From NCBI RefSeq assembly GCF_003264855.1, contig NZ_NFZS01000001.1, positions 930,001 through 994,000 on the forward strand: DNA of 64,000 nucleotides, read 5' to 3'. Made by a program: the position numbers and the translations under genes. How positions within the stretch are numbered: the first letter of the stretch is position 1; each line of letters starts with the position of its first letter. Positions 1 through 64,000 of this stretch are shown here, one piece after another. The notes beneath the pieces are model-generated. The model was not told the DNA's origin, did not search any database, and worked only from the letters and a program-made list of their open reading frames with translations. Source of the DNA: Dyella jiangningensis. GTDB taxonomy: Bacteria; Pseudomonadota; Gammaproteobacteria; Xanthomonadales; Rhodanobacteraceae.

Positions 1-480
1 AGGTTGATTGATCCATCGACCTGCGCGGACGCGAAGGAACTCGCGCGCGCCAATGGCTTCACGCAGGCGTTGAGCCACTTCACGGGCGGCGTGAAGGCCA
101 GCTATTTCAGTACCGACCGCACGGTGAGCGCACAGGCGCTGTCGGCCTTTGGCGGTGCGGCGGACCACGTCGTGCCCCTGGCCGACAACCGCTATCTGTT
201 CGCGGCGTGTCCGTCGCGCGAATGCGGCGGCAGCGCCGCGGCGATCGTGGTCAACCAGTACGGCCAGATCGAAGGGCTGGGATTCTCGAGCTTTCACTGC
301 GAGACCGGCTGCGAAGACTATCGGCACGTGGACATCTACATGCGCAAGGACAGCCAGGACGACACCGTGGTCGCCGCGCTGAAGGCCTGGGCCACCAGCG
401 ACCGGTTGCGCCAGAGCGTCACGCGGCCCGAGGCGGACGAGGGCATCGACAAGCGTATGGACGTCCATTTGCTGCCTTGA
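1..480 (+). CDS. Partial secreted-type protein, possibly Ivy-like lysozyme inhibitor
   Basis: The reading frame is open from the first base, so the true start lies upstream of the window; an in-frame TTG at position 4 is not a convincing start. The visible 159 residues carry three cysteine pairs: CPSRECGG near residue 70, FHCETGC near residue 98, and a lone Cys near the start. The stretch around AACPSRECGG followed by a short beta-rich segment resembles the AC-x4-CG loop of the Ivy family of periplasmic lysozyme inhibitors. That resemblance is by eye only and is weak. Function otherwise unknown. Confidence 0.6.
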   Translation, partial: RLIDPSTCADAKELARANGFTQALSHFTGGVKASYFSTDRTVSAQALSAFGGAADHVVPLADNRYLFAACPSRECGGSAAAIVVNQYGQIEGLGFSSFHCETGCEDYRHVDIYMRKDSQDDTVVAALKAWATSDRLRQSVTRPEADEGIDKRMDVHLLP

Positions 481-529
481 AGAAAACGCGGAGCCGGCGA
501 GGCATTCACCTCGTCGGCCTCGCCGCGCA

Positions 530-772
530 TCAGGCGGCGAGGCGCAGCGCGACGTACGGCAGGATGAACAGCAGCCAGGTCGCGACCTTGTAGCCGGCCA
601 TGCCCGCATAGTGGATGCCGTCGAAGGTTTCTTCGGACAGATGGAACCATCGGCTGTGCATGGCGTACATGCGGTCGTGCATGCTTCGGAACAGCGCGAA
701 CCACACGCTGACGAACAGCAGGTTCAGGATCGCCGACCAGCCAAGCGCGGCGCGCAGCAATTCGAGGCTCAT
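530..772 (-). CDS. DUF6868 family small membrane protein
   Basis: An 80-residue protein with two hydrophobic segments, about residues 10-28 and 58-78, separated by a polar stretch holding HDRMYAMHSRWFHLSEE and the GIHYAGMA motif. This length and pattern match the small inner-membrane family DUF6868, whose function is unknown. It stands alone on the minus strand, 32 bases from the stop of the downstream alcohol dehydrogenase gene, and may be read through from it. Confidence 0.7.
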   Translation of the reverse strand: MSLELLRAALGWSAILNLLFVSVWFALFRSMHDRMYAMHSRWFHLSEETFDGIHYAGMAGYKVATWLLFILPYVALRLAA

Positions 773-804
773 GGTTCTGCCTTCGCGGTAGGATGCGCGC
801 GAGC

Positions 805-1824
805 TTAGCTCGCCTTCGCCTCCAGCACGATGCGGTAGCGCGCCTTGCCGTCGGCAAGATGCTTGAGTGCCTCGTTCACCTGGTCCATCGGGAACATTTC
901 CACCTGCGGGCGGATGTCGTGGCGTGTGGCGAAATCCAGCAGCGTGGCGATGTCGACCGGCGAACCCGTAGGCGAGCTCGATACTTCGCGCTCGCCCATC
1001 ATCAGCGTGAACACGGGAATGGGGATCGGCTCGAGCACGGCGCCGACCACATGCATGCGGCCAAGCGGCGCCAGCGTGGAGAGCAGGGCGTTCCAGTCCA
1101 GCGGCACGTTGACGGTCACCAGCAGCAGGTCCAGCGAACCGGCGATCGCCTTGATGGCATCGGCATCCCGACTGGACACCACGTGGTGGGCACCGAAGGA
1201 GCGTGCCTCATCCGCCTTGGACGGGTTGGAAGTGAACGCCGTGACCTCGCAACCCCAGGCCCGTGCGAACTTCACGGCCATGTGGCCCAACCCGCCGATG
1301 CCGACCACGCCCACGCGTGCGTTGGGCGTGATGCGGTAGGCCAGGAACGGCTTGAGGACGGTGATGCCGCCGCACAGCAGCGGTCCGGCGCTGGCCAGGT
1401 GGATGCCCTCCGGCAACGGGATCGCCCATGCCCAATGCGAACGCACCTTGTCGGCGAAGCCGCCCTGATGACCGCCGCCGATGGTGGCGACCGAGCTGGG
1501 ACACAGGTTCTGATGGCCCGACAGGCATGGATGGCAGTGCATGCAACTGCTGGCGGTCCAGCCGATGCCGACCCGCTGCCCCACCGACAGTCCCTTGGCG
1601 TATTCACCCAAGGCCGTCACGCGGCCGATGACTTCATGCCCCGGAACGAACGGAAAGCGCGCCATGCCCCATTCGTTGTTGATCATCGAAAGATCGGAGT
1701 GGCAGATGCCGCAGTAGTCGACCGCGACTTCCACTTCTTCCGCACCGAGCGGCCCCAGGTCGAACTGTTCGAGGACCAGCGGCTTGCCTGCCTCGCGCGC
1801 CGACCAACCGTGCATCTGCGACAT
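805..1824 (-). CDS. Zinc-dependent NAD(P) alcohol dehydrogenase (YahK/AdhC-like)
   Basis: A 339-residue medium-chain dehydrogenase that should interconvert aldehydes and alcohols with NAD(P)H in the cytoplasm. The catalytic zinc site is visible as CGICHSD (about residue 38) and GHE (about residue 63). The structural zinc cluster appears as CMHCHPCLSGHQNLC near residue 95. The nucleotide-binding loop is GIGGLGHMAVK near residue 175. I chose the start at 1824 (MSQMHGW) because GGAG lies just upstream; a longer form from 1860 adds 12 unsupported residues. The gene is divergent from the aldo/keto reductase gene, so the two may share a 143-base control region. Confidence 0.88.
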   Translation of the reverse strand: MSQMHGWSAREAGKPLVLEQFDLGPLGAEEVEVAVDYCGICHSDLSMINNEWGMARFPFVPGHEVIGRVTALGEYAKGLSVGQRVGIGWTASSCMHCHPCLSGHQNLCPSSVATIGGGHQGGFADKVRSHWAWAIPLPEGIHLASAGPLLCGGITVLKPFLAYRITPNARVGVVGIGGLGHMAVKFARAWGCEVTAFTSNPSKADEARSFGAHHVVSSRDADAIKAIAGSLDLLLVTVNVPLDWNALLSTLAPLGRMHVVGAVLEPIPIPVFTLMMGEREVSSSPTGSPVDIATLLDFATRHDIRPQVEMFPMDQVNEALKHLADGKARYRIVLEAKAS

Positions 1825-1967
1825 GGCTTCGCTCCGATCGAAAGAAATGGACGATAACACTCAAGGCTAGACCCTGTGCCGTCGGCGCCACGTATAGGCG
1901 GCAGTGATGGACGCAGCGGGCGTGCTCTTGGCATGCTGCCCTATCCCCTTTCCACCGGAGCGACCCC

Positions 1968-2936
1968 ATGCACTATCGACGTCTCGGAAAATCCGGCCTG
2001 CAACTGTCCGCGTTGTCGTTCGGCGCGTGGGTCACGTTCGGCAGGCAGGTGGGGCGCTCGCTGGCGCGCGATCTGCTGGCGATGGCGCATGACCATGGCG
2101 TGAATTTCTTCGATAACGCCGAAACCTACAACCACGGCGTGGCCGAAACGCTGATGGGCGACGTGTTGGCCGACCTTCGTTTCCCACGCGACAGCTATTG
2201 CGTGTCGAGCAAGGTGTATTTCGGCTCCGCGGAAAACCCGCTGCCGACGCAGCGCGGCCTGTCGCGCAAGCACGTGATCGAAGCCTGCCACCAGGCCTTG
2301 CAGCGCCTGCGCGTGGAACACCTGGACCTGTACTTCTGCCACCGTCCCGATCCGGATACGCCGATCGAGGAAACCGTCGGCGCGATGGACATGCTGGTGC
2401 GCCAGGGCAAGGTGCTGTACTGGGGCACCAGCGAATGGCCGGCGGATGCCATCGTCGAGGCGCACCGCATCGCGCGCGAGAACCACCTGTTCGCGCCGAC
2501 GATGGAACAGCCGCAGTACAACCTGTTGCATCGCGAGCGCGTCGAACAGGAATACGCACCGCTGTACGACGCATACGGCATGGGCACCACGATCTGGTCG
2601 CCGCTGGCCTCGGGCCTGCTCACCGGCAAATACAACGATGGCGTGCCGTCCGATACCCGCTTGTCGCAACCGGGCTACGAATGGCTGCGCGAGGCGATCC
2701 TGGAGCAGGGCGGCGATCGCATCGAGAAGGTGCGCCGCCTGGCGCCGATCGCGTCCGACCTCGGCGTATCGATGGCGCAGCTCGCCGTCGCGTGGTGCCT
2801 GGTGAATCCGCATGTCTCCACGGTGATGCTGGGTGCGAGCAAGCTGGAGCAGCTCGAACACAACCTCGCCGCACTCGACGTGCTGCCTCGACTGGATGCT
2901 GATGTGTTGAAACGGATCGAGCAGGCGTTGGCCTGA
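1968..2936 (+). CDS. Aldo/keto reductase, Kv-beta-like subfamily
   Basis: A 322-residue NADPH-dependent oxidoreductase of the aldo/keto reductase fold. Visible hallmarks are the N-terminal YRRLGKSGLQLSALSFG, the catalytic Asp-Tyr pair in FFDNAETYNHG (about residue 45), the lysine in SSKVYFG, and the His in LYFCHRPD (about residue 123). The FCHRPD and YWGTSEW patterns place it with bacterial relatives of the potassium-channel beta subunit. Length is normal. GGAG at 1956-1959 supports this ATG. Natural substrate cannot be told from sequence; with the divergent alcohol dehydrogenase it may serve aldehyde detoxification. Confidence 0.88.
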   Translation: MHYRRLGKSGLQLSALSFGAWVTFGRQVGRSLARDLLAMAHDHGVNFFDNAETYNHGVAETLMGDVLADLRFPRDSYCVSSKVYFGSAENPLPTQRGLSRKHVIEACHQALQRLRVEHLDLYFCHRPDPDTPIEETVGAMDMLVRQGKVLYWGTSEWPADAIVEAHRIARENHLFAPTMEQPQYNLLHRERVEQEYAPLYDAYGMGTTIWSPLASGLLTGKYNDGVPSDTRLSQPGYEWLREAILEQGGDRIEKVRRLAPIASDLGVSMAQLAVAWCLVNPHVSTVMLGASKLEQLEHNLAALDVLPRLDADVLKRIEQALA

Positions 2937-2953
2937 CGAATCCTCTCCCTCTC

Positions 2954-3035
2954 TGTAGGAGCGCACCCAGTGCGCGACCGCGGCCTTCGGCATCACCGCT
3001 CCGTCGGCTTATCGCGCACTGGGTGCGCTCCTACA
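2954..3035. repeat. Paired palindromic repeat (TGTAGGAGCGC family)
   Basis: A forward copy of TGTAGGAGCGCACCCAGTGC and an inverted copy (GCACTGGGTGCGCTCCTACA) face each other around a 26-base centre, so the RNA can fold into a long hairpin. It sits downstream of the aldo/keto reductase gene. The same family recurs at least ten times in this window, only between genes. Confidence 0.9.
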
Positions 3036-3130
3036 TTGCCTGTGTCACGCCCTCGCATTGCCATATATCGCCCGGCGCGTGCCGCTCCGTGTGGCCAAGA
3101 TGTCGGAACCCATCAAGGAACTCACCACGC

Positions 3131-4024
3131 ATGAAGCCCTCGCTCCGCAGCGCGCTCCTCGCCGCGCTCACGCTCGCGACCCTCTCCGCTTGGGCCGGTC
3201 AGCCGCCGGAATGGTCCCAGCCGCAGAAGCCGTTCCGCATCTACGGCAACACCTATTACGTGGGAACCCGCGGGCTCACCTCGATCCTCATCACATCACC
3301 GCAGGGGTTGGTGCTGATCGACGGCACGCTGCCGCAGAACGTGAAGCAGATCGAAGCGAACATCCAGGCGCTGGGTTTCCGCCTCACCGACGTGAAGGTG
3401 ATCCTCAACACGCACGCGCATTTCGACCATGCTGGCGGCATCGCCGAACTCGCGCGCGACACCGGCGCGCGTGTCGAAGCGAGCAGCGCAGGGGCGAAGG
3501 CGTTGATGCTCGGCGGCAAGGATCCGGCTGACCCGCAGTACGGCGAGGCGTCGCCGTACGCGCCGGTTCCCCACGTCGCCACCGTGCCCGATCTCGGCGT
3601 GGTGCAGGTGGGCGACGTGGCGATAACGGCGCACTACACGCCCGGTCACACGCCGGGCGCGACAACCTGGACCTGGCGATCATGCGAGGCCGGTCGCTGC
3701 ATGAACATGGTGTTTGCCGACAGCCTCGGCGCGTACGCGGCGGATGGCTATCGGTTCAGTGATCCGGCGCATCCCGAGCGCCTGGAAAACTATCGACGCA
3801 GCATCGAAACGATCGCGTCGCTGCCTTGCGACATCCTGCTGTCACCCCACCCGGACCAGAGCGATCTGCTCGAACGCGTGGCCAAGCGGGATGCCGGTAC
3901 CAAACCCGATCCGGTGGTCGACGGCCATGCCTGCCGTGCCTACGCGGAGGAGGGCCGGGCGAAGCTGGAGGCGCGGCTGGCCAAGGAAAAGGCCACCGCC
4001 GCGGGCGGCAAGGGCGGCCGCTGA
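3131..4024 (+). CDS. Subclass B3 metallo-beta-lactamase
   Basis: A 297-residue periplasmic zinc hydrolase expected to open beta-lactam rings, including carbapenems. It begins with a signal peptide (MKPSLRSALLAALTLATLSAWA). The zinc ligands of subclass B3 are all visible: HAHFDH gives H95, H97, D99 and H100, with H173 in PGHTPG and H240 in SPHPDQ. B3 enzymes lack the B1/B2 zinc-ligand cysteine, and that position here is not a Cys. The ATG at 3131 follows AAGGAA at 3115-3120. It is a single gene with no adjacent regulator or mobile element, so it looks like an intrinsic chromosomal enzyme. Clinical activity cannot be judged from sequence. Confidence 0.85.
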   Translation: MKPSLRSALLAALTLATLSAWAGQPPEWSQPQKPFRIYGNTYYVGTRGLTSILITSPQGLVLIDGTLPQNVKQIEANIQALGFRLTDVKVILNTHAHFDHAGGIAELARDTGARVEASSAGAKALMLGGKDPADPQYGEASPYAPVPHVATVPDLGVVQVGDVAITAHYTPGHTPGATTWTWRSCEAGRCMNMVFADSLGAYAADGYRFSDPAHPERLENYRRSIETIASLPCDILLSPHPDQSDLLERVAKRDAGTKPDPVVDGHACRAYAEEGRAKLEARLAKEKATAAGGKGGR

Positions 4025-4053
4025 ACAGGACGTCGCATCGCTGCATCAGCGGG

Positions 4054-4081
4054 TTGACAGTCAAATGAGAATTATTATCAT
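4054..4081 (+). promoter_or_regulatory. hemP promoter overlapped by a Fur box
   Basis: A -35 box TTGACA (4054-4059) and a -10 box TATCAT (4076-4081) are 16 bases apart. The 19 bases 4063-4081, AAATGAGAATTATTATCAT, closely resemble the Fur consensus GATAATGATAATCATTATC. Iron-loaded Fur bound here would cover the -10 box and shut off the gene when iron is plentiful. Confidence 0.8.
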
Positions 4082-4115
4082 CTGACCGTCACCCCACTGA
4101 CCGCGGAGCCTCACC

Positions 4116-4340
4116 ATGACGACCAGCGTCCTGTCCCTGCCGCACGGCGACGATGCCCCGGCGCGCTCGTTCCGCCTGCTCAGCCTCAAGGCGCCAGCGC
4201 CCGCGGCGGACACTGCCCTGACGCGTCGCGTGTCCAGCCAGGCGCTGCTCAACGGCGAGCGCGAGCTGGTGATCCAGCATCAGGGCAGCGAATACCACCT
4301 GCGCCTCACGCGCAACGACAAGCTGATCCTCACCAAGTAA
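4116..4340 (+). CDS. hemP: Hemin uptake protein HemP
   Basis: A 74-residue protein whose C-terminal half matches the HemP family: SQALLNGERELVIQH, then a G-x-x-Y-x-LR-x-T segment ending in KLILTK, the family's diagnostic tail. HemP is a small cytoplasmic protein required for heme or iron uptake, in some species as an activator of heme-receptor transcription. The Fur box immediately upstream fits this. The N-terminal 35 residues are variable and Ala/Pro rich. No heme receptor gene is in the window. Confidence 0.88.
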   Translation: MTTSVLSLPHGDDAPARSFRLLSLKAPAPAADTALTRRVSSQALLNGERELVIQHQGSEYHLRLTRNDKLILTK

Positions 4341-4477
4341 GCGGATCTCCCCAGGACAGCCGCAAGGGCATGGATGCCCCTTCTTCCCGTTCCGGCACTG
4401 CGCCGGATACCACCAGGCCTATCGCCACGCCGTTCCCGCGGAACGCCAGCCGGGTCGCTCCCACCAGGAGATTGACG

Positions 4478-5062
4478 ATGTTCGGTTGGCTCGCGCATGC
4501 CTTTGCCTCGCTGCGCCCTTCATGCGACGCGGCGAGTTGGTCCATCAGCCGTTGCAGGGTGCCGATCGCGGGCACCGAACTGGCGCAACGCCTGCCGATG
4601 CTCGGCAGCGTGCTCTACCTGCCGGCCCGTTGCGTGGTGCAGGAACCCTGGCCCGTGCCCGCGGGCTGGCTGGCCGCGCGCTGCGAACTCGCGCCGGTGC
4701 TGCGCAGCGACGCGCTGATCGTGTCGAGCATGATCGGCGCGGACGGCCCGCGCGAATGGATCGATTGCGTGGACGGGCAAGGCCGCTTCTGCGCGCGCGT
4801 GCACCTGCTGCCCGACACCGACTACCTCGCCTGGGACGCCCTGCTTGCGGGAAGCCAGCCCTTGCCCGCCACGCCGCTGTGTCCGGACCAGATGGCGTGC
4901 CGTGCAGCAAGCGCCGAGCTGGTGTGTTTCCGCACGCGCCGCCTCGGCCAACTCGACCTGCTGGAAACCCTGCGGCTCGGCCATCTGTCGGCGCTGGGCC
5001 GGCACATCGCCCATGAGGCCGCGCGCACGGCGGCGGTGGAGCTGGAGCCCGCGCGCGGTTGA
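4478..5062 (+). CDS. Unknown protein encoded downstream of hemP
   Basis: A 194-residue protein that I do not recognise. AGGAG at 4466-4470 places the start at 4478 (MFGWLAHAFASLRP); the frame is open further upstream without support. It is rich in Trp, Cys and Leu, with no signal peptide or membrane span. It contains the hydrophilic patch GADGPREWIDCVDGQGRF near residue 92 and a basic C-terminal helix. Lying 137 bases after hemP on the same strand, it is probably co-transcribed from the Fur-controlled promoter and may act in heme or iron use. That role is inferred only from position. Confidence 0.65.
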   Translation: MFGWLAHAFASLRPSCDAASWSISRCRVPIAGTELAQRLPMLGSVLYLPARCVVQEPWPVPAGWLAARCELAPVLRSDALIVSSMIGADGPREWIDCVDGQGRFCARVHLLPDTDYLAWDALLAGSQPLPATPLCPDQMACRAASAELVCFRTRRLGQLDLLETLRLGHLSALGRHIAHEAARTAAVELEPARG

Positions 5063-5077
5063 GAACGACTGCCGGAT

Positions 5078-5123
5078 CGTCCGCGGACGCTTGTCCGTCT
5101 GTCCGTGCCGGTGTCCGCGGACA
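5078..5123. promoter_or_regulatory. Candidate enhancer palindromes for a sigma-54 activator
   Basis: Two perfect 12-base palindromes, CGTCCGCGGACG (5078-5089) and TGTCCGCGGACA (5112-5123), have centres 34 bases apart, about three helical turns. Half-sites TGTCCG also occur at 5092, 5100 and 5126. They lie 67-112 bases upstream of the sigma-54 promoter, the usual place for NtrC-type activator sites. Identity of the binding protein is inferred; the response regulator gene at 19940 is the natural candidate. Confidence 0.65.
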
Positions 5124-5189
5124 ACTGTCCGCGCCGAGGCGACTCTGCTAAGTCGCTGAAAGTAAGCGATTAAATCATCGATTCCCGGT

Positions 5190-5205
5190 TGGCACGCCGC
5201 TTGCT
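5190..5205 (+). promoter_or_regulatory. Sigma-54 (-24/-12) promoter of the exporter operon
   Basis: TGGCAC-N5-TTGCT matches the RpoN consensus exactly, with GG at 5191-5192 and GC at 5203-5204 separated by the required 10 bases. Transcription should begin about 12 bases past the GC, leaving a leader of roughly 35 bases before the adaptor ATG at 5251. A further TGTCCGCGG half-palindrome (5228-5236) lies in that leader. Confidence 0.82.
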
Positions 5206-5250
5206 GACAGGGAACCAGGGGCCGCATTGTCCGCGGCCAGGGACACATCG

Positions 5251-6522
5251 ATGATTCGTGACACCTCCGCGCAAGACCGGCTGGTCGAAGTCAAACCCAA
5301 TCGCAAGCGCCGCGTGGTGCTGATCGGCGCCGGCGTCGCCGTACTGGCGCTGCTGGCGATCTTCGGCCCGCGCATCGGCCGCCTGTTTTCAGCGGACGCA
5401 TCCGTCAGCGCCTCGCGCCTTGCCTTCGCCACCGTGACGCGCGGCCCGTTCGTGCGCGACATCGCCGCCGAGGGCAAGGTGGTCGCCGCGGTGAGCCCGA
5501 CGATGTATGCCACCTACGGCGGCGCGGTCACGCTGAAGGTGCATGCCGGCGACGCGGTGAAGAAGGGCCAGGTGCTCGCCGTGATCGACAGCCCGGAGCT
5601 CACCAACAAGCTCGCGCAGGAACAGAGCGCCGCCGATGCGATGCAGGTGGACTACCTGCGCGCGCAGATCGATGCCCGCAAGACCCGCGGTGAACTGCAG
5701 AAGGCCTACGACAGCGCGCAGATCGACGAGCAGGGCGCGCAGCGCGACCTCACGCGCTACCAGAAGGCTTTCGCCCAGGGCGCCGTGCCGAGCATGAACG
5801 TGGACAAGGCCAAGGACGAGCTGGAGAAGTCGCGCATCACGCTGGCCCACGCCAAGGCCGACCTCGCCACCAATACCGACAGCCTCAACTTCGACATCCA
5901 GTCCAAGAAGCTCGCGCACGATCGCCAGCTGCTGCTGGTGAAGGACCTGCAGCGCCAAGTGGACGACCTCAATGTGAAGTCGCCGGTGGATGGCCAGGTC
6001 GGCCAGCTCTTCATCGCCGAGCGCGCCACGGTTGCCAAGGACGCACAGCTGCTCAGCGTCATTGACCTGAGCGCGCTGGAAGTGGAAATGAAGGTGCCGG
6101 AAAGCTTCGCGCGTGACCTGGGCATCGGCATGGCCGGCGAGATCAGCGGCAACGGCAGCGTGTGGAAGGGCCTGGTCAGCGCCATCTCGCCCGAAGTGGT
6201 GAACGGTGAAGTCGCCGCCCGCCTGCGCTTTGAGGGCACCACGCCCAAGCAGCTGCGCCAGAACCAGCGCCTGTCCGTGCGCATCCTGCTCGACAAGCGC
6301 GACAACGTGCTCACCGTGCAGCGCGGTTCGTTCGTCGACGAGTCCGGCGGCAGCTACGCCTACATCGTGCGCGACGGCGTCGCCGAAAAGCATCCGATCC
6401 GCGTCGGCACCAGCAGCATCGACAAGGTGGAGATCCTCGATGGCCTGAAGGAAGGCGACAACATCGTGATCTCCGGTACCGACAGCTTCAAGGGCGCCCA
6501 GCGCGTCGCCATCAGCAACTGA
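5251..6522 (+). CDS. HlyD/MacA-type periplasmic adaptor subunit of an ABC exporter
   Basis: A 423-residue membrane-fusion protein that would bridge inner-membrane permeases to the outer envelope. One N-terminal membrane helix (about residues 20-38) is followed by a lipoyl-like half motif VTLKVHAGDAVKKGQVLAVID near residue 92. A long charged coiled-coil hairpin covers about 115-245, then the second lipoyl half and beta-barrel domains. Start: ATG 5251 after AGGGA; a TTG at 5227 is also in frame. It is the first gene of the sigma-54 operon and is followed by the ATPase and eight permeases. No outer-membrane channel gene is present, so it may borrow a TolC-like partner. Confidence 0.88.
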   Translation: MIRDTSAQDRLVEVKPNRKRRVVLIGAGVAVLALLAIFGPRIGRLFSADASVSASRLAFATVTRGPFVRDIAAEGKVVAAVSPTMYATYGGAVTLKVHAGDAVKKGQVLAVIDSPELTNKLAQEQSAADAMQVDYLRAQIDARKTRGELQKAYDSAQIDEQGAQRDLTRYQKAFAQGAVPSMNVDKAKDELEKSRITLAHAKADLATNTDSLNFDIQSKKLAHDRQLLLVKDLQRQVDDLNVKSPVDGQVGQLFIAERATVAKDAQLLSVIDLSALEVEMKVPESFARDLGIGMAGEISGNGSVWKGLVSAISPEVVNGEVAARLRFEGTTPKQLRQNQRLSVRILLDKRDNVLTVQRGSFVDESGGSYAYIVRDGVAEKHPIRVGTSSIDKVEILDGLKEGDNIVISGTDSFKGAQRVAISN

Positions 6523-6533
6523 CGTGTTTTTCC

Positions 6534-6640
6534 TTCTCCCGCCGGGAGAAGGTGCCCGAAGGGCGGATGAGGGTACGGGGCTTGCGAATAGCGGCGGACC
6601 CGAACCCTCACCCCAACCCCTCTCCCGATGGGAGAGGGGC
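6534..6640. repeat. Intergenic hairpin repeats (CCCTCTCCC family)
   Basis: Two hairpins occupy the gap between adaptor and ATPase genes: TTCTCCCGCCGGGAGAA (6534-6550) and CCCCTCTCCCGATGGGAGAG (from 6616). The text ACCCTCACCCCAACCCCTCT between them is a second dispersed repeat family, also seen at 19707-19850 and 63580-63675. Inside an operon such elements may affect mRNA stability or ratios of products. Confidence 0.75.
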
Positions 6641-6670
6641 TTAAGAGATGCCACCACTGAGGAAGAACCC

Positions 6671-7393
6671 ATGCTCAAGATGACCCACCTGTCCAAGGTC
6701 TACCGCACCGAAGTGGTGGAGACCTATGCGTTGCGCGATTTCAACATCAACGTGAACGAAGGCGAGTTCGTGGCCGTGACCGGACCGTCCGGCTCGGGCA
6801 AGACCACCTTCCTCACCATTGCCGGCCTGCTCGAAACCTTCACTGGCGGCCAGTACCACCTCGATGGCGTGGAGGTGAGCAACCTCAACGACAACGAGCG
6901 CTCGAAGATCCGCAACGAGAAGATCGGCTTCATCTTCCAGGCGTTCAACCTGATCCCCGACCTCAACGTCTACGACAACGTCGAAGTGCCGCTGCGCTAT
7001 CGCGGCATGAAGGGCCCGGAGCGCAAGGACCGCATCATGAACGCGCTGGAGCGCGTCGGCCTGGCGTCGCGCGCCAAGCACTACCCGGCCGAGCTGTCGG
7101 GCGGCCAGCAGCAGCGCGTGGCGATCGCGCGCGCGCTGGCCGGCTCGCCGCGCCTGCTGCTGGCGGACGAACCGACCGGCAACCTGGACACGCAGATGGC
7201 CCGCGGCGTGATGGAGCTGCTGGAGGAGATCCATCGCGAAGGCGCCACCATCGTGATGGTGACGCACGATCCGGAACTCGCCGCACGCGCCCAGCGCAAC
7301 GTGCACATCATCGATGGCCAGGTGGTCGATCTGGCGGAAGACCCGCGCTTCCACCACGCGGTGCATTCGGCGCGCGCCAACTCGCCGGCCTGA
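6671..7393 (+). CDS. ABC exporter ATPase (MacB/LolD-type)
   Basis: A 240-residue nucleotide-binding subunit that powers the neighbouring permeases. Walker A is GPSGSGKTT (about residue 38), the Q-loop is [10 protein letters not shown], the ABC signature is LSGGQQQR (about 142), Walker B is [12 protein letters not shown] (about 162), and the H-loop is MVTHDP. This is the MacB/LolD subclass that drives mechanotransmission rather than classical transport. The ATG at 6671 follows GAGGAAG; the frame runs open further upstream through repeat sequence, which I reject. It is the only ATPase in a locus with eight permeases. Confidence 0.93.
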
Positions 7394-7404
7394 TCCCAAC
7401 GCCA

Positions 7405-7426
7405 GCCTCCCGCGCGAGCGGGAGGC
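7405..7426 (+). other. Intercistronic hairpin between ATPase and permeases
   Basis: A perfect 9-bp stem GCCTCCCGC/GCGGGAGGC closes a GCGA tetraloop (GNRA type). No run of T follows, so it is not a normal terminator. It could protect the upstream mRNA from 3' decay or adjust how much permease is made relative to ATPase. Confidence 0.6.
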
Positions 7427-7448
7427 GTTAGCCCCCTGAAGGACGCCC

Positions 7449-8762
7449 ATGTTCGCCTACTACCTCCAGCTTGGCCTGCGCAGCCTCCGGAAAAACCCGC
7501 TGTTGACTCTGCTCATGGTGTTGGCGATCGGTTGCGGCGTGGCCGCATCGATGACCACCTATTCGGTGTTCCGCGCGACGTCCAACAACCCGATCCCGCA
7601 GAAGTCGTCGCAGCTCTACGTGCCGCAGATCGACAACTGGGGGCCGGACTCCTCCAAGGACAACAAGGGCGAGCCGCCCAATGCGATGACGTACACCGAC
7701 GCCATCAACCTGATGCGCGACAAGCGTGCGAAACGCCAGACGGCCTTGTATCCGACCGCCATATCCATCGTGCCGGCCGATGCGTCGATGCTGCCGTTCC
7801 GCGAAACCAGCTACGGCTGGTACGCCGATGCCTTCGGCATGTTCGATGTTCCCTTCCAGTACGGCCAGGGCTGGACAGCCGGCGAGGACGAATCCCACGC
7901 CTCGGTGGCCGTCATCGGCAAGGCGCTCAACGAGAAGCTGTTCAATGGCGGCAACAGTGTCGGCAAGAACATCAACCTCAATGGCCGCGACTACCGCATC
8001 GTCGGCGTGGCCGACAAGTGGAATCCCGAGCCGGTGTTCTACGACGTCACCAATACCAACGGTTTCGATGATCCGATCCAGGTGTTCATCCCGTTCACGC
8101 GCGCCGTGGAATTGAAAACGCCGACCAGCGGCAACAACAACTGCAACCACGATCCGGGCAAGGGCTGGGACGAGTGGATCCGTTCCGAATGCGTGTGGCT
8201 GGGCTTCTGGGCCGAACTGCCGACCAAGGCCGAGGCCGATGCGTATCGCCAGTACCTCAATGGCTATTCCGCCGAACAGCAGCGCGCCGGCCGCTTCCGC
8301 TGGGCGCCCAACACGCGCCTGCGCAACGTCGTGGAATGGCTGGACTACCAGAAGGTCGTGCCGCAGGAAGCGAAGGTTTCGCTGATGGTGTCGCTGGGCT
8401 TCCTGCTGATCTGCCTGGTGAACACGGTGGGCCTGCTGCTGGCCAAGTTCATGCGTCGCTCCTCGGAGATCGGCGTGCGCCGCGCACTGGGTGCGACGCG
8501 CAAGGAGATCTACATCCAGTTCCTGATCGAAGCGGCGGCCATCGGTTTGGCCGGCGGCGTGGTGGGCCTGCTGCTCACGGGCCTGGGCGTGATGGGCGTG
8601 TCGCTGGTGTTCGAACCGGACATCGCCAAGCTCGCCACCTTGGACGTATCGCTGGTGCTGCTGACCGTTCTGGTCGCCATCCTGGCGACGGTGCTGGCGG
8701 CCTTCTATCCCACGTGGCGCGCCGCACAGGTGCAGCCGGCGTGGCAGCTGAAATCGAACTGA
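7449..8762 (+). CDS. ABC exporter permease, pair 1, type A (MacB-like)
   Basis: A 437-residue FtsX/MacB-type permease. One membrane helix at about residues 18-40 is followed by a large periplasmic domain (to about 310) and three helices near 315-340, 365-390 and 400-422. The family signature [21 protein letters not shown] follows helix 2. The ending [19 protein letters not shown] is shared by the first two type A copies. AAGGA at 7438-7442 precedes the ATG. It partners most likely with the type B permease encoded 4 bases downstream. Closest relative in the locus is the pair 2 type A protein (both share IPQKSSQL near residue 50). Confidence 0.9.
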
Positions 8763-8766
8763 GGCG

Positions 8767-10005
8767 ATGACCATGTTGCAGATCAAGCCCATTCTCGCCG
8801 CCCTCAAGCGCCACAAGGCCGGCACCGTCCTGATCGCCCTGCAGATCGCGCTGACACTCGCGATCGTTTGCAATGCGCTGTTCATCATCAGTCAACGCCT
8901 GGACCGCGTCCACCGGCCCACCGGCCTGGTGGAGAGCGATCTGATGGCGATCCAGAACCGCTTCGTCGGCACCGAGGAAAACAACGCCGCGCCGCTGATC
9001 AAGGCAGACCTCGTCGCGCTGCGCCAGCTCCCTGGCGTGCAGGACGTGGTGGCCATCAACTCCTATCCGTTGCGTGGCGGCGGCTGGTCGACCGGCGTGC
9101 GCACCGACGTGGACGCGAAGGACTCCAAGGCGCATACCACGCAGTACTTCGGAGACGAACATACCCTGGCGTCCATGGGGGTCCGCCTTGTCGAAGGGCG
9201 CAACTTCCGCTCGGACGAAATCGTGGAAGCCGATCCGCAGGCCATTCCCGATCCCGCGGCGATCATCGTGAGCAAGGCACTGGCCGACAAGATGTATCCC
9301 GACGGCCACGCGCTGGGCAAGACGCTCTACATCGGCGACTCCAAGAAGCCGAGCACCATCGTCGGCATCGTGGAGCGCCTGCAAGTGCCTTGGAATGGCA
9401 CCTGGTCCGATTCGTTCTACGAAAACTCGCTGATCCAGCCGGTGCAGCTGACCAGCGCGTTCACCAACTACCTGATCCGCGCCAAGCCCGGCCAGCTGGG
9501 CGACGTGCTGAAGGCGGCGCCGGCGGCGCTGGTGAAGGTGAACCGCATGCGTGTGATTCCGAGCGATCGCGGTGTGCGTACCTTTGCCGAAGTACGCGAG
9601 CACGCCTACAAGGGCGACCGCGGCATGGCGATCCTGATGGGCGTGGTGTGCCTGGTGCTGCTGGGCATCACCGCAGCGGGCATCGTGGGCCTCACCAGCT
9701 TCTGGGTTGGACAGCGCCGCAAGCAGATCGGCGTGCGCCGCGCGTTGGGCGCCACCAAGCACGACATCCTCAGCTACTTCCTCACCGAGAACCTGCTGAT
9801 CGGTGTGGCCGGCGTGGTGATCGGCGCGCTGCTGGCCATCGCCATGAACCTGTGGCTGGTGACGCAGTACGAGATGGCGCGTCTCTCCGTGCCCTACGTG
9901 TTGGTCGGCGTCGCTGCCCTGCTGTTGCTCGGGCAGGGCGCCACGCTGGCACCGGCCATGCGCGCCTCGCGCGTGTCACCGGTGGAGGCGACGCGCTCGG
10001 TGTAA
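8767..10005 (+). CDS. ABC exporter permease, pair 1, type B
   Basis: A 412-residue FtsX-type permease of the second kind in this locus. It starts with ILAALKRHKAGTVLIALQIA and one membrane helix, has a periplasmic domain of about 240 residues, then three helices with the signature [21 protein letters not shown]. It ends APAMRASRVSPVEATRSV. Only 4 bases separate it from the type A gene, implying translational coupling and a heterodimeric transmembrane unit. The periplasmic YPLRGGGW motif near residue 100 is shared with the pair 2 B protein but absent from pairs 3 and 4. Confidence 0.9.
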   Translation: MTMLQIKPILAALKRHKAGTVLIALQIALTLAIVCNALFIISQRLDRVHRPTGLVESDLMAIQNRFVGTEENNAAPLIKADLVALRQLPGVQDVVAINSYPLRGGGWSTGVRTDVDAKDSKAHTTQYFGDEHTLASMGVRLVEGRNFRSDEIVEADPQAIPDPAAIIVSKALADKMYPDGHALGKTLYIGDSKKPSTIVGIVERLQVPWNGTWSDSFYENSLIQPVQLTSAFTNYLIRAKPGQLGDVLKAAPAALVKVNRMRVIPSDRGVRTFAEVREHAYKGDRGMAILMGVVCLVLLGITAAGIVGLTSFWVGQRRKQIGVRRALGATKHDILSYFLTENLLIGVAGVVIGALLAIAMNLWLVTQYEMARLSVPYVLVGVAALLLLGQGATLAPAMRASRVSPVEATRSV

Positions 10006-10071
10006 CGAGGCGTCGTCCGCATGTCACGGAAGAATGTCATCGGCGGAGTCCGCAAGCGCAATGAGGTATCC

Positions 10072-11394
10072 ATGAGCGGCATGTTTGTCCACAACCTTCG
10101 GCTTGGCACCCACAGCCTGCGGCGCAATCCGCTGCTGACGGCGCTGATGATCATGTCGATCGGGTTTGGCGTGGCAGCGTCGATGGTGACGTACGCCGTG
10201 TTCCGCGCGGTATCGGGTGACCCGATACCGCAGAAGTCTTCCCAGCTGTTCGCGCCGCAGATCGACAACCGCGGCCCGCAGTACAACCGCGAGGGCGAGC
10301 CGCCCGATGCCCTTAACTACACCGACGCCATGGCGCTGATGCGCGCGCACAAGGCGCCGCGGCAGACCCTGTTGTTCCAGGTCGGTCTGTCGGTGACGCC
10401 CGAAGACTCGCACCGCATGCCATTCAAGGCCTTGGGTTATGCGACCTACGGCGATTTCTTCCCGATGTTCGACGTGCCATTCCAGTACGGCAACGGCTGG
10501 GGCGCGGAGCAGGACAACGGACGCGAGCCGGTGGTGGTGATCAGCCGCGCGCTCAACCAGAAGCTGTTCGGCGGCGAGAACAGCGTGGGGCGTCGCATCA
10601 CGTTGGAGGATCGCCAGTACCGTATCGTCGGCGTGACCGAGAACTGGGATCCCAAGCCACGCTTCTTCGACATGTTCAGCGGCAACGCGTACGCCGATCC
10701 GCCGCAGGTGTATATCCCGTTCACCTACGCGATCGACCAGCGCATCGATACCTACGGCAACAACAACTGCGGCAGCGATGGCAAGCGCGGCGACGACTTC
10801 GACAGCTGGCTGCGCGGCGAATGCGTGTGGATCAGCCCATGGGTGGAACTCAACACCGCCGATCAGGTGCAGGCGTACCGCCAGTTCCTCGATGGTTATG
10901 CCGAAGAGCAGCGCAAGGCCGGCCGCTTCAACTGGGCGCCGAACAACCGCCTGCGCGACGTGCATGCGTGGCTCGAGCACGAGCATGCGGTGCCGCCGGA
11001 AAGCCGCATCTCGCTGTCGCTGGCGCTCGGCTTCCTGGTGATCTGCCTGGTCAACACGATCGGCCTGCTGCTGGCGAAATTCATGCGGAGGGCTCCTGAA
11101 ATCGGCGTGCGTCGCGCCCTGGGTGCGTCACGCGCGGACATCTACCATCAGTTTCTCGCGGAGGCGGCGATGGTCGGCTTCGCCGGCGGCGTGCTCGGCC
11201 TCGTGCTGACCGGCGCCGGCATGTTCGGCGTCGGCCTGGTGTTCGAGCCGCAGATCGCGCGGCTGGCGCATCTGGACATCTCGCTGGTGTTGCTGACGCT
11301 GTTGCTGGCGATCACGGCGACCGTGCTGGCGGCCTTCTATCCCACATGGCGTGCAGCGCAGGTACAGCCTGCGTGGCAGCTGAAATCCAACTGA
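10072..11394 (+). CDS. ABC exporter permease, pair 2, type A
   Basis: A 440-residue MacB-like permease, paralogous to the pair 1 A protein along its length (shared SSQL-x-x-PQIDN, [35 protein letters not shown] and the same QPAWQLKSN end). Topology is one plus three membrane helices around a periplasmic domain. The frame is open from 10021, but GAGG at 10063 supports 10072; alignment to the sister copies would also allow ATG 10081. The gap to its type B partner is 9 bases. Confidence 0.88.
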   Translation: MSGMFVHNLRLGTHSLRRNPLLTALMIMSIGFGVAASMVTYAVFRAVSGDPIPQKSSQLFAPQIDNRGPQYNREGEPPDALNYTDAMALMRAHKAPRQTLLFQVGLSVTPEDSHRMPFKALGYATYGDFFPMFDVPFQYGNGWGAEQDNGREPVVVISRALNQKLFGGENSVGRRITLEDRQYRIVGVTENWDPKPRFFDMFSGNAYADPPQVYIPFTYAIDQRIDTYGNNNCGSDGKRGDDFDSWLRGECVWISPWVELNTADQVQAYRQFLDGYAEEQRKAGRFNWAPNNRLRDVHAWLEHEHAVPPESRISLSLALGFLVICLVNTIGLLLAKFMRRAPEIGVRRALGASRADIYHQFLAEAAMVGFAGGVLGLVLTGAGMFGVGLVFEPQIARLAHLDISLVLLTLLLAITATVLAAFYPTWRAAQVQPAWQLKSN

Positions 11395-11403
11395 GGCAAG
11401 GAG

Positions 11404-12639
11404 ATGACCGTGCAGATCAAGCCGATTCTCTCCGCGTTGCGCCGCCACAAGGCGGGTACGTTCCTGATCGCGATGCAGATCGCGTTGACGCTGGCGATCG
11501 TGTGCAACGCGCTGTTCATCATCCAGCAGCGCCTGGCGCACCTGTCCGAACCCACGGGCCTGGACGAGCCCGACATCTTCGTGGTGCAGAACGAATGGGT
11601 GGGCCAGGCCAACGCCGAGCAGGTCGACGCGAAGATGCGCGAAGACGTCAGCGTGCTGCGCGCCTTGCCCGGCGTGCAGGACGCCACGACGAGCAATTCC
11701 TATCCGCTGCGTGGCGGCGGCTGGGACGACGGCATCAAGCTCACGCCCGACCAGCTGCAGGACACCTCCGGTGCGGCGATCTACTTTGGCGATGACCATT
11801 TCATCGAGACGCTGGGCATCAAGCTGATCGCCGGCCGCAACTTCCGCGCCGAGGAGATCACGTCGATGAACGTGCGCGATCGCCTGAGCCCGCCCGTGGT
11901 GATCGTCACCAAGGCGCTGGCCGACAAGCTGTTTCCCGGCGGCGATGCGGTCGGCAAGACGATCTACCTGGTGGGCGGGCCGACCACCATCGTCGGCGTG
12001 GTCCAGCTGCTGCAATCGCAAAGCGTGGACCGCTGGGCGGCTGCGTTCGCCTATCGCTCGGTGATCGTGCCCAAGCGCCTGGCGATCTCGCTGGGTGGCT
12101 GGTACATCGTGCGTGCGCGACCAGGCCAGCTGGATGCGGTCATGCGCGCGGCGCCCAAGGCACTGTTCGAGCACAACCCGCGTCGCGTGATCAACGACGA
12201 CGATGGCGTGCTGAGCTTCAGCGAAGTGCGTTCGCGCGCCTACGAGCGTGATCGCGGCATGGCCATCCTGATGGGCGTGATCTGCGTGGTGCTGCTGGCC
12301 ATCACCGCGGCGGGCATCGTGGGCCTCACCAGCTTCTGGGTGGGCCAGCGCCGCAAGCAGATCGGTGTGCGCCGTGCGCTGGGCGCGACGCGGCAGGACA
12401 TCCTGCAGTACTTCATGACCGAGAACTTCCTGATCAGCTGCGGCGGCGTGGTGGTGGGCACCTTGCTCGCGGTGGCGATCAACCTGTGGCTGGTCACACG
12501 TTTCGAGATGCATCGCTTGTCGCTGGTGTACGTGCTGGTCGGCGTGGTGATCCTGTTGTTGCTTGGGCAGGGCGCGGTGTTGGCGCCGGCGATGCGCGCC
12601 TCGCGCGTGCCGCCGGTGGAAGCCACGCGGTCGGTGTGA
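11404..12639 (+). CDS. ABC exporter permease, pair 2, type B
   Basis: A 411-residue permease closely similar to the pair 1 B protein: the same MxxQIKPIL-x-ALRRHKAG start, the YPLRGGGW motif, [35 protein letters not shown], and the ending ASRVPPVEATRSV. Four membrane helices in the 1+3 arrangement enclose a periplasmic domain. AAGGAG abuts the start. Most divergence from pair 1 is in the periplasmic domain (residues 45-270), where substrate contacts would be expected. Confidence 0.9.
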   Translation: MTVQIKPILSALRRHKAGTFLIAMQIALTLAIVCNALFIIQQRLAHLSEPTGLDEPDIFVVQNEWVGQANAEQVDAKMREDVSVLRALPGVQDATTSNSYPLRGGGWDDGIKLTPDQLQDTSGAAIYFGDDHFIETLGIKLIAGRNFRAEEITSMNVRDRLSPPVVIVTKALADKLFPGGDAVGKTIYLVGGPTTIVGVVQLLQSQSVDRWAAAFAYRSVIVPKRLAISLGGWYIVRARPGQLDAVMRAAPKALFEHNPRRVINDDDGVLSFSEVRSRAYERDRGMAILMGVICVVLLAITAAGIVGLTSFWVGQRRKQIGVRRALGATRQDILQYFMTENFLISCGGVVVGTLLAVAINLWLVTRFEMHRLSLVYVLVGVVILLLLGQGAVLAPAMRASRVPPVEATRSV

Positions 12640-12672
12640 CCGCGCGGCATACGAGGGAAAGAGGGGAAGCCT

Positions 12673-13977
12673 ATGTTCAGTTATTACCTGGATCTCGCGC
12701 TGCGCAGCCTGCGTCGCAATCGGGTCCTGACCGCGCTGATGGTGCTGGCCATCGCGCTGGGCATCGGCGCCAGCATGACCACGCTGACCGTGCTGCACGT
12801 GTTGTCGGGTGATCCGCTGCCCGGCTCCAGCGGCACGCTGTTCTATCCGCAGATCGATCCACGCGATATGGACGGCTATGAGCCGGACAAGGAGCCGCCG
12901 CGCCAGGTGACCTGGACGGACGGGCAGAACCTGATGCGCGCCAAGCGCGGCGATCGACAGGCATTGATGACCGGTGGCGCCGTGCCCGTGCAGCCTGCGC
13001 AGTCGAGCGTCGAACCGTTCTACAGCGACGCGCGCTACACCACCAGCGACTTCTTCCCGATGTTCAAGGTGCCGTTCCTCTACGGCCATGGCTGGAGTGC
13101 ATCGGACGACGAAAGCAAGGCGCGCGTGGTGGTGATCACGCGTACGCTCAACGACAAGCTGTTCGGCGGCAAAGACAGCACCGGTCAGACCCTGCGCATG
13201 AAGGACCTCGCCTTCCAGGTGATCGGCGTGCTCGATACGTGGCGTCCGAATCCGCACTTCTACGATGTGTACATGGGCAACTATGCGGCCGCGGAAGACG
13301 TGTTCGTGCCGCTGTCGACCTCGCGCGATGCGCACTTCGACCACAACGGTTCCACCGATTGCTGGGGCACCGGCGGTGGCGACCAGGAGCATGCCGAGAC
13401 CTCGCCCTGCGTGTGGCTGCAATTCTGGGTGCAGCTGGACAGCGCCGCCAAGGTCGCTGCCTACAAGGAATTCCTGGTGCATTACTCGCAGGACCAGAAG
13501 AGCCTCGGCCGCTTCGAACGTCCGCCGAACGTGCGTCTGCCCGACCTGATGGCATGGCTGGACATCAACAAGGTCGTGCCGGGTGATGTTCGCCTGCAGA
13601 CCTGGCTGGCCTTTGGTTTCCTGCTGGTGTGCCTGGTCAATACGGTGGGACTGATGCTGGCGAAATTCCTGCGCCGCGCCGGTGAACTCGGCGTGCGTCG
13701 CGCGCTGGGCGCATCGAAGCGCGAAGTATTTGCGCAGTTGCTGGTGGAGTCGGGCGTGATCGGCCTGGCAGGCGCCATCGGCGGGTTGCTGCTGGCCTTC
13801 CTCGGCCTGTGGCTGGTGCGGCTGCAGCCGTCCAGCTACGCATCGCTGGCCCATCTCGACCTGAAGATGCTGTTGATCACCTTCGTGCTGGCCATCGGTT
13901 CCACCTTGCTGGCGGGCCTGCTGCCGGCATGGCGAGCGTGCCAGATCACCCCCGCGCTGCAACTCAAGAGCCAGTGA
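12673..13977 (+). CDS. ABC exporter permease, pair 3, type A
   Basis: A 434-residue MacB-like permease. It begins MFSYYLDLALRSLRRN and shares SGDPLPG and FYPQIDP (about residues 45-60) with the pair 4 A protein, setting these two apart from pairs 1 and 2. Signature: [21 protein letters not shown]. The last segment is LLPAWRACQITPALQLKSQ. Topology is one N-terminal helix, a periplasmic domain with two Cys (CWGTGG and SPCVW regions), then three helices. The gap to its type B partner is 16 bases. Confidence 0.9.
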   Translation: MFSYYLDLALRSLRRNRVLTALMVLAIALGIGASMTTLTVLHVLSGDPLPGSSGTLFYPQIDPRDMDGYEPDKEPPRQVTWTDGQNLMRAKRGDRQALMTGGAVPVQPAQSSVEPFYSDARYTTSDFFPMFKVPFLYGHGWSASDDESKARVVVITRTLNDKLFGGKDSTGQTLRMKDLAFQVIGVLDTWRPNPHFYDVYMGNYAAAEDVFVPLSTSRDAHFDHNGSTDCWGTGGGDQEHAETSPCVWLQFWVQLDSAAKVAAYKEFLVHYSQDQKSLGRFERPPNVRLPDLMAWLDINKVVPGDVRLQTWLAFGFLLVCLVNTVGLMLAKFLRRAGELGVRRALGASKREVFAQLLVESGVIGLAGAIGGLLLAFLGLWLVRLQPSSYASLAHLDLKMLLITFVLAIGSTLLAGLLPAWRACQITPALQLKSQ

Positions 13978-13993
13978 GGAAGAGGCCCTAACC

Positions 13994-15217
13994 ATGGAAA
14001 TCCTGCCCATCCTTTCCACGTTGCGCCGCCACAAGATCACCGCGTTCCTGGTGATCATCGAGATCGCGCTCACCTGCGCCATCGTGTGCAATGCGGTGTT
14101 CATCATCAATCAGCGGCTGGACCGCATGAACATGCCGAGCGGCGTGGACGAGCACCGGCTCGTGCACATCGGGCTGGCGGACATCGGCGTGACCAAGGAC
14201 CAGAAGGCGCGCACCGCCGAGGACATCGCCGCCTTGCGGCAGATCCCCGGCGTGGCCGAGGTGGCCTCGCTGAACCAGGTGCCGTTCGGCAATTCCTCGT
14301 CCAACGGGGGCATCAAGCTCGACCCCAAGCAGAACCTGTCCACGCTCAATGCCACCATGTATTCCGGCGAGAACCTGGTGCGCGGACTGGGGCTGCAGCT
14401 GGTCGCGGGCCGCGAGCTGCAGCCCGACGATTACATGGACTCCGACGTCGTGATGCGTGCGGTGCACGAGCGCGACACCAAGTCGATTCCCCATGTGATC
14501 ATGATCACCGAGAACATGGCGCAGCGTTTGTGGCCGGGGCAGCAGGCGCTCGGCAAGCAGATCTATCTGTCCGATATCCCGCTGACGGTGGTGGGCGTCG
14601 TGAAGGAGCTGGTGCGGCCGTCCATCTGGGACGACTCGGCCAAGAGCTACAGCATGATCCTGCCTATGCGTGAAGCCCAGGGCGAGTACATGATCCGCAC
14701 CAAGACGCCGCAGGACCGCGATCGCGTGCTGGCGGCGGCGCTGACCAAGCTCAAGGAAATCAATCCGCATCGCGTGGTGCTGAAGAAGCACACCTTCGAC
14801 GACATGCGCCACGACTTCTTCCAGAACGACCGCGCCATGGCCGGCCTGCTGGTGGGCGTGTGCGTGGCGCTGCTGGTGGTGACCGCATTGGGCATCGTCG
14901 GCCTGGGCAGCTTCTGGGTGGCGCAGCGCCGGCGGCAGATCGGCGTGCGCCGCGCGCTGGGCGCCACGCGCAGCAACATCCTGCGTTACTTCCAGACCGA
15001 GAACTTCCTGCTTGCCACCATCGGCATCGCGCTAGGCATGGTGCTGGCCTACGGCATCAACCTGCTGCTGATGGTGCATTACGAGCTGCCGCGGCTGCCG
15101 GCGATCTACTTCCCGGTGGGGGCGCTCCTGCTGTGGGTGATCGGACAGCTGGCCGTGCTCGGCCCGGCCATGCGCGCGGCAGCGGTACCGCCGGTGGTGG
15201 CGACGCGGTCGGTGTGA
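13994..15217 (+). CDS. ABC exporter permease, pair 3, type B
   Basis: A 407-residue FtsX-type permease. The N-terminus ILSTLRRHKITAFLVIIEIA and the SGVDEH motif after helix 1 match the pair 4 B protein rather than pairs 1 and 2. Signature: [21 protein letters not shown]; the ending is GPAMRAAAVPPVVATRSV. Four helices are expected, with the periplasmic domain at about residues 40-275. It lies tightly within the operon and needs the single upstream ATPase for function. Confidence 0.9.
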   Translation: MEILPILSTLRRHKITAFLVIIEIALTCAIVCNAVFIINQRLDRMNMPSGVDEHRLVHIGLADIGVTKDQKARTAEDIAALRQIPGVAEVASLNQVPFGNSSSNGGIKLDPKQNLSTLNATMYSGENLVRGLGLQLVAGRELQPDDYMDSDVVMRAVHERDTKSIPHVIMITENMAQRLWPGQQALGKQIYLSDIPLTVVGVVKELVRPSIWDDSAKSYSMILPMREAQGEYMIRTKTPQDRDRVLAAALTKLKEINPHRVVLKKHTFDDMRHDFFQNDRAMAGLLVGVCVALLVVTALGIVGLGSFWVAQRRRQIGVRRALGATRSNILRYFQTENFLLATIGIALGMVLAYGINLLLMVHYELPRLPAIYFPVGALLLWVIGQLAVLGPAMRAAAVPPVVATRSV

Positions 15218-15259
15218 TCCACCGGCCGCACGGAGTAGGAAAGACAAGGAGCGCAGTGG

Positions 15260-16582
15260 ATGTTCGTTTATTACCTTGACCTGGCGTTTCGCAGCCTGCG
15301 TCGCAACACGATGCTCACGGCCCTGATGGTGCTGGCCATCGCCGTGGGCATCGGCGCGAGCATGACAACGCTGACGGTGACGCATCTGTTGTCCGGCGAT
15401 CCTTTGCCGGGCCGCAGCCAACACATCTTCTATCCGCAGGTGGATCCCGATCCGAAGCGCACGGATGACAAGGAGCCCTACGACAAGCTCGACTATCAGT
15501 CGGCGGTGGACCTGTGGAGCGCGCATCGCGCGGACCGTCAGGCCATCGTCGTCGACAGCCGGCTGAAACTCAGCGATCCCGCCAGCGGCGCGCCGCCGAT
15601 CATGGCGATGATGCTGTCCACCACGGCGGACTTCTTTCCGATGTTCGACGTGCCCTTCCAATACGGTGCGGGATGGAGTGCGCAGGACGATGCGTCGCGC
15701 GCACGCGTCGCCGTGATCAGCGCCGATCTCAACCAGAAACTGTTCGCCGGCGCCAACAGCGTCGGCCGCACGCTGCGCCTGCGCAACAGCGACGTGCGCA
15801 TCGTCGGCGTACTCAAGCCATGGCGGCCGTCGCCGCAGTTCTACATGGTCGCGGGCGGCCGCTTCGCCAACGGCGACACCGCCGATTACTACAGCAAGAC
15901 CGAAGACGTCATCACGCCGTTCTTCACCGGCCTGGACATCAACGACGGCAGCTTCTGGCAGTTCACCTGCTGGAGCCTGCCCGCCCGCACGGGCCATCTG
16001 CAGGATGCGCCCTGTGTGTGGCTGGGCCTGTGGGTACAGCTCGACAACGCGGCCAAGGTCGCCGGCTACCGTCGCTTCGTCGCCGACTATGCGGCACAGC
16101 AGAAATCGCTGGGCCGCTTCACGCATGCGGGCAATGCGCGCATGCGCAGCCTGATGGAGTGGCTGGATTTCAACGGCGTGGTGCCATCGGATGTGCGCCT
16201 GCAGACCTGGCTGTCGTTTGCGTTCCTCACCATCTGCCTGTTCAACACGGTCGGCCTGCTGCTGGCGAAGTTCCTGCGCCGCAGTGGCGAGATCGGCGTG
16301 CGACGCGCGCTCGGTGCGAGCCGTGCCGCGGTGTTCGCGCAATGCATGGTGGAGTCGGCGGTGATCGGGTTGATCGGCGGCCTGTTTGGCTTGCTGCTGA
16401 CGCTGCTGGGCTTGTGGCTGGTGCGCCAGCAACCGGTGGCCTATGCGGACCTCGCACGGCTGGACGTGCCGATGTTCCTGCTCACCTTCGCGCTTGCCGT
16501 GGGCACCAGCGTGCTGGCCGGCGTGCTTCCTGCGTTGCGCGCCTGCCGCGTGGCGCCGGCGTGGCAGTTGAAGACCCTGTGA
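15260..16582 (+). CDS. ABC exporter permease, pair 4, type A
   Basis: A 440-residue MacB-like permease most similar to the pair 3 A protein (MFxYYLDLAxRSLRRN start, SGDPLPG, FYPQVDP). It differs from all sisters by an insert near residues 195-235 containing GGRFANGDTADYYSKTED. Signature: [21 protein letters not shown]. The end is ACRVAPAWQLKTL. Topology is 1+3 helices with a periplasmic domain. A 42-base gap separates it from the preceding gene and 10 bases from its type B partner. Confidence 0.9.
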   Translation: MFVYYLDLAFRSLRRNTMLTALMVLAIAVGIGASMTTLTVTHLLSGDPLPGRSQHIFYPQVDPDPKRTDDKEPYDKLDYQSAVDLWSAHRADRQAIVVDSRLKLSDPASGAPPIMAMMLSTTADFFPMFDVPFQYGAGWSAQDDASRARVAVISADLNQKLFAGANSVGRTLRLRNSDVRIVGVLKPWRPSPQFYMVAGGRFANGDTADYYSKTEDVITPFFTGLDINDGSFWQFTCWSLPARTGHLQDAPCVWLGLWVQLDNAAKVAGYRRFVADYAAQQKSLGRFTHAGNARMRSLMEWLDFNGVVPSDVRLQTWLSFAFLTICLFNTVGLLLAKFLRRSGEIGVRRALGASRAAVFAQCMVESAVIGLIGGLFGLLLTLLGLWLVRQQPVAYADLARLDVPMFLLTFALAVGTSVLAGVLPALRACRVAPAWQLKTL

Positions 16583-16592
16583 GGAGCCGATA

Positions 16593-17804
16593 ATGGATTT
16601 TGCCCCGATCCTCGCCGCGTTGCGCCGTCATCGCACGGCGACCCTGGTCATCGCGCTGGAAATCGCGTTGGCTTGCGCCGTGCTGTGCAATGCATGTTTC
16701 CTCATTGCGTCGCGCATCGGCCTGATGCAGATCGAAAGTGGCGTGGACGAATCCTCGCTCGCCCTGGTCAAGCTCGATTGCGACGACTGCAACAGCAGCG
16801 ATCTCAATGCGCGGGTGATGGCGGCACTGCGCGCCGTGCCTGGCGTGCAGTCAGTGGCCGCGGTCAACACGCTGCCGTTCGGCGAGCGCGCCGGCGACAA
16901 CGGCGTCACCATCGATCGTGAGCATTACGTTGCTGTGCCTCATTTCTATCTCGGTGGACCTGGCGCAGCCGAGACGCTCGGTTTGCATCTCGCGGAAGGC
17001 CAGCCCTTCCAACCGGAAGATTTCCGCACGGGCGATGTCTGGGTGCCGGCCGATACGCCGGTGTGGATCAGCCGCACGCTGGCCGAGAAGTTGTGGCCAG
17101 GGCAATCCGCTTTGGGCAAGGAATTTTGGGTCACCGACAAGTTCCATTTCCGCGTGGTCGGCGTGCTGGCACACCTGGTGCGGCCCGACCCCGGCGGAAC
17201 GCGTGGCAGCGGTGCCGCGGAATGGTCGGTGTTCGCACCGATGGCGCCGGGCAAGGTGTTGAATGGCAGCTACGCGATTCGCGCCGCGCCCGCCGACCTT
17301 CCACGCGTATTGCGCGAGGCACGCGAGGCAGCACAGAAGGCGGCGCCCGAAGCGGTGCTCGACCTGACGCAAAGCCGCACGGTGTCCGACCTTCGCAGCG
17401 ATTTCTTTCGACCCAGTCGCAGCATGGCTGGCATGCTGGTGGGCGTGATCGTGGCGCTGCTGCTGGTGACGGCGCTGGGCATCGTCGGCCTCGCGAGTTT
17501 CTGGGTGCAGCAGCGGCGCAAGCAGATCGGCATCCGCCGCGCCATTGGTGCGACGCGGCAGGACATCCTGCGCTACTTCCAGACCGAGAACTTCCTCATC
17601 GTCACCGGCGGCATCGCCGTCGGCCTGGCCATGGCCGTCGTGCTCAATGCCGTGCTGATGAAGTTCTATGAATTGCCCCGGTTGCCGGTGGCCTACCTGC
17701 CCATCAGCGCGGTGGTGCTGTGGCTGCTGGGCCAGCTCGCCGTGCTGGGCCCGGCCTTGCGCGCGGCGGCGGTGCCGCCGGTGGTAGCCACGCGCTCGGT
17801 GTAG
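16593..17804 (+). CDS. ABC exporter permease, pair 4, type B
   Basis: A 403-residue FtsX-type permease and the last of the eight. It carries SGVDES after helix 1, as in pair 3, and a cysteine-bearing KLDCDDCNSSD segment near residue 60 that none of the other B proteins has. Signature: GIRRAIGATRQDILRYFQTEN; the ending GPALRAAAVPPVVATRSV nearly matches pair 3. The operon probably ends here: a GCACGGG/CCCGTGC hairpin without a T-run follows at 17830-17856. Confidence 0.9.
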   Translation: MDFAPILAALRRHRTATLVIALEIALACAVLCNACFLIASRIGLMQIESGVDESSLALVKLDCDDCNSSDLNARVMAALRAVPGVQSVAAVNTLPFGERAGDNGVTIDREHYVAVPHFYLGGPGAAETLGLHLAEGQPFQPEDFRTGDVWVPADTPVWISRTLAEKLWPGQSALGKEFWVTDKFHFRVVGVLAHLVRPDPGGTRGSGAAEWSVFAPMAPGKVLNGSYAIRAAPADLPRVLREAREAAQKAAPEAVLDLTQSRTVSDLRSDFFRPSRSMAGMLVGVIVALLLVTALGIVGLASFWVQQRRKQIGIRRAIGATRQDILRYFQTENFLIVTGGIAVGLAMAVVLNAVLMKFYELPRLPVAYLPISAVVLWLLGQLAVLGPALRAAAVPPVVATRSV

Positions 17805-17829
17805 CCTGAACGACCAGACATGCGCTTCG

Positions 17830-17856
17830 GCACGGGCACGGCGTTGCGTCCCGTGC
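17830..17856 (+). other. Hairpin after the permease array
   Basis: Inverted repeat GCACGGG (17830-17836) and CCCGTGC (17850-17856) with a 13-base loop and no T-run. It may be a weak or factor-assisted end of the exporter operon; readthrough into the next gene is possible. Confidence 0.4.
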
Positions 17857-17890
17857 AGAATAGGCACCTCTCCACCCAAGGGATCAACCC

Positions 17891-19693
17891 ATGAAGATCG
17901 GACCGCGAATGCTCGTGATGGGCGTGCTGTCGGTGGCCTGCGCCGCCTCGGTGCAAGCCGCCACGGCGGATGTGCCCACCCGCGTGAAGGCCCTTAACGG
18001 TCTGCTCGCCGAGCAGTGGCAGCACACGCTGGAAAACTCGCCGGAGTTCGCCACGATCCTTGGCGACCTGCGCTACAACGACCGCTGGAGCGACGCCTCG
18101 CTGGCCAACCAGCAGGCCGAATACAACAAGACCAAGGATTTCCTCAGCCGCTTCCAGGCCATCGACACCACCGGCTTTTCGGAAGAAGACAAGCTCAACC
18201 AGCAGCTGATGGTCCGCCAGCTGCAGGATTCGCTGAAAGCGCACGACCTGAAGATCGACGAGATGCCGCTGGAGCAGATGAGCGGCGTGCACCTGCGCCT
18301 GGCCGGCTTCGTCAGCTCGATTCCGTTCAACACCACCAAGGAGTACGACGATTACCTGGCGCGCCTGAAGGCGGTGCCGAAGCTGCTCGACCAGGTGACC
18401 GAGGTCGCACGCCAGGGCATGAAGGACGGCATGATGCCGCCCAAGTACCTGCTGGATAAGGTGGTGGTGCAGATCGACAGCATCGCCAAGCCCGCCGGCA
18501 TGGACAGCGTGTTCGCCGAGCCGCTGAAGCACTTCCCCAAGTCGGTGTCCGCGGCCGACCAGAAGCGCCTGCATGACGCCATCCTCGCCGCGATCGACCA
18601 GCAGGTGCGTCCGGCCTACCAGAAGCTCGGCCAGTTCGTGGCCAAGGATTACGCGCCGCACGGCCGCACCGAGCCGGGCGTGTGGCAGCTGCCCAACGGC
18701 GATGCGATCTATCGCTTCCAGGCCGAGCAGATGACCACCACCAAGGAAACGCCGGAGCGCATCCACGAGATCGGCCTGTCCGAGGTGAAGCGCATCGAAG
18801 GCGAGATGACCGCCATCGCCAAGTCGCAGGGCTTCAAGGACCTGGCCAGCTTCCGCGAATCGCTGAAGACCAACCCCAAGACCCACGCGACCTCGCGCGA
18901 GGACATCCTCAACCGCTATCGCACCTACATCGCCGGCATGCAGCCGGAGCTGCCCAAGCTGTTCGGCCTGCTGCCCAAGACCCAGGTGCAGGTGGTGCCG
19001 GTGGAAGCCTTCCGCGAGAAGGAAGCCGCCGCCGCCGAGTACCAGCAGGGCACGCCGGACGGTTCGCGTCCGGGCAAGGTATTCGTCAACACGGGTGACT
19101 TCGCCAACCGCAGCGTGCTGACCATCGAGTCCACCGCCTACCACGAAGGCGTGCCGGGCCATCACATGCAGATCTCGATCGCGCAGACGCTGCCGGGCCT
19201 GCCGCCGTTCCGCCAGCAGGCGGGCTACAACGCCTACATCGAAGGCTGGGCGCTGTATGCCGAGCGCCTGGGCAAGGACATCGGCTTCTACAAGGACCCT
19301 CTGTCCGACTACGGCCGCCTCTCCGACGAACTGTTGCGTGCCGACCGCCTCGTGCTCGACACCGGCGTGCACTACAAGCACTGGTCGCGCCAGCAGATGG
19401 TGGACTTCTTCCACCAGCACTCCAGCGAGGATGAGCCGGACGTGCAGGCCGAAACCGACCGCTACATCACCTGGCCGGGCCAGGCGCTGGCCTACAAGAT
19501 GGGCCAGCTGAAGATCCTGGAGCTGCGTGAGCGTGCCAAGAAGGAGCTGGGCGACAAGTTCGACATCCGCTCCTTCCACGATGAGATCCTGGGCGGCGGC
19601 GCACTGCCGCTGGACGTGCTGGAAGCGCGTACCGACGCCTGGATCGCCGACCTGAAGTCGGGCAAGGCACCGGCACATCCGGCCAAGGGCTGA
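17891..19693 (+). CDS. DUF885 family secreted metallopeptidase-like protein
   Basis: A 600-residue protein with a clear signal peptide (cleavage near Ala-Ala-Thr, about residue 24). It contains the family hallmark HEGVPGHH at about residues 418-425, a variant HEXXH zinc site, followed by the conserved Y-x-EGWALYAERL segment whose Glu is a likely third ligand. Members of DUF885 are related to M32-type carboxypeptidases; activity of most is unproven. It lies 86 bases after the last exporter permease on the same strand, so it may process a peptide handled by the exporter. That link is inferred only from position. Confidence 0.85.
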   Translation: MKIGPRMLVMGVLSVACAASVQAATADVPTRVKALNGLLAEQWQHTLENSPEFATILGDLRYNDRWSDASLANQQAEYNKTKDFLSRFQAIDTTGFSEEDKLNQQLMVRQLQDSLKAHDLKIDEMPLEQMSGVHLRLAGFVSSIPFNTTKEYDDYLARLKAVPKLLDQVTEVARQGMKDGMMPPKYLLDKVVVQIDSIAKPAGMDSVFAEPLKHFPKSVSAADQKRLHDAILAAIDQQVRPAYQKLGQFVAKDYAPHGRTEPGVWQLPNGDAIYRFQAEQMTTTKETPERIHEIGLSEVKRIEGEMTAIAKSQGFKDLASFRESLKTNPKTHATSREDILNRYRTYIAGMQPELPKLFGLLPKTQVQVVPVEAFREKEAAAAEYQQGTPDGSRPGKVFVNTGDFANRSVLTIESTAYHEGVPGHHMQISIAQTLPGLPPFRQQAGYNAYIEGWALYAERLGKDIGFYKDPLSDYGRLSDELLRADRLVLDTGVHYKHWSRQQMVDFFHQHSSEDEPDVQAETDRYITWPGQALAYKMGQLKILELRERAKKELGDKFDIRSFHDEILGGGALPLDVLEARTDAWIADLKSGKAPAHPAKG

Positions 19694-19706
19694 ACCCGCT
19701 CTGCTT

Positions 19707-19850
19707 CCTCTCCCCTCCGGGCGACCCGAAGGTAGTCCCGTGGGAGAGAGGATTGAGGTGAGGGGCGGGTGCTCGCGATAGGGTCGAGACGGAGCCCGCC
19801 TCGATCCCACCATCCCGCAAGATTGGCCCCTCACCCCAGTGGGGAGAGGG
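19707..19850. repeat. Dispersed CCCTCTCC/GGGAGAGG hairpin repeats
   Basis: One hairpin spans CCTCTCCC at 19707 to GGGAGAGAGG ending at 19752; another is CCCCTCACCCCAGTGGGGAG starting at 19827. They fill the gap between the DUF885 gene and the response regulator gene and belong to the same family as 6534-6640. Confidence 0.7.
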
Positions 19851-19939
19851 AGCCAATTCAGGCTTTCGAGACGAATTCATCGAAAGATGGCAACCTTTTG
19901 GCGTGGAGCTGCATCCACGCCTACATGTGCAAGCGACGA

Positions 19940-21280
19940 ATGCGAACCGTACTGATCATCGACGACAACCCGGCCGTGGGCGAGGCGCTCTCGCTGGCGC
20001 TGTCCCTGCATGAAATCCGCCCGCTGATCGCGCTGACGCCCGAGCAAGGCCTGGAGATGCTGGAGCGCGACCGTGTCGACGTGGTGATCCAGGATATGAA
20101 CTTCACCGCCGACACCACCTCGGGCGAGGAGGGCATCGCGCTGTTTCGTGCGATCCGCCAGCGCCATGCGGACCTGCCGGTGATCCTGCTCACCGCCTGG
20201 ACGCACCTGGAAACCGCGGTGGAACTGGTGAAGGCCGGTGCTGCCGACTATCTCGCCAAGCCGTGGGACGACGCCAAGCTGCTGGCCACGGTGGAAAACC
20301 TGCTGGAGCTGTCCGAATCCACGCGCGAAGTGACGCGCGCCCGCAACGAGCGTCGCAAGCGTCGTGAAGACCTGCAGCGTCGCTACGACCTCGACAGCCT
20401 CGTGTTTGCCTCCGAAGCGATGGCCCGCACGCTGGACCTCGCCTGCCAGGTGGCACGTTCGGATGTACCCGTGCTCATCACCGGTCCCAATGGCGCCGGC
20501 AAGGAGCGCATTGCGGCCATCGTCCACGCCAACTCGGCGGTGAAGCGCGGTGCGTTCATCGCGGTCAACTGCGGCGCGTTGCCGGGCGAGCTGATCGAAG
20601 CCGAGCTGTTCGGCGCCGAAGCCGGCGCGTACACCGGCGCCAACAAGGCGCGTGAAGGTCGTTTCGAGATGGCCGATGGCGGCACGCTGTTCCTGGACGA
20701 AATCGGCAACCTGCCGCTGTCGGGCCAGGTGAAGCTGCTACGCGTGCTGGAAACGGGACAATTCGAACGCCTGGGCTCGGGCCGCACGCGTCATGTGAAG
20801 GTGCGCGTGCTGAGCGCGACCAACGCCGACCTCAAGGCGATGATCCGCGCGGGCACCTTCCGCGAAGACCTGTATTACCGACTCAACGTCATCGAAGTGA
20901 ACCTGCCGCCGCTGGCCGAGCGCGTGGACGACATCCTGCCGCTGGCCGATCACTTCCTGGGCGGCCGCGCCGAACTCACCGAAGCCGCGCGCGAATCGCT
21001 GCTGGCCTATCCCTGGCCGGGCAACGTGCGCGAGCTGAAGAACGCCATCGAGCGCGCCGCACTGCTGGCCGGCGACGGCCGCATCACGCCCGAGCAGCTC
21101 AACCTGCCGCAGATGGCGCCCGCCGCCAACCGCAACCTCGACGAACCGAGCCGCGAGTCGGTGGAGGCTGCGCTGGAGCATGCCGGTGGCGTCGTAAGCC
21201 GCGCCGCGCAGGCCCTGGGCCTCTCGCGCCAGGCGCTGTACCGCCGCATGGAACGCTACGGCCTCGCGCAGGCGTCATAA
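19940..21280 (+). CDS. NtrC-family sigma-54 response regulator
   Basis: A 446-residue transcription activator. Residues 1-120 form a receiver domain, with the acidic pair in IIDDN and the phospho-acceptor Asp in VVIQDMNF (about residue 53). A charged linker leads to the AAA+ domain. Walker A is GPNGAGKE, where most family members read GESGTGKE; the sigma-54 contact loop is GAYTGA instead of GAFTGA; Walker B is GGTLFLDEIG. The Fis-type helix-turn-helix is at the end (AAQALGLSRQALYRRM). ATG 19940 or 19925 could be the start. The matching kinase gene follows at 21837, and the sigma-54 promoter at 5190 is the likely target. Confidence 0.9.
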   Translation: MRTVLIIDDNPAVGEALSLALSLHEIRPLIALTPEQGLEMLERDRVDVVIQDMNFTADTTSGEEGIALFRAIRQRHADLPVILLTAWTHLETAVELVKAGAADYLAKPWDDAKLLATVENLLELSESTREVTRARNERRKRREDLQRRYDLDSLVFASEAMARTLDLACQVARSDVPVLITGPNGAGKERIAAIVHANSAVKRGAFIAVNCGALPGELIEAELFGAEAGAYTGANKAREGRFEMADGGTLFLDEIGNLPLSGQVKLLRVLETGQFERLGSGRTRHVKVRVLSATNADLKAMIRAGTFREDLYYRLNVIEVNLPPLAERVDDILPLADHFLGGRAELTEAARESLLAYPWPGNVRELKNAIERAALLAGDGRITPEQLNLPQMAPAANRNLDEPSRESVEAALEHAGGVVSRAAQALGLSRQALYRRMERYGLAQAS

Positions 21281-21312
21281 CCGTCCCGCCCTCCATTGTG
21301 GGGACATATCGT

Positions 21313-21424
21313 TGTAGGAGCGCACCCTGTGCGCGACCGCGGCGCTGCGGTGTATCCACCATGTCCGGCTGTCGCGATAACTGCTCCGCTCCGTCGGCTG
21401 TCGCGCACAGGGTGCGCTCCCACA
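21313..21424. repeat. Paired palindromic repeat (CCCTGTGCG variant)
   Basis: A forward TGTAGGAGCGCACCCTGTGC and inverted GCACAGGGTGCGCTCCCACA pair separated by about 60 bases, between the regulator gene and the small secreted protein gene. Here the core is CCCTGTGCG rather than CCCAGTGCG, and both arms carry the matching change. Confidence 0.88.
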
Positions 21425-21511
21425 GTTGGGGAATGGCGCCTCCCATCCGTCATGATTGCCGTCGCACGGCAGGCCGAGGATGATGTGCCCTGTGCCGATG
21501 GAGTCCGCACC

Positions 21512-21808
21512 ATGCGCTATCGACATCTGCTGCTCGTGACCAGTCTGCTGTGCGCCAGCGCGGCAGCGCAGGACGTTGCACCGCCGAGCGATCGCTGGAG
21601 CACGCCGCCCGCCGCGGCAAGCACCGCGAACAGCGGCTACCACGATGCACTCAGCACGGCGGCCGAGCAGGCCCAGCATTTCAACTTCAGCCATCAGCCC
21701 GCCAGGGACAAGGCACCGCCGGACCAGTCGCCGATCCGCGTGATCATCAACAACGGTCACGGACCCCACGTCAATTGCGTGCCGATGGGAGCCGGTACGT
21801 GCCATTGA
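21512..21808 (+). CDS. Small secreted protein encoded between regulator and kinase genes
   Basis: A 98-residue protein of unknown family. It starts with a signal peptide (MRYRHLLLVTSLLCASAAAQ, cleavage likely after AAA) and GGAG at 21500 supports this ATG. The mature chain is polar, rich in Ala, Pro, His and Asn, with a conserved-looking end IRVIINNGHGPHVNCVPMG followed by a second Cys and a final His. Two cysteines eight residues apart could form a disulfide. It lies 28 bases before the histidine kinase gene, so the two are probably co-transcribed. A role as an extracytoplasmic part of the signalling system is a guess. Confidence 0.7.
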   Translation: MRYRHLLLVTSLLCASAAAQDVAPPSDRWSTPPAAASTANSGYHDALSTAAEQAQHFNFSHQPARDKAPPDQSPIRVIINNGHGPHVNCVPMGAGTCH

Positions 21809-21836
21809 TGCCGTTTCATTTCAAGGAAATCCGTTG

Positions 21837-23216
21837 ATGCTGCGTGGCCTGCGATCGCTCGAATCGCGCATGGTGCTGTTGCTCGGTTTTGCCGGGCTGT
21901 CCGGGGCGCTGGTTTTTGCCGGCGTCACGCAATGGCCCTTGCCCCAACTGCTGGTCTGGCTGAAGCACGACCTGGGCATCAACCTGGGTGCGCCGGCGCA
22001 TTTCGGCTTCTATAGCGCGCTGGTCATCTCGGTGGCCTTCCTGTTGCCGGTGTCGCTATGGCTCGGTCACTACGTGATGGCGCCGGTCACCAAGCTGCTG
22101 CGCGCACTCGAAGGCGCCGTGGCCAGCTATCGCGACGGCGATTTCAGCTTCTCCATTGCCGCGACGCGACGTGACGAACTCGGCGAGTTGATCCGCATGC
22201 ACAACGCGCTGGGCCAGACCTTGCGCGAGCAGCGACAGAACCTCGCGCAGCGCGAACTGCTGCTCGATACGGTGGTGCAGAACACGCCGGTCGCGCTGGT
22301 GCTCACCGATGCGAGCGGACGCGTGACCTATGCCAATATCGCGGCGCGCCATCTGTTCAACGAAGGCCGCACGCTGCACGGGCTCAGCTTCATCGAGTTG
22401 CTGAGCGACAGCCCCGAGGCACTGCGGCGCGCCGTCGAGGGGGGCGAGGATGCCCTGCTCACCGTGGAGATGGATGGCGGCGAAGAGACCTTCCATCTCT
22501 CCCAGCGCAGCTTCCGCCTGCAGGGGCGCCCGCATCGCCTGCAGCTGTTCCGGCGCATGACGCGCGAGCTGTCGCGCCAGGAAGTGGCGACGTGGAAGCG
22601 CGTGATCCGCGTGATCAGCCACGAGCTCAACAATTCGCTGGCGCCGATTTCCTCGCTGGCGCATTCGGGTGCCGAGCTGGCGCGACGTGGCGACACCACG
22701 CGACTGCCTGGCGTGTTTGCCACCATCGGCGAGCGTGCACGGCATCTGCACGGCTTCATCGCCGGCTATGCCAGCTTCGCCAAGCTGCCCGCACCGCAGC
22801 CGGTGGCCATCGCGTGGCAGCCGTTCCTCGATGGCCTGTCGCTGCATTGCAAATTCCAGCTGCGCGGGTCCATTCCGGAACAGCCGGGCTGGTTCGATGC
22901 GGGGCAGATCGAGCAGGTGCTGATCAACCTGATCAAGAACGCGCACGAGTCGGGCAGCGCGGACGATGGGGTCTCGCTGTCGCTGGCCGCCATCGGTCGC
23001 GACATGCGCATCGAAGTGGCCGATCGCGGCCCGGGCATGAGCGAAACGGTGCTGGCGCAGGCGCTGCTGCCGTTCTATTCCACCAAGCGCTCGGGCACTG
23101 GCCTGGGCCTGGCGCTGGCGCGCGAGATCGTCGAGGCGCATGGCGGACGTATCGCGCTGGCGAACCGCGAAGAGGGCGGCCTGCGGGTCAGCCTGATGCT
23201 TCCCTTGGGGCGCTGA
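21837..23216 (+). CDS. PAS-containing membrane histidine kinase (NtrB/NtrY-like)
   Basis: A 459-residue inner-membrane sensor. Two membrane helices (about residues 12-32 and 58-80) flank a short periplasmic loop. HAMP (about 80-135), a PAS domain (about 145-240), the phospho-acceptor His in [14 protein letters not shown] (about 262), and the ATPase domain follow: N-box [11 protein letters not shown]1 DRGPGM, G2 [13 protein letters not shown] precedes ATG 21837. It should phosphorylate the regulator encoded at 19940. The signal is unknown; such kinases beside exporter loci often sense envelope stress or the exported compound. Confidence 0.9.
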
Positions 23217-23283
23217 GCCGTTATTCCCGGCGACGCAGCTCGCCTATACTCCGAAGAGTTTTCATGGATCGGGAGACAGGGCC

Positions 23284-24231
23284 GTGGGTCAGCTTTTTGC
23301 GTTGGTAGTCGTCGTTGTCGCGGTGATCGTGCTCGCCAAACTGGTGCGCATCGTGCCGCAGGGTTACGAATGGACCGTGGAGCGCTTTGGTCGCTACACG
23401 CGCACGCTGTCGCCGGGCCTGCATTTCCTGATGCCCTTCATCTACGGCATCGGCCGCAAGATGAACATGATGGAACAGGTGCTGGACGTGCCGTCGCAGG
23501 ACGTCATCACCAAGGACAACGCCGTGGTGCGCGTGGACGGCGTGGTGTTCTACCAGGTGCTGGACGCCGCCAAGGCCGCGTACGAAGTGGCCAACCTCGA
23601 GCAGGCCGCGCTGGCGCTGGTGATGACCAACATCCGTACCGTGCTCGGCTCGATGGACCTGGACGAATCGCTGAGCCAGCGCGACGCCATCAACGCCAAG
23701 CTGCTCACCGTGGTGGACGAGGCCACGCATCCGTGGGGCGTCAAGGTCAATCGCATCGAGATCAAGGACATTGCGCCGCCGCGCGACCTGGTCGATTCGA
23801 TGGCACGCCAGATGAAGGCCGAGCGCGAGAAGCGCGCCAACATCCTGGAGGCCGAAGGCTTCCGCCAGGCCGCGGTGCTCAAGGCCGATGGCGAAAAGCA
23901 GTCGGCGATCCTGGCAGCCGAAGGCAAGAAGGAAGCCGCGTTCCGCGAAGCCGAGGCGCGCATCCGCCTGGCCGAGGCCGAGGCGCAGGCGACCAAGCTG
24001 GTGTCGGACGCGATCGCCAACGGCAACATCAATGCGCTGAACTACTTTGTCGCCAACAAGTACGTCGAGGCGCTGAAGGAAATGGCCAACTCGCCCAACC
24101 AGAAGATGCTGCTCTTGCCGATGGAAGCCACCGGCATCCTTGGTTCGCTGGCGGGAATCGCCGAGCTGGCGAAGGAGTCGCTGGGCCAGCAACAGGGCGA
24201 CACGCGCCGCGTGCCGCCACCGGTGCGTTGA
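23284..24231 (+). CDS. qmcA: SPFH/band 7 membrane protein (QmcA-like)
   Basis: A 315-residue stomatin/prohibitin homologue. One N-terminal membrane helix (residues 3-20), then the SPFH domain with [20 protein letters not shown], then a long Ala/Glu/Lys coiled-coil rich in heptads (about 185-245). It starts with GTG at 23284 after GGGAGA. The partner NfeD gene follows 13 bases later, as in E. coli qmcA-ybbJ. The pair forms large inner-membrane assemblies linked to membrane microdomains and protein quality control. Confidence 0.87.
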
Positions 24232-24244
24232 GCGGAGCCGCATG

Positions 24245-24691
24245 ATGGAACAGGTCGCGTTGCACTACTGGTGGTGGATCCTCGCCCTGGTGCTGATCGC
24301 CGTCGAGGTGATCCTGCCGGGCTACTTCATGCTGTGGATAGGCATCGCGGCCGGTGTCACCGGGCTGGTCGTGCTGGTGTTGCCAGGCTTGTCCGCACTG
24401 GCCCAGGCGGTGTCGTTCGCCGTGCTGGCCTTTCTCTCCTGTGCCGCCTATTGGTACTGGCTGCGTCCGCGGCTGATGCACGACGAGCCGGGCAGTGCGC
24501 AGCTCAATCGCCGTGGCGAACAGAAGATCGGCCAGCGCTACGTATTGGCCGAGCCGATCGTCAACGGGCGCGGCAAGGCGAAGGTTGGCGACAGCCTCTG
24601 GTTGGTACGTGGCCCGGACCTGCCGGTGGGCAGCATGGTGGAGGTCGTGGGCGTCGACGGCACCACCTTGCTGGTGCGGGCCATCGACTGA
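24245..24691 (+). CDS. NfeD family membrane protein (YbbJ-like)
   Basis: A 148-residue short NfeD protein with three membrane helices in the first 80 residues (WWILALVLIAVEVILPGYFMLW, a Val/Leu-rich second, and an Ala/Phe-rich third) and a C-terminal OB-fold beginning GRGKAKVGDSLWLVRG. Two adjacent ATGs exist; 24245 has the better distance from GGAG (24234-24237). It works with the SPFH protein encoded just upstream. Length and layout are standard for the short YbbJ type that lacks a protease domain. Confidence 0.87.
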   Translation: MEQVALHYWWWILALVLIAVEVILPGYFMLWIGIAAGVTGLVVLVLPGLSALAQAVSFAVLAFLSCAAYWYWLRPRLMHDEPGSAQLNRRGEQKIGQRYVLAEPIVNGRGKAKVGDSLWLVRGPDLPVGSMVEVVGVDGTTLLVRAID

Positions 24692-24707
24692 GTCACCTCA
24701 GATCACG

Positions 24708-24790
24708 TGTAGGAGCGCACCCAGTGCGCGATAAGCCAACGGAGAGGTGAAGCCGACCCGCTGCGGTCGCGCACTGGGTGCGCTCCTACA
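24708..24790. repeat. Paired palindromic repeat (CCCAGTGCG variant)
   Basis: Forward and inverted arms of the TGTAGGAGCGC family facing each other about a 40-base centre, placed after the NfeD gene where it could end or protect the transcript. Confidence 0.9.
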
Positions 24791-24875
24791 GGAGGCGGTT
24801 TTCGTCTCTTCACCTGGCCGACACGTGCCACGCCTGAATTTGCTCCTCGTACCCCTTCAGCGCTAGCGTGGCCCC

Positions 24876-25154
24876 ATGCGTATCGCCTACCGAGCCGAAA
24901 GCCTCATCGACGCCCACCTGATGAAGGACGCGTTGGAGCGCGCGGAGATTCCCGCCTTCGTTTCCGGCGAATACCTCACCGGCGGCGTGGGCCAGCTGCC
25001 GGCACTGGACTACGTCGCGGTGTTGGTGCCCGAAGCGAGTCTCGCCGCGGCGGAACGGGTGGTGCGCGAAGTGGAGCGCGACCTGTCCGAGGCACGGCTG
25101 GCGCTAAACGATCCCGACGAGGATCCGGACGCACCACAGCCGGCGTTCGGCTGA
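24876..25154 (+). CDS. DUF2007 domain protein
   Basis: A 92-residue cytoplasmic protein matching the DUF2007 putative signal-transducing fold: an opening YRAESLIDAHLMKDALERAEIP helix, the short GEYLTGGVGQLP turn, and a LVPEASLAAAERVVREVE helix. It has an acidic tail (NDPDEDPDAP). The family is small, often next to metabolic genes, and its function is unresolved. No strong Shine-Dalgarno is seen; the ATG follows GTGGCCCC. The gene precedes apt on the same strand with a 70-base gap. Confidence 0.78.
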   Translation: MRIAYRAESLIDAHLMKDALERAEIPAFVSGEYLTGGVGQLPALDYVAVLVPEASLAAAERVVREVERDLSEARLALNDPDEDPDAPQPAFG

Positions 25155-25224
25155 GTTTTTCGTCGGTGCGGACGTTATCCTGAGCGGTGAACAGCGCCGC
25201 CGCGCGCGGACATCGGAGTCGTCC

Positions 25225-25758
25225 TTGGCTATTTCCCTGCAACAGATCGAATCGCTGATCCGCGCCGTGCCGGATTTTCCGAAGCCGGGCGTGGTGTTCC
25301 GCGACATCACCCCGCTGCTCGCCGATGCCGGCGGTTTCGCCCGCTGCATTGATGCGTTGGCCGAGCCCTGGCAGGGCAGCGGCGTGCAGGCGGTGTGTGG
25401 CATCGAATCGCGTGGTTTCATTTTCGGTGCCGCGCTGGCGCAGAAGCTGCACGCCGGTTTCGTGCCGTTGCGCAAGCCCGGCAAGCTGCCGCCTCCGGTG
25501 GTACACATCGACTACGAGCTCGAATACGGCGTCGACAGGCTGGAGGCGCGCAACGATGCCTTGCACGCGAACGAGCGCGTGCTGATCGTCGATGACGTGC
25601 TGGCTACCGGCGGCACCATGGCCGCGGCACGTGCGCTGGTGGAGAGGCTTGGTGCGAAGCTGGTAGGCGCGAGCGTGGTGATCGAGCTGGCGGCGCTGCA
25701 GGGCCGCGCGCGTTGGCGGGATGACGGTGCGATGTTGCAGGCGTTGCTGCGTTATTGA
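25225..25758 (+). CDS. apt: Adenine phosphoribosyltransferase
   Basis: A 177-residue purine-salvage enzyme converting adenine and PRPP to AMP in the cytoplasm. The PRPP-binding motif VLIVDDVLATGGTMAA is at about residues 118-133. Other family segments are PDFPKPGVVFRDITPLL, GIESRGFIFGAALA and the flexible loop PLRKPGKLPP. The start is TTG at 25225, preceded by GGAG at 25215; no ATG fits the conserved N-terminus. Length is typical. It stands just before a repeat cluster with no obvious partner gene. Confidence 0.95.
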   Translation: MAISLQQIESLIRAVPDFPKPGVVFRDITPLLADAGGFARCIDALAEPWQGSGVQAVCGIESRGFIFGAALAQKLHAGFVPLRKPGKLPPPVVHIDYELEYGVDRLEARNDALHANERVLIVDDVLATGGTMAAARALVERLGAKLVGASVVIELAALQGRARWRDDGAMLQALLRY

Positions 25759-25770
25759 GTCCCCGTTCGT

Positions 25771-26159
25771 TGTAGGAGCGCACCCAGTGCGCGACCGCAG
25801 CGCATCGGTGGTATGGCTCCGTAGGCTTTCGCGCACTGGGTGCGCTCCTACAGGAAAAGCGATTTCGCGCTTCGGCAAGCTGCTACGCCCTCTGTTGTAG
25901 GAGCGCACCCAGTGCGCGACCGTGGCGCATCGGTGGCATGGCTTCGTAGGCTTGTCGCGCACAGGGTGCGCTCCCACAGGAAAAGCGATTTCACGCTTCG
26001 GCAAGCTGCTACGCGCTCTGTTGTAGGAGCGCACCAAGTGCGCGACCGCGGCGCATCGGTGGTGTGGCTGCGTAGGCTTGTCGCGCACAGGGTGAGTGAT
26101 TGCCGGGTTCTTGCGGTCCGGGCTCCGTAGGCTTTCGCGCACTGGGTGCGCTCCTACAG
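25771..26159. repeat. Cluster of three paired palindromic repeats, 125-126 bp period
   Basis: This 400-base gap between apt and the next gene holds no gene. Forward arms begin at 25771, 25896 and 26022, so unit length is 125 and then 126 bases. Units 1 and 2 each consist of a forward arm, about 30 bases, an inverted arm (ending 25852 and 25978), then a linker containing AAAAGCGATTTC and CTTCGGCAAGCTGCTACG. The third unit is disrupted: its inverted arm stops at 26094 and a complete inverted arm follows at 26136-26159. Arms mix the CCCAGTGCG and CCCTGTGCG variants. Confidence 0.9.
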
Positions 26160-26166
26160 GGGGTGG

Positions 26167-26766
26167 CTATGGCGTCGCCGGCGCAATGCTCTCCACATAC
26201 ACCAGCTCGCACGCGCCATTGCCGGTGTCGTCGCGCGTCATCGATGTATGCCAGTGCCAGCCATCGGGGCGGCTTGCGTCGACCAGGAAGCCTTCGAGAT
26301 GGATGACCTCGCCGGTGCGCACGCGTTCGAGTTCGCGGCGCACGGTGTCGTCGGCGGGAATCATGTGCATGTTGGCGCTGGAGGTTTCGATTTCGCGGCG
26401 CGGGATCGGAAAGTGATCGACGTGCCAGTGATAGAAACGGTTCTCCTGGCTGATGGTGATGTCCTTCAGCACGTCGCTGTCGGACATGCGGCCCCAGCCC
26501 AGCGCAAGGTCGACCGGCGCCAGGCTGGCACCGGCGTCCAGGTGATAGTCCTCACGCGACAACACCCGTGCCGTCAGCGCGAAATGCGCGCGTGTGCGCA
26601 GCATGACGTCGCCACGCTGCAAGGACGCGCCATCGTCGAGATCGATCTGCTCGGGCACGCCGGCAGCCAGCATGCCGGGTGAGGGCGCGAGCGGGCGATG
26701 GCGCCACCAGTGGGCAGCGCCCAGCGCCACGATCAGCGCCACGGCGATCAGCAGGAAGCGTTGCAT
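26167..26766 (-). CDS. Membrane-anchored protein of unknown function, co-transcribed with oxyR
   Basis: A 199-residue protein with one N-terminal hydrophobic segment (about residues 4-20) that is either an uncleaved anchor or a signal peptide. The rest is predicted periplasmic: an ARVLSREDYHLDAGASLAPVDLALGWGRMSD segment followed by the His/Trp-rich FYHWHVDHFPIP and a second GWHWHTS motif. I do not recognise the family with certainty; similar proteins occur as conserved hypothetical proteins. The gene starts 7 bases after the oxyR stop on the same strand, so both are likely one transcript. The repeated HWH pattern could bind metal, which is a guess. Confidence 0.72.
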   Translation of the reverse strand: MQRFLLIAVALIVALGAAHWWRHRPLAPSPGMLAAGVPEQIDLDDGASLQRGDVMLRTRAHFALTARVLSREDYHLDAGASLAPVDLALGWGRMSDSDVLKDITISQENRFYHWHVDHFPIPRREIETSSANMHMIPADDTVRRELERVRTGEVIHLEGFLVDASRPDGWHWHTSMTRDDTGNGACELVYVESIAPATP

Positions 26767-26773
26767 GCGGCGG

Positions 26774-27715
26774 TCAGCGTCCGCGCTTGGCCGGCTTGGC
26801 TTCCGCCACGTCCGGCTGCAGCAGGTCGGGCGGCAGGCTGCGGATCACTTCCGCAAAGCGGCTGAGGAACGGCGCCATCGACGAACTCTTGCGCCACACC
26901 AGGGCGATGCGCCGGCTCGGCGGATGGCCGGCGAATTCCAGCAGATGCACGTTGTCGGTGCGCGCTACCGGTGGCTTGATCGCCAGTGTCGGCAGCAGCG
27001 TGATACCGACGTTCGCCGCCACCATCTGGCGCAGCGTTTCCAGGCTGGTGGCGCGGAAACCCGAGCGTTCGCCGGCGCCTGCCAGCTGGCAGACTTCCAA
27101 CGCCTGGTCGCGCATGCAGTGGCCGTCTTCCAGCAGCAGCAGGCTTTCGTCTTCGAGATCGTCCAGCTTCAGGCGCTTCTGCTTGTGCGCGAGCGGATGC
27201 TCCTCCGGCACGGCGAGCACGAACGGTTCCTCGAACAGGAACTCCGTGTGCAGGCTGTCTTCGTGCAAGGGCAGGGCGAGGATGCCCACGTCCAGCGAGC
27301 CCTCGCGCAGCATGCGGATCACCTGCTCGGTCTTCTCCTCCACCAGCAGCAGCTCCAGCCGCGGAAACTGCTTGCGCACCAGCGGCACCAGATGCGGCAG
27401 CAGGTAAGGGCCAAGCGTAGGGAAAATGCCCAGCCGCAGCGTTCCCGACTCCGGATCGCGGGTGCGTTGCGCGATGGCCTTGATCTCGTCGATCTCCGAC
27501 AGCACGCCCCGCGCGCGACGGGCGATCTCGCGGCCGGTTTCGGTGAGCAGCACCTTGCGAGGCGTGCGTTCCACCAGCGCGACACCCAGCTCGTCTTCCA
27601 GCTTCTTGATCTGCGTGGACAGCGTCGGCTGGCTCACGAAGCTGGCCTCGGCGGCACGGCCGAAGTGCCGATGCTCGGCAAGGGCGACGAGATAGTGCAG
27701 GTCGCGCAGGTTCAT
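26774..27715 (-). CDS. oxyR: Peroxide-sensing LysR-type regulator OxyR
   Basis: A 313-residue transcription factor that turns on catalase, peroxiredoxin and related genes when hydrogen peroxide oxidises it. The N-terminal helix-turn-helix lies in MNLRDLHYLVALAEHRHFGRAAE with SQPTLSTQIKKLE. The two redox cysteines are visible as GHCMRDQALEVC (about residues 200 and 209), the diagnostic OxyR spacing. The start at 27715 fits the family; another ATG five codons upstream is possible. An ATAG-N7-CTAT site just upstream suggests autoregulation. Confidence 0.94.
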   Translation of the reverse strand: MNLRDLHYLVALAEHRHFGRAAEASFVSQPTLSTQIKKLEDELGVALVERTPRKVLLTETGREIARRARGVLSEIDEIKAIAQRTRDPESGTLRLGIFPTLGPYLLPHLVPLVRKQFPRLELLLVEEKTEQVIRMLREGSLDVGILALPLHEDSLHTEFLFEEPFVLAVPEEHPLAHKQKRLKLDDLEDESLLLLEDGHCMRDQALEVCQLAGAGERSGFRATSLETLRQMVAANVGITLLPTLAIKPPVARTDNVHLLEFAGHPPSRRIALVWRKSSSMAPFLSRFAEVIRSLPPDLLQPDVAEAKPAKRGR

Positions 27716-27733
27716 CAGGCATCCACCCATTTC

Positions 27734-27748
27734 ATAGGCTATATCTAT
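27734..27748. promoter_or_regulatory. Candidate OxyR binding site upstream of oxyR
   Basis: ATAGGCTATATCTAT fits ATAG-N7-CTAT, one half of the OxyR consensus, and is 19 bases before the oxyR start codon. Only one clear 15-base unit is seen; the second unit expected for a tetramer is not obvious. Position suggests OxyR represses or tunes its own gene. Confidence 0.6.
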
Positions 27749-27794
27749 GATTGTGGTGGCTTCCATCGGTGATAACAATAGTCGGCTCCGCCCG

Positions 27795-27824
27795 AAAAAA
27801 AAGCCCCGGCGCGAACGCCAGGGC
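27795..27824 (-). terminator. Rho-independent terminator of the protease gene
   Basis: Read on the minus strand: stem GCCCTGGCG, loop TTCG, stem CGCCGGGGC, then eight T. It lies about 25 bases after the protease stop codon and insulates oxyR from upstream reading. Confidence 0.9.
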
Positions 27825-27849
27825 CTCGGGGGACAACAAGGGAGAGCGC

Positions 27850-29772
27850 TTACGGGGCGATGAAGCTGCCCAGCAGGGTGACCTTGTTGAAGTCGGCCAC
27901 GCCCACCACGCGGATGTAGTACGTGCCGGCGGTCGGCGTGCTGATCACCACCGACTCGCTGTTGCCCGGCTTCACCGACTTGTAGGTGGCGTCGGAGCCG
28001 TCCAACGCGGGCGCGGTGCCCACCTTCACGAACAGCGAGACATCGCCGGTGCCGCCGAGCGTGCGCAGGTTGAGGCTGCGTGCGCCGGCCGGAACGTCGA
28101 GTGCGTACAACAGGGTGTCGCTGGCGCTGCCCGTAAGGCCAGTCACCGGCGTGCCATTGATCAGCTGCACGGCGGTCGGATCGGTCGTGGCCGGGTTGGA
28201 GGCCTTCACCACTGCGGCGTAGGCATCCACGATGCCGGCGCCGATGGTCTGGTCGGGCTTGCTCGGGAACGCGCGTGCCGTACCGATCAGCACGCTGCGC
28301 ACCTGCGCAGGCGTCAGCGGTGCCAGGCCCAGCGTCTTGCGTGCGCTGGCCATCAGCGCAACCACGCCCGACACGTGCGGCGTGGCCTGCGAGGTGCCCG
28401 CCATGCCGCCGTAGCCTTCGGCCACCGGTGCATGCGTGCCGGTGTTGATGGTCGACCACACGAAGCCGGCATCGACGATGGTGCCGCTGCTGGCGTCGTT
28501 CGCGTAACCGCCGCCACCCGGTGCCGACACCGTGATGCCGGTGCCGTAGTTGGAATAGAACGCGCGCTTGCCGGTGATGCCGTTGGAAGCCACGGTGATG
28601 ACGCCGGGGCAGCTCGCGGGCGAGAAGTAGGCGGAATCGCTGTTGCTGTTGCCGGCGGCGACCACCACGGTCACGCCGCGGCTGATTGCGCCCGCGATCG
28701 CCGAGCCCGTTGCGTCGTCCGCCGTGCAGCTGCCTTCGCCGCCCAGGCTCATGCTGACGACCTGCACGGGCGTGGTGTTGTCAGGCACGCCATCCACGTG
28801 ACCGCCCGAGGCCCAGGTGATCGCGTCGGCAATGTCGGAGGTATAGCCGCCGCAATGGCCGAGCACGCGCACCGGCAGCACGCGCGCCTTGTTGGCGACG
28901 CCGGCGAAGCCGAGGTTGTTGTTGGTCAGTTCGGCGATGGTGCCGGCCACGTGGGTGCCGTGCCAGCTGCTGTCTTCCGCCTGCGAGGCGTCCACGCAAC
29001 CCGTCGTGGGATCGGTGTAGACCGGATCGGTCGTCCAGTCGCCCAGATCCCAGCCGCCCGGCACGCGCGAGTTGTCGGCGCGACCGGACACGAACGCATC
29101 GCTGATGAAGTCGTAGCCCGATGCGGCCAGCGACATGTCCAGATCCGAGTGCTGCGTGATGCCGGTATCGAGCACGGCCACGGTGATGCCCGTGCCGTCG
29201 GCGAGATTCCATGCGTTGGCGACATTCGCGCCGCCGCGGTTGGCGAACGACGTGGTGTCGCGGCCGATGGTTTCCATCGTGCCGTCGCCGGCGCGCATGT
29301 GCCACTGGTAGGTCGCGTACTTCGGGTCGTTCGGCACCACCGGCGTGACGGCGGTCTTGTGCATCATCACGTCTGGCTGGACGCTGAGCACGGCCGGATC
29401 GGCGGCGAGCTGCTGCATCAGCGCATTGGCTTCCTGCTGGCTCAGCTTGCGGCTGGTGCGCACCAGTTCCGCGCCGGTGCCGAGCTTGCGCTGATAGGTG
29501 ACCGGCGTGGACTGCGTGCGCGTGGCGGCGAGCTTGACGCCGGCGCGCGTGAGTGCGGCGGCCACGTTCTGCACGACGGCGGCGTGGTTGGCGCGCTCGG
29601 TGGTGCCGGAGCGATAGGTGACGATGAAGCGGTCATGTGTTGCGTTGACGGACGTCACGTTGATCGTGGTCTTCGCCACGGGTGCCGTCGTGTTCGCGGC
29701 AAACGCCACGGATATGGACATCGACAGCGCGGCGACCAGCGCGGAGCGCCGGATAAGGCAGACATAGGACAT
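27850..29772 (-). CDS. Secreted subtilisin-like serine protease (S8) with PPC domain
   Basis: A 640-residue exported protease. A signal peptide (residues 1-26) is followed by an inhibitor-like propeptide to about 140. The catalytic domain shows D202 in AVLDTGI, H271 in WHGTHVAG, the oxyanion Asn in AAGNSNS (375) and S461 in GTSQATPHVSG. A C-terminal pre-peptidase (PPC) beta-domain (about 550-640) begins near YALDVPAG and is usually removed on maturation. Start at 29772 is set by GGGGA; the frame is open 27 codons further. It lies 77 bases downstream of the adhesin gene on the same strand, so co-expression and cleavage of surface adhesin are plausible. Confidence 0.93.
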   Translation of the reverse strand: MSYVCLIRRSALVAALSMSISVAFAANTTAPVAKTTINVTSVNATHDRFIVTYRSGTTERANHAAVVQNVAAALTRAGVKLAATRTQSTPVTYQRKLGTGAELVRTSRKLSQQEANALMQQLAADPAVLSVQPDVMMHKTAVTPVVPNDPKYATYQWHMRAGDGTMETIGRDTTSFANRGGANVANAWNLADGTGITVAVLDTGITQHSDLDMSLAASGYDFISDAFVSGRADNSRVPGGWDLGDWTTDPVYTDPTTGCVDASQAEDSSWHGTHVAGTIAELTNNNLGFAGVANKARVLPVRVLGHCGGYTSDIADAITWASGGHVDGVPDNTTPVQVVSMSLGGEGSCTADDATGSAIAGAISRGVTVVVAAGNSNSDSAYFSPASCPGVITVASNGITGKRAFYSNYGTGITVSAPGGGGYANDASSGTIVDAGFVWSTINTGTHAPVAEGYGGMAGTSQATPHVSGVVALMASARKTLGLAPLTPAQVRSVLIGTARAFPSKPDQTIGAGIVDAYAAVVKASNPATTDPTAVQLINGTPVTGLTGSASDTLLYALDVPAGARSLNLRTLGGTGDVSLFVKVGTAPALDGSDATYKSVKPGNSESVVISTPTAGTYYIRVVGVADFNKVTLLGSFIAP

Positions 29773-29849
29773 GCGTTGTTCCCCGGATGATGAAGGTTGA
29801 AACGAAGAGGGCGGCCCTTCGACTCCCCGCGAAAGGCCGCCAGTGGTCG

Positions 29850-32800
29850 TCACCAGCCGAAGCTGACGCCGACCGTGCCGCTGGATTCGCCGCCTCCTGC
29901 GACGGTGCCGCCCACGATCACGGCGCCATTGCCCGGCAGGCTGTGCGCGTAACCCACGGCGAGCGCGCCCTGGCCGTGGTATCCGCCCACGGCTGCGCTG
30001 ACGCGGTTGTCGGTGCCTGGCGCGGCGGCAATCGCGCCGGCCATGCCGGCCATGGCCGAGCCCATCGCGCCGACGCGATCCAGGCGCGTGTTGACCGTGT
30101 GGAACTGGTCGTTCACCTGGTCCTTGAAGGCGTTGAAGTCGCTGGTGCTCACGCCGCTGGCGAGCTTGCTGTCGGTGTACGCCTTGGCGCTGCTGAGCGT
30201 GGCCTGGTCGCCGGCATCGGCATAGGTCTTGGCCGTCTGCAGCGCTTCGTCCACCTGGCCTACGTTCGCCGCGTCGGTCGCCGCCGTGCCCCTGGCCACA
30301 TTGGTGATCTGGCGTTCCGCACCCGCACTGCCGACCGACACGGTATTGGCGCGATCAGCCACGGAGTTGGCGCCCAGCGCGACGCTGTTGGTCGCATTCG
30401 CGGTGACGGATGCCCCCTGGCCGACGGCCGTGCCGGAAGCAGCGCTCACATTCGAATCGGCGCCGACGGCTACCGCGTTGGTTGCGCTGGCTGCGATGGT
30501 GGCGTTGTTGCCCACCGCCGTGCTGCCATCCGCACCGATCACCGCGCCGTTGCCGATGGCGGTATCGCGGCCGTCGGTCGCCACGCTGCCGTGGCCCACC
30601 GCCAGGCCGTTGCCGGTGCCTGCTTCCAGCTGGCCGTTGCCGGCCATGCCGTTCACCTGGTTGGTCAGGTTGGTGATGTTGCTGATGGCGCCGCTCATCG
30701 CGCTGTCGAGCGCACCTAGTGCATCGCCGACGTTGGCATAGGTGGAACCCTGGATCAGGTACGCCGGCGCCGTGAAGCCATTCGTGCCGTACGACGCGCC
30801 ACCGCCGAGCATCTGCGCGATGCCGCCGCCGAGGCTGTCCATCGTGCCGCCCAGGTTGCCGTTCATGCCGGACAGCGCCTGGTTGAGCTGCGCGACGTTG
30901 ACGGCGTCGGTGTCTTCGCTGCCGGCGGCGACGTTGGTGATCTGGCGATTGATCGCCGAGTGGGTGACGCCAGCCGCGTCCTGCCAGTCGGCCGATGCAC
31001 CGACCGACACGGTGTTCGCACGATCCGCCAGCGAGCCAGCGCCGAGCGCGACGCTGTTGGTGGCGTCCTTGGTGGTCCACGCGTTGCTGCCGAGCACGGT
31101 GGCGTTCACCGCCTGCGCGTAGCTGTTGTAGCCGGCGACGGTGGCGCCGTCTTCCGTGGCCCACGCTTCGGAGCCGAGCGCGGTGGTGTAGTCGGCGTTG
31201 CTGGTCGAGTTGCCGTCGATGCCGGCGAGCGCGTTCACGCCGACCGACGTGCTGTTGGCGCCACTGGCGTTGGTGCCTGCGCCCACGGCGGTGCCGTAAG
31301 CGCCCGACGCATTCGCGCCGCCGCCGAAGAAGCCGGAGATGCTGCCCACGGCGGTACTCGACTGGCCGGTGGCCGACGACTCCGCACCCACCGCCGTGGC
31401 ATAGCCGCCATTGGCGTAGGCGTTGGAACCGAGTGCGGTGCTTTCCCACGCGGCGGCATAGGCGCCCACGCCGAACGCGCTCGCTTGCCATGCACCCGCC
31501 AACGAGAAACCACCCACCGCCGTGGAGAACGGCCCATCCGTTTCCGCGTGGAAGCCGATGGAAACCGCGTAGGCGCCATTGGTGATGCTGCCATTGCCCA
31601 CGGCCACGCCGGCCGCGCCGTTGTTGACGGCGTTCGCGCCCACGGCGACACCGGCACCATAGTCCTGCGCGTTGCTGCCGATCGCCGTTGCCTGGTCCGT
31701 ATCGGCCACGCTGTTACTGCCGATCGCCGTCGATTGCACGCCATTGGCCTGCGCGTTCTCACCGAAAGCTGCGGAATGGTCGCCCAGTGCCAGCGCGCCA
31801 TAACCCGTCGCAGTGCCGAACTCGCCCAGACTCACCGCACCGGTGCCGACGGCAGTGCCGCCAGTGGCGTAGGTCGCCGCGCCCGAACCTGCAGCCAGCG
31901 ACAGGTCACCGCTGGCAATCGCGTCATCACTGCCATCGCCCGTGCCCGACACCTGCAGGTAATGGCTGGCCGTGCCCGCAACCTGGTTGAGCTGCGCGAC
32001 ATTGACGGCGTCGGTGTCTGCCGTGCCGGCGGCGACGTTGGTGATCTGGCGGCTGATCGCCGGATGGATCACGCCGGCGGCATCCTGCCAGTCAGCCGCT
32101 GCACCGACCGACACACTGTTCGCGCGATCGGCCAGTGAGCCGGCGCCGAGCGCCACGCTGTTGGTGGCGTCCTTGGTCGTCCACGCATTGCTGCCGAGCA
32201 CCGCGGAATTCACCGCCTGCGCGTAGCTGTTGTAGCCCACGACGGTGGCGCCGTCTTCGGTGGCCCACGCTTCGGTGCCCAGTGCGGTGGTGTAGTCGCC
32301 GTGGGTGAGGCTGTTGGCATCGGCGCCGGCCATCGAGCCCGCGCCCAGCGCGGTGCCGCTGTTGCCGGTCGCGACGGCAGCACTCCACGACGCGCTGGAA
32401 ACTCCACCGATCGCCGTGCTGTCCGCACCCGAGGCATACGCGCCCTGGCCCACGGCCGTGGCGGAGTTGGTGCCGATCAGGTTGCCATTGGTGTCATAGA
32501 TATTGGCGCCCGCCAAGGCGCCGTTGCCGATTGCGGTCGAGCCGCCGGCCGCATTGGCGCCGGTGCCCATCGCCGCCGAACCCGCATCCGCGGTGGCGCC
32601 GGCACCGACGGCCAGCGAGTTGAAGCTCTGCGCCCACGCGCCGCTGCCGATCGCGGTGCTCTGCCAACCGTCGGCGGCCGCAAACGTGCCGAAGGCCGAA
32701 CCGCCGGGTCCATTGGTTTCCGCACCCGCACCCACGGCTACGCTGAAGGCGCCATTGGCCTGCGCGCCGTTGCCGATGGCGGTGCCCAGGGCGGCGTTGT

Positions 32801-33605
32801 TGATGGCGTTGTAACCGATGGCGATGCCGCCGTTGTACGACTGGCTGTTCGCGCCGATGGCGGTGCCGCTGTCGTTCTGGACAAGACTGTTGCTGCCGAT
32901 GGCGACGCTGGAGACGCCCGCGGACTGCGCGTTCTCGCCAAAGACGCTGGAATGGTCGCCGGTGGCGACCGCGCCATAACCCGTGGCGGTGCTGAACTCG
33001 CCGATCGCGTTGGCGCCGTTGCCGAGCGCGGTCGCGCCGGTGGCCAGCGCGAAGCTGCCGCCACCCACGGCCGTGCTGTAGTCGGCCTGCGCGTAGCTCT
33101 GGTTGCCCACGGCGGTGGACTGCACGCCGGTGGCGTTGCTGCTGTTGCCGAGCGCGACGCTCTGGTCGGCGAGGGCCAGGCTGTCCGCGCCCACGGCGGT
33201 AGAGGCCGTGCCCAAGGCGAGGCTGCGTGCGCCCATCGCCACGCTGTCATCGCCCGCCGCCATGGCTGAGGCGCCCGCGGCGGTGGCGGTGTTGCCCACC
33301 GCCGCGACGTCGTCGCTGCCATCGTTCAGGCCGGTGCCCACGAAATAGCCGGAGCCCACCGGGACATTGCCGGAGGCCGGCGCAACCGAGGTGGACAGTG
33401 CGGCGATCCACGGCACGGTGCCGAAGGCGGTGGCACCGGCTCCCGCTGCCTGGGCCGCCATGGGGGCGGCAATGCTCAGGCCGCAAGCCAGCGCGGCACG
33501 CAGGCGACGATTCACGCGCCCCTTGCCATTGGCCTTGGCCCATTCAGAGGCAACGACGAGCTGCTGGAGCGACTTGCTCCAGATCTTGCTGTGGATCTTG
33601 TTCAC
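29850..33605 (-). CDS. Trimeric autotransporter adhesin (YadA family)
   Basis: A 1251-residue surface adhesin, secreted through its own trimeric beta-barrel (type Vc). Residues 1-52 form an extended signal peptide (ESPR: MNKIHSKIWSKSLQQLVVAS). The head, about 60-950, is built from dozens of YadA-type repeats of the form A-x-G-x-x-A-x-A-x-G. Neck motifs TDAVNVAQLNQ occur near 535 and 905, and TDAANVGQVDEAL near 1110. A coiled stalk leads to the YadA anchor (about 1175-1251) ending in Phe-Gly-Trp. The start codon is GTG at 33605 after GGGGAG. A stretch including neck, WATEDGATV and NAWTTKDATNSVALG is duplicated 1104 bases apart. Confidence 0.93.
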   Translation of the reverse strand: MNKIHSKIWSKSLQQLVVASEWAKANGKGRVNRRLRAALACGLSIAAPMAAQAAGAGATAFGTVPWIAALSTSVAPASGNVPVGSGYFVGTGLNDGSDDVAAVGNTATAAGASAMAAGDDSVAMGARSLALGTASTAVGADSLALADQSVALGNSSNATGVQSTAVGNQSYAQADYSTAVGGGSFALATGATALGNGANAIGEFSTATGYGAVATGDHSSVFGENAQSAGVSSVAIGSNSLVQNDSGTAIGANSQSYNGGIAIGYNAINNAALGTAIGNGAQANGAFSVAVGAGAETNGPGGSAFGTFAAADGWQSTAIGSGAWAQSFNSLAVGAGATADAGSAAMGTGANAAGGSTAIGNGALAGANIYDTNGNLIGTNSATAVGQGAYASGADSTAIGGVSSASWSAAVATGNSGTALGAGSMAGADANSLTHGDYTTALGTEAWATEDGATVVGYNSYAQAVNSAVLGSNAWTTKDATNSVALGAGSLADRANSVSVGAAADWQDAAGVIHPAISRQITNVAAGTADTDAVNVAQLNQVAGTASHYLQVSGTGDGSDDAIASGDLSLAAGSGAATYATGGTAVGTGAVSLGEFGTATGYGALALGDHSAAFGENAQANGVQSTAIGSNSVADTDQATAIGSNAQDYGAGVAVGANAVNNGAAGVAVGNGSITNGAYAVSIGFHAETDGPFSTAVGGFSLAGAWQASAFGVGAYAAAWESTALGSNAYANGGYATAVGAESSATGQSSTAVGSISGFFGGGANASGAYGTAVGAGTNASGANSTSVGVNALAGIDGNSTSNADYTTALGSEAWATEDGATVAGYNSYAQAVNATVLGSNAWTTKDATNSVALGAGSLADRANTVSVGASADWQDAAGVTHSAINRQITNVAAGSEDTDAVNVAQLNQALSGMNGNLGGTMDSLGGGIAQMLGGGASYGTNGFTAPAYLIQGSTYANVGDALGALDSAMSGAISNITNLTNQVNGMAGNGQLEAGTGNGLAVGHGSVATDGRDTAIGNGAVIGADGSTAVGNNATIAASATNAVAVGADSNVSAASGTAVGQGASVTANATNSVALGANSVADRANTVSVGSAGAERQITNVARGTAATDAANVGQVDEALQTAKTYADAGDQATLSSAKAYTDSKLASGVSTSDFNAFKDQVNDQFHTVNTRLDRVGAMGSAMAGMAGAIAAAPGTDNRVSAAVGGYHGQGALAVGYAHSLPGNGAVIVGGTVAGGGESSGTVGVSFGW

Positions 33606-33711
33606 GCTTCACTCCCCGGTGATGGTTGAAGCAGCTGCCGTCTGCTCAGGCGGCTGCATTCGCGGCGTTTCAGCATCGCGGGCAATCCCCATTGCCCGTT
33701 GGCGATGCATG

Positions 33712-33725
33712 GACGTCTAGACGTC
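33712..33725. promoter_or_regulatory. Perfect 14-bp palindrome between adhesin and kinase genes
   Basis: GACGTCTAGACGTC (33712-33725) is fully self-complementary and is followed by another GAACGTC. It lies 107 bases upstream of the adhesin start and 170 before the kinase start, in their shared 290-base control region. A second, shorter inverted repeat CGACA-AC-TGTCG is at 33858-33869. Both are candidate operators; nothing shows which protein binds. Confidence 0.45.
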
Positions 33726-33895
33726 GAACGTCAGGAAATCGTCGGAGCGAAGATTCGGTAGGCGAGGGTGTGGAGTCACGCACGTTTCTCCACGCGAGCT
33801 TGCAGTGAGTTTTGCAAGATCACGCAAACTCACCATTGCTCACGGCGCCGACACATGCGACAACTGTCGGGGGAGCAGTCAGGTCGGGGGCTAGT

Positions 33896-35293
33896 GTGGT
33901 CAAACAGGCATGGCGAGCCATCGGAGCATGGCTCTCAGGGGTTCCACTGTCTGATCCGGTCGATCGCCGCAACTCACCCTTCGTGCATGTGCTGCTGATC
34001 GTGATGGGCTGCGTGGTGCCGCTGAACAAGCTGATCCAGCTGCAATTCACCGGCTACCGCCACAGCATGTCGGCCCAGGCTTTCATCATGGACATCGTCA
34101 CCGACGCCGTGATGACGGCTGCCGCGTGGGGATGCTTCTACCTCGTCCGCACGGGCCGCTTCCGGCCGGGCGTGCGGTTGTACCTGGTGGTGATGTTGTC
34201 CGCGGCGGCACTGGCGTATTCGCAGATCGGGCTGGAGCGCCTGACCAACGATCCCTTCCCGTTGTTGCTGCTCGGCCTCGGCGGCCTCGCGCTGGGGCGT
34301 CGCGCGCTGTGGCTGGTGCTTGCCGTGCTGATGGCCATCTTCGGGCTCGGCATTGCCTCGGATCTTGCCCAGCACATCGCGCGTGGCCCGCTCCAGTGGG
34401 AGCTCAACAACAAGGCGCCGATGGCGGTCAGCTACCTGATCGTCGGGTTGATGCTGGACCGGACCATTTCCGCGCTGCGCCAGAGCCTGACCGAATCGAA
34501 TGCTCGCGGACAGATGCTGCAGGTGGTCAACGCGCGCCTGCATCGTGAGATGGAAGACCGCGCACGTGCGCAGCAACTGCTGATCCATGCGCAGAAGCTG
34601 GAAACCGTGGGACGCGTCGCCGGCGGCGTGGCGCACGACTTCTCCAACGTGCTCGGCGTGATCCTGGGTTACGCGCAGCGGCGCGAGCGGCTGGCGGACA
34701 GCGGCACGAACGCGCTGGTGGATGCCATGCAGGGCGTGGAAAAAGCCGCCCGCCGTGGCATGTCGTTGACAGGACGTCTCCTGACCTTCAGTCGACAAGA
34801 GCCGACCCGGCTGGAAGTGCTTTCCGTCGAGGAAGCCTTGCGCGAACTGTGGCCGATGGTGGGCCAGTTGTTCGCGGCGAACGTGCGCGTGGAACTGGAT
34901 GAATGCGACGAGCCGCTGTCGATCCGTTTCGATCGCACGCAGTTCGAACTGCTGGTGCTCAACATCGCGGCCAACGCGCGCGATGCGATGCCCAATGGCG
35001 GCGTGTTCCGCATGGGCGCGCAGCGTGACGAAGCGTCGAACACGGTCGAGCTGGTGCTGGCCGACAGCGGCATCGGCATGTCGGAAGAGGTGAAGGCGCG
35101 TATCTTTGAAGCGTTCTTCACCACCAAGCCCGCGGGTAGCGGCACGGGGCTTGGCCTCGCCGTGGTCAATGACCTGGTGTCGGCGGCGGGCGGACGCATC
35201 GAGGTGCATAGCGCTCCGGGGCAGGGCACGCGTTTCCGCATCGGGCTGCCGTGTGTGCGCAACCGCTCCGGGGAAACCGAACTTCACGCGTGA
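33896..35293 (+). CDS. Membrane sensor histidine kinase
   Basis: A 465-residue kinase. Four to six hydrophobic segments in the first 190 residues form a membrane sensor with no large periplasmic domain. A short coiled linker precedes the phospho-acceptor His in GGVAHDFSNVLGVILGYA (about 247). The ATPase core shows N-box LNIAANARDAMPNGG, G1 DSGIGMS, F-box and G2 GTGLGLAV. I prefer GTG 33896 after GGGGG; the frame stays open to a TTG at 33812. The gene diverges from the adhesin and converges on an OmpR-type regulator, which is its likely partner. The GGVAHDFxN type is typical of hybrid kinases, but no receiver is attached here. Confidence 0.85.
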   Translation: MVKQAWRAIGAWLSGVPLSDPVDRRNSPFVHVLLIVMGCVVPLNKLIQLQFTGYRHSMSAQAFIMDIVTDAVMTAAAWGCFYLVRTGRFRPGVRLYLVVMLSAAALAYSQIGLERLTNDPFPLLLLGLGGLALGRRALWLVLAVLMAIFGLGIASDLAQHIARGPLQWELNNKAPMAVSYLIVGLMLDRTISALRQSLTESNARGQMLQVVNARLHREMEDRARAQQLLIHAQKLETVGRVAGGVAHDFSNVLGVILGYAQRRERLADSGTNALVDAMQGVEKAARRGMSLTGRLLTFSRQEPTRLEVLSVEEALRELWPMVGQLFAANVRVELDECDEPLSIRFDRTQFELLVLNIAANARDAMPNGGVFRMGAQRDEASNTVELVLADSGIGMSEEVKARIFEAFFTTKPAGSGTGLGLAVVNDLVSAAGGRIEVHSAPGQGTRFRIGLPCVRNRSGETELHA

Positions 35294-35299
35294 GGAAGC

Positions 35300-35319
35300 A
35301 TCGCCGCGCTCGCGGCGAT
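35300..35319. terminator. Hairpin between convergent kinase and regulator genes
   Basis: A 9-bp perfect inverted repeat, ATCGCCGCG and CGCGGCGAT, with only two bases between the arms, in the 33-base gap between the two converging genes. No T-run follows on either strand, so termination efficiency is uncertain. Confidence 0.45.
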
Positions 35320-35326
35320 CGCCATC

Positions 35327-36085
35327 TCAGTGCTGCATCTCCGCCACGAACACGTAGCCGGTGCCGCGCGCCGTAAGCAGCGGCGAGGCTTCGCCGGTCT
35401 GGTCGTCGATCTTCCGTCGCAGGCGATGGATCAGCATGTCCAGCCGATGCGGATCGAAGTCGTAGACGTCTTCGGTGAGCGCGGCAATCAATGTTTCGCG
35501 ACCGACCGGCGCGCCGGCCGAGGCGATCAACACATTGAGCAGGCTGCGCTCGGGCACGGTCAGTGCGATGACGCTGTTGCGCGGCGACACCAGGCACCAG
35601 CCATCGGTATCCAGATGCCAGCGTCCGCGCGCACTGTCGCCCATGGCGGCCACCGTCGAGGGTGTCTCCACGGTGCCGCCGCGCAGGCGACGGGAAAGAC
35701 TGTGCAGCGTGGCAGCCAGCACCTCGACATCCGCCGGCTTGGAGAGATACGCATCGGCGCCGTCGCGCAACGCCTGGATGCGATCGAGACGACCGTGGTT
35801 GCCGGTGAGCATCACGATGCCCAGGTCCGACAGTTCGCGCAGATGACGCACCACGCTCAGTCCGTCTTCGTCCGGCAGGCCGATATCCAGCACCACCATG
35901 TCGAACGACTGCTTGAGCATGTGCCGATACAGCTCGGCGGCGGTGCCGGCGGACGTGATGTCGAAACCGAAGTCGCGCAGGCCCGGGACGAGGATGCCTT
36001 CGCGCAGGTCGTGATCATCCTCGAGCACGGCCACGCGCGCCGGTGTGGCGCTTCTGCGGTGCGTGGTGTGGTCGGGATTCTTCAT
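35327..36085 (-). CDS. OmpR-family response regulator
   Basis: A 252-residue DNA-binding regulator. The receiver domain (about residues 17-130) has the acidic pair in VLEDDHD, the phospho-acceptor Asp in MVVLDIGLPDEDG (about 66), Thr in MLTGNHG and Lys in YLSKPAD. The winged-helix output domain (about 150-250) shows LTVPERSLLNVLIASAG and the recognition segment DPHRLDMLIHRLRRKID. It is convergent with the kinase gene at 33896, a layout compatible with a cognate pair. The neighbouring adhesin and protease are the most obvious targets. Confidence 0.88.
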   Translation of the reverse strand: MKNPDHTTHRRSATPARVAVLEDDHDLREGILVPGLRDFGFDITSAGTAAELYRHMLKQSFDMVVLDIGLPDEDGLSVVRHLRELSDLGIVMLTGNHGRLDRIQALRDGADAYLSKPADVEVLAATLHSLSRRLRGGTVETPSTVAAMGDSARGRWHLDTDGWCLVSPRNSVIALTVPERSLLNVLIASAGAPVGRETLIAALTEDVYDFDPHRLDMLIHRLRRKIDDQTGEASPLLTARGTGYVFVAEMQH

Positions 36086-36279
36086 GAATCGCGCTCGTCG
36101 TGCGGGCTGTCGTCAGACTATAGCAAGCCATCGCGCGGCTTCCGCAAGATCTTGGCCCGGTGATATGCGTCCCGCCTTGGGCGCAGCGCCAGGATCATCC
36201 ATGCCTTCTGGCACTGTGTCGTTCGTCACGGGTCAGCCTAGCGTCAGCGTTTGTGTCTGTTCCAGGGGAGTACCCAACC

Positions 36280-38964
36280 ATGCATCGTCTCGTTCGTCCT
36301 TTTGTTCTCACCGCTCTCGCGACCTGCTGCGCCGCCGCGCTGGCCGCGCCGGCCGCCGATGACCAACCGCACGGCAAGCTGCCGCGCTGGGCGGTGCCGG
36401 AGTCGTATCAGCTCGCCTTCAAGGTCGATCCGCGCCAGCAGGATTTCTCCGGCACCACCAGCATCAAGGTGAAGCTGGACCAGGCGTCCGATCACCTTTG
36501 GCTGCACGGTCGCGAGCTGAAGGTGAGCAAGGTGACGGTGACCGATGCCGCCGGCAAGAAGCACGCCGGCAAGTACGTGGAAGTGGCGCCGCAGGAAGGC
36601 GTGGTGCGCATCGACTTCGGCACCACGCTGAAGCCGCAGGAACTGACCGTGGCATTCGAGTACACCGCACCGCTCAACCAGCAGCTGCAGGGCCTGTACA
36701 AGGTGAGCCACAAGGGCCAGCCGTATGCGATGACGCAGATGGAGCCCATCAGCGCGCGCTTCGCATTCCCCGGTTTCGACGAACCCGGCTTCAAGACGCC
36801 GTTCGACATTCGCCTGACCATTCCCAGCGATGAAGTGGGCGTGGCCAACACCAAGCAGGTGAAGGAAGAGAAGGCCGGCGACGGCTGGAAGACGCTGACC
36901 TTCTCCACCACCAAGCCGCTGCCGACCTACCTCGTCGCGTTCGGCGTGGGCCCGTGGGACGTGGTGAAGGGCCCGGACATCTCGGCCACCGCGCAGCGCG
37001 AGGGCAACCTGGAACTGCGCGGCATCGCCGCACAGGGCGAAGGTCATCGCATGCAGCACGTGCTGGGCGAAACGCCGAGCATCATCCACACGCTGGAGGA
37101 CTACTACGGCTTCGGCTATCCGTGGGACAAGCTCGACCTGCTCGCCGCGCCGGACTTCTCCGCGGGCGCGATGGAAAACCCGGGCCTGGTGACCTTCCGC
37201 GACTGGCTGCTGCTGCTCGATCCGGATTCCCCGGCCAACTACGTGCGCGGTTCGTTCAACGTCACCGCGCATGAGCTCGCGCACCAGTGGACCGGCGACA
37301 CCGTGACGCTCGCGTGGTGGGACGATCTGTGGCTCAACGAAGCCTTCGCCACGTGGATGCAGCAGAAGGTGACGCAGAAGGTGCATCCGGAATACCGCGC
37401 CGACCTCGACCGCGTGCGCGGCGCGCAGGGCGCGATGAACGGCGACAGCCTGGTCACCACGCGCAAGATCCGCCAGCCGATCACTGGCAACGGTGACATC
37501 GAGACCGCATTCGACGGCATCACCTACCAGAAGGGTGCCGCGGTGCTGGGCATGTTCGAAGGCTATGTGAGCGAGCCGGTGTTCCAGAAGGGCATGCGCG
37601 CGTATATCCAGGAGCACAAGTTCGGCAACGCCACCGCCGATGACCTGATCGATTCCATCGCCAAGGCCGCCGACAAGGGCAACGACTTCAAGCAGGCCTT
37701 CAAGAGCTTCCTCAACCAGCCGGGCGTGCCGTACGTGCAGACCAGGCTGACGGAAGAGAACGGCAAGACCGTGCTGCACCTGACGCAGAGTCGTTACCTG
37801 CCGGTGGGCAGCAAGGGTGAAGCGAACCAGGTGTGGGGCGTGCCGATGTGCGTGCGCTTCGCGACCGCTAGCGGCACCAAGGTGAGCTGCGAACTGTTCG
37901 ACAAGGCCGAAGGCAGCATGGTGCTCGAAGGCGCGAGCAAGGGCACCTGGGTGCTGCCAAATGCCAATGGCAGCGGCTACTACCGTTTCGCGATGGCCAG
38001 GAACGACCTGGCCAACCTCGGCAAGCAGATCAACAAGCTCGATGATGCCGAGCAGCTCGCCTACGCCGATGCGGTATACGCCAGCTTCAAGCACGGCGAC
38101 CTCGATGCCGCCGATGTGCTCGCTGCGCTCAAGCCGCTGACCTCGTCCAGGACGCGCGAAGTGGCCACCGCACCGCTGACCAGCTTCAACTGGATCTACC
38201 GCAACCTGGCGCAGACCGATGCGCAGCGGGCCAAGCTCGCCGCGTGGGCCAAGGCCGCCTACCTGCCGCGCATGCAGCAGCTGGGCTACCACCGCAAGGC
38301 GAACGAGGCCGACACCGATTCGTTGCTGCGCAATACGCTGGCCGACGAACTCGCGCTGACGGTGAAGCTGCCGGAAGTGCGCGCCGAACTGCTCAAGCAG
38401 GGCGACGCCGCACTCAAGCGCAAGGCCGATGGTCACCTCGACCTCACGGCGGCCGACTCCGACCTGCTTGGCGCCGCGCTTGGCGTGGCCGTGCAGGAAC
38501 GTGGCAAGCCCGCGGTGGATGCGTTGATCGCCGAAGTGCCGCAGACCAGCGATCCGGCCTTCCGCAACGCCATGCTCGCCGGCCTGAGCGAAGTGAACGA
38601 TCCCGCGCTGGCCAACCAGGTGCGCGACTTTGCCCTCGACAAGAAGGTGAAGGTGGGCGAGATGAGCATGCTGCTGCGCGGTGGTCGCGACACCCGCAAG
38701 GCACGCGACGAATCGTGGCAGTGGGCCACCACCCACTACGACAAGATCGTGGACCGCACCGGCAGCTTCTCTGGCGGTCGCCTGCCGGAACTCATCGGTG
38801 GCGGCGGTTGCTCGCAGGACGAAGCCGATCGCCTGCAGTCCTTCTTCAAGGATCGCGCCAAGCAGGTGAGCGGTGCCGAGCGTGGCCTCGCGCAGGCCAC
38901 CGAGTCCACCGTGCTGTGTCACTCGCTGGCGCAGAAGCAGGACGCTGCCGCGATTCTTCGCTGA
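36280..38964 (+). CDS. M1 family zinc aminopeptidase
   Basis: An 894-residue exported peptidase that removes N-terminal residues from peptides. It begins with a signal peptide (residues 1-22). The exopeptidase motif GAMEN is at 296-300, and the zinc site HELAH (H331, E332, H335) is followed by E354 in LNEAF, giving the exact HEXXH-x18-E spacing. The C-terminal half is the helical ERAP1-like domain. AGGGGAG at 36264 supports ATG 36280. Length is normal for the family. It is monocistronic, ended by a strong terminator. Confidence 0.94.
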   Translation: MHRLVRPFVLTALATCCAAALAAPAADDQPHGKLPRWAVPESYQLAFKVDPRQQDFSGTTSIKVKLDQASDHLWLHGRELKVSKVTVTDAAGKKHAGKYVEVAPQEGVVRIDFGTTLKPQELTVAFEYTAPLNQQLQGLYKVSHKGQPYAMTQMEPISARFAFPGFDEPGFKTPFDIRLTIPSDEVGVANTKQVKEEKAGDGWKTLTFSTTKPLPTYLVAFGVGPWDVVKGPDISATAQREGNLELRGIAAQGEGHRMQHVLGETPSIIHTLEDYYGFGYPWDKLDLLAAPDFSAGAMENPGLVTFRDWLLLLDPDSPANYVRGSFNVTAHELAHQWTGDTVTLAWWDDLWLNEAFATWMQQKVTQKVHPEYRADLDRVRGAQGAMNGDSLVTTRKIRQPITGNGDIETAFDGITYQKGAAVLGMFEGYVSEPVFQKGMRAYIQEHKFGNATADDLIDSIAKAADKGNDFKQAFKSFLNQPGVPYVQTRLTEENGKTVLHLTQSRYLPVGSKGEANQVWGVPMCVRFATASGTKVSCELFDKAEGSMVLEGASKGTWVLPNANGSGYYRFAMARNDLANLGKQINKLDDAEQLAYADAVYASFKHGDLDAADVLAALKPLTSSRTREVATAPLTSFNWIYRNLAQTDAQRAKLAAWAKAAYLPRMQQLGYHRKANEADTDSLLRNTLADELALTVKLPEVRAELLKQGDAALKRKADGHLDLTAADSDLLGAALGVAVQERGKPAVDALIAEVPQTSDPAFRNAMLAGLSEVNDPALANQVRDFALDKKVKVGEMSMLLRGGRDTRKARDESWQWATTHYDKIVDRTGSFSGGRLPELIGGGGCSQDEADRLQSFFKDRAKQVSGAERGLAQATESTVLCHSLAQKQDAAAILR

Positions 38965-38979
38965 GGTCCTGGTGAATGA

Positions 38980-39015
38980 AAACGCCGGGCGGTGTGAACC
39001 GTCCGGCGTTTTTTT
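38980..39015 (+). terminator. Rho-independent terminator after the aminopeptidase gene
   Basis: The stem AAACGCCGGGCGG pairs with CCGTCCGGCGTTT around GTGTGAA with one mismatch and is followed by a run of T to 39015. The stem begins 16 bases after the stop codon. Confidence 0.92.
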
Positions 39016-39115
39016 ATGTGCGGCCCAGGCGTTCGCCGCGCTTTCGCCCGTCCGTCACGCCGTGCCGACCAGGCGCCTCTTATATCGAATGCTGCCGACG
39101 CTTCGGAAGAGACGC

Positions 39116-39628
39116 ATGTCCGCCGCAACGACCGTACCTTCGCTGGCCGATGGCCTCGTCAACAAGCCCATCCCTCGGATCGACCTGGCGCGTTACGCGG
39201 GACACTGGCACGAGATCGCGCACTTGCCGATGGTTTTCCAGCGGCAGTGCGTCGACCACGTGACGGCCGATTACACCTTGCGTCCCGACGGCAAGCTCGA
39301 CGTGCGCAACGTATGCCGCACGCGCCATGACGTCGCCGATGTCGTCGAAGGCCTGGCCCGTCCTGGGAAAGGCGGCGCGGGCGCGCTGGAAGTACGCTTT
39401 GCTCCTGCATGGCTCGCCTGGGTGCCGTTCGTGTGGGCCGACTATTGGGTGATCGATCTCGATCCGGATTACGGCTGGGCGGTGGTCGGCAGCCCGAGCC
39501 GGAAATACCTGTGGATTCTTTCGCGCACGCCGCGCATGGACAAGTCGCTGTTCGACGAATTGTGCGATCGCGCCGTGCTGCGCGGCTACACGGTCGACAA
39601 GCTGATCATGACCGGCCCGGTGGGCTGA
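39116..39628 (+). CDS. Lipocalin family protein (Blc-like)
   Basis: A 170-residue beta-barrel protein that binds small hydrophobic ligands such as fatty acids or lysophospholipids. The lipocalin signature is seen as RYAGHWHEIAHLPMVFQRQC (about residue 25), the later YWVIDLDPDYGWAVVGSPSRKYLWILSRTP segment, and the conserved Arg in the last. Unlike E. coli Blc it has no signal peptide or lipobox from the ATG at 39116 (GGAAGA upstream); no better exported start is visible, so it may be cytoplasmic. Confidence 0.87.
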   Translation: MSAATTVPSLADGLVNKPIPRIDLARYAGHWHEIAHLPMVFQRQCVDHVTADYTLRPDGKLDVRNVCRTRHDVADVVEGLARPGKGGAGALEVRFAPAWLAWVPFVWADYWVIDLDPDYGWAVVGSPSRKYLWILSRTPRMDKSLFDELCDRAVLRGYTVDKLIMTGPVG

Positions 39629-39879
39629 GGGCGCCATGATAAGTGCGCTGTTTTCCCGGCGTGCAGGCATGCGTATCCGGGTTTCAGCGCGTGGAAACTG
39701 GGGAGCCCCATGAGGAGCATGGTGGGCATCACGGAAGCTGGCCGGCGCACAGGATTCATCCGATGACGCTTTAACCCCGGCGACGCATCTTTCCCGTTAG
39801 ACGTTCGAAGGCGCTTGTCGCGCGCTTCGTTCGCCCCCTACATTGGGGCCGACCCACCCGGGTAGTCAGGGAGAAAGAC

Positions 39880-42800
39880 ATGCGTCGTCCGTGGGAATGG
39901 TTAGGTGCGCTCGTGTTGTTGGCGACGCCGGTGTTGGCTCAGGAAGCCCCGCCCGCGCTGCGCGACTGGAAGGAGTGGGTTCTGCACGATGTGCCCACGC
40001 ACGCGTGTCCGATCCTGGCTGCGGGTATAGGCGGTTCCGATGAGCGGCCTTGTGCATGGCCCGGTCGCCTCGCGCTGGACGCGAACAAGGATGGCGCGCG
40101 CTTCAGCTTCCAGGTGCATGTGGATGCGCGCAGCTGGGTTGCGTTGCCGGGCGATGCGAAGCACTGGCCGCAACAGGTAAGCGCCGACAACAAACCGGTG
40201 GCCGTGCTGGAACACGACAATGCCCCGGCCTTGCAGCTCGAACCCGGTGATTATGCGCTGCGCGGCAGCTTGCCGTGGAGCAGTCGGCCCGCGCGCCTGC
40301 GCGTACCCGAGTCGATCGGCCTTGTGGCATTGACCCTGGATGGCAACGCAGTAAGCCGCATCGAGCGCAACGGCGACCAGCTCACCCTGGGCGAAGCGGC
40401 GGCCACGCAGCGCGCGGCCGATACCTTGTCGGTGCGCGTGTTCCGCCGGCTTGCCGATGGCATGCCGCCGAAGCTGGAAACACATTTGGAGCTCAACGTC
40501 ACCGGCAGTGCGCGCGAGCTGTTGTTGGGCCCGGCGCTGCCCGCTGGCTTTGTCGCCACGTCGCTGGATGGCGACGTGCCGGCACGACTGGAGAACGACG
40601 GACGCCTGCGCATCCAGCTGCGGCCCGGTCAGTGGGAGCTGAACGTGGACGCGCGTGGCACCGATGTGCTTTCGCGCATCGCACTGCATCTTCCGGCCGA
40701 GCCGTGGCCACGGCAGGAAATCTGGAGCTATGCCGATGATCCGGGCCTGCGCAGCACGCGCGTGCAAGGCCAGGCCACCGATGCGGCGCAAGCCGACGTG
40801 CCCGGCGGTTGGAGCGCGCTGCCTGCGTATGTGCTCGACGACGGCGATGGCCTGACGATCGAGCAGGGGACACGCGGCGGCGAAGGCGGGCAGGGCGACC
40901 AGCTCACCTTGAACCGCCAGCTCTGGCTGGATTTCGACGGCGGCGGTTTCACCGTGGCGGATCATCTCGCCGGCACGCTACGCCGCAGCCTGCGTCTCGA
41001 CGTGGCGGCGCCGTGGCAACTGCTCAACGCATCGCAGAGCGGGATGCCGTTGCTGGTGACGTCGAGGGACAAGTCGCCTTCCGGCGTGGAGCTGCGCGAA
41101 ACGGCGGTGGATCTCTCGGCCGGCCTGCGCTTTCCGCAACGGGGTGTCATGCCCAGTGGTGGCTGGCAGGCGCCGCTGGAAGCCATCAACGCAACGCTGC
41201 ACCTGCCGCATGGCTACCGACTGATCGGCGCGTCGGGCGTGGATCGCTCGCCGGATTCGTGGATCGCCCAATGGAGCCTGCTCGACCTGTTCGTGGTGGC
41301 GCTGATCGCCTTGCTTGCGGGTCGCCTGGTGGGTTGGCCGTGGGCGCTGGTCGCGCTTGGCTTCCTCGCCTTGTCGCAACACGAAGGTGGTGCGCCGCGG
41401 TGGACACTTGCTGCCGCACTGGCGTTGGCCTTGCTGATGCGCGCCTTGCCCGAGGGGCGCCTGCGGGGGTTTGCGCGCATCGGTGCGGGTGCATTGCTTG
41501 CGCTGGCGGTGTTGTGGGCGTTGCCTTTTGCCAGCACGCAGATGAGTTACGCACTGCATCCGCAACTGGAACAGCGCGGCACGCTGCAATACGCGCCGGC
41601 AGCTGGCCTGGATGAAGAGCGCATCGTGTCTGCGGAGGCACCTGCCGTGGAAGAGGCATCGACCAACGCGCTGCCGCCACCGCCCGCTGCTCCCGCACCG
41701 CCGCAGGACATCGTCGCGGCAGGGATGGCACCAGTGGTCATGCAGAAGGCCAAGGCGCCCTCCGCCTTGCGCGCCGCGCCGCTGAGCTCCGTCACCGTGA
41801 CCGGCTCGCGGATCACGGCCGCCAACACCATTGGGCAGGAGATGGATGCGCACAGCATCGTCCAGGCGGGGCGCGGTGTGCCGCAGTGGGACAATCGCAA
41901 CGACTACGTGCTGGGTTGGTCCGGACCCATCACCAGCGGCCAGACCACGCGCCTGGTGATCGCGCCGGCGTGGCTGGTTCGCCTGCTTCGCATCGCCATG
42001 CTAGCGATGCTGGCGGCCCTGCTGGGCAAGCTGGCCTTGATTCTGATCCGGACACGACAGGCGCCATGGCTTGGCTTGAGGACCGGTGGAGCGGTGGCCT
42101 TGCTGGCGCTGATGCTGCTGCCGCATGCAGCCCACGCGCAGTCGACACCAGGCAGCGAGCTGCTCAGGCAGTATCACGATCGACTGATCGAGGCACCGCC
42201 GTGCGCGCCGGATTGTGTATCCGTCGCACAGGCTTCGGTGCAAGCGAATGGCGATCACCTCGCGCTGGATCTCGATATACATGCGGGCGCCGCGATCGCC
42301 GTGCCGATGCCGCAAGGTGGCGGTGCCGTGTCGCTGCAGTCGGTGGCGGTGGATGGCCGCGACGCGGAGCTGCTGCGCATGGACGACAACCTGCTGGTCA
42401 AGCTCGACCGTGGCGTGCATCGCGTCGCCTTGCGTTTTGGCGTCACCTCGGCGGACACCGCGACGTTGCGCTTTCCGTTGCGCCCGCAACGTGTCGTCTT
42501 CAACGGCGACGGCTGGAAAGCCGATGGCATGGACGATGATCGCCTGCTCGGCGACAGCCTCGCACTCAATCGCGTGCGTGCCAGCAGCGATGGCAAGGGC
42601 GTCGACGTAGTCGCGCAGACCTTTCCCCCGTACGTCAAGCTGACGCGCACGCTGGAACTGGGCACGCAGTGGACGGTGCGCAACACCGTGGAGCGCATTG
42701 CACCGGAGGAGGGCGGCTTCAGCCTCGATCTACCCTTGCTTCCTGGCGAGCATCCGCTTGGGGACGACGCGCGCGTGCATGATGGCCGCGTCGGTATCAC

Positions 42801-43989
42801 CTTCACGGCCGGTCAGCGCGAAGTGAGCTGGACGAGCCGCCTGGATCGCACGGACACGCTGGCCCTGAGTGCACCGGCCCTGGGCGAGCGCGCGGAGCAA
42901 TGGGTGCTGCAGTCGGCACCGATGTGGCATGTGGACGCGAAGGGCGTGCCCGGCTCCGTCAGCGACAATGGATGGAGTTTCCAGCCCCTGCCGGGCGAAA
43001 GCCTGCAGGTCGTGATCACCCAGCCCAAGGCAGTACCCGGCGATAGCCTGGCGTTCGACCTGGTGAATGTCGCGAGCCATGCCGGCGACCGCGTGACGGA
43101 GTCGGAGCTGACGCTCGTGGCGCGCAGCACGCGAGGCGGTGAGCATGCGATCGGGCTTCCTGCGGGAGCGGAGTTGCTCGACGCGCGTCGCGACGGAGCG
43201 CCGCTCAACCTTGCCATTCGCGACGGCAAGCTCAGCCTGCCACTGTTGCCGGGAACGCATCAGTACTCGCTGCGCCTGCGCGAGCCGCAAGGCGTGAGCT
43301 TCAGCACGCGTACGCCATCGCTCTCGCTCGGCGCGCCGGCAGCCAATATCACGCAGCTGCATACGCTGCCGGAGAACCGGTGGGTGCTGTGGACCTGGGG
43401 ACCGACCTCCGGGCCGGCGGTGCTGTACTGGTCCCAGCTGATCGTGCTGCTGATCGCCGCCTGGCTGCTCGCGCGCTATGCGCCCACGCCGCTGCGCTTT
43501 CATCAATGGCTATTGCTGGGGCTGGGATTCTCCGCCTTCGCCTGGGGTGCCTATGCGTTCGTGGTGGCGTGGCTGATCCTGCTGGGTCTGCGCGCGCGCT
43601 ACGTGATGCCCGATCACTTCCGCATGCGCTTCAATTTGGGCCAAGGCGCATTGGCGGTGGTGACACTTGCAGCGCTTGCCGTGCTCGTGTCGGCGGTGCC
43701 GAAGGGGCTGCTCGGCCTTCCCGACATGCATGTGGTCGGCAACCACTCCACCGCCTGGCAGCTGGACTGGTTCGCCGACCACACCGACGATGCCTTGCCG
43801 CACGCCGGCGTGCTCAGCGTATCGATATGGGTCTACAAGATCGCCATGCTGCTGTGGGCGCTGTGGCTGGCGAACGCGCTCATCGGATGGTTGCGCTGGG
43901 GCTTCGAGGCGTGGAGTCGCGGTGGCTATTGGCGCCCGCGCAAGCCCAAGGCAGTGGAGCCGCCGCCGGTGCCGCAGGCCGCGGAGTAA
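39880..43989 (+). CDS. Very large envelope protein of unknown function
   Basis: A 1369-residue protein with a signal peptide (about residues 1-20) and AGGGAGA before the ATG. Layout: a beta-rich periplasmic part to about 455; three membrane helices (about 462-560); a linker with PPPPAAPAPP and the segment SVTVTGSRI (637-645); two more helices (about 692-745), the second ending AHA like a cleaved signal; a second beta-rich part (about 750-1160); and four helices near the end (about 1180-1350). The two halves look like two ancestral membrane proteins joined. I recognise no catalytic motif. It is followed by its own terminator and has no operon partners. Similar long proteins are known only as conserved hypotheticals in xanthomonads. 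Confidence 0.8.
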   Translation: MRRPWEWLGALVLLATPVLAQEAPPALRDWKEWVLHDVPTHACPILAAGIGGSDERPCAWPGRLALDANKDGARFSFQVHVDARSWVALPGDAKHWPQQVSADNKPVAVLEHDNAPALQLEPGDYALRGSLPWSSRPARLRVPESIGLVALTLDGNAVSRIERNGDQLTLGEAAATQRAADTLSVRVFRRLADGMPPKLETHLELNVTGSARELLLGPALPAGFVATSLDGDVPARLENDGRLRIQLRPGQWELNVDARGTDVLSRIALHLPAEPWPRQEIWSYADDPGLRSTRVQGQATDAAQADVPGGWSALPAYVLDDGDGLTIEQGTRGGEGGQGDQLTLNRQLWLDFDGGGFTVADHLAGTLRRSLRLDVAAPWQLLNASQSGMPLLVTSRDKSPSGVELRETAVDLSAGLRFPQRGVMPSGGWQAPLEAINATLHLPHGYRLIGASGVDRSPDSWIAQWSLLDLFVVALIALLAGRLVGWPWALVALGFLALSQHEGGAPRWTLAAALALALLMRALPEGRLRGFARIGAGALLALAVLWALPFASTQMSYALHPQLEQRGTLQYAPAAGLDEERIVSAEAPAVEEASTNALPPPPAAPAPPQDIVAAGMAPVVMQKAKAPSALRAAPLSSVTVTGSRITAANTIGQEMDAHSIVQAGRGVPQWDNRNDYVLGWSGPITSGQTTRLVIAPAWLVRLLRIAMLAMLAALLGKLALILIRTRQAPWLGLRTGGAVALLALMLLPHAAHAQSTPGSELLRQYHDRLIEAPPCAPDCVSVAQASVQANGDHLALDLDIHAGAAIAVPMPQGGGAVSLQSVAVDGRDAELLRMDDNLLVKLDRGVHRVALRFGVTSADTATLRFPLRPQRVVFNGDGWKADGMDDDRLLGDSLALNRVRASSDGKGVDVVAQTFPPYVKLTRTLELGTQWTVRNTVERIAPEEGGFSLDLPLLPGEHPLGDDARVHDGRVGITFTAGQREVSWTSRLDRTDTLALSAPALGERAEQWVLQSAPMWHVDAKGVPGSVSDNGWSFQPLPGESLQVVITQPKAVPGDSLAFDLVNVASHAGDRVTESELTLVARSTRGGEHAIGLPAGAELLDARRDGAPLNLAIRDGKLSLPLLPGTHQYSLRLREPQGVSFSTRTPSLSLGAPAANITQLHTLPENRWVLWTWGPTSGPAVLYWSQLIVLLIAAWLLARYAPTPLRFHQWLLLGLGFSAFAWGAYAFVVAWLILLGLRARYVMPDHFRMRFNLGQGALAVVTLAALAVLVSAVPKGLLGLPDMHVVGNHSTAWQLDWFADHTDDALPHAGVLSVSIWVYKIAMLLWALWLANALIGWLRWGFEAWSRGGYWRPRKPKAVEPPPVPQAAE

Positions 43990-43992
43990 AGG

Positions 43993-44022
43993 AAACGCCA
44001 CGGTAGAAGCCGTGGCGTTTTC
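43993..44022 (+). terminator. Rho-independent terminator of the 1369-residue protein gene
   Basis: Stem AAACGCCACGG (43993-44003), loop of 6, stem CCGTGGCGTTT (44010-44020), then TTC. It starts 3 bases past the stop codon. Confidence 0.85.
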
Positions 44023-44031
44023 GTGGAGTCT

Positions 44032-44479
44032 GCGGTCGCGCACTGGGTGCGCTCCTACAAACAGCTTTGTAATCATGTAGGAGCGCACCCAGTGCGCGAC
44101 CGCACCTTCTCAACGCACCTCAATCTCCACCCACACCGCGCAATACTAACGTCTCCGGGTGTCACCCAAGGAGCACGGGCAATACAGGTTGCCAAGACGT
44201 TGTAGGAGCGCACCCAGTGCGCGACCGCACCTTCTCAACGTACCTCAATCTCCATCCACAACGCGCAATACCAACGCCTCCGGGCGTCACCCAAGGAGCA
44301 CGGGCAATACAGGTTGCCAAGACGTTGTAGGAGCGCACCCAGTGCGCGACCGCACCTTCTCAACGTACCTCAATCTCCATCCACAACGCGCAATACCAAC
44401 GCCTCCGGGCGTCACCCAAGGAGCACGGGCAATACAGGTTGCCAAGACGTTGTAGGAGCGCACCCAGTGCGCGACCGCA
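44032..44479. repeat. Tandem 125-bp repeat array built on the palindromic repeat
   Basis: This 500-base gap holds no gene. After one inverted arm (44032-44059), forward arms start at 44076, 44201, 44326 and 44451, exactly 125 bases apart. Units 44201-44325 and 44326-44450 are identical base for base; unit 44076-44200 differs at a handful of positions. Each unit is a TGTAGGAGCGC arm followed by about 97 bases including CTCAATCTCCATCCACAACG and GGGCAATACAGGTTGCCAAG. The array ends in a last arm at 44451-44479, beside the reductase gene stop. Confidence 0.93.
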
Positions 44480-44494
44480 GTTCCTCAACGCACC

Positions 44495-45511
44495 TCATTC
44501 CTCACCCGAAACACGCAACACCAACTTCCCCGTATGGCTGCCATCAAACAGCCGGTTGAGCACCACGGGCGCATTCTCCAACCCATCGGCCACGGTTTCG
44601 CCAGCCTTGATCTTGCCGCTTACCACCCAGCCCACCAGGTCCTGCACGGCGCCCTGCTGGTCCTTGTAGTCGAAGGCGAGGAAGCCGCGCACGGTAAGGC
44701 GCTTGACGATGATGACGCTGTAATCGTCCGAGGGTTTGCCACCGCTGGCGTAGTTGGCGATGAGCCCGCACAGCGCGACACGGCCCCCATTGACCATGCG
44801 CGAGAGCACCGCACGCATCACCGCACCGCCGACGTTCTCGAAGTTGACGTGCACGCCGTCGGGCGTGGCTGCGGCCAGTTGCTGCTTGAAGTCGTCAGCC
44901 TTGTAGTCGACGGCCGCATCGAAACCAAGATCATCGACGAGATGGCGGCACTTCTCCGCGCCGCCCGCGATGCCCACGACACGTGCGCCGCGCAGCTTGC
45001 CGATCTGCCCTGCAATCGAGCCCACCGAGCCCGCCGCCGCGGACACCACCAGCGTTTCGCCGGGCTGCACGGGGGCGATCTCCGTGAGGCCGTAGTGCGC
45101 CGTGATGCCGCTGAACCCGCAGGCGCCGAGCAGGGTAGGCAGTGCGACCGGCGGCTTGGGCGGCAGCTTCGCCCAGTAGCCGGTCTTGCCTTCGTCCAGC
45201 AGCGCATAGTCCTGCCAGCCAACTAGGCCTTGCACCAGATCGCCCACGGCATAGTGCCTGGCCTTGGAGGCCACCACGCGGCCGATGCCGATGCCGCGCA
45301 TCACTTCGCCGATCGCGACGGGCGGCATGTACTGGGGTACATCGCTCATCCACACGCGATTGGTCGGATCCATCGACAGGTACAGCACGCGCACCAGCGC
45401 CTGGCCGTCCTGGAGTTCGGGCGTGGCCTGTTCGCGCAGTTCGAAGTTGTCCCGGCTGACCAGGCCTTCCGGACGCGTCTTCAACAGCAGTTGTCGGTTC
45501 GTGAAACTCAT
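44495..45511 (-). CDS. NADP-dependent MDR oxidoreductase (CurA/leukotriene B4 dehydrogenase-like)
   Basis: A 338-residue medium-chain reductase without catalytic zinc. It begins with the family's NRQLLLKTRPEGLVSRDNFEL and contains LYLSMDPTNRVWMSD, the nucleotide-binding SAAAGSVGSIAGQIGKL (about residue 155) and FENVGG. Such enzymes reduce the double bond of alpha,beta-unsaturated ketones or aldehydes using NADPH. It is the last gene of a six-gene operon, 17 bases after the upstream SDR gene. In this setting it may act on enoyl intermediates. Confidence 0.9.
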   Translation of the reverse strand: MSFTNRQLLLKTRPEGLVSRDNFELREQATPELQDGQALVRVLYLSMDPTNRVWMSDVPQYMPPVAIGEVMRGIGIGRVVASKARHYAVGDLVQGLVGWQDYALLDEGKTGYWAKLPPKPPVALPTLLGACGFSGITAHYGLTEIAPVQPGETLVVSAAAGSVGSIAGQIGKLRGARVVGIAGGAEKCRHLVDDLGFDAAVDYKADDFKQQLAAATPDGVHVNFENVGGAVMRAVLSRMVNGGRVALCGLIANYASGGKPSDDYSVIIVKRLTVRGFLAFDYKDQQGAVQDLVGWVVSGKIKAGETVADGLENAPVVLNRLFDGSHTGKLVLRVSGEE

Positions 45512-45528
45512 GGTGTGGACTCCGTGGA

Positions 45529-46317
45529 TCAGATAGCGCAGGCGCCGCCATCGAGCACCAGCTCGGCGGCCGTGACGTAGCGGCTTTCGTCGGAAGCGAG
45601 ATAGAGCACCGCGTAGGCGACATCATCGGGCTCGCCGAGACGGTGCATGGGAATGCCGCGCACCAGCTTGCGCGTGGCCTCTTCTTCGCCGAGCGCGTCG
45701 AAGAAGGGCGCGACGATGCCGGTGCGGACAAACGCGGGGTGGATCGAATTGCAGCGCACGTCGATCTTCTGTCGCGCGCAATCCACCGCCACGGACTTGG
45801 TGAGCATCGCCACCGCCGCCTTGGACGTGTTGTACGCCGTGTAGTCCGGGTCGACCTTGAACGCCGCGAGCGACGAGATGTTGATGATGGAGGCCGGCTG
45901 GGCATCACGCAGATAAGCCATCGCGTGCTTGCAGCCGAGCATCACGCTTTCCACGTTGACACCCATGACGCGCCGCCACTCCTTCAGCTCGATCGCACCG
46001 ATGCCGCCGAGCGAGCCGATGCCGGCGTTGTTCACCAGGACGGAAATGCCGCTCATCGCCAGCGCTGCTTCGGCGAGCAGGCGCTCCCAAAGGCCTTCGT
46101 CGCGTACGTCCTGCGGCGCCGACCAGGCGACTTGGTGGCCTGCCTCACGGTTGATCTCGTCGGCCACTGCCGCGGCTGCATCGCCGTCGAGATCGGTGAG
46201 AAATACCTTGGCGCCGTGACGCGCCAGCAACCGTGCCATGGCCGAACCCAGGCCGCCGGCGGCACCGGTGATGAAGGCGCGTTTGCCGGCGACGCGCAGA
46301 GGTTGCGGTGAAGTCAT
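45529..46317 (-). CDS. Short-chain dehydrogenase/reductase (SDR), fifth gene of operon
   Basis: A 262-residue NAD(P)-binding oxidoreductase. Cofactor motif GAAGGLGSAMAR (about residue 17), NNAGIGSLGG, catalytic Ser in INISSLAAF and Tyr-x-x-x-Lys in YTAYNTSKAAV (about 160) are all present, and the end VTAAELVLDGGACAI is typical of classical SDRs. I chose ATG 46317 (MTSPQPL) because AGGGGACAGG precedes it; the frame is open 15 codons more. Substrate is not evident; 3-hydroxyacyl-type substrates fit the operon. Confidence 0.9.
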   Translation of the reverse strand: MTSPQPLRVAGKRAFITGAAGGLGSAMARLLARHGAKVFLTDLDGDAAAAVADEINREAGHQVAWSAPQDVRDEGLWERLLAEAALAMSGISVLVNNAGIGSLGGIGAIELKEWRRVMGVNVESVMLGCKHAMAYLRDAQPASIINISSLAAFKVDPDYTAYNTSKAAVAMLTKSVAVDCARQKIDVRCNSIHPAFVRTGIVAPFFDALGEEEATRKLVRGIPMHRLGEPDDVAYAVLYLASDESRYVTAAELVLDGGACAI

Positions 46318-46333
46318 GCCTGTCCCCTGGGAA

Positions 46334-47104
46334 TCAAACGCTGAGATAGCCGCCATCGACATTCAACACCGCACCGGTGGTGTACGAAGCGGCGTTGGAT
46401 GCGAGATACAAGGCGGCGCCGGCCATTTCGGACGGCTGCGCCACGCGGCGCATCGGCACGTGCGCCAATGCCTGCCTGAGGATGGCCGGCGTATTCACCA
46501 GCACCGAGGCGAACTTGGTATCGGTGAGACCCGGCAACAGCGCATTGCAGCGCACGCCCTGTTCGGCGCACTCCACCGCGAACGCCTTGGTCATCGAAAT
46601 CACGGCCGCCTTGGTGATGGAGTAAATGGCCTGCTGGAAGCCCGGCACCACGCCGTTCACGGAGGCGACGTTGACGATGGAACCGCCACCGTTCTTCGCC
46701 ATCAGGCGGGCGCCGTGCGTGGACATGTAGAAGTAGCCGCGGATGTTGACGTCGACCGTCTTCTGGAACACCGACGGATCGGTATCGAGGATATGACCGA
46801 AGAACGGATTGGTCGCCGCATTGTTGACCAGGATGTCCAGGCGCCCGTGCTTGTTCTCCACCTGTTCGTAGAGCGAAGCGATCTGCTCCATCTCGCCGAT
46901 GTGGCAGGCCACGGCTTCGGCGGAGCCGCCATCGGCGGTGATCGCATCGACCACCGCCTGGCAGTCGGCCTGCTTGCGGCTGGAGACCACTACGTGGGCC
47001 CCCTGTGCGGCCAGCAGCTTGGCGATCTCCTCGCCAATGCCACGGCTGGCGCCGGTGACGATGGCGACCTTGCCGGTGAGGTCGAATGGGTTCGATGCGG
47101 TCAT
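46334..47104 (-). CDS. Short-chain dehydrogenase/reductase (SDR), fourth gene of operon
   Basis: A 256-residue classical SDR. TGASRGIGEEIA is the cofactor site (about residue 16), NNAATNP the NNAG-like strand, Ser in NVASVNGV and Tyr-x-x-x-Lys in YSITKAAV (about 158) the catalytic residues. The C-terminus ends GAVLNVDGGYLSV. The overall pattern resembles the SDR usually found in acyl-CoA dehydrogenase/APH clusters. ATG 47104 was chosen by family length; its Shine-Dalgarno is weak. It shares low similarity with the adjacent SDR, so the two likely handle different steps. Confidence 0.9.
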   Translation of the reverse strand: MTASNPFDLTGKVAIVTGASRGIGEEIAKLLAAQGAHVVVSSRKQADCQAVVDAITADGGSAEAVACHIGEMEQIASLYEQVENKHGRLDILVNNAATNPFFGHILDTDPSVFQKTVDVNIRGYFYMSTHGARLMAKNGGGSIVNVASVNGVVPGFQQAIYSITKAAVISMTKAFAVECAEQGVRCNALLPGLTDTKFASVLVNTPAILRQALAHVPMRRVAQPSEMAGAALYLASNAASYTTGAVLNVDGGYLSV

Positions 47105-47150
47105 GACTGATGTCCGATGGAGTGGGATGGCGTGGGATGGGAAGTGCATG

Positions 47151-47840
47151 TCATCGCAAGGTCACCAGCTGCGCATCGCCGATACGTTCCAGATGCGGCC
47201 AGGTGTTGTAGGTGACCAGCGTGGATGCGCGCGAACCCAGGCGAATGCGTGTCACGCCGGTGTTCACGAGGGGCCAGCTGAGGCGAAAGGCCTGCGAAGG
47301 CGGCACGTCCAGCAAGGAGCCGGCGATCACGGCGATGGGACCACCAGAGGTAAACGCCCAGATCATCCGTGACGGGTGATCCCCCAGCGTCTTCAGCACG
47401 GCGAGTGCATTCGCGCGAAACGTTGCCCAGGTGCAGCTGTACTCTGCGTCGTGCGCGCCGCTCGACCAACGCTCCAGCGCTTCCACGAACAACCGCTGGA
47501 AGGCGCGATGTGGGTCGTCGCTCTGCTTCATGGCGGCGCGCAGCGCACCCGGTGCGGCCAGATCGGGGCGCAAACGTGCCAGCAACTCGAGATGATCGAC
47601 CTCGTCCAAACCATGCAGCGGCATGGGCGACAGCGACAGGCCTGCAGCATGCAGGCAATGCATGGCCGTATCGCGATGGCGGACACGGGGGCCTATGGCG
47701 ACGAGATCCGGCGCCGGGCTGCACGTCGCCAGCCACTCGCCCAGCAACACCGATTGCCGCTCGCCGGTCGGCGACAGCTGGTCATAGTCTTCGGCGCTGA
47801 AGCTGGCTTGGCCGTGGCGTATCAACAGCAGCTCCGCCAT
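47151..47840 (-). CDS. Histidine phosphatase family protein
   Basis: A 229-residue cytoplasmic phosphatase of the phosphoglycerate-mutase fold. The catalytic motif is LLLIRHGQASF (His at about 9), with a second Arg in GPRVRHRDTAMH and the late His-region FTSGGPIAVIAG, where the usual H of SHGG is replaced by S-G-G. That replacement removes the second catalytic His seen in most members and may weaken or change activity. It is the third gene, 3 bases after the kinase-like gene stop, and is commonly clustered with such genes. Confidence 0.87.
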   Translation of the reverse strand: MAELLLIRHGQASFSAEDYDQLSPTGERQSVLLGEWLATCSPAPDLVAIGPRVRHRDTAMHCLHAAGLSLSPMPLHGLDEVDHLELLARLRPDLAAPGALRAAMKQSDDPHRAFQRLFVEALERWSSGAHDAEYSCTWATFRANALAVLKTLGDHPSRMIWAFTSGGPIAVIAGSLLDVPPSQAFRLSWPLVNTGVTRIRLGSRASTLVTYNTWPHLERIGDAQLVTLR

Positions 47841-47843
47841 GGC

Positions 47844-48911
47844 TCAGCCTTCGGCCGCGATCAGGCGACGGCAGCGCATGCCCATGTAACGCGCGGCATC
47901 ACCGAAGCCGGCGAACTGCGGGTTGTTGGTCTGGCCCAGCGCATAGCGTCGGTAGATCTGCTGGATGATCACCATCAGGCGGAACAGGCCGAACACTTCG
48001 TAGAAGCCGAAGCGCGAGACGTCCAGCCCGCTTCGTTTGCCGTAATACGCCACGACTTCCGCGCGCGAGAGCATACCGGCCTCGTGCGTGGGCTGGCGGC
48101 GGAACGACTGGAACACCTTGTCGTCGTCGGCCTGAACCCAATAGGCCAGCGAGCCGCCGAGATCCATCAAGGGATCGCCAATGGTGGCCATTTCCCAATC
48201 CAGCACGCCGATGATGTCCAGTGGATTCTCTGGCGCAAGCACGACGTTGTCGAAGCGGTAGTCGTTGTGGATGACGCAGCTCGCGTTGTCATGCGGCGGT
48301 TGGCTCGCGGCCAGCCACGCCATCACGTCCTCGCATGGATCGGAGCCTTCGGTCGCCGCCTGTCGCCAGCGCTCGCTCCAACCTGCCACCTGGCGCGCGA
48401 TGTAACCCTCGCCCTTGCCGAGCTCACGCAAGGCCGGTTGCTGCGTGTCGACGCGGTGCAGGTCGATCAATCGATCCACGAAGGCGAGGCAGAGCCGGCG
48501 CACGCCATCGCGGTCCAGTCCCAGCTCCGCTGGAAGGTCGCGGCGCAGGATGGTGCCGTTGAGGCGTTCCATCACGTAGAAGTCCTGGCCGATCACCGCT
48601 GCGTCGTCACAGATAGCGAGGATGGCGGGCACGTACGGATAGCTTGGCTTGAGCGCGTGCATCACGCGTGCCTCGCGCAGCATGTCGTGCGCCGATTTCG
48701 CCTTCGCGCCACGCGGCGGGCGGCGCAGCACCAGTTCGCGATTCGCGTAGCCCAGCAGGTAGGTGAGATTGGAGGCGCCGCCGGGGAACTGCTTTACCGT
48801 CGGCATGCCTTCGAGGCCATCGATGTGTTGCTTGAGGAAGGCATCGACACGGGCGATATCGAACGCATCTTCGTCGCGCACGTCGCGGGCCTGATCGGGA
48901 ACCGCGGTCAT
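47844..48911 (-). CDS. APH-fold phosphotransferase of acyl-CoA dehydrogenase cluster
   Basis: A 355-residue aminoglycoside-phosphotransferase-fold kinase. Features: FPGGASNLTYLL (ATP lid), the catalytic loop VIHNDYRFDNVVL (H-N-D, about residue 216) and the metal-binding DWEMATIGDPLMDLG. It resembles the N-terminal kinase domain of eukaryotic ACAD10/ACAD11, which phosphorylates 4-hydroxyacyl-CoAs for their breakdown. The start overlaps the acyl-CoA dehydrogenase stop by ATGA (48908-48911), so the two are translationally coupled, and together they match the two halves of ACAD11. Confidence 0.9.
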   Translation of the reverse strand: MTAVPDQARDVRDEDAFDIARVDAFLKQHIDGLEGMPTVKQFPGGASNLTYLLGYANRELVLRRPPRGAKAKSAHDMLREARVMHALKPSYPYVPAILAICDDAAVIGQDFYVMERLNGTILRRDLPAELGLDRDGVRRLCLAFVDRLIDLHRVDTQQPALRELGKGEGYIARQVAGWSERWRQAATEGSDPCEDVMAWLAASQPPHDNASCVIHNDYRFDNVVLAPENPLDIIGVLDWEMATIGDPLMDLGGSLAYWVQADDDKVFQSFRRQPTHEAGMLSRAEVVAYYGKRSGLDVSRFGFYEVFGLFRLMVIIQQIYRRYALGQTNNPQFAGFGDAARYMGMRCRRLIAAEG

Positions 48912-50137
48912 GCGTGCTGCTCCCGTGCGAGCTGCGCCTTGGCTTCGAGCTTGGCGACGACAGCGCGATGCACTTCGTCGGGACCATCCGCGAGTCGCAG
49001 CACGCGCGCGTAGGCGTAGAGCTGGGCCAGCGGCACATCGTCGGTGAGGCCCGCGCCGCCATGGATCTGGATGGCCGCATCGGCGGCCTGCTGCGCCACG
49101 GCCGGCACCACCACCTTGATCTGGGAGATCAGGCTGAGCGCCGCCTTCGGTCCTTGCGTGTCGAGCATCCACGCCGTCTTCAGCGTCAGCAGTCGCGCCT
49201 GCTCGATCGCCATGCGCAGGTTCGCCACGATGTCCGCGTTGCCGCCGAGCTTGAACAGCGGTTTGCCGAAGGCCGTGCGGGACTGCGCGCGCTGGCATAG
49301 CAAGGACAAGGCGCGTTCCGCCGCACCCAATGCGCGCATGCAGTGATGCACGCGGCCGGGACCGAGCCGGCCCTGCGCAATTTCGAAGCCGCGTCCCGGG
49401 CCGAGGATGATGTTCTCCACGGGCAGGCGCACGTGCGAGAAGCTCAGTTCGCCATGGCCCGAGGGTTCGTCGTAATCGTGGAATACCGGCAACATGCGTT
49501 CGATGTGTACGCCTGGTGCGTCGAGCGGGCAGATCACCATGCTGTGGCGGCGGTGCGGCTCGGCATGCGCGTCGCTCAGGCCCATGAAGATCACGAAGCG
49601 GCAGTGCGGATGACCGAGCCCCGTGGTCCACCACTTGCGGCCATCGAGCACCACCTCGTCGCCTTCGATGCGCGCGGTGGCCTGCATGTTGGTGGCATCG
49701 GAGGAAGCCACATCCGGCTCGGTCATCGCAAAGCCGGAACGGATTCCGCCGTCGAGCAGCGGCTGCAGCCAGCGTTCGCGCTGCGCGGGTGAGCCGTAGC
49801 GATGCAGCACTTCCATGTTGCCGGTGTCCGGCGCGCTGCAATTGAACACCTCGGGCGCGATGAAGGAGTGGCCCATCAGTTCTGCCAGCGGCGCGTACTC
49901 CAGGTTGCTCAGGCCCGGGCCGCCTTCGAGATCGGGGAGGAACAGGTTCCACAGCCCTTCGGCGCGCGCCTTCGCCTTGAGCTGCTCCATCACCACCGGC
50001 TGGCGCCAATCGCGGTGATCGGCGCTGCCCGTCAGCTGGGCCGCGTAGACGGCTTCGGCGGGTGCGATCTCCTCGCGCATGAAGCGGCCGAGGCGCTCGG
50101 CCAGCATCTGGGTGCGTTCGGAAGGGGTGAAGTCCAT
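48908..50137 (-). CDS. Acyl-CoA dehydrogenase (ACAD10/11-like), first gene of operon
   Basis: A 409-residue FAD enzyme that desaturates acyl-CoA thioesters. It shows FAMTEPDVASSDATN, the FAD/substrate segment RKWWTTGLGHPHCRF, a catalytic-region stretch QIHGGAGLTDD and the C-terminal Arg-rich helix. Shine-Dalgarno AGGAG lies just before the ATG. Together with the coupled APH-type kinase it probably handles 4-hydroxy or otherwise modified fatty acids, as in mammalian ACAD11. It is the first gene of the operon and divergent from the LysR regulator. Confidence 0.92.
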   Translation of the reverse strand: MDFTPSERTQMLAERLGRFMREEIAPAEAVYAAQLTGSADHRDWRQPVVMEQLKAKARAEGLWNLFLPDLEGGPGLSNLEYAPLAELMGHSFIAPEVFNCSAPDTGNMEVLHRYGSPAQRERWLQPLLDGGIRSGFAMTEPDVASSDATNMQATARIEGDEVVLDGRKWWTTGLGHPHCRFVIFMGLSDAHAEPHRRHSMVICPLDAPGVHIERMLPVFHDYDEPSGHGELSFSHVRLPVENIILGPGRGFEIAQGRLGPGRVHHCMRALGAAERALSLLCQRAQSRTAFGKPLFKLGGNADIVANLRMAIEQARLLTLKTAWMLDTQGPKAALSLISQIKVVVPAVAQQAADAAIQIHGGAGLTDDVPLAQLYAYARVLRLADGPDEVHRAVVAKLEAKAQLAREQHA

Positions 50138-50201
50138 GAGGGTTCTCCTGATTCCAACGCAGCCTACGCCGGTGACATCCAATGATTGAAATGAATATGC
50201 T

Positions 50202-50217
50202 TTATGACAGGTCATAA
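50202..50217. promoter_or_regulatory. Inverted repeat between acyl-CoA operon and lysR
   Basis: TTATGAC-AG-GTCATAA (50202-50217) has perfect 7-base arms and lies in the 102-base divergent intergenic region, 23 bases before the lysR start. It fits the T-N11-A pattern of LysR-type binding sites. Confidence 0.6.
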
Positions 50218-50239
50218 GCCTGGTTAATGATGAGCCGCC

Positions 50240-51151
50240 ATGGAACGCATCGATCTCAACCTGTTCCGCGTACTGGACGCCATCTATACCCATGGCGGCG
50301 TGAGCGCCGCGGCACGTGCGCTGCACCTGACCCAGCCGGCGGTCACACACGCGCTCGGCCGCCTGCGCGACCACCTCGGCGACCCACTGTTCGTGCGCCA
50401 GGGCAACCGCCTGCTGCCCACGGACAAGGTGCGCGCGATGATGCCGTCCGTGCAGTCGCACCTGAAGGGCCTGTTGGCCAGTGCGCATGCGCAGGCGGAG
50501 TTCACGCCGGCGCAGCTGCAGATGGAATTTGCCATCGGCTTCCGCGACATCCTGGAATCCATCGCGCTCCCCAGGCTGGTCGCCGGAATCAGCGAGGAGG
50601 CGCCCGGCGTGCGCCTGGTCAGTCGCCGCGTCGCGGCCGACGACATGGAGCGCGAGCTGAGCGCGGGCACGTTGGATCTCGTCGTCGATCGTCCACTGCG
50701 CGCCGGCGCGCGCATCTCGTCCCAGCACCTGCTCGATGAGACGCTGGTGGTGGCGATGCGGCGCGATCATCCCTGTGCCCGGCAGTGGTCGCGTGCCGGC
50801 TATCTTGCTTCGGCGCACGTGGTCGTCTCGCCGCTGGGCGAGACGAATGCGCTGGATACCCTGCTGGGCCAGAAGGGCGTGTTCCGTGAAGTACGGATGG
50901 TGGCGCAGCACTATTTCGCCGCGTGCCAGATCGCAGCCGCCAGCGATCTGCTGCTGACCGTGCCCAGGGCCTACGCAGAGCACGTGGCGCCCTTGCTGCC
51001 CATGGCGGTGCAGCCTTTGCCGATACGCATCAAGGCCATTCCCATCCTCGCGTATTGGCACGACTCCAAGGACAACGATCCGGCGCATGCCTGGTTCCGT
51101 GAACGGCTCGTCAAGTCCATTACCGGGGCCATGCGGCCGTCTCCGGCATGA
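50240..51151 (+). CDS. LysR-type transcription regulator
   Basis: A 303-residue regulator. The helix-turn-helix is in LNLFRVLDAIYTHGGVSAAARALHLTQPAVTHALGRLR (residues 5-42), and the remainder is the periplasmic-binding-like effector domain. The NLFRVLDAIY pattern places it in the NodD/LeuO-like group. It is divergent from the acyl-CoA operon, so it most likely controls that operon and itself through the 50202 palindrome, with an acyl-CoA or fatty acid ligand as a guess. Confidence 0.9.
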   Translation: MERIDLNLFRVLDAIYTHGGVSAAARALHLTQPAVTHALGRLRDHLGDPLFVRQGNRLLPTDKVRAMMPSVQSHLKGLLASAHAQAEFTPAQLQMEFAIGFRDILESIALPRLVAGISEEAPGVRLVSRRVAADDMERELSAGTLDLVVDRPLRAGARISSQHLLDETLVVAMRRDHPCARQWSRAGYLASAHVVVSPLGETNALDTLLGQKGVFREVRMVAQHYFAACQIAAASDLLLTVPRAYAEHVAPLLPMAVQPLPIRIKAIPILAYWHDSKDNDPAHAWFRERLVKSITGAMRPSPA

Positions 51152-51279
51152 CTTGCGGACGACATACCCGCGGGCGCACGATGCGGAAGAGCGCTGCACA
51201 TGACCCTTGCACGCGCTGAGATGATTCCAGAATGCGCCTGGCAGCGGCACGCCGGGCCGATGCCATGACGAGGTTTCGC

Positions 51280-52953
51280 ATGTCCGAGCAGTCAGCGCCC
51301 GAGGTCGTCTACGACCCGACGGATCCGATGAATCGCAAGGAGCAGATGTTTCCGCGCCTGGATCCATCGATGGTCCAGCGCATCGCCTTGTACGGCCATG
51401 AGGAACACGTTGCGGCGGGCACCGTGCTGTTCCAGCGCGGCGACCGGGGCGTGGATTTCTTCCTCGTGCTGGATGGCCTTGTCGAGATTTTCGATCTCGA
51501 CAAGCATGGCCATCCCAACGTCTTCACCATGTATGCCGCGCGCCAGTTCAGCGGCGAAATGAACATGTTCAACCGCCGCGCCGTGATGGCTTCCGCGCGC
51601 GCCGCGATGGACAGCCGCGTGATCCGCGTGGCTGCCACGGATTTCCATCGCATGGTGGCGGCCGAGGCGGACATCAGCGAGATCATCATGCGCGCCTTCA
51701 TCCTGCGGCGCGTGGGCCTGATCCGCATGGGTTACGGCGGTGTCGTCCTGGTCGGGCCCGGGCACAGCGCGGACACGCTCCGCCTGGAGCGCTTCCTCGT
51801 GCGCAACGGCTACCCGCATCGCCTGATCGACACCGAGGTCGACCCGGACGCCGGCGGCTTCATCGAGTGCTTCCAGCTCCGGCAGGAGCAGTTGCCCGTC
51901 GTGATCTGTCCGGAAAAATGCTTCCTGCAGAATCCGAGTACCGCCGAACTCGCCGACGAACTCGGGCTCACCGAAGTCATCGATGAACACCATGTCTACG
52001 ATGTGGCCGTGGTGGGCGCGGGGCCGGCAGGGTTGGCCGCCGCCGTCTATGCCGCGTCCGAAGGGCTTTCCACCATCGTCCTCGAAGGCATGGCGCCGGG
52101 CGGGCAGGCGGGCACGTCGTCCAAGATCGAGAACTACCTCGGTTTTCCCACCGGCATTTCGGGGCAGGCGCTTGCGGGCCGTGCGCAGGCACAGGCGCAG
52201 AAGTTCGGTGCGCGGCTGGCCGTGTCGCGACAGGCCGCCAACATCGACTGCACCACGCAACCGTATCGCCTGCGTCTGGACGATGGGCAGATCGTCACGG
52301 CGCGCGTGGTGGTGGTCGCCACCGGCGCGCGTTATCGCAAGCTGGACGTGCCGGGTTACTCGCACTTCGAAGGCGAGGGCATCCACTACGCCGCCACGGC
52401 GATGGAGGGCCAGCTGTGCGCGAACGAGGAAGTCGTGGTGGTCGGCGGCGGCAATTCGGCGGGACAGGCCGCGGTATTCCTGTCGCGCATCGCCCGCCAC
52501 GTGCACGTGCTGGTGCGCTCCAACGGCCTGGCTGCCACGATGTCCGACTACCTCGTGCAGCGGATCGCGCAATCGCCATCCATCACCTTGCACACGCGCA
52601 GCGAAGTGGTGGGGTTGCATGGCGATCCGCGCCTGCAGCAGATCATCTGGCGCAACCGCGACAGCGGCGAACTCACGGCCTGCGACGCGGGCAACATGTT
52701 CGTGATGATCGGCGCGGAACCCAATACCGATTGGCTCCAGGACTGCCTGGCACTGGACGACAAGGGCTTCGTGCTCACCGGCCGCTGCGCGGAAGGACAC
52801 CTGCTCGAATCGCCCTATGCCACCACGCGGCCGGGCATCTACGCGGTGGGCGACGTACGCGCCGGTTCGGTCAAGCGCGTGGCGTCCGGCGTCGGCGAGG
52901 GTTCCGTGGTGATCCAGGCGGTGCACCATTACCTGCATCCGGAAGCGGTCTGA
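51280..52953 (+). CDS. Cyclic-nucleotide-binding domain fused to thioredoxin-reductase-like flavoprotein
   Basis: A 557-residue fusion. Residues about 25-150 form a cNMP-binding domain ([18 protein letters not shown] and [11 protein letters not shown]). A short linker region (about 155-240) resembles a thioredoxin-like fold. Residues about 245-555 are a two-dinucleotide-binding flavoprotein: [53 protein letters not shown] and the FAD-binding [12 protein letters not shown]. The redox CxxC of thioredoxin reductase is replaced by AATA in [15 protein letters not shown] 51280 follows GAGG. It might couple cyclic nucleotide or redox state to an unknown electron acceptor. Confidence 0.87.
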
Positions 52954-53004
52954 GCGCGGGTGCATACGCACTACACTGTCGGCCTTTCGATCCAGGAAGC
53001 CGTC

Positions 53005-53061
53005 ATGCCGCCCCAGCCGTTCTGCTCGATCACCCGCTGCGTGGTTTTGCGGCATGGCTGA
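53005..53061 (+). other. Possible 18-codon leader ORF overlapping the prmC start
   Basis: ATG at 53005 has a good Shine-Dalgarno (CAGGAAG, 52993-52999) and runs 18 codons to a TGA at 53059-53061, five bases inside prmC. The prmC ATG itself has no good site (TTTTGCGGC upstream). Translation of prmC may depend on this leader by coupling. Whether it is translated is unknown. Confidence 0.35.
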
Positions 53062-53878
53062 GGTGCGCCAGGCGCTGGCCCATGCGGCGGCGACGCTCAA
53101 TGATCGGCTGGAAGCGGAGCTGTTGCTCGTGCACGTCCTGGGCAAACCGCGAAGCTGGCTGATCGCGCATGCGAACGATGAACTGGACGCCGCCCACGCC
53201 GCAGCCTTCGAAGCGCTGGTGCAGCGTCGGAGCGACGGCGAGCCGGTCGCCTATCTCACCGGTCGTCGCGGCTTCTGGTCACTGGACCTGGAAGTCACGC
53301 CCGCCACGCTGATTCCCCGGCCCGAAACCGAGCTGCTGGTGGAGCTGGCGCTGGATCGTCTGCCCGCCACCGGCGCTGCGCGCGTGGCCGACCTGGGCAC
53401 GGGCAGCGGCGCGATTGCGCTCGCCATTGCCCGCGAAAGCCCGGCGGTACGCGTGGTGGCAACCGATGCCAGCGCCGATGCCTTGGCGGTCGCGCAACGC
53501 AATGCGATCGCGCAGCGCATAGGCAATGTGGCGTTCGCGCACGGTGACTGGCTGGCGCCACTGCATGGCCAGGTGTTCGATGTGATCGTTTCCAATCCGC
53601 CGTACATCGAATCCGGCGATCCCCATCTCGGCCAGGGCGACCTGCGTTTCGAACCGATGAGTGCGCTGGCCTCGGGCGCCGATGGCCTGGACGATATCCG
53701 CCGCATCGTGACCGACGCCCGCGCGCACCTGAAACCCGGCGGCTGGCTGTTGATGGAGCACGGCTGGAATCAGGGCGAGGCGGTGCGCGCGTTGTTGCAG
53801 GCTTCCGGCTACCGGGAAGTGTTCACCGCACAGGACCTGGAACAACGCGATCGCGTCAGCGGCGGCCGCCAAGCCTGA
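53054..53878 (+). CDS. prmC: Release factor glutamine methyltransferase PrmC (HemK)
   Basis: A 274-residue SAM-dependent enzyme that methylates the Gln of the GGQ motif in release factors RF1 and RF2. The N-terminal helical domain ends near 75; the Rossmann fold follows with the SAM loop [13 protein letters not shown] (about residue 114) and the catalytic NPPY in [10 protein letters not shown] (about 178). [24 protein letters not shown] is a family signature. Length is typical. The gene usually follows prfA; here it follows a flavoprotein gene. Confidence 0.93.
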
Positions 53879-53887
53879 CGGCGGCCC

Positions 53888-53912
53888 TGTAGGAGCGCAC
53901 CCAGCGTGCGAT
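53888..53912. repeat. Single degenerate arm of the palindromic repeat
   Basis: TGTAGGAGCGCACCCAGCGT starting at 53888 is an unpaired, slightly diverged arm just after prmC. No inverted partner is seen before the dxs terminator. Confidence 0.7.
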
Positions 53913-53953
53913 TGGCCTTCGATATCCTCCGAGGTTTGGCCATCCAGACGCCC

Positions 53954-53981
53954 AAAAAAAGGCGACCGCCCGGCGGTCGCC
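53954..53981 (-). terminator. Rho-independent terminator of dxs
   Basis: On the minus strand: stem GGCGACCG, loop CCGGG, stem CGGTCGCC, then seven T. It lies about 45 bases after the dxs stop; prmC on the other strand converges on it. Confidence 0.92.
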
Positions 53982-54024
53982 CTTCGCGTACTGGTTGTGC
54001 ACCTGCAGTAGCGCCAGCTTCCGA

Positions 54025-55923
54025 TCAGCCCGCGCTCGCGATGCTCGCTGCCGTCAACTGTGGAAATCGCGCGCGGATCGCGTGGCGGATGCTGGGCAGG
54101 TCCAGGCCGGCCATGGTCAGCACTTCCTCGCGGCTGCCGTGTTCGAGGTACACGTCGGGCAGACCCAGGTGCAGGATCGGCTTGACGATGCCATGCGCCG
54201 CGAGGCACTCGGCCACGCCACTGCCTGCACCGCCGGCGATGGCATTGTCTTCCAGGGTGACGAAGGCGTCGTGCGTCTTCGCCAGCTCGAGGATCATCGC
54301 CTCGTCCAGCGGCTTCACGAAACGCATGTTGACCAGCGTCGCGTCGAATTCGGCGGCGATCTCGGCGGCCGGGGCCAGCATGGCGCCGAAGCTCAGCAGC
54401 GCGAGGCCGCGGCCACGGCGGCGCAGTTCGGCCTTGCCGATCGGCAGCGTGTCCAGGCCCTTGCCGAGCGGCACGCCCATGCCGGTGCCGCGCGGATAAC
54501 GCACCGCGGCCGGTCCGTTGAACTGGAAGCCGGTGCTCAACATCATGCGGCACTCGTTTTCGTCCGCCGGCGCCATGATCACCATGTTCGGCAGGCAACG
54601 CAGGAAGCTGAGGTCGAAGCTGCCCGAGTGCGTGGCGCCATCGGGGCCGACCACGCCCGCGCGGTCGATGGCGAAGGTAACGTCCAGGTTCTGCAACGCC
54701 ACGTCGTGGATGGCCTGGTCGTACGCACGCTGCAGGAAGGTGGAGTAGATCGCCACGACCGGCTTCGCGCCTTCGCAGGCCATGCCGGCCGCCAGCGTCA
54801 CCGCGTGCTGCTCGGCAATCGCCACGTCGAAGTAGCGCTGCGGGTATTCCTTGGAGAAACGCACCAGGCCGGAACCTTCGCGCATGGCGGGCGTGATGCC
54901 CAGCAGGCGCTCGTCGGCCGCGGCCTGGTCGCACAGCCAGTCGCTGAAGACGTCGGTGTAGGTCGGCTTGGACGGGCCGGACTTCTTCACCAGGCCGGCC
55001 TGGGGATCGAACGGTCCCACCGCGTGGTATTCGATCTGCGCCTGCTCGGCGGGCGCATAGCCCTTGCCCTTGGTGGTGATGACGTGCAGCAGCTGCGGGC
55101 CGGGCAGGTCCTTCACCGTGCGCAGCGCGGCGAGCAGCTGCGGGATGTTGTGGCCGTCGATCGGGCCGGTGTAGTGGAAGCCCAGCTCTTCGAACAGCGT
55201 GCTCGGCACGAACATGCCCTTGGCGTGTTCTTCCCAGCGCTTGAAGAAGCGGCCGAACATCGACTGCTTCGGGATCGCGCGCTTGGCGCGCTCGCGCAGC
55301 GCGTTGAGGCGGCGGCTGGAGATCGCGCGCGCGGCCATCTTGGTCAGCGCACCCACGTTCTCGCTGATCGACATGCCGTTGTCGTTGAACACGACCAGCA
55401 TGTTGGGCTCCACGTCGCCGCCGTGGTTCAGCGCTTCGAACGCCATGCCGGCGGTCATCGCGCCGTCGCCGATCACCGCCACGAACTTGCGCGGGTCGCC
55501 CTTGCGCTGCGCGGCGATGGCCATGCCCAGCGCGGCCGAGATCGAGGTGGAGGAGTGGCCGACGCCGAAGGTGTCGTACTCGCTTTCCTCGCGGCGCGGG
55601 AACGGCGCCAGGCCGTCCTTCTTCTTGATGGTGGTGATGCGATCGCGGCGGCCGGTCAGGATCTTGTGCGGGTAGCACTGGTGGCCCACGTCCCAGACCA
55701 GGCGATCGTTCGGCGTATCGAACACGTGGTGCAGGGCGACCGTCAGCTCCACCACGCCCAGGCCGGCACCGAAATGACCACCGGAGCTGGCCACGGCTTC
55801 GATCAGGTACTGGCGCAACTCGTCGGCGACGGCAGGCAGCTCCTCGTCGGGGACGCGACGCAGGTCGGCGGGCGTCTCGATGGGGGCCAGGTGGGGGAAG
55901 CGGGACAGGTCGTTCATCGGCAT
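54025..55923 (-). CDS. dxs: 1-deoxy-D-xylulose-5-phosphate synthase
   Basis: A 632-residue thiamine-diphosphate enzyme that joins pyruvate and glyceraldehyde 3-phosphate, the first step of the non-mevalonate isoprenoid pathway. Visible segments: [20 protein letters not shown], the [13 protein letters not shown] loop, the ThDP motif [18 protein letters not shown] ending in NDN, the pyrimidine site [16 protein letters not shown], and the transketolase C-terminal domain. Two in-frame ATGs (55923 and 55917) are six bases apart; 55923 is annotated. The frame is open to 56037 without support. Confidence 0.95.
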
Positions 55924-56048
55924 ATTGTTGGACCTGACGGAGGGCGGAGCAAGGGCGACCAAGTGAAAACTTGCTGTTGATCCATGCACATGGCGCTGAC
56001 GCCGGGGGCGCGAGGCTCGGGCCAGGTTTCCCGGCAAAGGATCTTCAC

Positions 56049-56468
<420 letters not shown>

Positions 56469-56481
56469 GCGCGGGACGCGG

Positions 56482-57084
56482 TCAGGCCATGTGTTCCCGC
56501 CGGTCGCGTGGCAGGTGGCTCACCAGGAACTCCATCTGGTCGGCCAGGATGTTGCGGTTGGACAGGATCAGGTGCTCCACCCAGCTGGGGCGGTAGGGCA
56601 CGGCCAGCAGCGGCATGTTGGCCTGCTGCGGGGTGCGGTTGGCCTTTTTCAGGTTGCAGGCCAGGCAAGCGCTGACCACGTTTTCCCAGGTGTCCTTGCC
56701 GCGCTTGGAGATCGGCAGCACGTGGTCGCGGGTCAGCTCGCCGCGGCTGAAACGGTCGCCGCAGTACATGCAGATGTATCGGTCGCGGGCGAACAGGGCG
56801 GTGTTGGTGAGCGCGGGGGCGGGATCGATCGCGTGGTCCCGGCAATGCCCGGTGCTGGCGATGATCGGGTGCAGGGACAACTTGCTCTGCGTGCCGCTGG
56901 CGCGGTTATGGCCGCCGTGCACGGTGAGGCAGGGGTCGCCAAGCGTCCAGGCGACGGCGTCGCGAACGTAGAGGCAAACCGCCTCCTGCCAGCTGATCCA
57001 GTCGAGAATTCGGCCAGCGGCATCCAGCGAAAGCACGCGGGTCGAATGGAGATCGACAACGCGGCTGGGTACTTCCATCAGCAT
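56482..57084 (-). CDS. HNH endonuclease family protein
   Basis: A 200-residue nuclease-fold protein. Zinc-binding CMYCGDRF and CLACNLKK (about residues 116 and 157) flank the HNH core TRDHVLPISKRGKDTWENVV (His at about 131, Asn at about 143). N-terminal residues 1-90 (SRVVDLHSTRVLSLDAAGRILDWISWQEAV) are typical of a common bacterial HNH protein with no defined partner. ATG 57084 follows AAGGACGG; the frame is open to 57189. No restriction methylase or phage gene is nearby, so a housekeeping role is more likely than defence. Confidence 0.87.
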   Translation of the reverse strand: MLMEVPSRVVDLHSTRVLSLDAAGRILDWISWQEAVCLYVRDAVAWTLGDPCLTVHGGHNRASGTQSKLSLHPIIASTGHCRDHAIDPAPALTNTALFARDRYICMYCGDRFSRGELTRDHVLPISKRGKDTWENVVSACLACNLKKANRTPQQANMPLLAVPYRPSWVEHLILSNRNILADQMEFLVSHLPRDRREHMA

Positions 57085-57282
57085 GCAAAACCGTCCTTCA
57101 ACCAATGCGAATGAACGTTCGGGCGATGCAACGAAGCTTTGGAGCCTGCCTGCCTCCGCGCACGGAACAGGCTCTATTCGCTTGAGCATAGACCATATCC
57201 ATGACAGAACACACGCAAATGATTGTCGCGGCAGGGAGAACCGGGTCCGGGAAGGGGGTTCGCGGGGCGCGCCGGGCGCTGA

Positions 57283-57318
57283 TATAGTGTTCGTTCATCT
57301 GTAACCCGGGGCCGGGTT
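57283..57318 (+). promoter_or_regulatory. Candidate promoter and leader hairpin of the SapC family gene
   Basis: A -10-like TATAGT is at 57283-57288 with only a weak -35 (TTCGCG at 57259-57264). The GC-rich leader of about 75 bases begins with the inverted repeat AACCCGG-GG-CCGGGTT (57303-57318) and runs to the GTG start at 57371. Confidence 0.4.
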
Positions 57319-57370
57319 TGGGAGGGGGAGCCTGGGTGGCGACCCCGGCACGGCAGGGAGAGGTATCAAA

Positions 57371-58135
57371 GTGGCTGAAGTTCTTTTCTACGAGCGTCCC
57401 GTTCCGCTCAACCGCAACGACCACAAGGATCTGCGCATCAGGCCGATCCCGAACCTGAAGTTCGCCAAGACCGTGCACTCGGTCCCGCTGACCGGCGTGG
57501 AATTCCCCGCTGCGGCGCGCGACCTGCCGATCCTGTTCGGTGGCCAGTCGGCGGAAGACGCCGGCCCGATGGCCCTGCTGGGCCTGCGCCAGAACGAGAA
57601 CCTGTTCGTCGACGCCGACGGCGTGTGGGAACAGAACATCTACATCCCGGCCTTCGTGCGCCGCTATCCGTTCGTGCTGGCCGAGAAGCCGGCGGGTGCG
57701 GAAGGCGATGACTTCACCGTATTCCTCGACGAAGCCTACGAAGGCTTCGGCACCACCGACGGCGACCGCCTCTTCAAGGAAGACGGCAGCGACACCGAGA
57801 TGCTGGCCAATGCCGTGCGTTTCCTCGGCGAATTCCAGCAGCACGTGACGCGCACGCAGTGGTTCATGGAGCAGCTGCGCAAGCACGACCTGCTTGAGCC
57901 GCGCAACATCCGCCTGGAAAAGGACGGCAAGGCCATCAATCTCAATGGCCTGTTCGTGGTCAGCGAAGAGAAGCTGCGCCAGCTCGACGAAAAGACCTCG
58001 CTGGAATTCCTGCGCGAGGGCGTGTTCGGCTGGATCTACGCGCACCTGCTCTCGCTGAGCAACATCGACCGCGTGTCGCAGCGGCTCAGCCAGCGCGAGC
58101 AGGCCGAAGAAGCCACTGCCGCGATCAAGAACTGA
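57371..58135 (+). CDS. SapC family protein
   Basis: A 254-residue protein of the SapC family (PF07277), so named from S-layer gene clusters. It shows the family pattern LNRNDHKDLRIRP near the start, then VEFPAAARDLPILF, NLFVDADGVWEQNIYIPAFVRRYPFVLA and a C-terminal NGLFVVSEEKLRQLDE segment. It starts with GTG at 57371 after GGAGAGG. No signal peptide or transmembrane segment is seen, so it is probably cytoplasmic. No S-layer genes are near; function is unproven. A 10-bp-stem hairpin at 58145-58172 follows. Confidence 0.87.
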   Translation: MAEVLFYERPVPLNRNDHKDLRIRPIPNLKFAKTVHSVPLTGVEFPAAARDLPILFGGQSAEDAGPMALLGLRQNENLFVDADGVWEQNIYIPAFVRRYPFVLAEKPAGAEGDDFTVFLDEAYEGFGTTDGDRLFKEDGSDTEMLANAVRFLGEFQQHVTRTQWFMEQLRKHDLLEPRNIRLEKDGKAINLNGLFVVSEEKLRQLDEKTSLEFLREGVFGWIYAHLLSLSNIDRVSQRLSQREQAEEATAAIKN

Positions 58136-58144
58136 CGTTCCCGT

Positions 58145-58172
58145 CGCCGCGGCATCGAAAGGTGCCGCGGCG
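58145..58172 (+). terminator. Strong hairpin after the SapC family gene
   Basis: Perfect 10-bp stem CGCCGCGGCA/TGCCGCGGCG with an 8-base loop begins 9 bases after the stop. No clear T-run follows, so it may be a factor-assisted end or stabiliser. Confidence 0.5.
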
Positions 58173-58335
58173 TCGTGCCCGTGGTGCGCAAGGCACCGCG
58201 TTGCCGCCTCGCCTCCGCGATGCGGTCCTCACATCTTCCAAGCATGCGCAAGCGATATGCTGATTCCGCGCGGGACCTCGGCGCCCTTGGACTGGACGCA
58301 GCAGCGCTTCCGCGGTTTCCCCATGGGACACCGGC

Positions 58336-58737
58336 ATGTCGGAGCAGAACAAGCGAGTCGTTCTGGACTATGTGGATGCGTTCAATCGCGGCGATCTCGA
58401 CGCGGTGTGCGCGCTGTTCGCCGCGGATGCACTGATCCACGGCGCCCTCGGCTGGGGCGGCCTCGATATCGCCAGGCCGCTTTGGGGTGAGCTGATGCGC
58501 TGCTTCCAGGTAAGCCTGGAAGTCGACGGCATGGTCGCCGAAGGCGATACGGTTGCCGTGCGCTATACCGAACGTGGCCGGTCGGTGGATTCGTTCCAGG
58601 GTGGGCCGGTTACCGGGCGAGACTACGAAATGGTCGCGATGGAATGGTTCGCCGTGAGGGAAGGCCACATCGAGCGCCGCTGGGGCGCACGCGATGCCGC
58701 GACGATGTTTCGACAACTGGGCTTGCCGTTGAGCTAG
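58336..58737 (+). CDS. SnoaL-like/NTF2-fold polyketide-cyclase-type protein
   Basis: A 133-residue cone-shaped alpha+beta barrel protein. The opening NKRVVLDYVDAFNRGDLDAVCALFAADALIHG is characteristic of the SnoaL-like ester-cyclase group, and EMVAMEWFAVREGHIERRWGARD is the later strand pair. Substrate and catalytic role are unknown; many members bind small hydrophobic molecules. It converges on and overlaps by 4 bases the DUF899 gene (58734-58737). Confidence 0.85.
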   Translation: MSEQNKRVVLDYVDAFNRGDLDAVCALFAADALIHGALGWGGLDIARPLWGELMRCFQVSLEVDGMVAEGDTVAVRYTERGRSVDSFQGGPVTGRDYEMVAMEWFAVREGHIERRWGARDAATMFRQLGLPLS

Positions 58738-59459
58738 CGCGCCGGATCAGCCTGCCTTTCGTACCGGAGGCTGGGACGCCAATCCGCGCCGCGCCCTTCC
58801 GGCGTGCAGTCGAGCAGGTTCCACAGCGGCCAGATCGGATCGACGTGCCGCGGATCCTGGCCAGGCTCCGATGGCACGAACATCAGCTCGCTGCACCACG
58901 TGTGATGGATGCGGCCATCGCGCCGCGTGAACACGTTGAGCGCAGGCATCTGCCGGCCGTCGGCGGTTTCGCCGTGGTAGTCGGTGTTGTACGTGTTGTG
59001 CGCGGACGACAGCAGGCGCAGGTGACGCCAGCCGCGTTCGCGCGCGAAATGGCGGATGTGCTGGATCGGCGACTTCGCCACCACGGCGACATTGATACGC
59101 TGGCGCAGATGGGGCATTTCGCCGTCGAGTGCATCGAGGATGGACGAGCATGAAGGGCAGGGCTGCGCCATCGCCGGACCGAACATGAAACTATAGACGG
59201 CCAAACTGTTCTTGCCGTCTTCGAACAGGTCGGAAAGCCGCACTCGCCGTTCGACATCGGTATCGACAGGTGTGTCGCCTTCATCGTCGAAGAAATAATC
59301 GACCGGTACTTCGCCACCAAGAGGCAGGGCACGTCGCAGTGCGGCGACGCCTTCCACCTGGCGACGCAGTTCTATTTCCGCATGCAGCAGGCGATCGCGT
59401 GCAACACGGTAGGCGAGGCTTTCCCCGGGAAATCGCACGGTATGCAACGGCTGGCTCAT
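58734..59459 (-). CDS. DUF899 family thioredoxin-like protein
   Basis: A 241-residue protein of the DUF899 family. Recognisable parts are the starting RDRLLHAEIELRRQVEGVAALRRALPLG, YFFDDEG, LFEDGKNSLAVYSFMFGP and the CPSCSSILDALDGE motif (Cys near residues 101 and 104), which corresponds to the CxxC position of a thioredoxin fold. The segment HIRHFARERGWRHLRLLSS and a C-terminal WNLLDCTPEGRG are typical. Function is not established; many bacteria carry several copies. Confidence 0.87.
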   Translation of the reverse strand: MSQPLHTVRFPGESLAYRVARDRLLHAEIELRRQVEGVAALRRALPLGGEVPVDYFFDDEGDTPVDTDVERRVRLSDLFEDGKNSLAVYSFMFGPAMAQPCPSCSSILDALDGEMPHLRQRINVAVVAKSPIQHIRHFARERGWRHLRLLSSAHNTYNTDYHGETADGRQMPALNVFTRRDGRIHHTWCSELMFVPSEPGQDPRHVDPIWPLWNLLDCTPEGRGADWRPSLRYERQADPAR

Positions 59460-59525
59460 GGCACTCCACCTCGTGCAGCGGCCGCGCGCGCCGCGGTCAT
59501 GCGCCCCCGTGCGTAGCGCTGCGTG

Positions 59526-59999
59526 TCAGCGGACGGGCTTGGCCAGGCGCAGCAGGTCGGCGGCGTAGCCGGCGCTTTCGTAGATCGCCCGCGCCCGTTC
59601 GTTGCCGGGGAATACCGCCAGCGTCACCAGATGGCAGCGATGTTCCCGCGCCCAGCTTTCGGCATGCTCGAGCAAGGCGCGACCCACGCCGCGGCCCTCG
59701 TGTTGCTGCGCCACGGCGACGTCCGAGATGTGGCAGTTGCTGCGGCCGGTGAAGTAATCCTGCGTCTTCTGCAGATGGATGAAACCCACCGGTTCACCGT
59801 CGTCGTCCTCGGCCACGAACAGGAAGCTGTTGGCGGGTTGATCGTCGAGGTGGTGGCGCAGGTCGTTGCGGATACCCTCGATGCATTCGTGGCGCCTTCG
59901 CCACGGCGGCAGGGTGAAATCCACGAAGCGGGGCACCAGGCCAAGGATGAAGTCGTCATCGTCATCGGCGAGGCGGATCAGGTACGTGGCATCGCTCAT
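59526..59999 (-). CDS. GNAT family N-acetyltransferase
   Basis: A 157-residue acetyltransferase. The acetyl-CoA loop QHEGRGVGRALLEHAE (motif A, R/Q-x-x-G-x-G/A) is at about residues 104-119, and motif B covers ALAVFPGNERARAIYESAGY. The N-terminal acidic start (LADDDDDF) is unusual. Substrate cannot be assigned. The gene stands alone on the minus strand. Confidence 0.9.
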   Translation of the reverse strand: MSDATYLIRLADDDDDFILGLVPRFVDFTLPPWRRRHECIEGIRNDLRHHLDDQPANSFLFVAEDDDGEPVGFIHLQKTQDYFTGRSNCHISDVAVAQQHEGRGVGRALLEHAESWAREHRCHLVTLAVFPGNERARAIYESAGYAADLLRLAKPVR

Positions 60000-60084
60000 G
60001 CGGGCTGACCGGACTAGCGAGAGGGTTTGCCGTTTTTACACCCGCCGCGGGTCGGCGGGTAGTACCTGGATGCCATGCAGGATC

Positions 60085-60225
60085 GGTGGGAGCGCACCCT
60101 GTGCGCGACGAGGCGGAGATTTGTCCCGCACGGATGAGATGCCTTGGGACAGGGTATTTCGCCTTGGCCGCAAGCGGTTTGACGGTCACCCACCTCGGCG
60201 GTCGCGCACAGGGCGCGCTCCCACA
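60085..60225. repeat. Wide-spaced pair of palindromic repeat arms (CCCTGTGCG variant)
   Basis: GTGGGAGCGCACCCTGTGCG at 60085 and the inverted GCGCACAGGGCGCGCTCCCA near 60204-60225 face each other across about 95 bases. Both arms carry the CTGTG/CACAG core, as in the pair at 21313. Confidence 0.82.
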
Positions 60226-60237
60226 GGGCTTGGCCGC

Positions 60238-60270
60238 AAAAAAAGGCCCTCTCGGTGAGAGGGCCTTTTG
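60238..60270 (-). terminator. Terminator of the acyl-CoA dehydrogenase gene
   Basis: Stem AAGGCCCTCTC/GAGAGGGCCTT with a 3-base loop GGT; on the minus strand it is followed by a run of T (60245 down to 60238). On the plus strand a shorter T-run is present, so it may work both ways. Confidence 0.92.
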
Positions 60271-60273
60271 TCA

Positions 60274-62049
<1,776 letters not shown>

Positions 62050-62085
62050 GGCGAAGTTCCTTCGTTGGTGATGCGGGCGCGGTGT

Positions 62086-62568
62086 TCAGCGCCAGGTGTT
62101 AGGGATGCCCGGCACCGGCGAGAGCCAGTCGTTGCCGTGGAAAGTGAAATCGCGCGCCTTGTCTTCCTGTTCCGGCTTGGCGTGCGCATTGCCGTTGACG
62201 CTGTAGGGCACGCTGCCGGCGCTGCCCTTGGCCGCCGCGGTCTTCAGCGTGGCCGTCATCTCAGGGGTGGGGAGCACGTCGATCTGGGTGACGTCGGCGG
62301 CGAACGGCGGGATGTCCAGGTCGAAGCGGCTGTGCAGGCGTACCGGCACCAGTTCCGCCACCTTCAGTTCGCCGTCGAGCGAGCTGAAATCCATGCTGCC
62401 GTAGCTGTTGTTCTGGATGCGCACGGTAAGGCGCCACTGGCCGTCCGGCCGCGTGGTCATCTCCTGGATGCTCACGGTAGGCGGAAACACGCTCTTCTTC
62501 GGCGGGCCGCAAGCCACCAGGCCAGCCACCAGAGCACCGAGCGCTACACCACGAAGCAGTCGTCCCAT
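62086..62568 (-). CDS. Lipoprotein, LEA type 2-like
   Basis: A 160-residue lipoprotein. A lipobox, LVAGLVAC, places the lipidated Cys at residue 20. The mature part has a beta-sandwich pattern TVSIQEMTTRPDGQWRLTVRIQNNSYG and FSSLDGELKV that resembles the WHy/LEA type 2 fold found in some bacterial lipoproteins. Function is unknown. GAGGTGAA precedes the ATG. With the acyl-CoA dehydrogenase gene it forms a two-gene unit behind the CAAAC-N4-GTTTG operator. Confidence 0.82.
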   Translation of the reverse strand: MGRLLRGVALGALVAGLVACGPPKKSVFPPTVSIQEMTTRPDGQWRLTVRIQNNSYGSMDFSSLDGELKVAELVPVRLHSRFDLDIPPFAADVTQIDVLPTPEMTATLKTAAAKGSAGSVPYSVNGNAHAKPEQEDKARDFTFHGNDWLSPVPGIPNTWR

Positions 62569-62577
62569 GGGTTCACC

Positions 62578-62593
62578 TCAAACGATTGTTTGA
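62578..62593. promoter_or_regulatory. PsrA-like operator upstream of lipoprotein/acyl-CoA dehydrogenase
   Basis: TCAAAC-GATT-GTTTGA is a perfect inverted repeat 9 bases before the lipoprotein start. It fits the CAAAC-N2-4-GTTTG motif bound by PsrA, a TetR-type regulator of fatty-acid oxidation described in Pseudomonas and Shewanella. A -10-like TAAGAT on the minus strand lies just upstream (near 62595-62600). A bound repressor would therefore block transcription start. Confidence 0.62.
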
Positions 62594-62754
62594 ATCTTAG
62601 CAGGATGACCTTGCCCTCTGTCACGGGGGCATCCATACGCCTGGCGATCTCATCCGGTATGCGATCACGCGGGTGTGACGGCGGTGCGGGAGGTTCCCAT
62701 GGCGCATCGCAACAGGCATCATCGCGGGCTCTCCCACCCGAATTCAGCCTGCCC

Positions 62755-63222
62755 ATGACCCGACGTATCGTTGCCCGCCGCTCTCCCATCCATGGCAATG
62801 GCGTTTTCGCCGTCGCCCCGATCAAGAAGGGCGAGGAGATCATCGAATACAAGGGCACGCTGATGACCCACGTCGAAGCCGACACGATGTACGGCGACGG
62901 TGGCGAGACGGGCCATACCTTCCTGTTCACGCTCAACGACTATTACCTGATCGACGCCAACCGCAAGGGCAACACGGCGCGCTGGATCAACCACAGCTGC
63001 GATCCCAACTGCCAGGCGCTGATCGAGGAAGCCGAAAACGGCGATCCGCGCAAGGACCGCGTGCTGATCGAAGCCATCCGCAACATCAAGCCCGGCGAAG
63101 AGCTGACCTACGACTACGGCATCACGCTGGACGTGCCGCACACCGCACGCCTCAAGAAGCTGTGGAAGTGCCTGTGCGGCTCGAAGAACTGTACGGGTAC
63201 GTTGTTGAAGTCCAAGCGCTGA
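62755..63222 (+). CDS. SET domain protein (putative lysine methyltransferase)
   Basis: A 155-residue, nearly pure SET domain. It begins RIVARRSPIHGNGVFA, has GEEIIEYKGTL, the SAM-site and pseudoknot elements WINHSCDPNC (about residue 78) and GEELTYDYG (about 118), and ends with a Cys-rich post-SET motif CLCGSKNCTG (C-x-C-x4-C). Such proteins transfer methyl groups to protein lysines; bacterial targets are mostly unknown. The start at 62755 has a weak Shine-Dalgarno; the frame stays open upstream. It is divergent from the lipoprotein gene. Confidence 0.9.
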   Translation: MTRRIVARRSPIHGNGVFAVAPIKKGEEIIEYKGTLMTHVEADTMYGDGGETGHTFLFTLNDYYLIDANRKGNTARWINHSCDPNCQALIEEAENGDPRKDRVLIEAIRNIKPGEELTYDYGITLDVPHTARLKKLWKCLCGSKNCTGTLLKSKR

Positions 63223-63242
63223 GCAATCACCGCCGCATACCT

Positions 63243-63558
63243 TGTAGGAGCGCACCTGTGCGCGACCGCCGGGCTGAAATCTGCTACGCCGCGCGGTTCT
63301 CGCGCGGCGTTTGTTTTATACGCTGATGCGCTGGCATGGGCGAAGACGGGATGCATGGGTTATCCCACGCCGCGATCGCGCACTGGGTGCGCTCCTACAG
63401 AGGTTGGGGTTTTGCCGTGAGCGGCGTACTTCCGTATCACTGTAGGAGCGCACCCAGTGCGCGACCGCAGAGGTGAGGATTATCTCGTTGGGAGGTTGTC
63501 GCAGCCACGGCCGGCGACGGTCGCGGGCTGGGGCGGCGCCCCGGGTGCGCCCCTACAG
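63243..63558. repeat. Several palindromic repeat arms near the right edge
   Basis: A forward arm of variant form starts at 63243, an inverted arm at 63374-63400, a forward arm at 63441-63469, and a weakly diverged inverted arm (GGGTGCGCCCCTACAG) ends near 63557. Spacing is irregular, unlike the exact arrays at 25771 and 44076. Confidence 0.8.
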
Positions 63559-63579
63559 AGGTAGGTGGCTCCGTCGCGA

Positions 63580-64000
63580 GCACCCGCCCCTCACCCCGGC
63601 CCTCTCCTCGCTCCTCAAAGCCGCGGCCGTCCATGGCCGCTCTCCGCGTGCCCCGGAGGGGAGAGGGAGAACGCATGGCGGCATCAAGATTCCCTCGCCG
63701 TTAAACGAAGCTGCTTTAAGCCCTCTCCGCTACGGCGAGTTGCGGTGCAGCGGCTCCGTTTGAGGTAGTAACGAGCGCATCCCGGCTAGCCTGGGTCGTC
63801 AGGCTCTATTCCTCATATCGCTACGAGCCTTGGCTCTGAAGGCCGTTTTCTTTGGGTTACTTTTGACGCGAAGCTAATCCCGTCGGACTTTGACTCCGGG
63901 CGTTCCGCCCTCCGCCCTTCCTCGCTCCTCAAAGCCGGCGCCATCCATGGCGCCTCCCCGCGTGCGGGCCGGCTTCGCCGTTCGCACGCAAAGAACGCGT
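63580..64000. repeat. Gene-free end region with dispersed repeats
   Basis: No credible gene is seen from 63223 to the end. CCCCTCACCCCGGCCCTCTC near 63588 and GGAGGGGAGAGGGAG near 63655 belong to the hairpin family at 6534 and 19707. CTCGCTCCTCAAAGCC occurs twice (63607 and 63923), each followed by a CCATCCATGG/GTCCATGG-type core. The stretch TTTCTTTGGGTTACTTTTGAC near 63848 resembles a dispersed repeat common in xanthomonads. Confidence 0.65.

What the first reader, a model, noticed from the sequence alone, without database searches (positions are those of the whole stretch)
5078..5237. Consensus sigma-54 promoter with two perfect palindromes controls an eight-permease exporter
TGGCAC-N5-TTGCT (5190-5205) is an exact RpoN promoter. 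Palindromes CGTCCGCGGACG and TGTCCGCGGACA are centred 34 bp apart and about 73-107 bp upstream, and a half-site lies in the leader. An NtrC-type regulator and PAS kinase are encoded at the far end of the same locus. The data predict a dedicated, signal-switched exporter.
Basis: partly seen in the sequence, partly recalled or inferred. Interest (0 to 1): 0.78.

Follow-up and report, generated by a model that had tools for sequence, protein, structure and literature searches.

The report
Sigma-54 regulon: exporter plus tiny peptides
The reported promoter is real and turns out to be one copy of a conserved genetic switch that, in Dyella-type soil bacteria, appears to turn on a modular membrane exporter together with an uncatalogued family of tiny membrane peptides and several peptide-cutting enzymes.

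Summary
In detail: TGGCAC-N5-TTGCT at 5190-5205, with two perfect palindromes centred 34 bp apart upstream. In 80 of 80 orthologous loci the adaptor gene has a sigma-54 box and at least two TGTCCG/CGGACA half-sites; 67 of 80 keep the GTCCGCGGAC core.

The composite element (core, about 67 bp, sigma-54 box) occurs 284 times in 96 of 117 family genomes, with 0 reversed controls. It heads a regulon: the adaptor operon, orphan permease pairs, hydrolases, and 28 to about 75 aa single-helix peptides without match in Pfam, NCBIfam or PADLOC. Spacers carry IHF-like sites at fixed places; spacing variants differ by about whole helical turns.

The 'leader half-site' is better read as part of an RNA hairpin whose arms covary.

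Permeases come in pairs, 1 to at least 6, sharing one adaptor and one ATPase. Control by the locus's own NtrC-type regulator is likely but inferred; 3 of 4 family genomes without the adaptor, in which no regulator orthologue was found, keep composite sites. What the peptides do is open.

The parts
5078..5089 (.). upstream palindrome CGTCCGCGGACG (distal operator); in relatives this place holds variable TGTCCG half-sites
5092..5105 (+). two direct TGTCCG half-sites (5092-5097, 5100-5105), at -98 and -90 from the T of TGGCAC, positions favoured across the regulon
5112..5123 (.). core operator TGTCCGCGGACA, 66-67 bp before the sigma-54 box
5126..5131 (+). further TGTCCG half-site (-64)
5171..5183 (-). 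IHF-like site (one mismatch to WATCAANNNNTTR, consensus recalled) in the spacer; the commonest IHF-like place in relatives lies about 20 bp further upstream
5190..5205 (+). sigma-54 promoter box TGGCAC-N5-TTGCT
5251..6522 (+). HlyD/RND-type periplasmic adaptor (MIRDTSAQDR...), MacA-like C-terminal half
6524..7393 (+). ABC ATPase, best NCBIfam score DarD (255.9 bits, under its cut-off of 375); the true start is probably about 150 nt further in
7449..17804 (+). eight MacB_PCD/FtsX permeases in four pairs (7449-8762, 8767-10005; 10021-11394, 11404-12639; 12673-13977, 13994-15217; 15260-16582, 16593-17804)
17891..19693 (+). DUF885 protein with signal-peptide-like start and HEGVPGHH motif (putative secreted metallohydrolase; reading of the motif is mine)
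19940..21280 (+). NtrC-type response regulator (receiver, sigma-54 activator, Fis-type HTH with SRQALYRR); the open frame begins at 19769, likely start ATG 19940
21834..23216 (+). sensor kinase, two N-terminal hydrophobic stretches with a short gap between them, HAMP, PAS, HATPase

Best explanation
The element is the main promoter of a sigma-54 regulon. Shown by sequence: an array of TGTCCG half-sites with a TGTCCGCGGACA core, an AT-rich spacer with an IHF-like site, a sigma-54 box, and in the adaptor operon a leader hairpin before the ribosome-binding site. Inferred: the kinase at 21834 senses an envelope signal and phosphorylates the regulator at 19940; this binds the half-sites on one face of the helix, IHF bends the spacer, and the activator's ATPase opens the sigma-54 polymerase. 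Output: one adaptor and one ATPase shared by interchangeable MacB-type permease pairs (four here, 1 to at least 6 in relatives, and orphan pairs elsewhere), plus tiny single-helix peptides and several envelope hydrolases and peptidases. Most likely the system exports or handles peptides or hydrophobic compounds at the inner membrane, and the tiny peptides are either its lineage-specific cargo or its small membrane subunits; I hold these two about equally likely. Confidence below is for the regulon and its control by the locus's own regulator, not for the peptides' role.
For: 284 composite matches in 96 of 117 genomes with 0 reversed controls. 80 of 80 adaptors with strict box; half-sites 4.2 per upstream against 0.10 in mononucleotide shuffles. 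Spacing: adaptors 64-70 bp in 84 of 98 and 55-58 in 14 of 98; peptides 65-70 in 77 of 77 (the pattern allowed 50-80); 35-36, 56 and 79 in five loci of a further target: steps of about 10.5 bp. Half-sites favour -78, -90, -98/-100, -111. IHF-like sites within one mismatch in 59 of 98 adaptor and 29 of 77 peptide spacers, 3.8 and 3.7 expected from dinucleotide shuffles, 42 of 59 and 24 of 29 at one place. Recognition helix SRQALYRR in 53 of 56 linked regulators (the other 3 lie at the end of the stretch held) and 7 of 7 Lysobacteraceae loci, but in none of 5 other regulators of this genome. In two genomes where the regulator is not beside the exporter it is elsewhere at 72-73% identity and the adaptor still has its sites. 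Order-wide, composite sites in 26 of 86 genomes with the adaptor, 1 of 65 without. Peptides: 27 of 30 best loci have the composite promoter directly upstream, the other 3 are the second peptide of a tandem; codon-position changes 104/26/302.
Against: No binding or expression data. G023, G097 and G100 lack the adaptor and show no regulator orthologue (best 39-47% identity), yet have 2, 1 and 1 composite matches, and G023 a peptide behind one; relics or another regulator. 13 of 80 adaptors lack the intact core, with half-sites arranged otherwise. One G023 match precedes an unrelated-looking gene, and matches in Mycolicibacterium, Pirellulales and others look like chance. Peptides are nearly confined to one family (20 of 25 sampled genomes there, 1 borderline of 126 elsewhere in the order) while the exporter is order-wide, so they are not its only business.
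Confidence: 0.82

Rival explanations
1. The promoter is sigma-54-dependent but the TGTCCG sites are bound by another enhancer-binding protein, not by the regulator of this locus.
For: 3 of 4 adaptor-less genomes, without a regulator orthologue, keep composite sites; one keeps a peptide.
Against: Regulator linked to the exporter in 56-57 of 80 stretches, most of the rest ending inside the permease array; its recognition helix is conserved together with the half-site across two families, and none of the 9 other regulators checked in two genomes has it.
Confidence: 0.13
2. The tiny peptides are cargo: inserted or secreted by Sec, the two-cysteine class closed by a disulfide, then expelled by the MacB-like pairs as toxins or signals.
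For: Shared promoter. The long class ends in a C-x8-C loop (CALPPDGVVC). [quoted passage not shown] Permease pairs against peptides per genome: Spearman 0.61 in 56 genomes, phylogeny not corrected.
Against: 28-37 aa members have no tail, only the helix. The exporter exists without them in other families. No cleavage shown.
Confidence: 0.35
3. The tiny peptides are small membrane subunits or feedback regulators of the permeases or the kinase.
For: The helix is the conserved part (E4, L8, M26 invariant, C19 in 90% or more of 46), tails vary or are missing.
Against: Long class keeps a conserved two-cysteine tail; copy number up to 10 is odd for a subunit.
Confidence: 0.35
4. The leader copy of the palindrome is a repressor half-site.
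For: TGTCCG is kept there in 40 of 98 adaptor leaders.
Against: Arms change together (G-C to A-U 5 and 7 times, C-G to U-A 3 times), 0 of 77 peptide leaders have it. Caveats: 43 of 80 leaders were picked for the stem, and folding energies of all 80 are not unusual (median z -0.3).
Confidence: 0.12

Closest known systems
MacAB-type (type VII ABC) exporters; DarD darobactin exporter ATPase
   Same: HlyD/MacA-like adaptor, LolD/MacB/DarD-like ATPase, MacB_PCD+FtsX permeases
   Different: ATPase and permeases are separate genes; one adaptor and ATPase for 1 to at least 6 permease pairs; scores under the DarD and DarC cut-offs; no TolC gene among the operon genes examined
BceRS-BceAB peptide-sensing modules
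   Same: MacB-architecture transporter beside a two-component system (review passages, PMC5985334)
   Different: NtrC-type regulator and sigma-54 instead of an OmpR-type regulator (recalled); periplasmic adaptor; PAS kinase; tiny co-regulated peptides
GlrR/QseF sigma-54 response regulator, site TGTC-N10-GACA
   Same: TGTC...GACA dyads before a sigma-54 promoter under a two-component NtrC-type activator (passages of PMC4987338 and PMC8745638)
   Different: core is TGTC-N4-GACA in arrays; GlrR targets shown there are the small RNAs glmY and glmZ; GlrR model scores 292 bits here against a cut-off of 763
Sec-exported disulfide peptides handled by MacB homologues (STII, SDP)
   Same: small peptides with one Cys-Cys pair in the long class
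   Different: no sequence similarity tested or known to me; short classes have no tail

Membership tests
sigma-54-dependent promoter | TGGCAC-N5-TTGC[AT] -24/-12 box | tested here: met
   exact at 5190-5205; strict TGGCA[CT]-N5-TTGC in 80 of 80 orthologues; consensus recalled
sigma-54-dependent promoter | transcription lost in an rpoN mutant | not testable with these tools
   needs a mutant
sigma-54-dependent promoter | upstream activator sites with a bending-protein site between them and the box | tested here: met
   half-sites; IHF-like enrichment
NtrC-type response regulator | receiver + sigma-54 activation domain + Fis-type HTH | tested here: met
   PF00072, PF00158, PF02954
AtoC, NtrC, GlrR, ZraR equivalogs | score above NCBIfam cut-off | tested here: not met
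   best AtoC 359 bits against a cut-off of 714; GlrR 292/763; ZraR 279/760
MacAB-type tripartite exporter | MacA-like adaptor, MacB_PCD/FtsX permease, LolD-class ATPase | tested here: met
MacAB-type tripartite exporter | ATPase fused to the permease (MacB proper) | tested here: not met
   separate genes; permeases are 400-457 aa without ABC_tran match
MacAB-type tripartite exporter | outer-membrane TolC partner | not tested
   no TolC match among the genes scanned in the locus; genome not searched
darobactin exporter DarBCD | equivalog cut-offs | tested here: not met
   DarD 255.9/375, DarC 82.5/450, DarB 10.8/700
GlrR operator | TGTC-N10-GACA | tested here: not met
   core here TGTC-N4-GACA
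known small-peptide families | match in a curated library | tested here: not met
   three peptides against NCBIfam, two against Pfam and PADLOC, profile against PDB chains at E up to 1: none; PHROGs not searched

The most novel reading that the evidence does not exclude
A Gram-negative peptide communication or antagonism system: one signal-switched sigma-54 regulon makes a diversifying family of tiny secreted or membrane peptides together with a modular exporter in which interchangeable permease pairs, sharing one adaptor and one ATPase, each serve different peptides, and with secreted peptidases that trim or clear them.
Probability: 0.27. Interest if true: 0.88.

Novelty: new variant of a known kind. 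Interest (0 to 1): 0.64.

Why it matters
It turns one promoter into a family-wide regulon with a sharp, testable sequence signature, exposes a family of 28 to about 75 aa peptides that the curated libraries tried here do not hold, and shows an ABC exporter layout in which one ATPase and adaptor appear to serve many permease pairs. The shared promoter gives a direct way to ask what such MacB-like arrays carry, and which signal switches them.

Tried and rejected
Sigma-54 box as evidence by itself: rejected, one-mismatch matches are no more frequent than chance. Leader copy as operator: rejected in favour of the hairpin. An outer leader helix hiding the ribosome-binding site: only 55% of cells pair, so not claimed; folding energies of all 80 leaders are ordinary (median z -0.3, 6 of 80 below -2). 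Rfam on 4900-5500: one sub-threshold match that is chance. Peptide tails as the universal cargo: weakened by tail-less members. Palindrome at C1:502181 (L057): no sigma-54 box found by the scan there, left out; C1:309000-325000 (L060): CGTCCGCGGACG in what looks like coding DNA, left out.

Literature: ten searches of the held open-access library found no paper listing that describes this regulon or the peptides; of the papers listed I saw only passages of PMC4987338, PMC5985334 and PMC8745638 and listings of the rest. Subscription papers and preprints are not covered.

Not used: structure prediction, fold search, the search for related loci, viral and metagenome scans, PHROGs.

Full report
1. 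The observation. The sigma-54 box at 5190-5205 and both palindromes are exactly as stated. The box alone is no better than chance in 64 kb. The palindrome TGTCCGCGGACA occurs exactly at four places in the genome; one of them, on contig C6, has the same layout in front of a 69-aa peptide gene, which is what opened the case.

2. Conservation. The adaptor is found in 113 of 117 genomes of the family and 86 of 151 of the order. I fetched 80 loci from 25 genera and read the 350 bases before each adaptor: 80 of 80 have a strict TGGCA[CT]-N5-TTGC box, 80 of 80 at least two half-sites, 77 of 80 three or more, 67 of 80 the intact core. The 13 without the core come from genera g5, g9, g16 and g26 and carry half-sites in another arrangement. 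Six Lysobacteraceae-type loci (family f2) outside the family, looked at one by one, have TGTCC/GGACA-type sites and a sigma-54-like box as well, some boxes with C or G in place of the first T of TTGC.

3. A regulon. The pattern GTCCGCGGAC-N50-80-TGGCAY-N5-TTGC has 284 matches in 96 of 117 genomes and none when read backwards. From all loci in hand I took 214 distinct sites (identical sites counted once; the set is weighted to adaptors because many loci were fetched by adaptor): 98 adaptors, 77 tiny peptides, 10 permeases, 8 alpha/beta hydrolases, 16 other, 5 none. 'Other' holds one more peptide, one more hydrolase and a DUF885 gene, and also matches in unrelated taxa that look like chance. In this genome the targets are the adaptor, an alpha/beta hydrolase, a 52-aa and a 69-aa peptide and, with a weaker box and 36-bp spacing, a 76-aa protein whose relatives (5 of 114 genomes) all have palindrome and box.

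4. Promoter anatomy. Half-sites sit at about -78, -90, -98/-100 and -111 from the T of TGGCAC. The core-to-box gap is 64-70 in 84 of 98 adaptors and 55-58 in 14 of 98; 65-70 in 77 of 77 peptides; 35-36, 56 and 79 in the 76-aa target. The variants differ by about whole turns. IHF-like sites (recalled consensus WATCAANNNNTTR) within one mismatch: 59 of 98 adaptor spacers (3.8 expected), 29 of 77 peptide spacers (3.7 expected), at fixed places. This is the classical activator - bend - sigma-54 layout.

5. Leader. GGCCGC-N7-GCGGCC lies before the AGGGA ribosome-binding sequence. On 43 of 80 leaders, picked because the stem was visible, 94.9% of cells pair, 15 cells are changed on both sides, and the covariation score beats 500 of 500 shuffles and every slide; the count of pairs changed on both sides does not beat the shuffles (196 of 500 reach it). 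Relatedness can inflate the shuffle test. Folding energy is ordinary. I read it as a real small hairpin of unknown effect, perhaps on mRNA stability or translation.

6. Exporter. Every locus examined has one adaptor and one ATPase followed by permeases of alternating long and short type. In the 56 loci that I counted, whose regulator was reached (of 80; L087 left out), the permease number is even in 54. It runs from 2 to 12. Ten composite sites head permease genes elsewhere; none has adaptor or ATPase in the 1.5-6.5 kb held, and in the five with 2 kb or more a pair is seen. So pairs look like modules working with a shared ATPase and adaptor; this is inference.

7. Regulator. It is seen in 56-57 of 80 stretches at 68-94% identity; most other stretches end within long permease arrays. 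In two genomes of genus g9 it is unlinked but present at 72-73%. SRQALYRR of its HTH is found in 53 of the 56 loci (the other three lie at the stretch's end), in 7 of 7 Lysobacteraceae loci, and in none of 5 other regulators of this genome or 4 of G023. Against it: of four family genomes without the adaptor, three have composite matches although no regulator orthologue was found in any.

8. Peptides. They occur in 74 of 117 family genomes, 1 to 10 each, and hardly elsewhere in the order (20 of 25 family genomes, 1 borderline of 126 others). Three classes: 28-37 aa, helix only; 42-53 aa with an A/S/P/V-rich tail; 62 to about 75 aa with a C-x8-C tail, CALPPDGVVCPR. Invariant in 46: E4, L8, M26; C19 in 90% or more. 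Nine genus-level orthologues over 35 codons show 104/26/302 changes by codon position and 250 synonymous to 80 non-synonymous single changes: coding and constrained. Genes next to them include NlpC/P60, M23, beta-lactamase-fold and other hydrolases in some genomes, mostly nothing constant.

9. Reading. A signal-switched sigma-54 regulon for handling peptides or hydrophobic compounds at the envelope. Cargo or subunit for the peptides is open. Known parts, new assembly: I class it as a new variant of a known kind.

Noticed in passing
window 5220-5238 and orthologous leaders: Covarying hairpin before the ribosome-binding site of the adaptor; absent or different in several genera.
   Followed up: partly
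G000:C1:1177025-1177252 (L389): 76-aa protein ('RLPW' type) with palindrome and a weak sigma-54 box at 36-bp spacing; relatives in 5 of 114 genomes all have both.
   Followed up: partly
L177, L254, L198, L217, L227: Orphan permease pairs behind the same promoter without adaptor or ATPase in the stretch held.
   Followed up: partly
G023:C1:2504432-2504706: Genome without adaptor and without a regulator orthologue keeps one peptide with a composite promoter.
   Followed up: partly
G177:C23:6950, G183:C433:3083: Composite sites in another family of the order whose spacer resembles that of the short-peptide promoters; downstream gene not read.
   Followed up: no
L059, L189, L307 and L180, L186, L188, L223, L297: Two-cysteine peptides sit next to a TrmL-like RNA methyltransferase gene or an ALETALNH protein that looks like UbiJ (names from memory) in several genera: a conserved chromosomal place.
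   Followed up: no
window 21296-21808: 170-aa open frame between regulator and kinase, no family match, found only in genus g1 among the 80 loci at the tblastn cut-off used.
   Followed up: no
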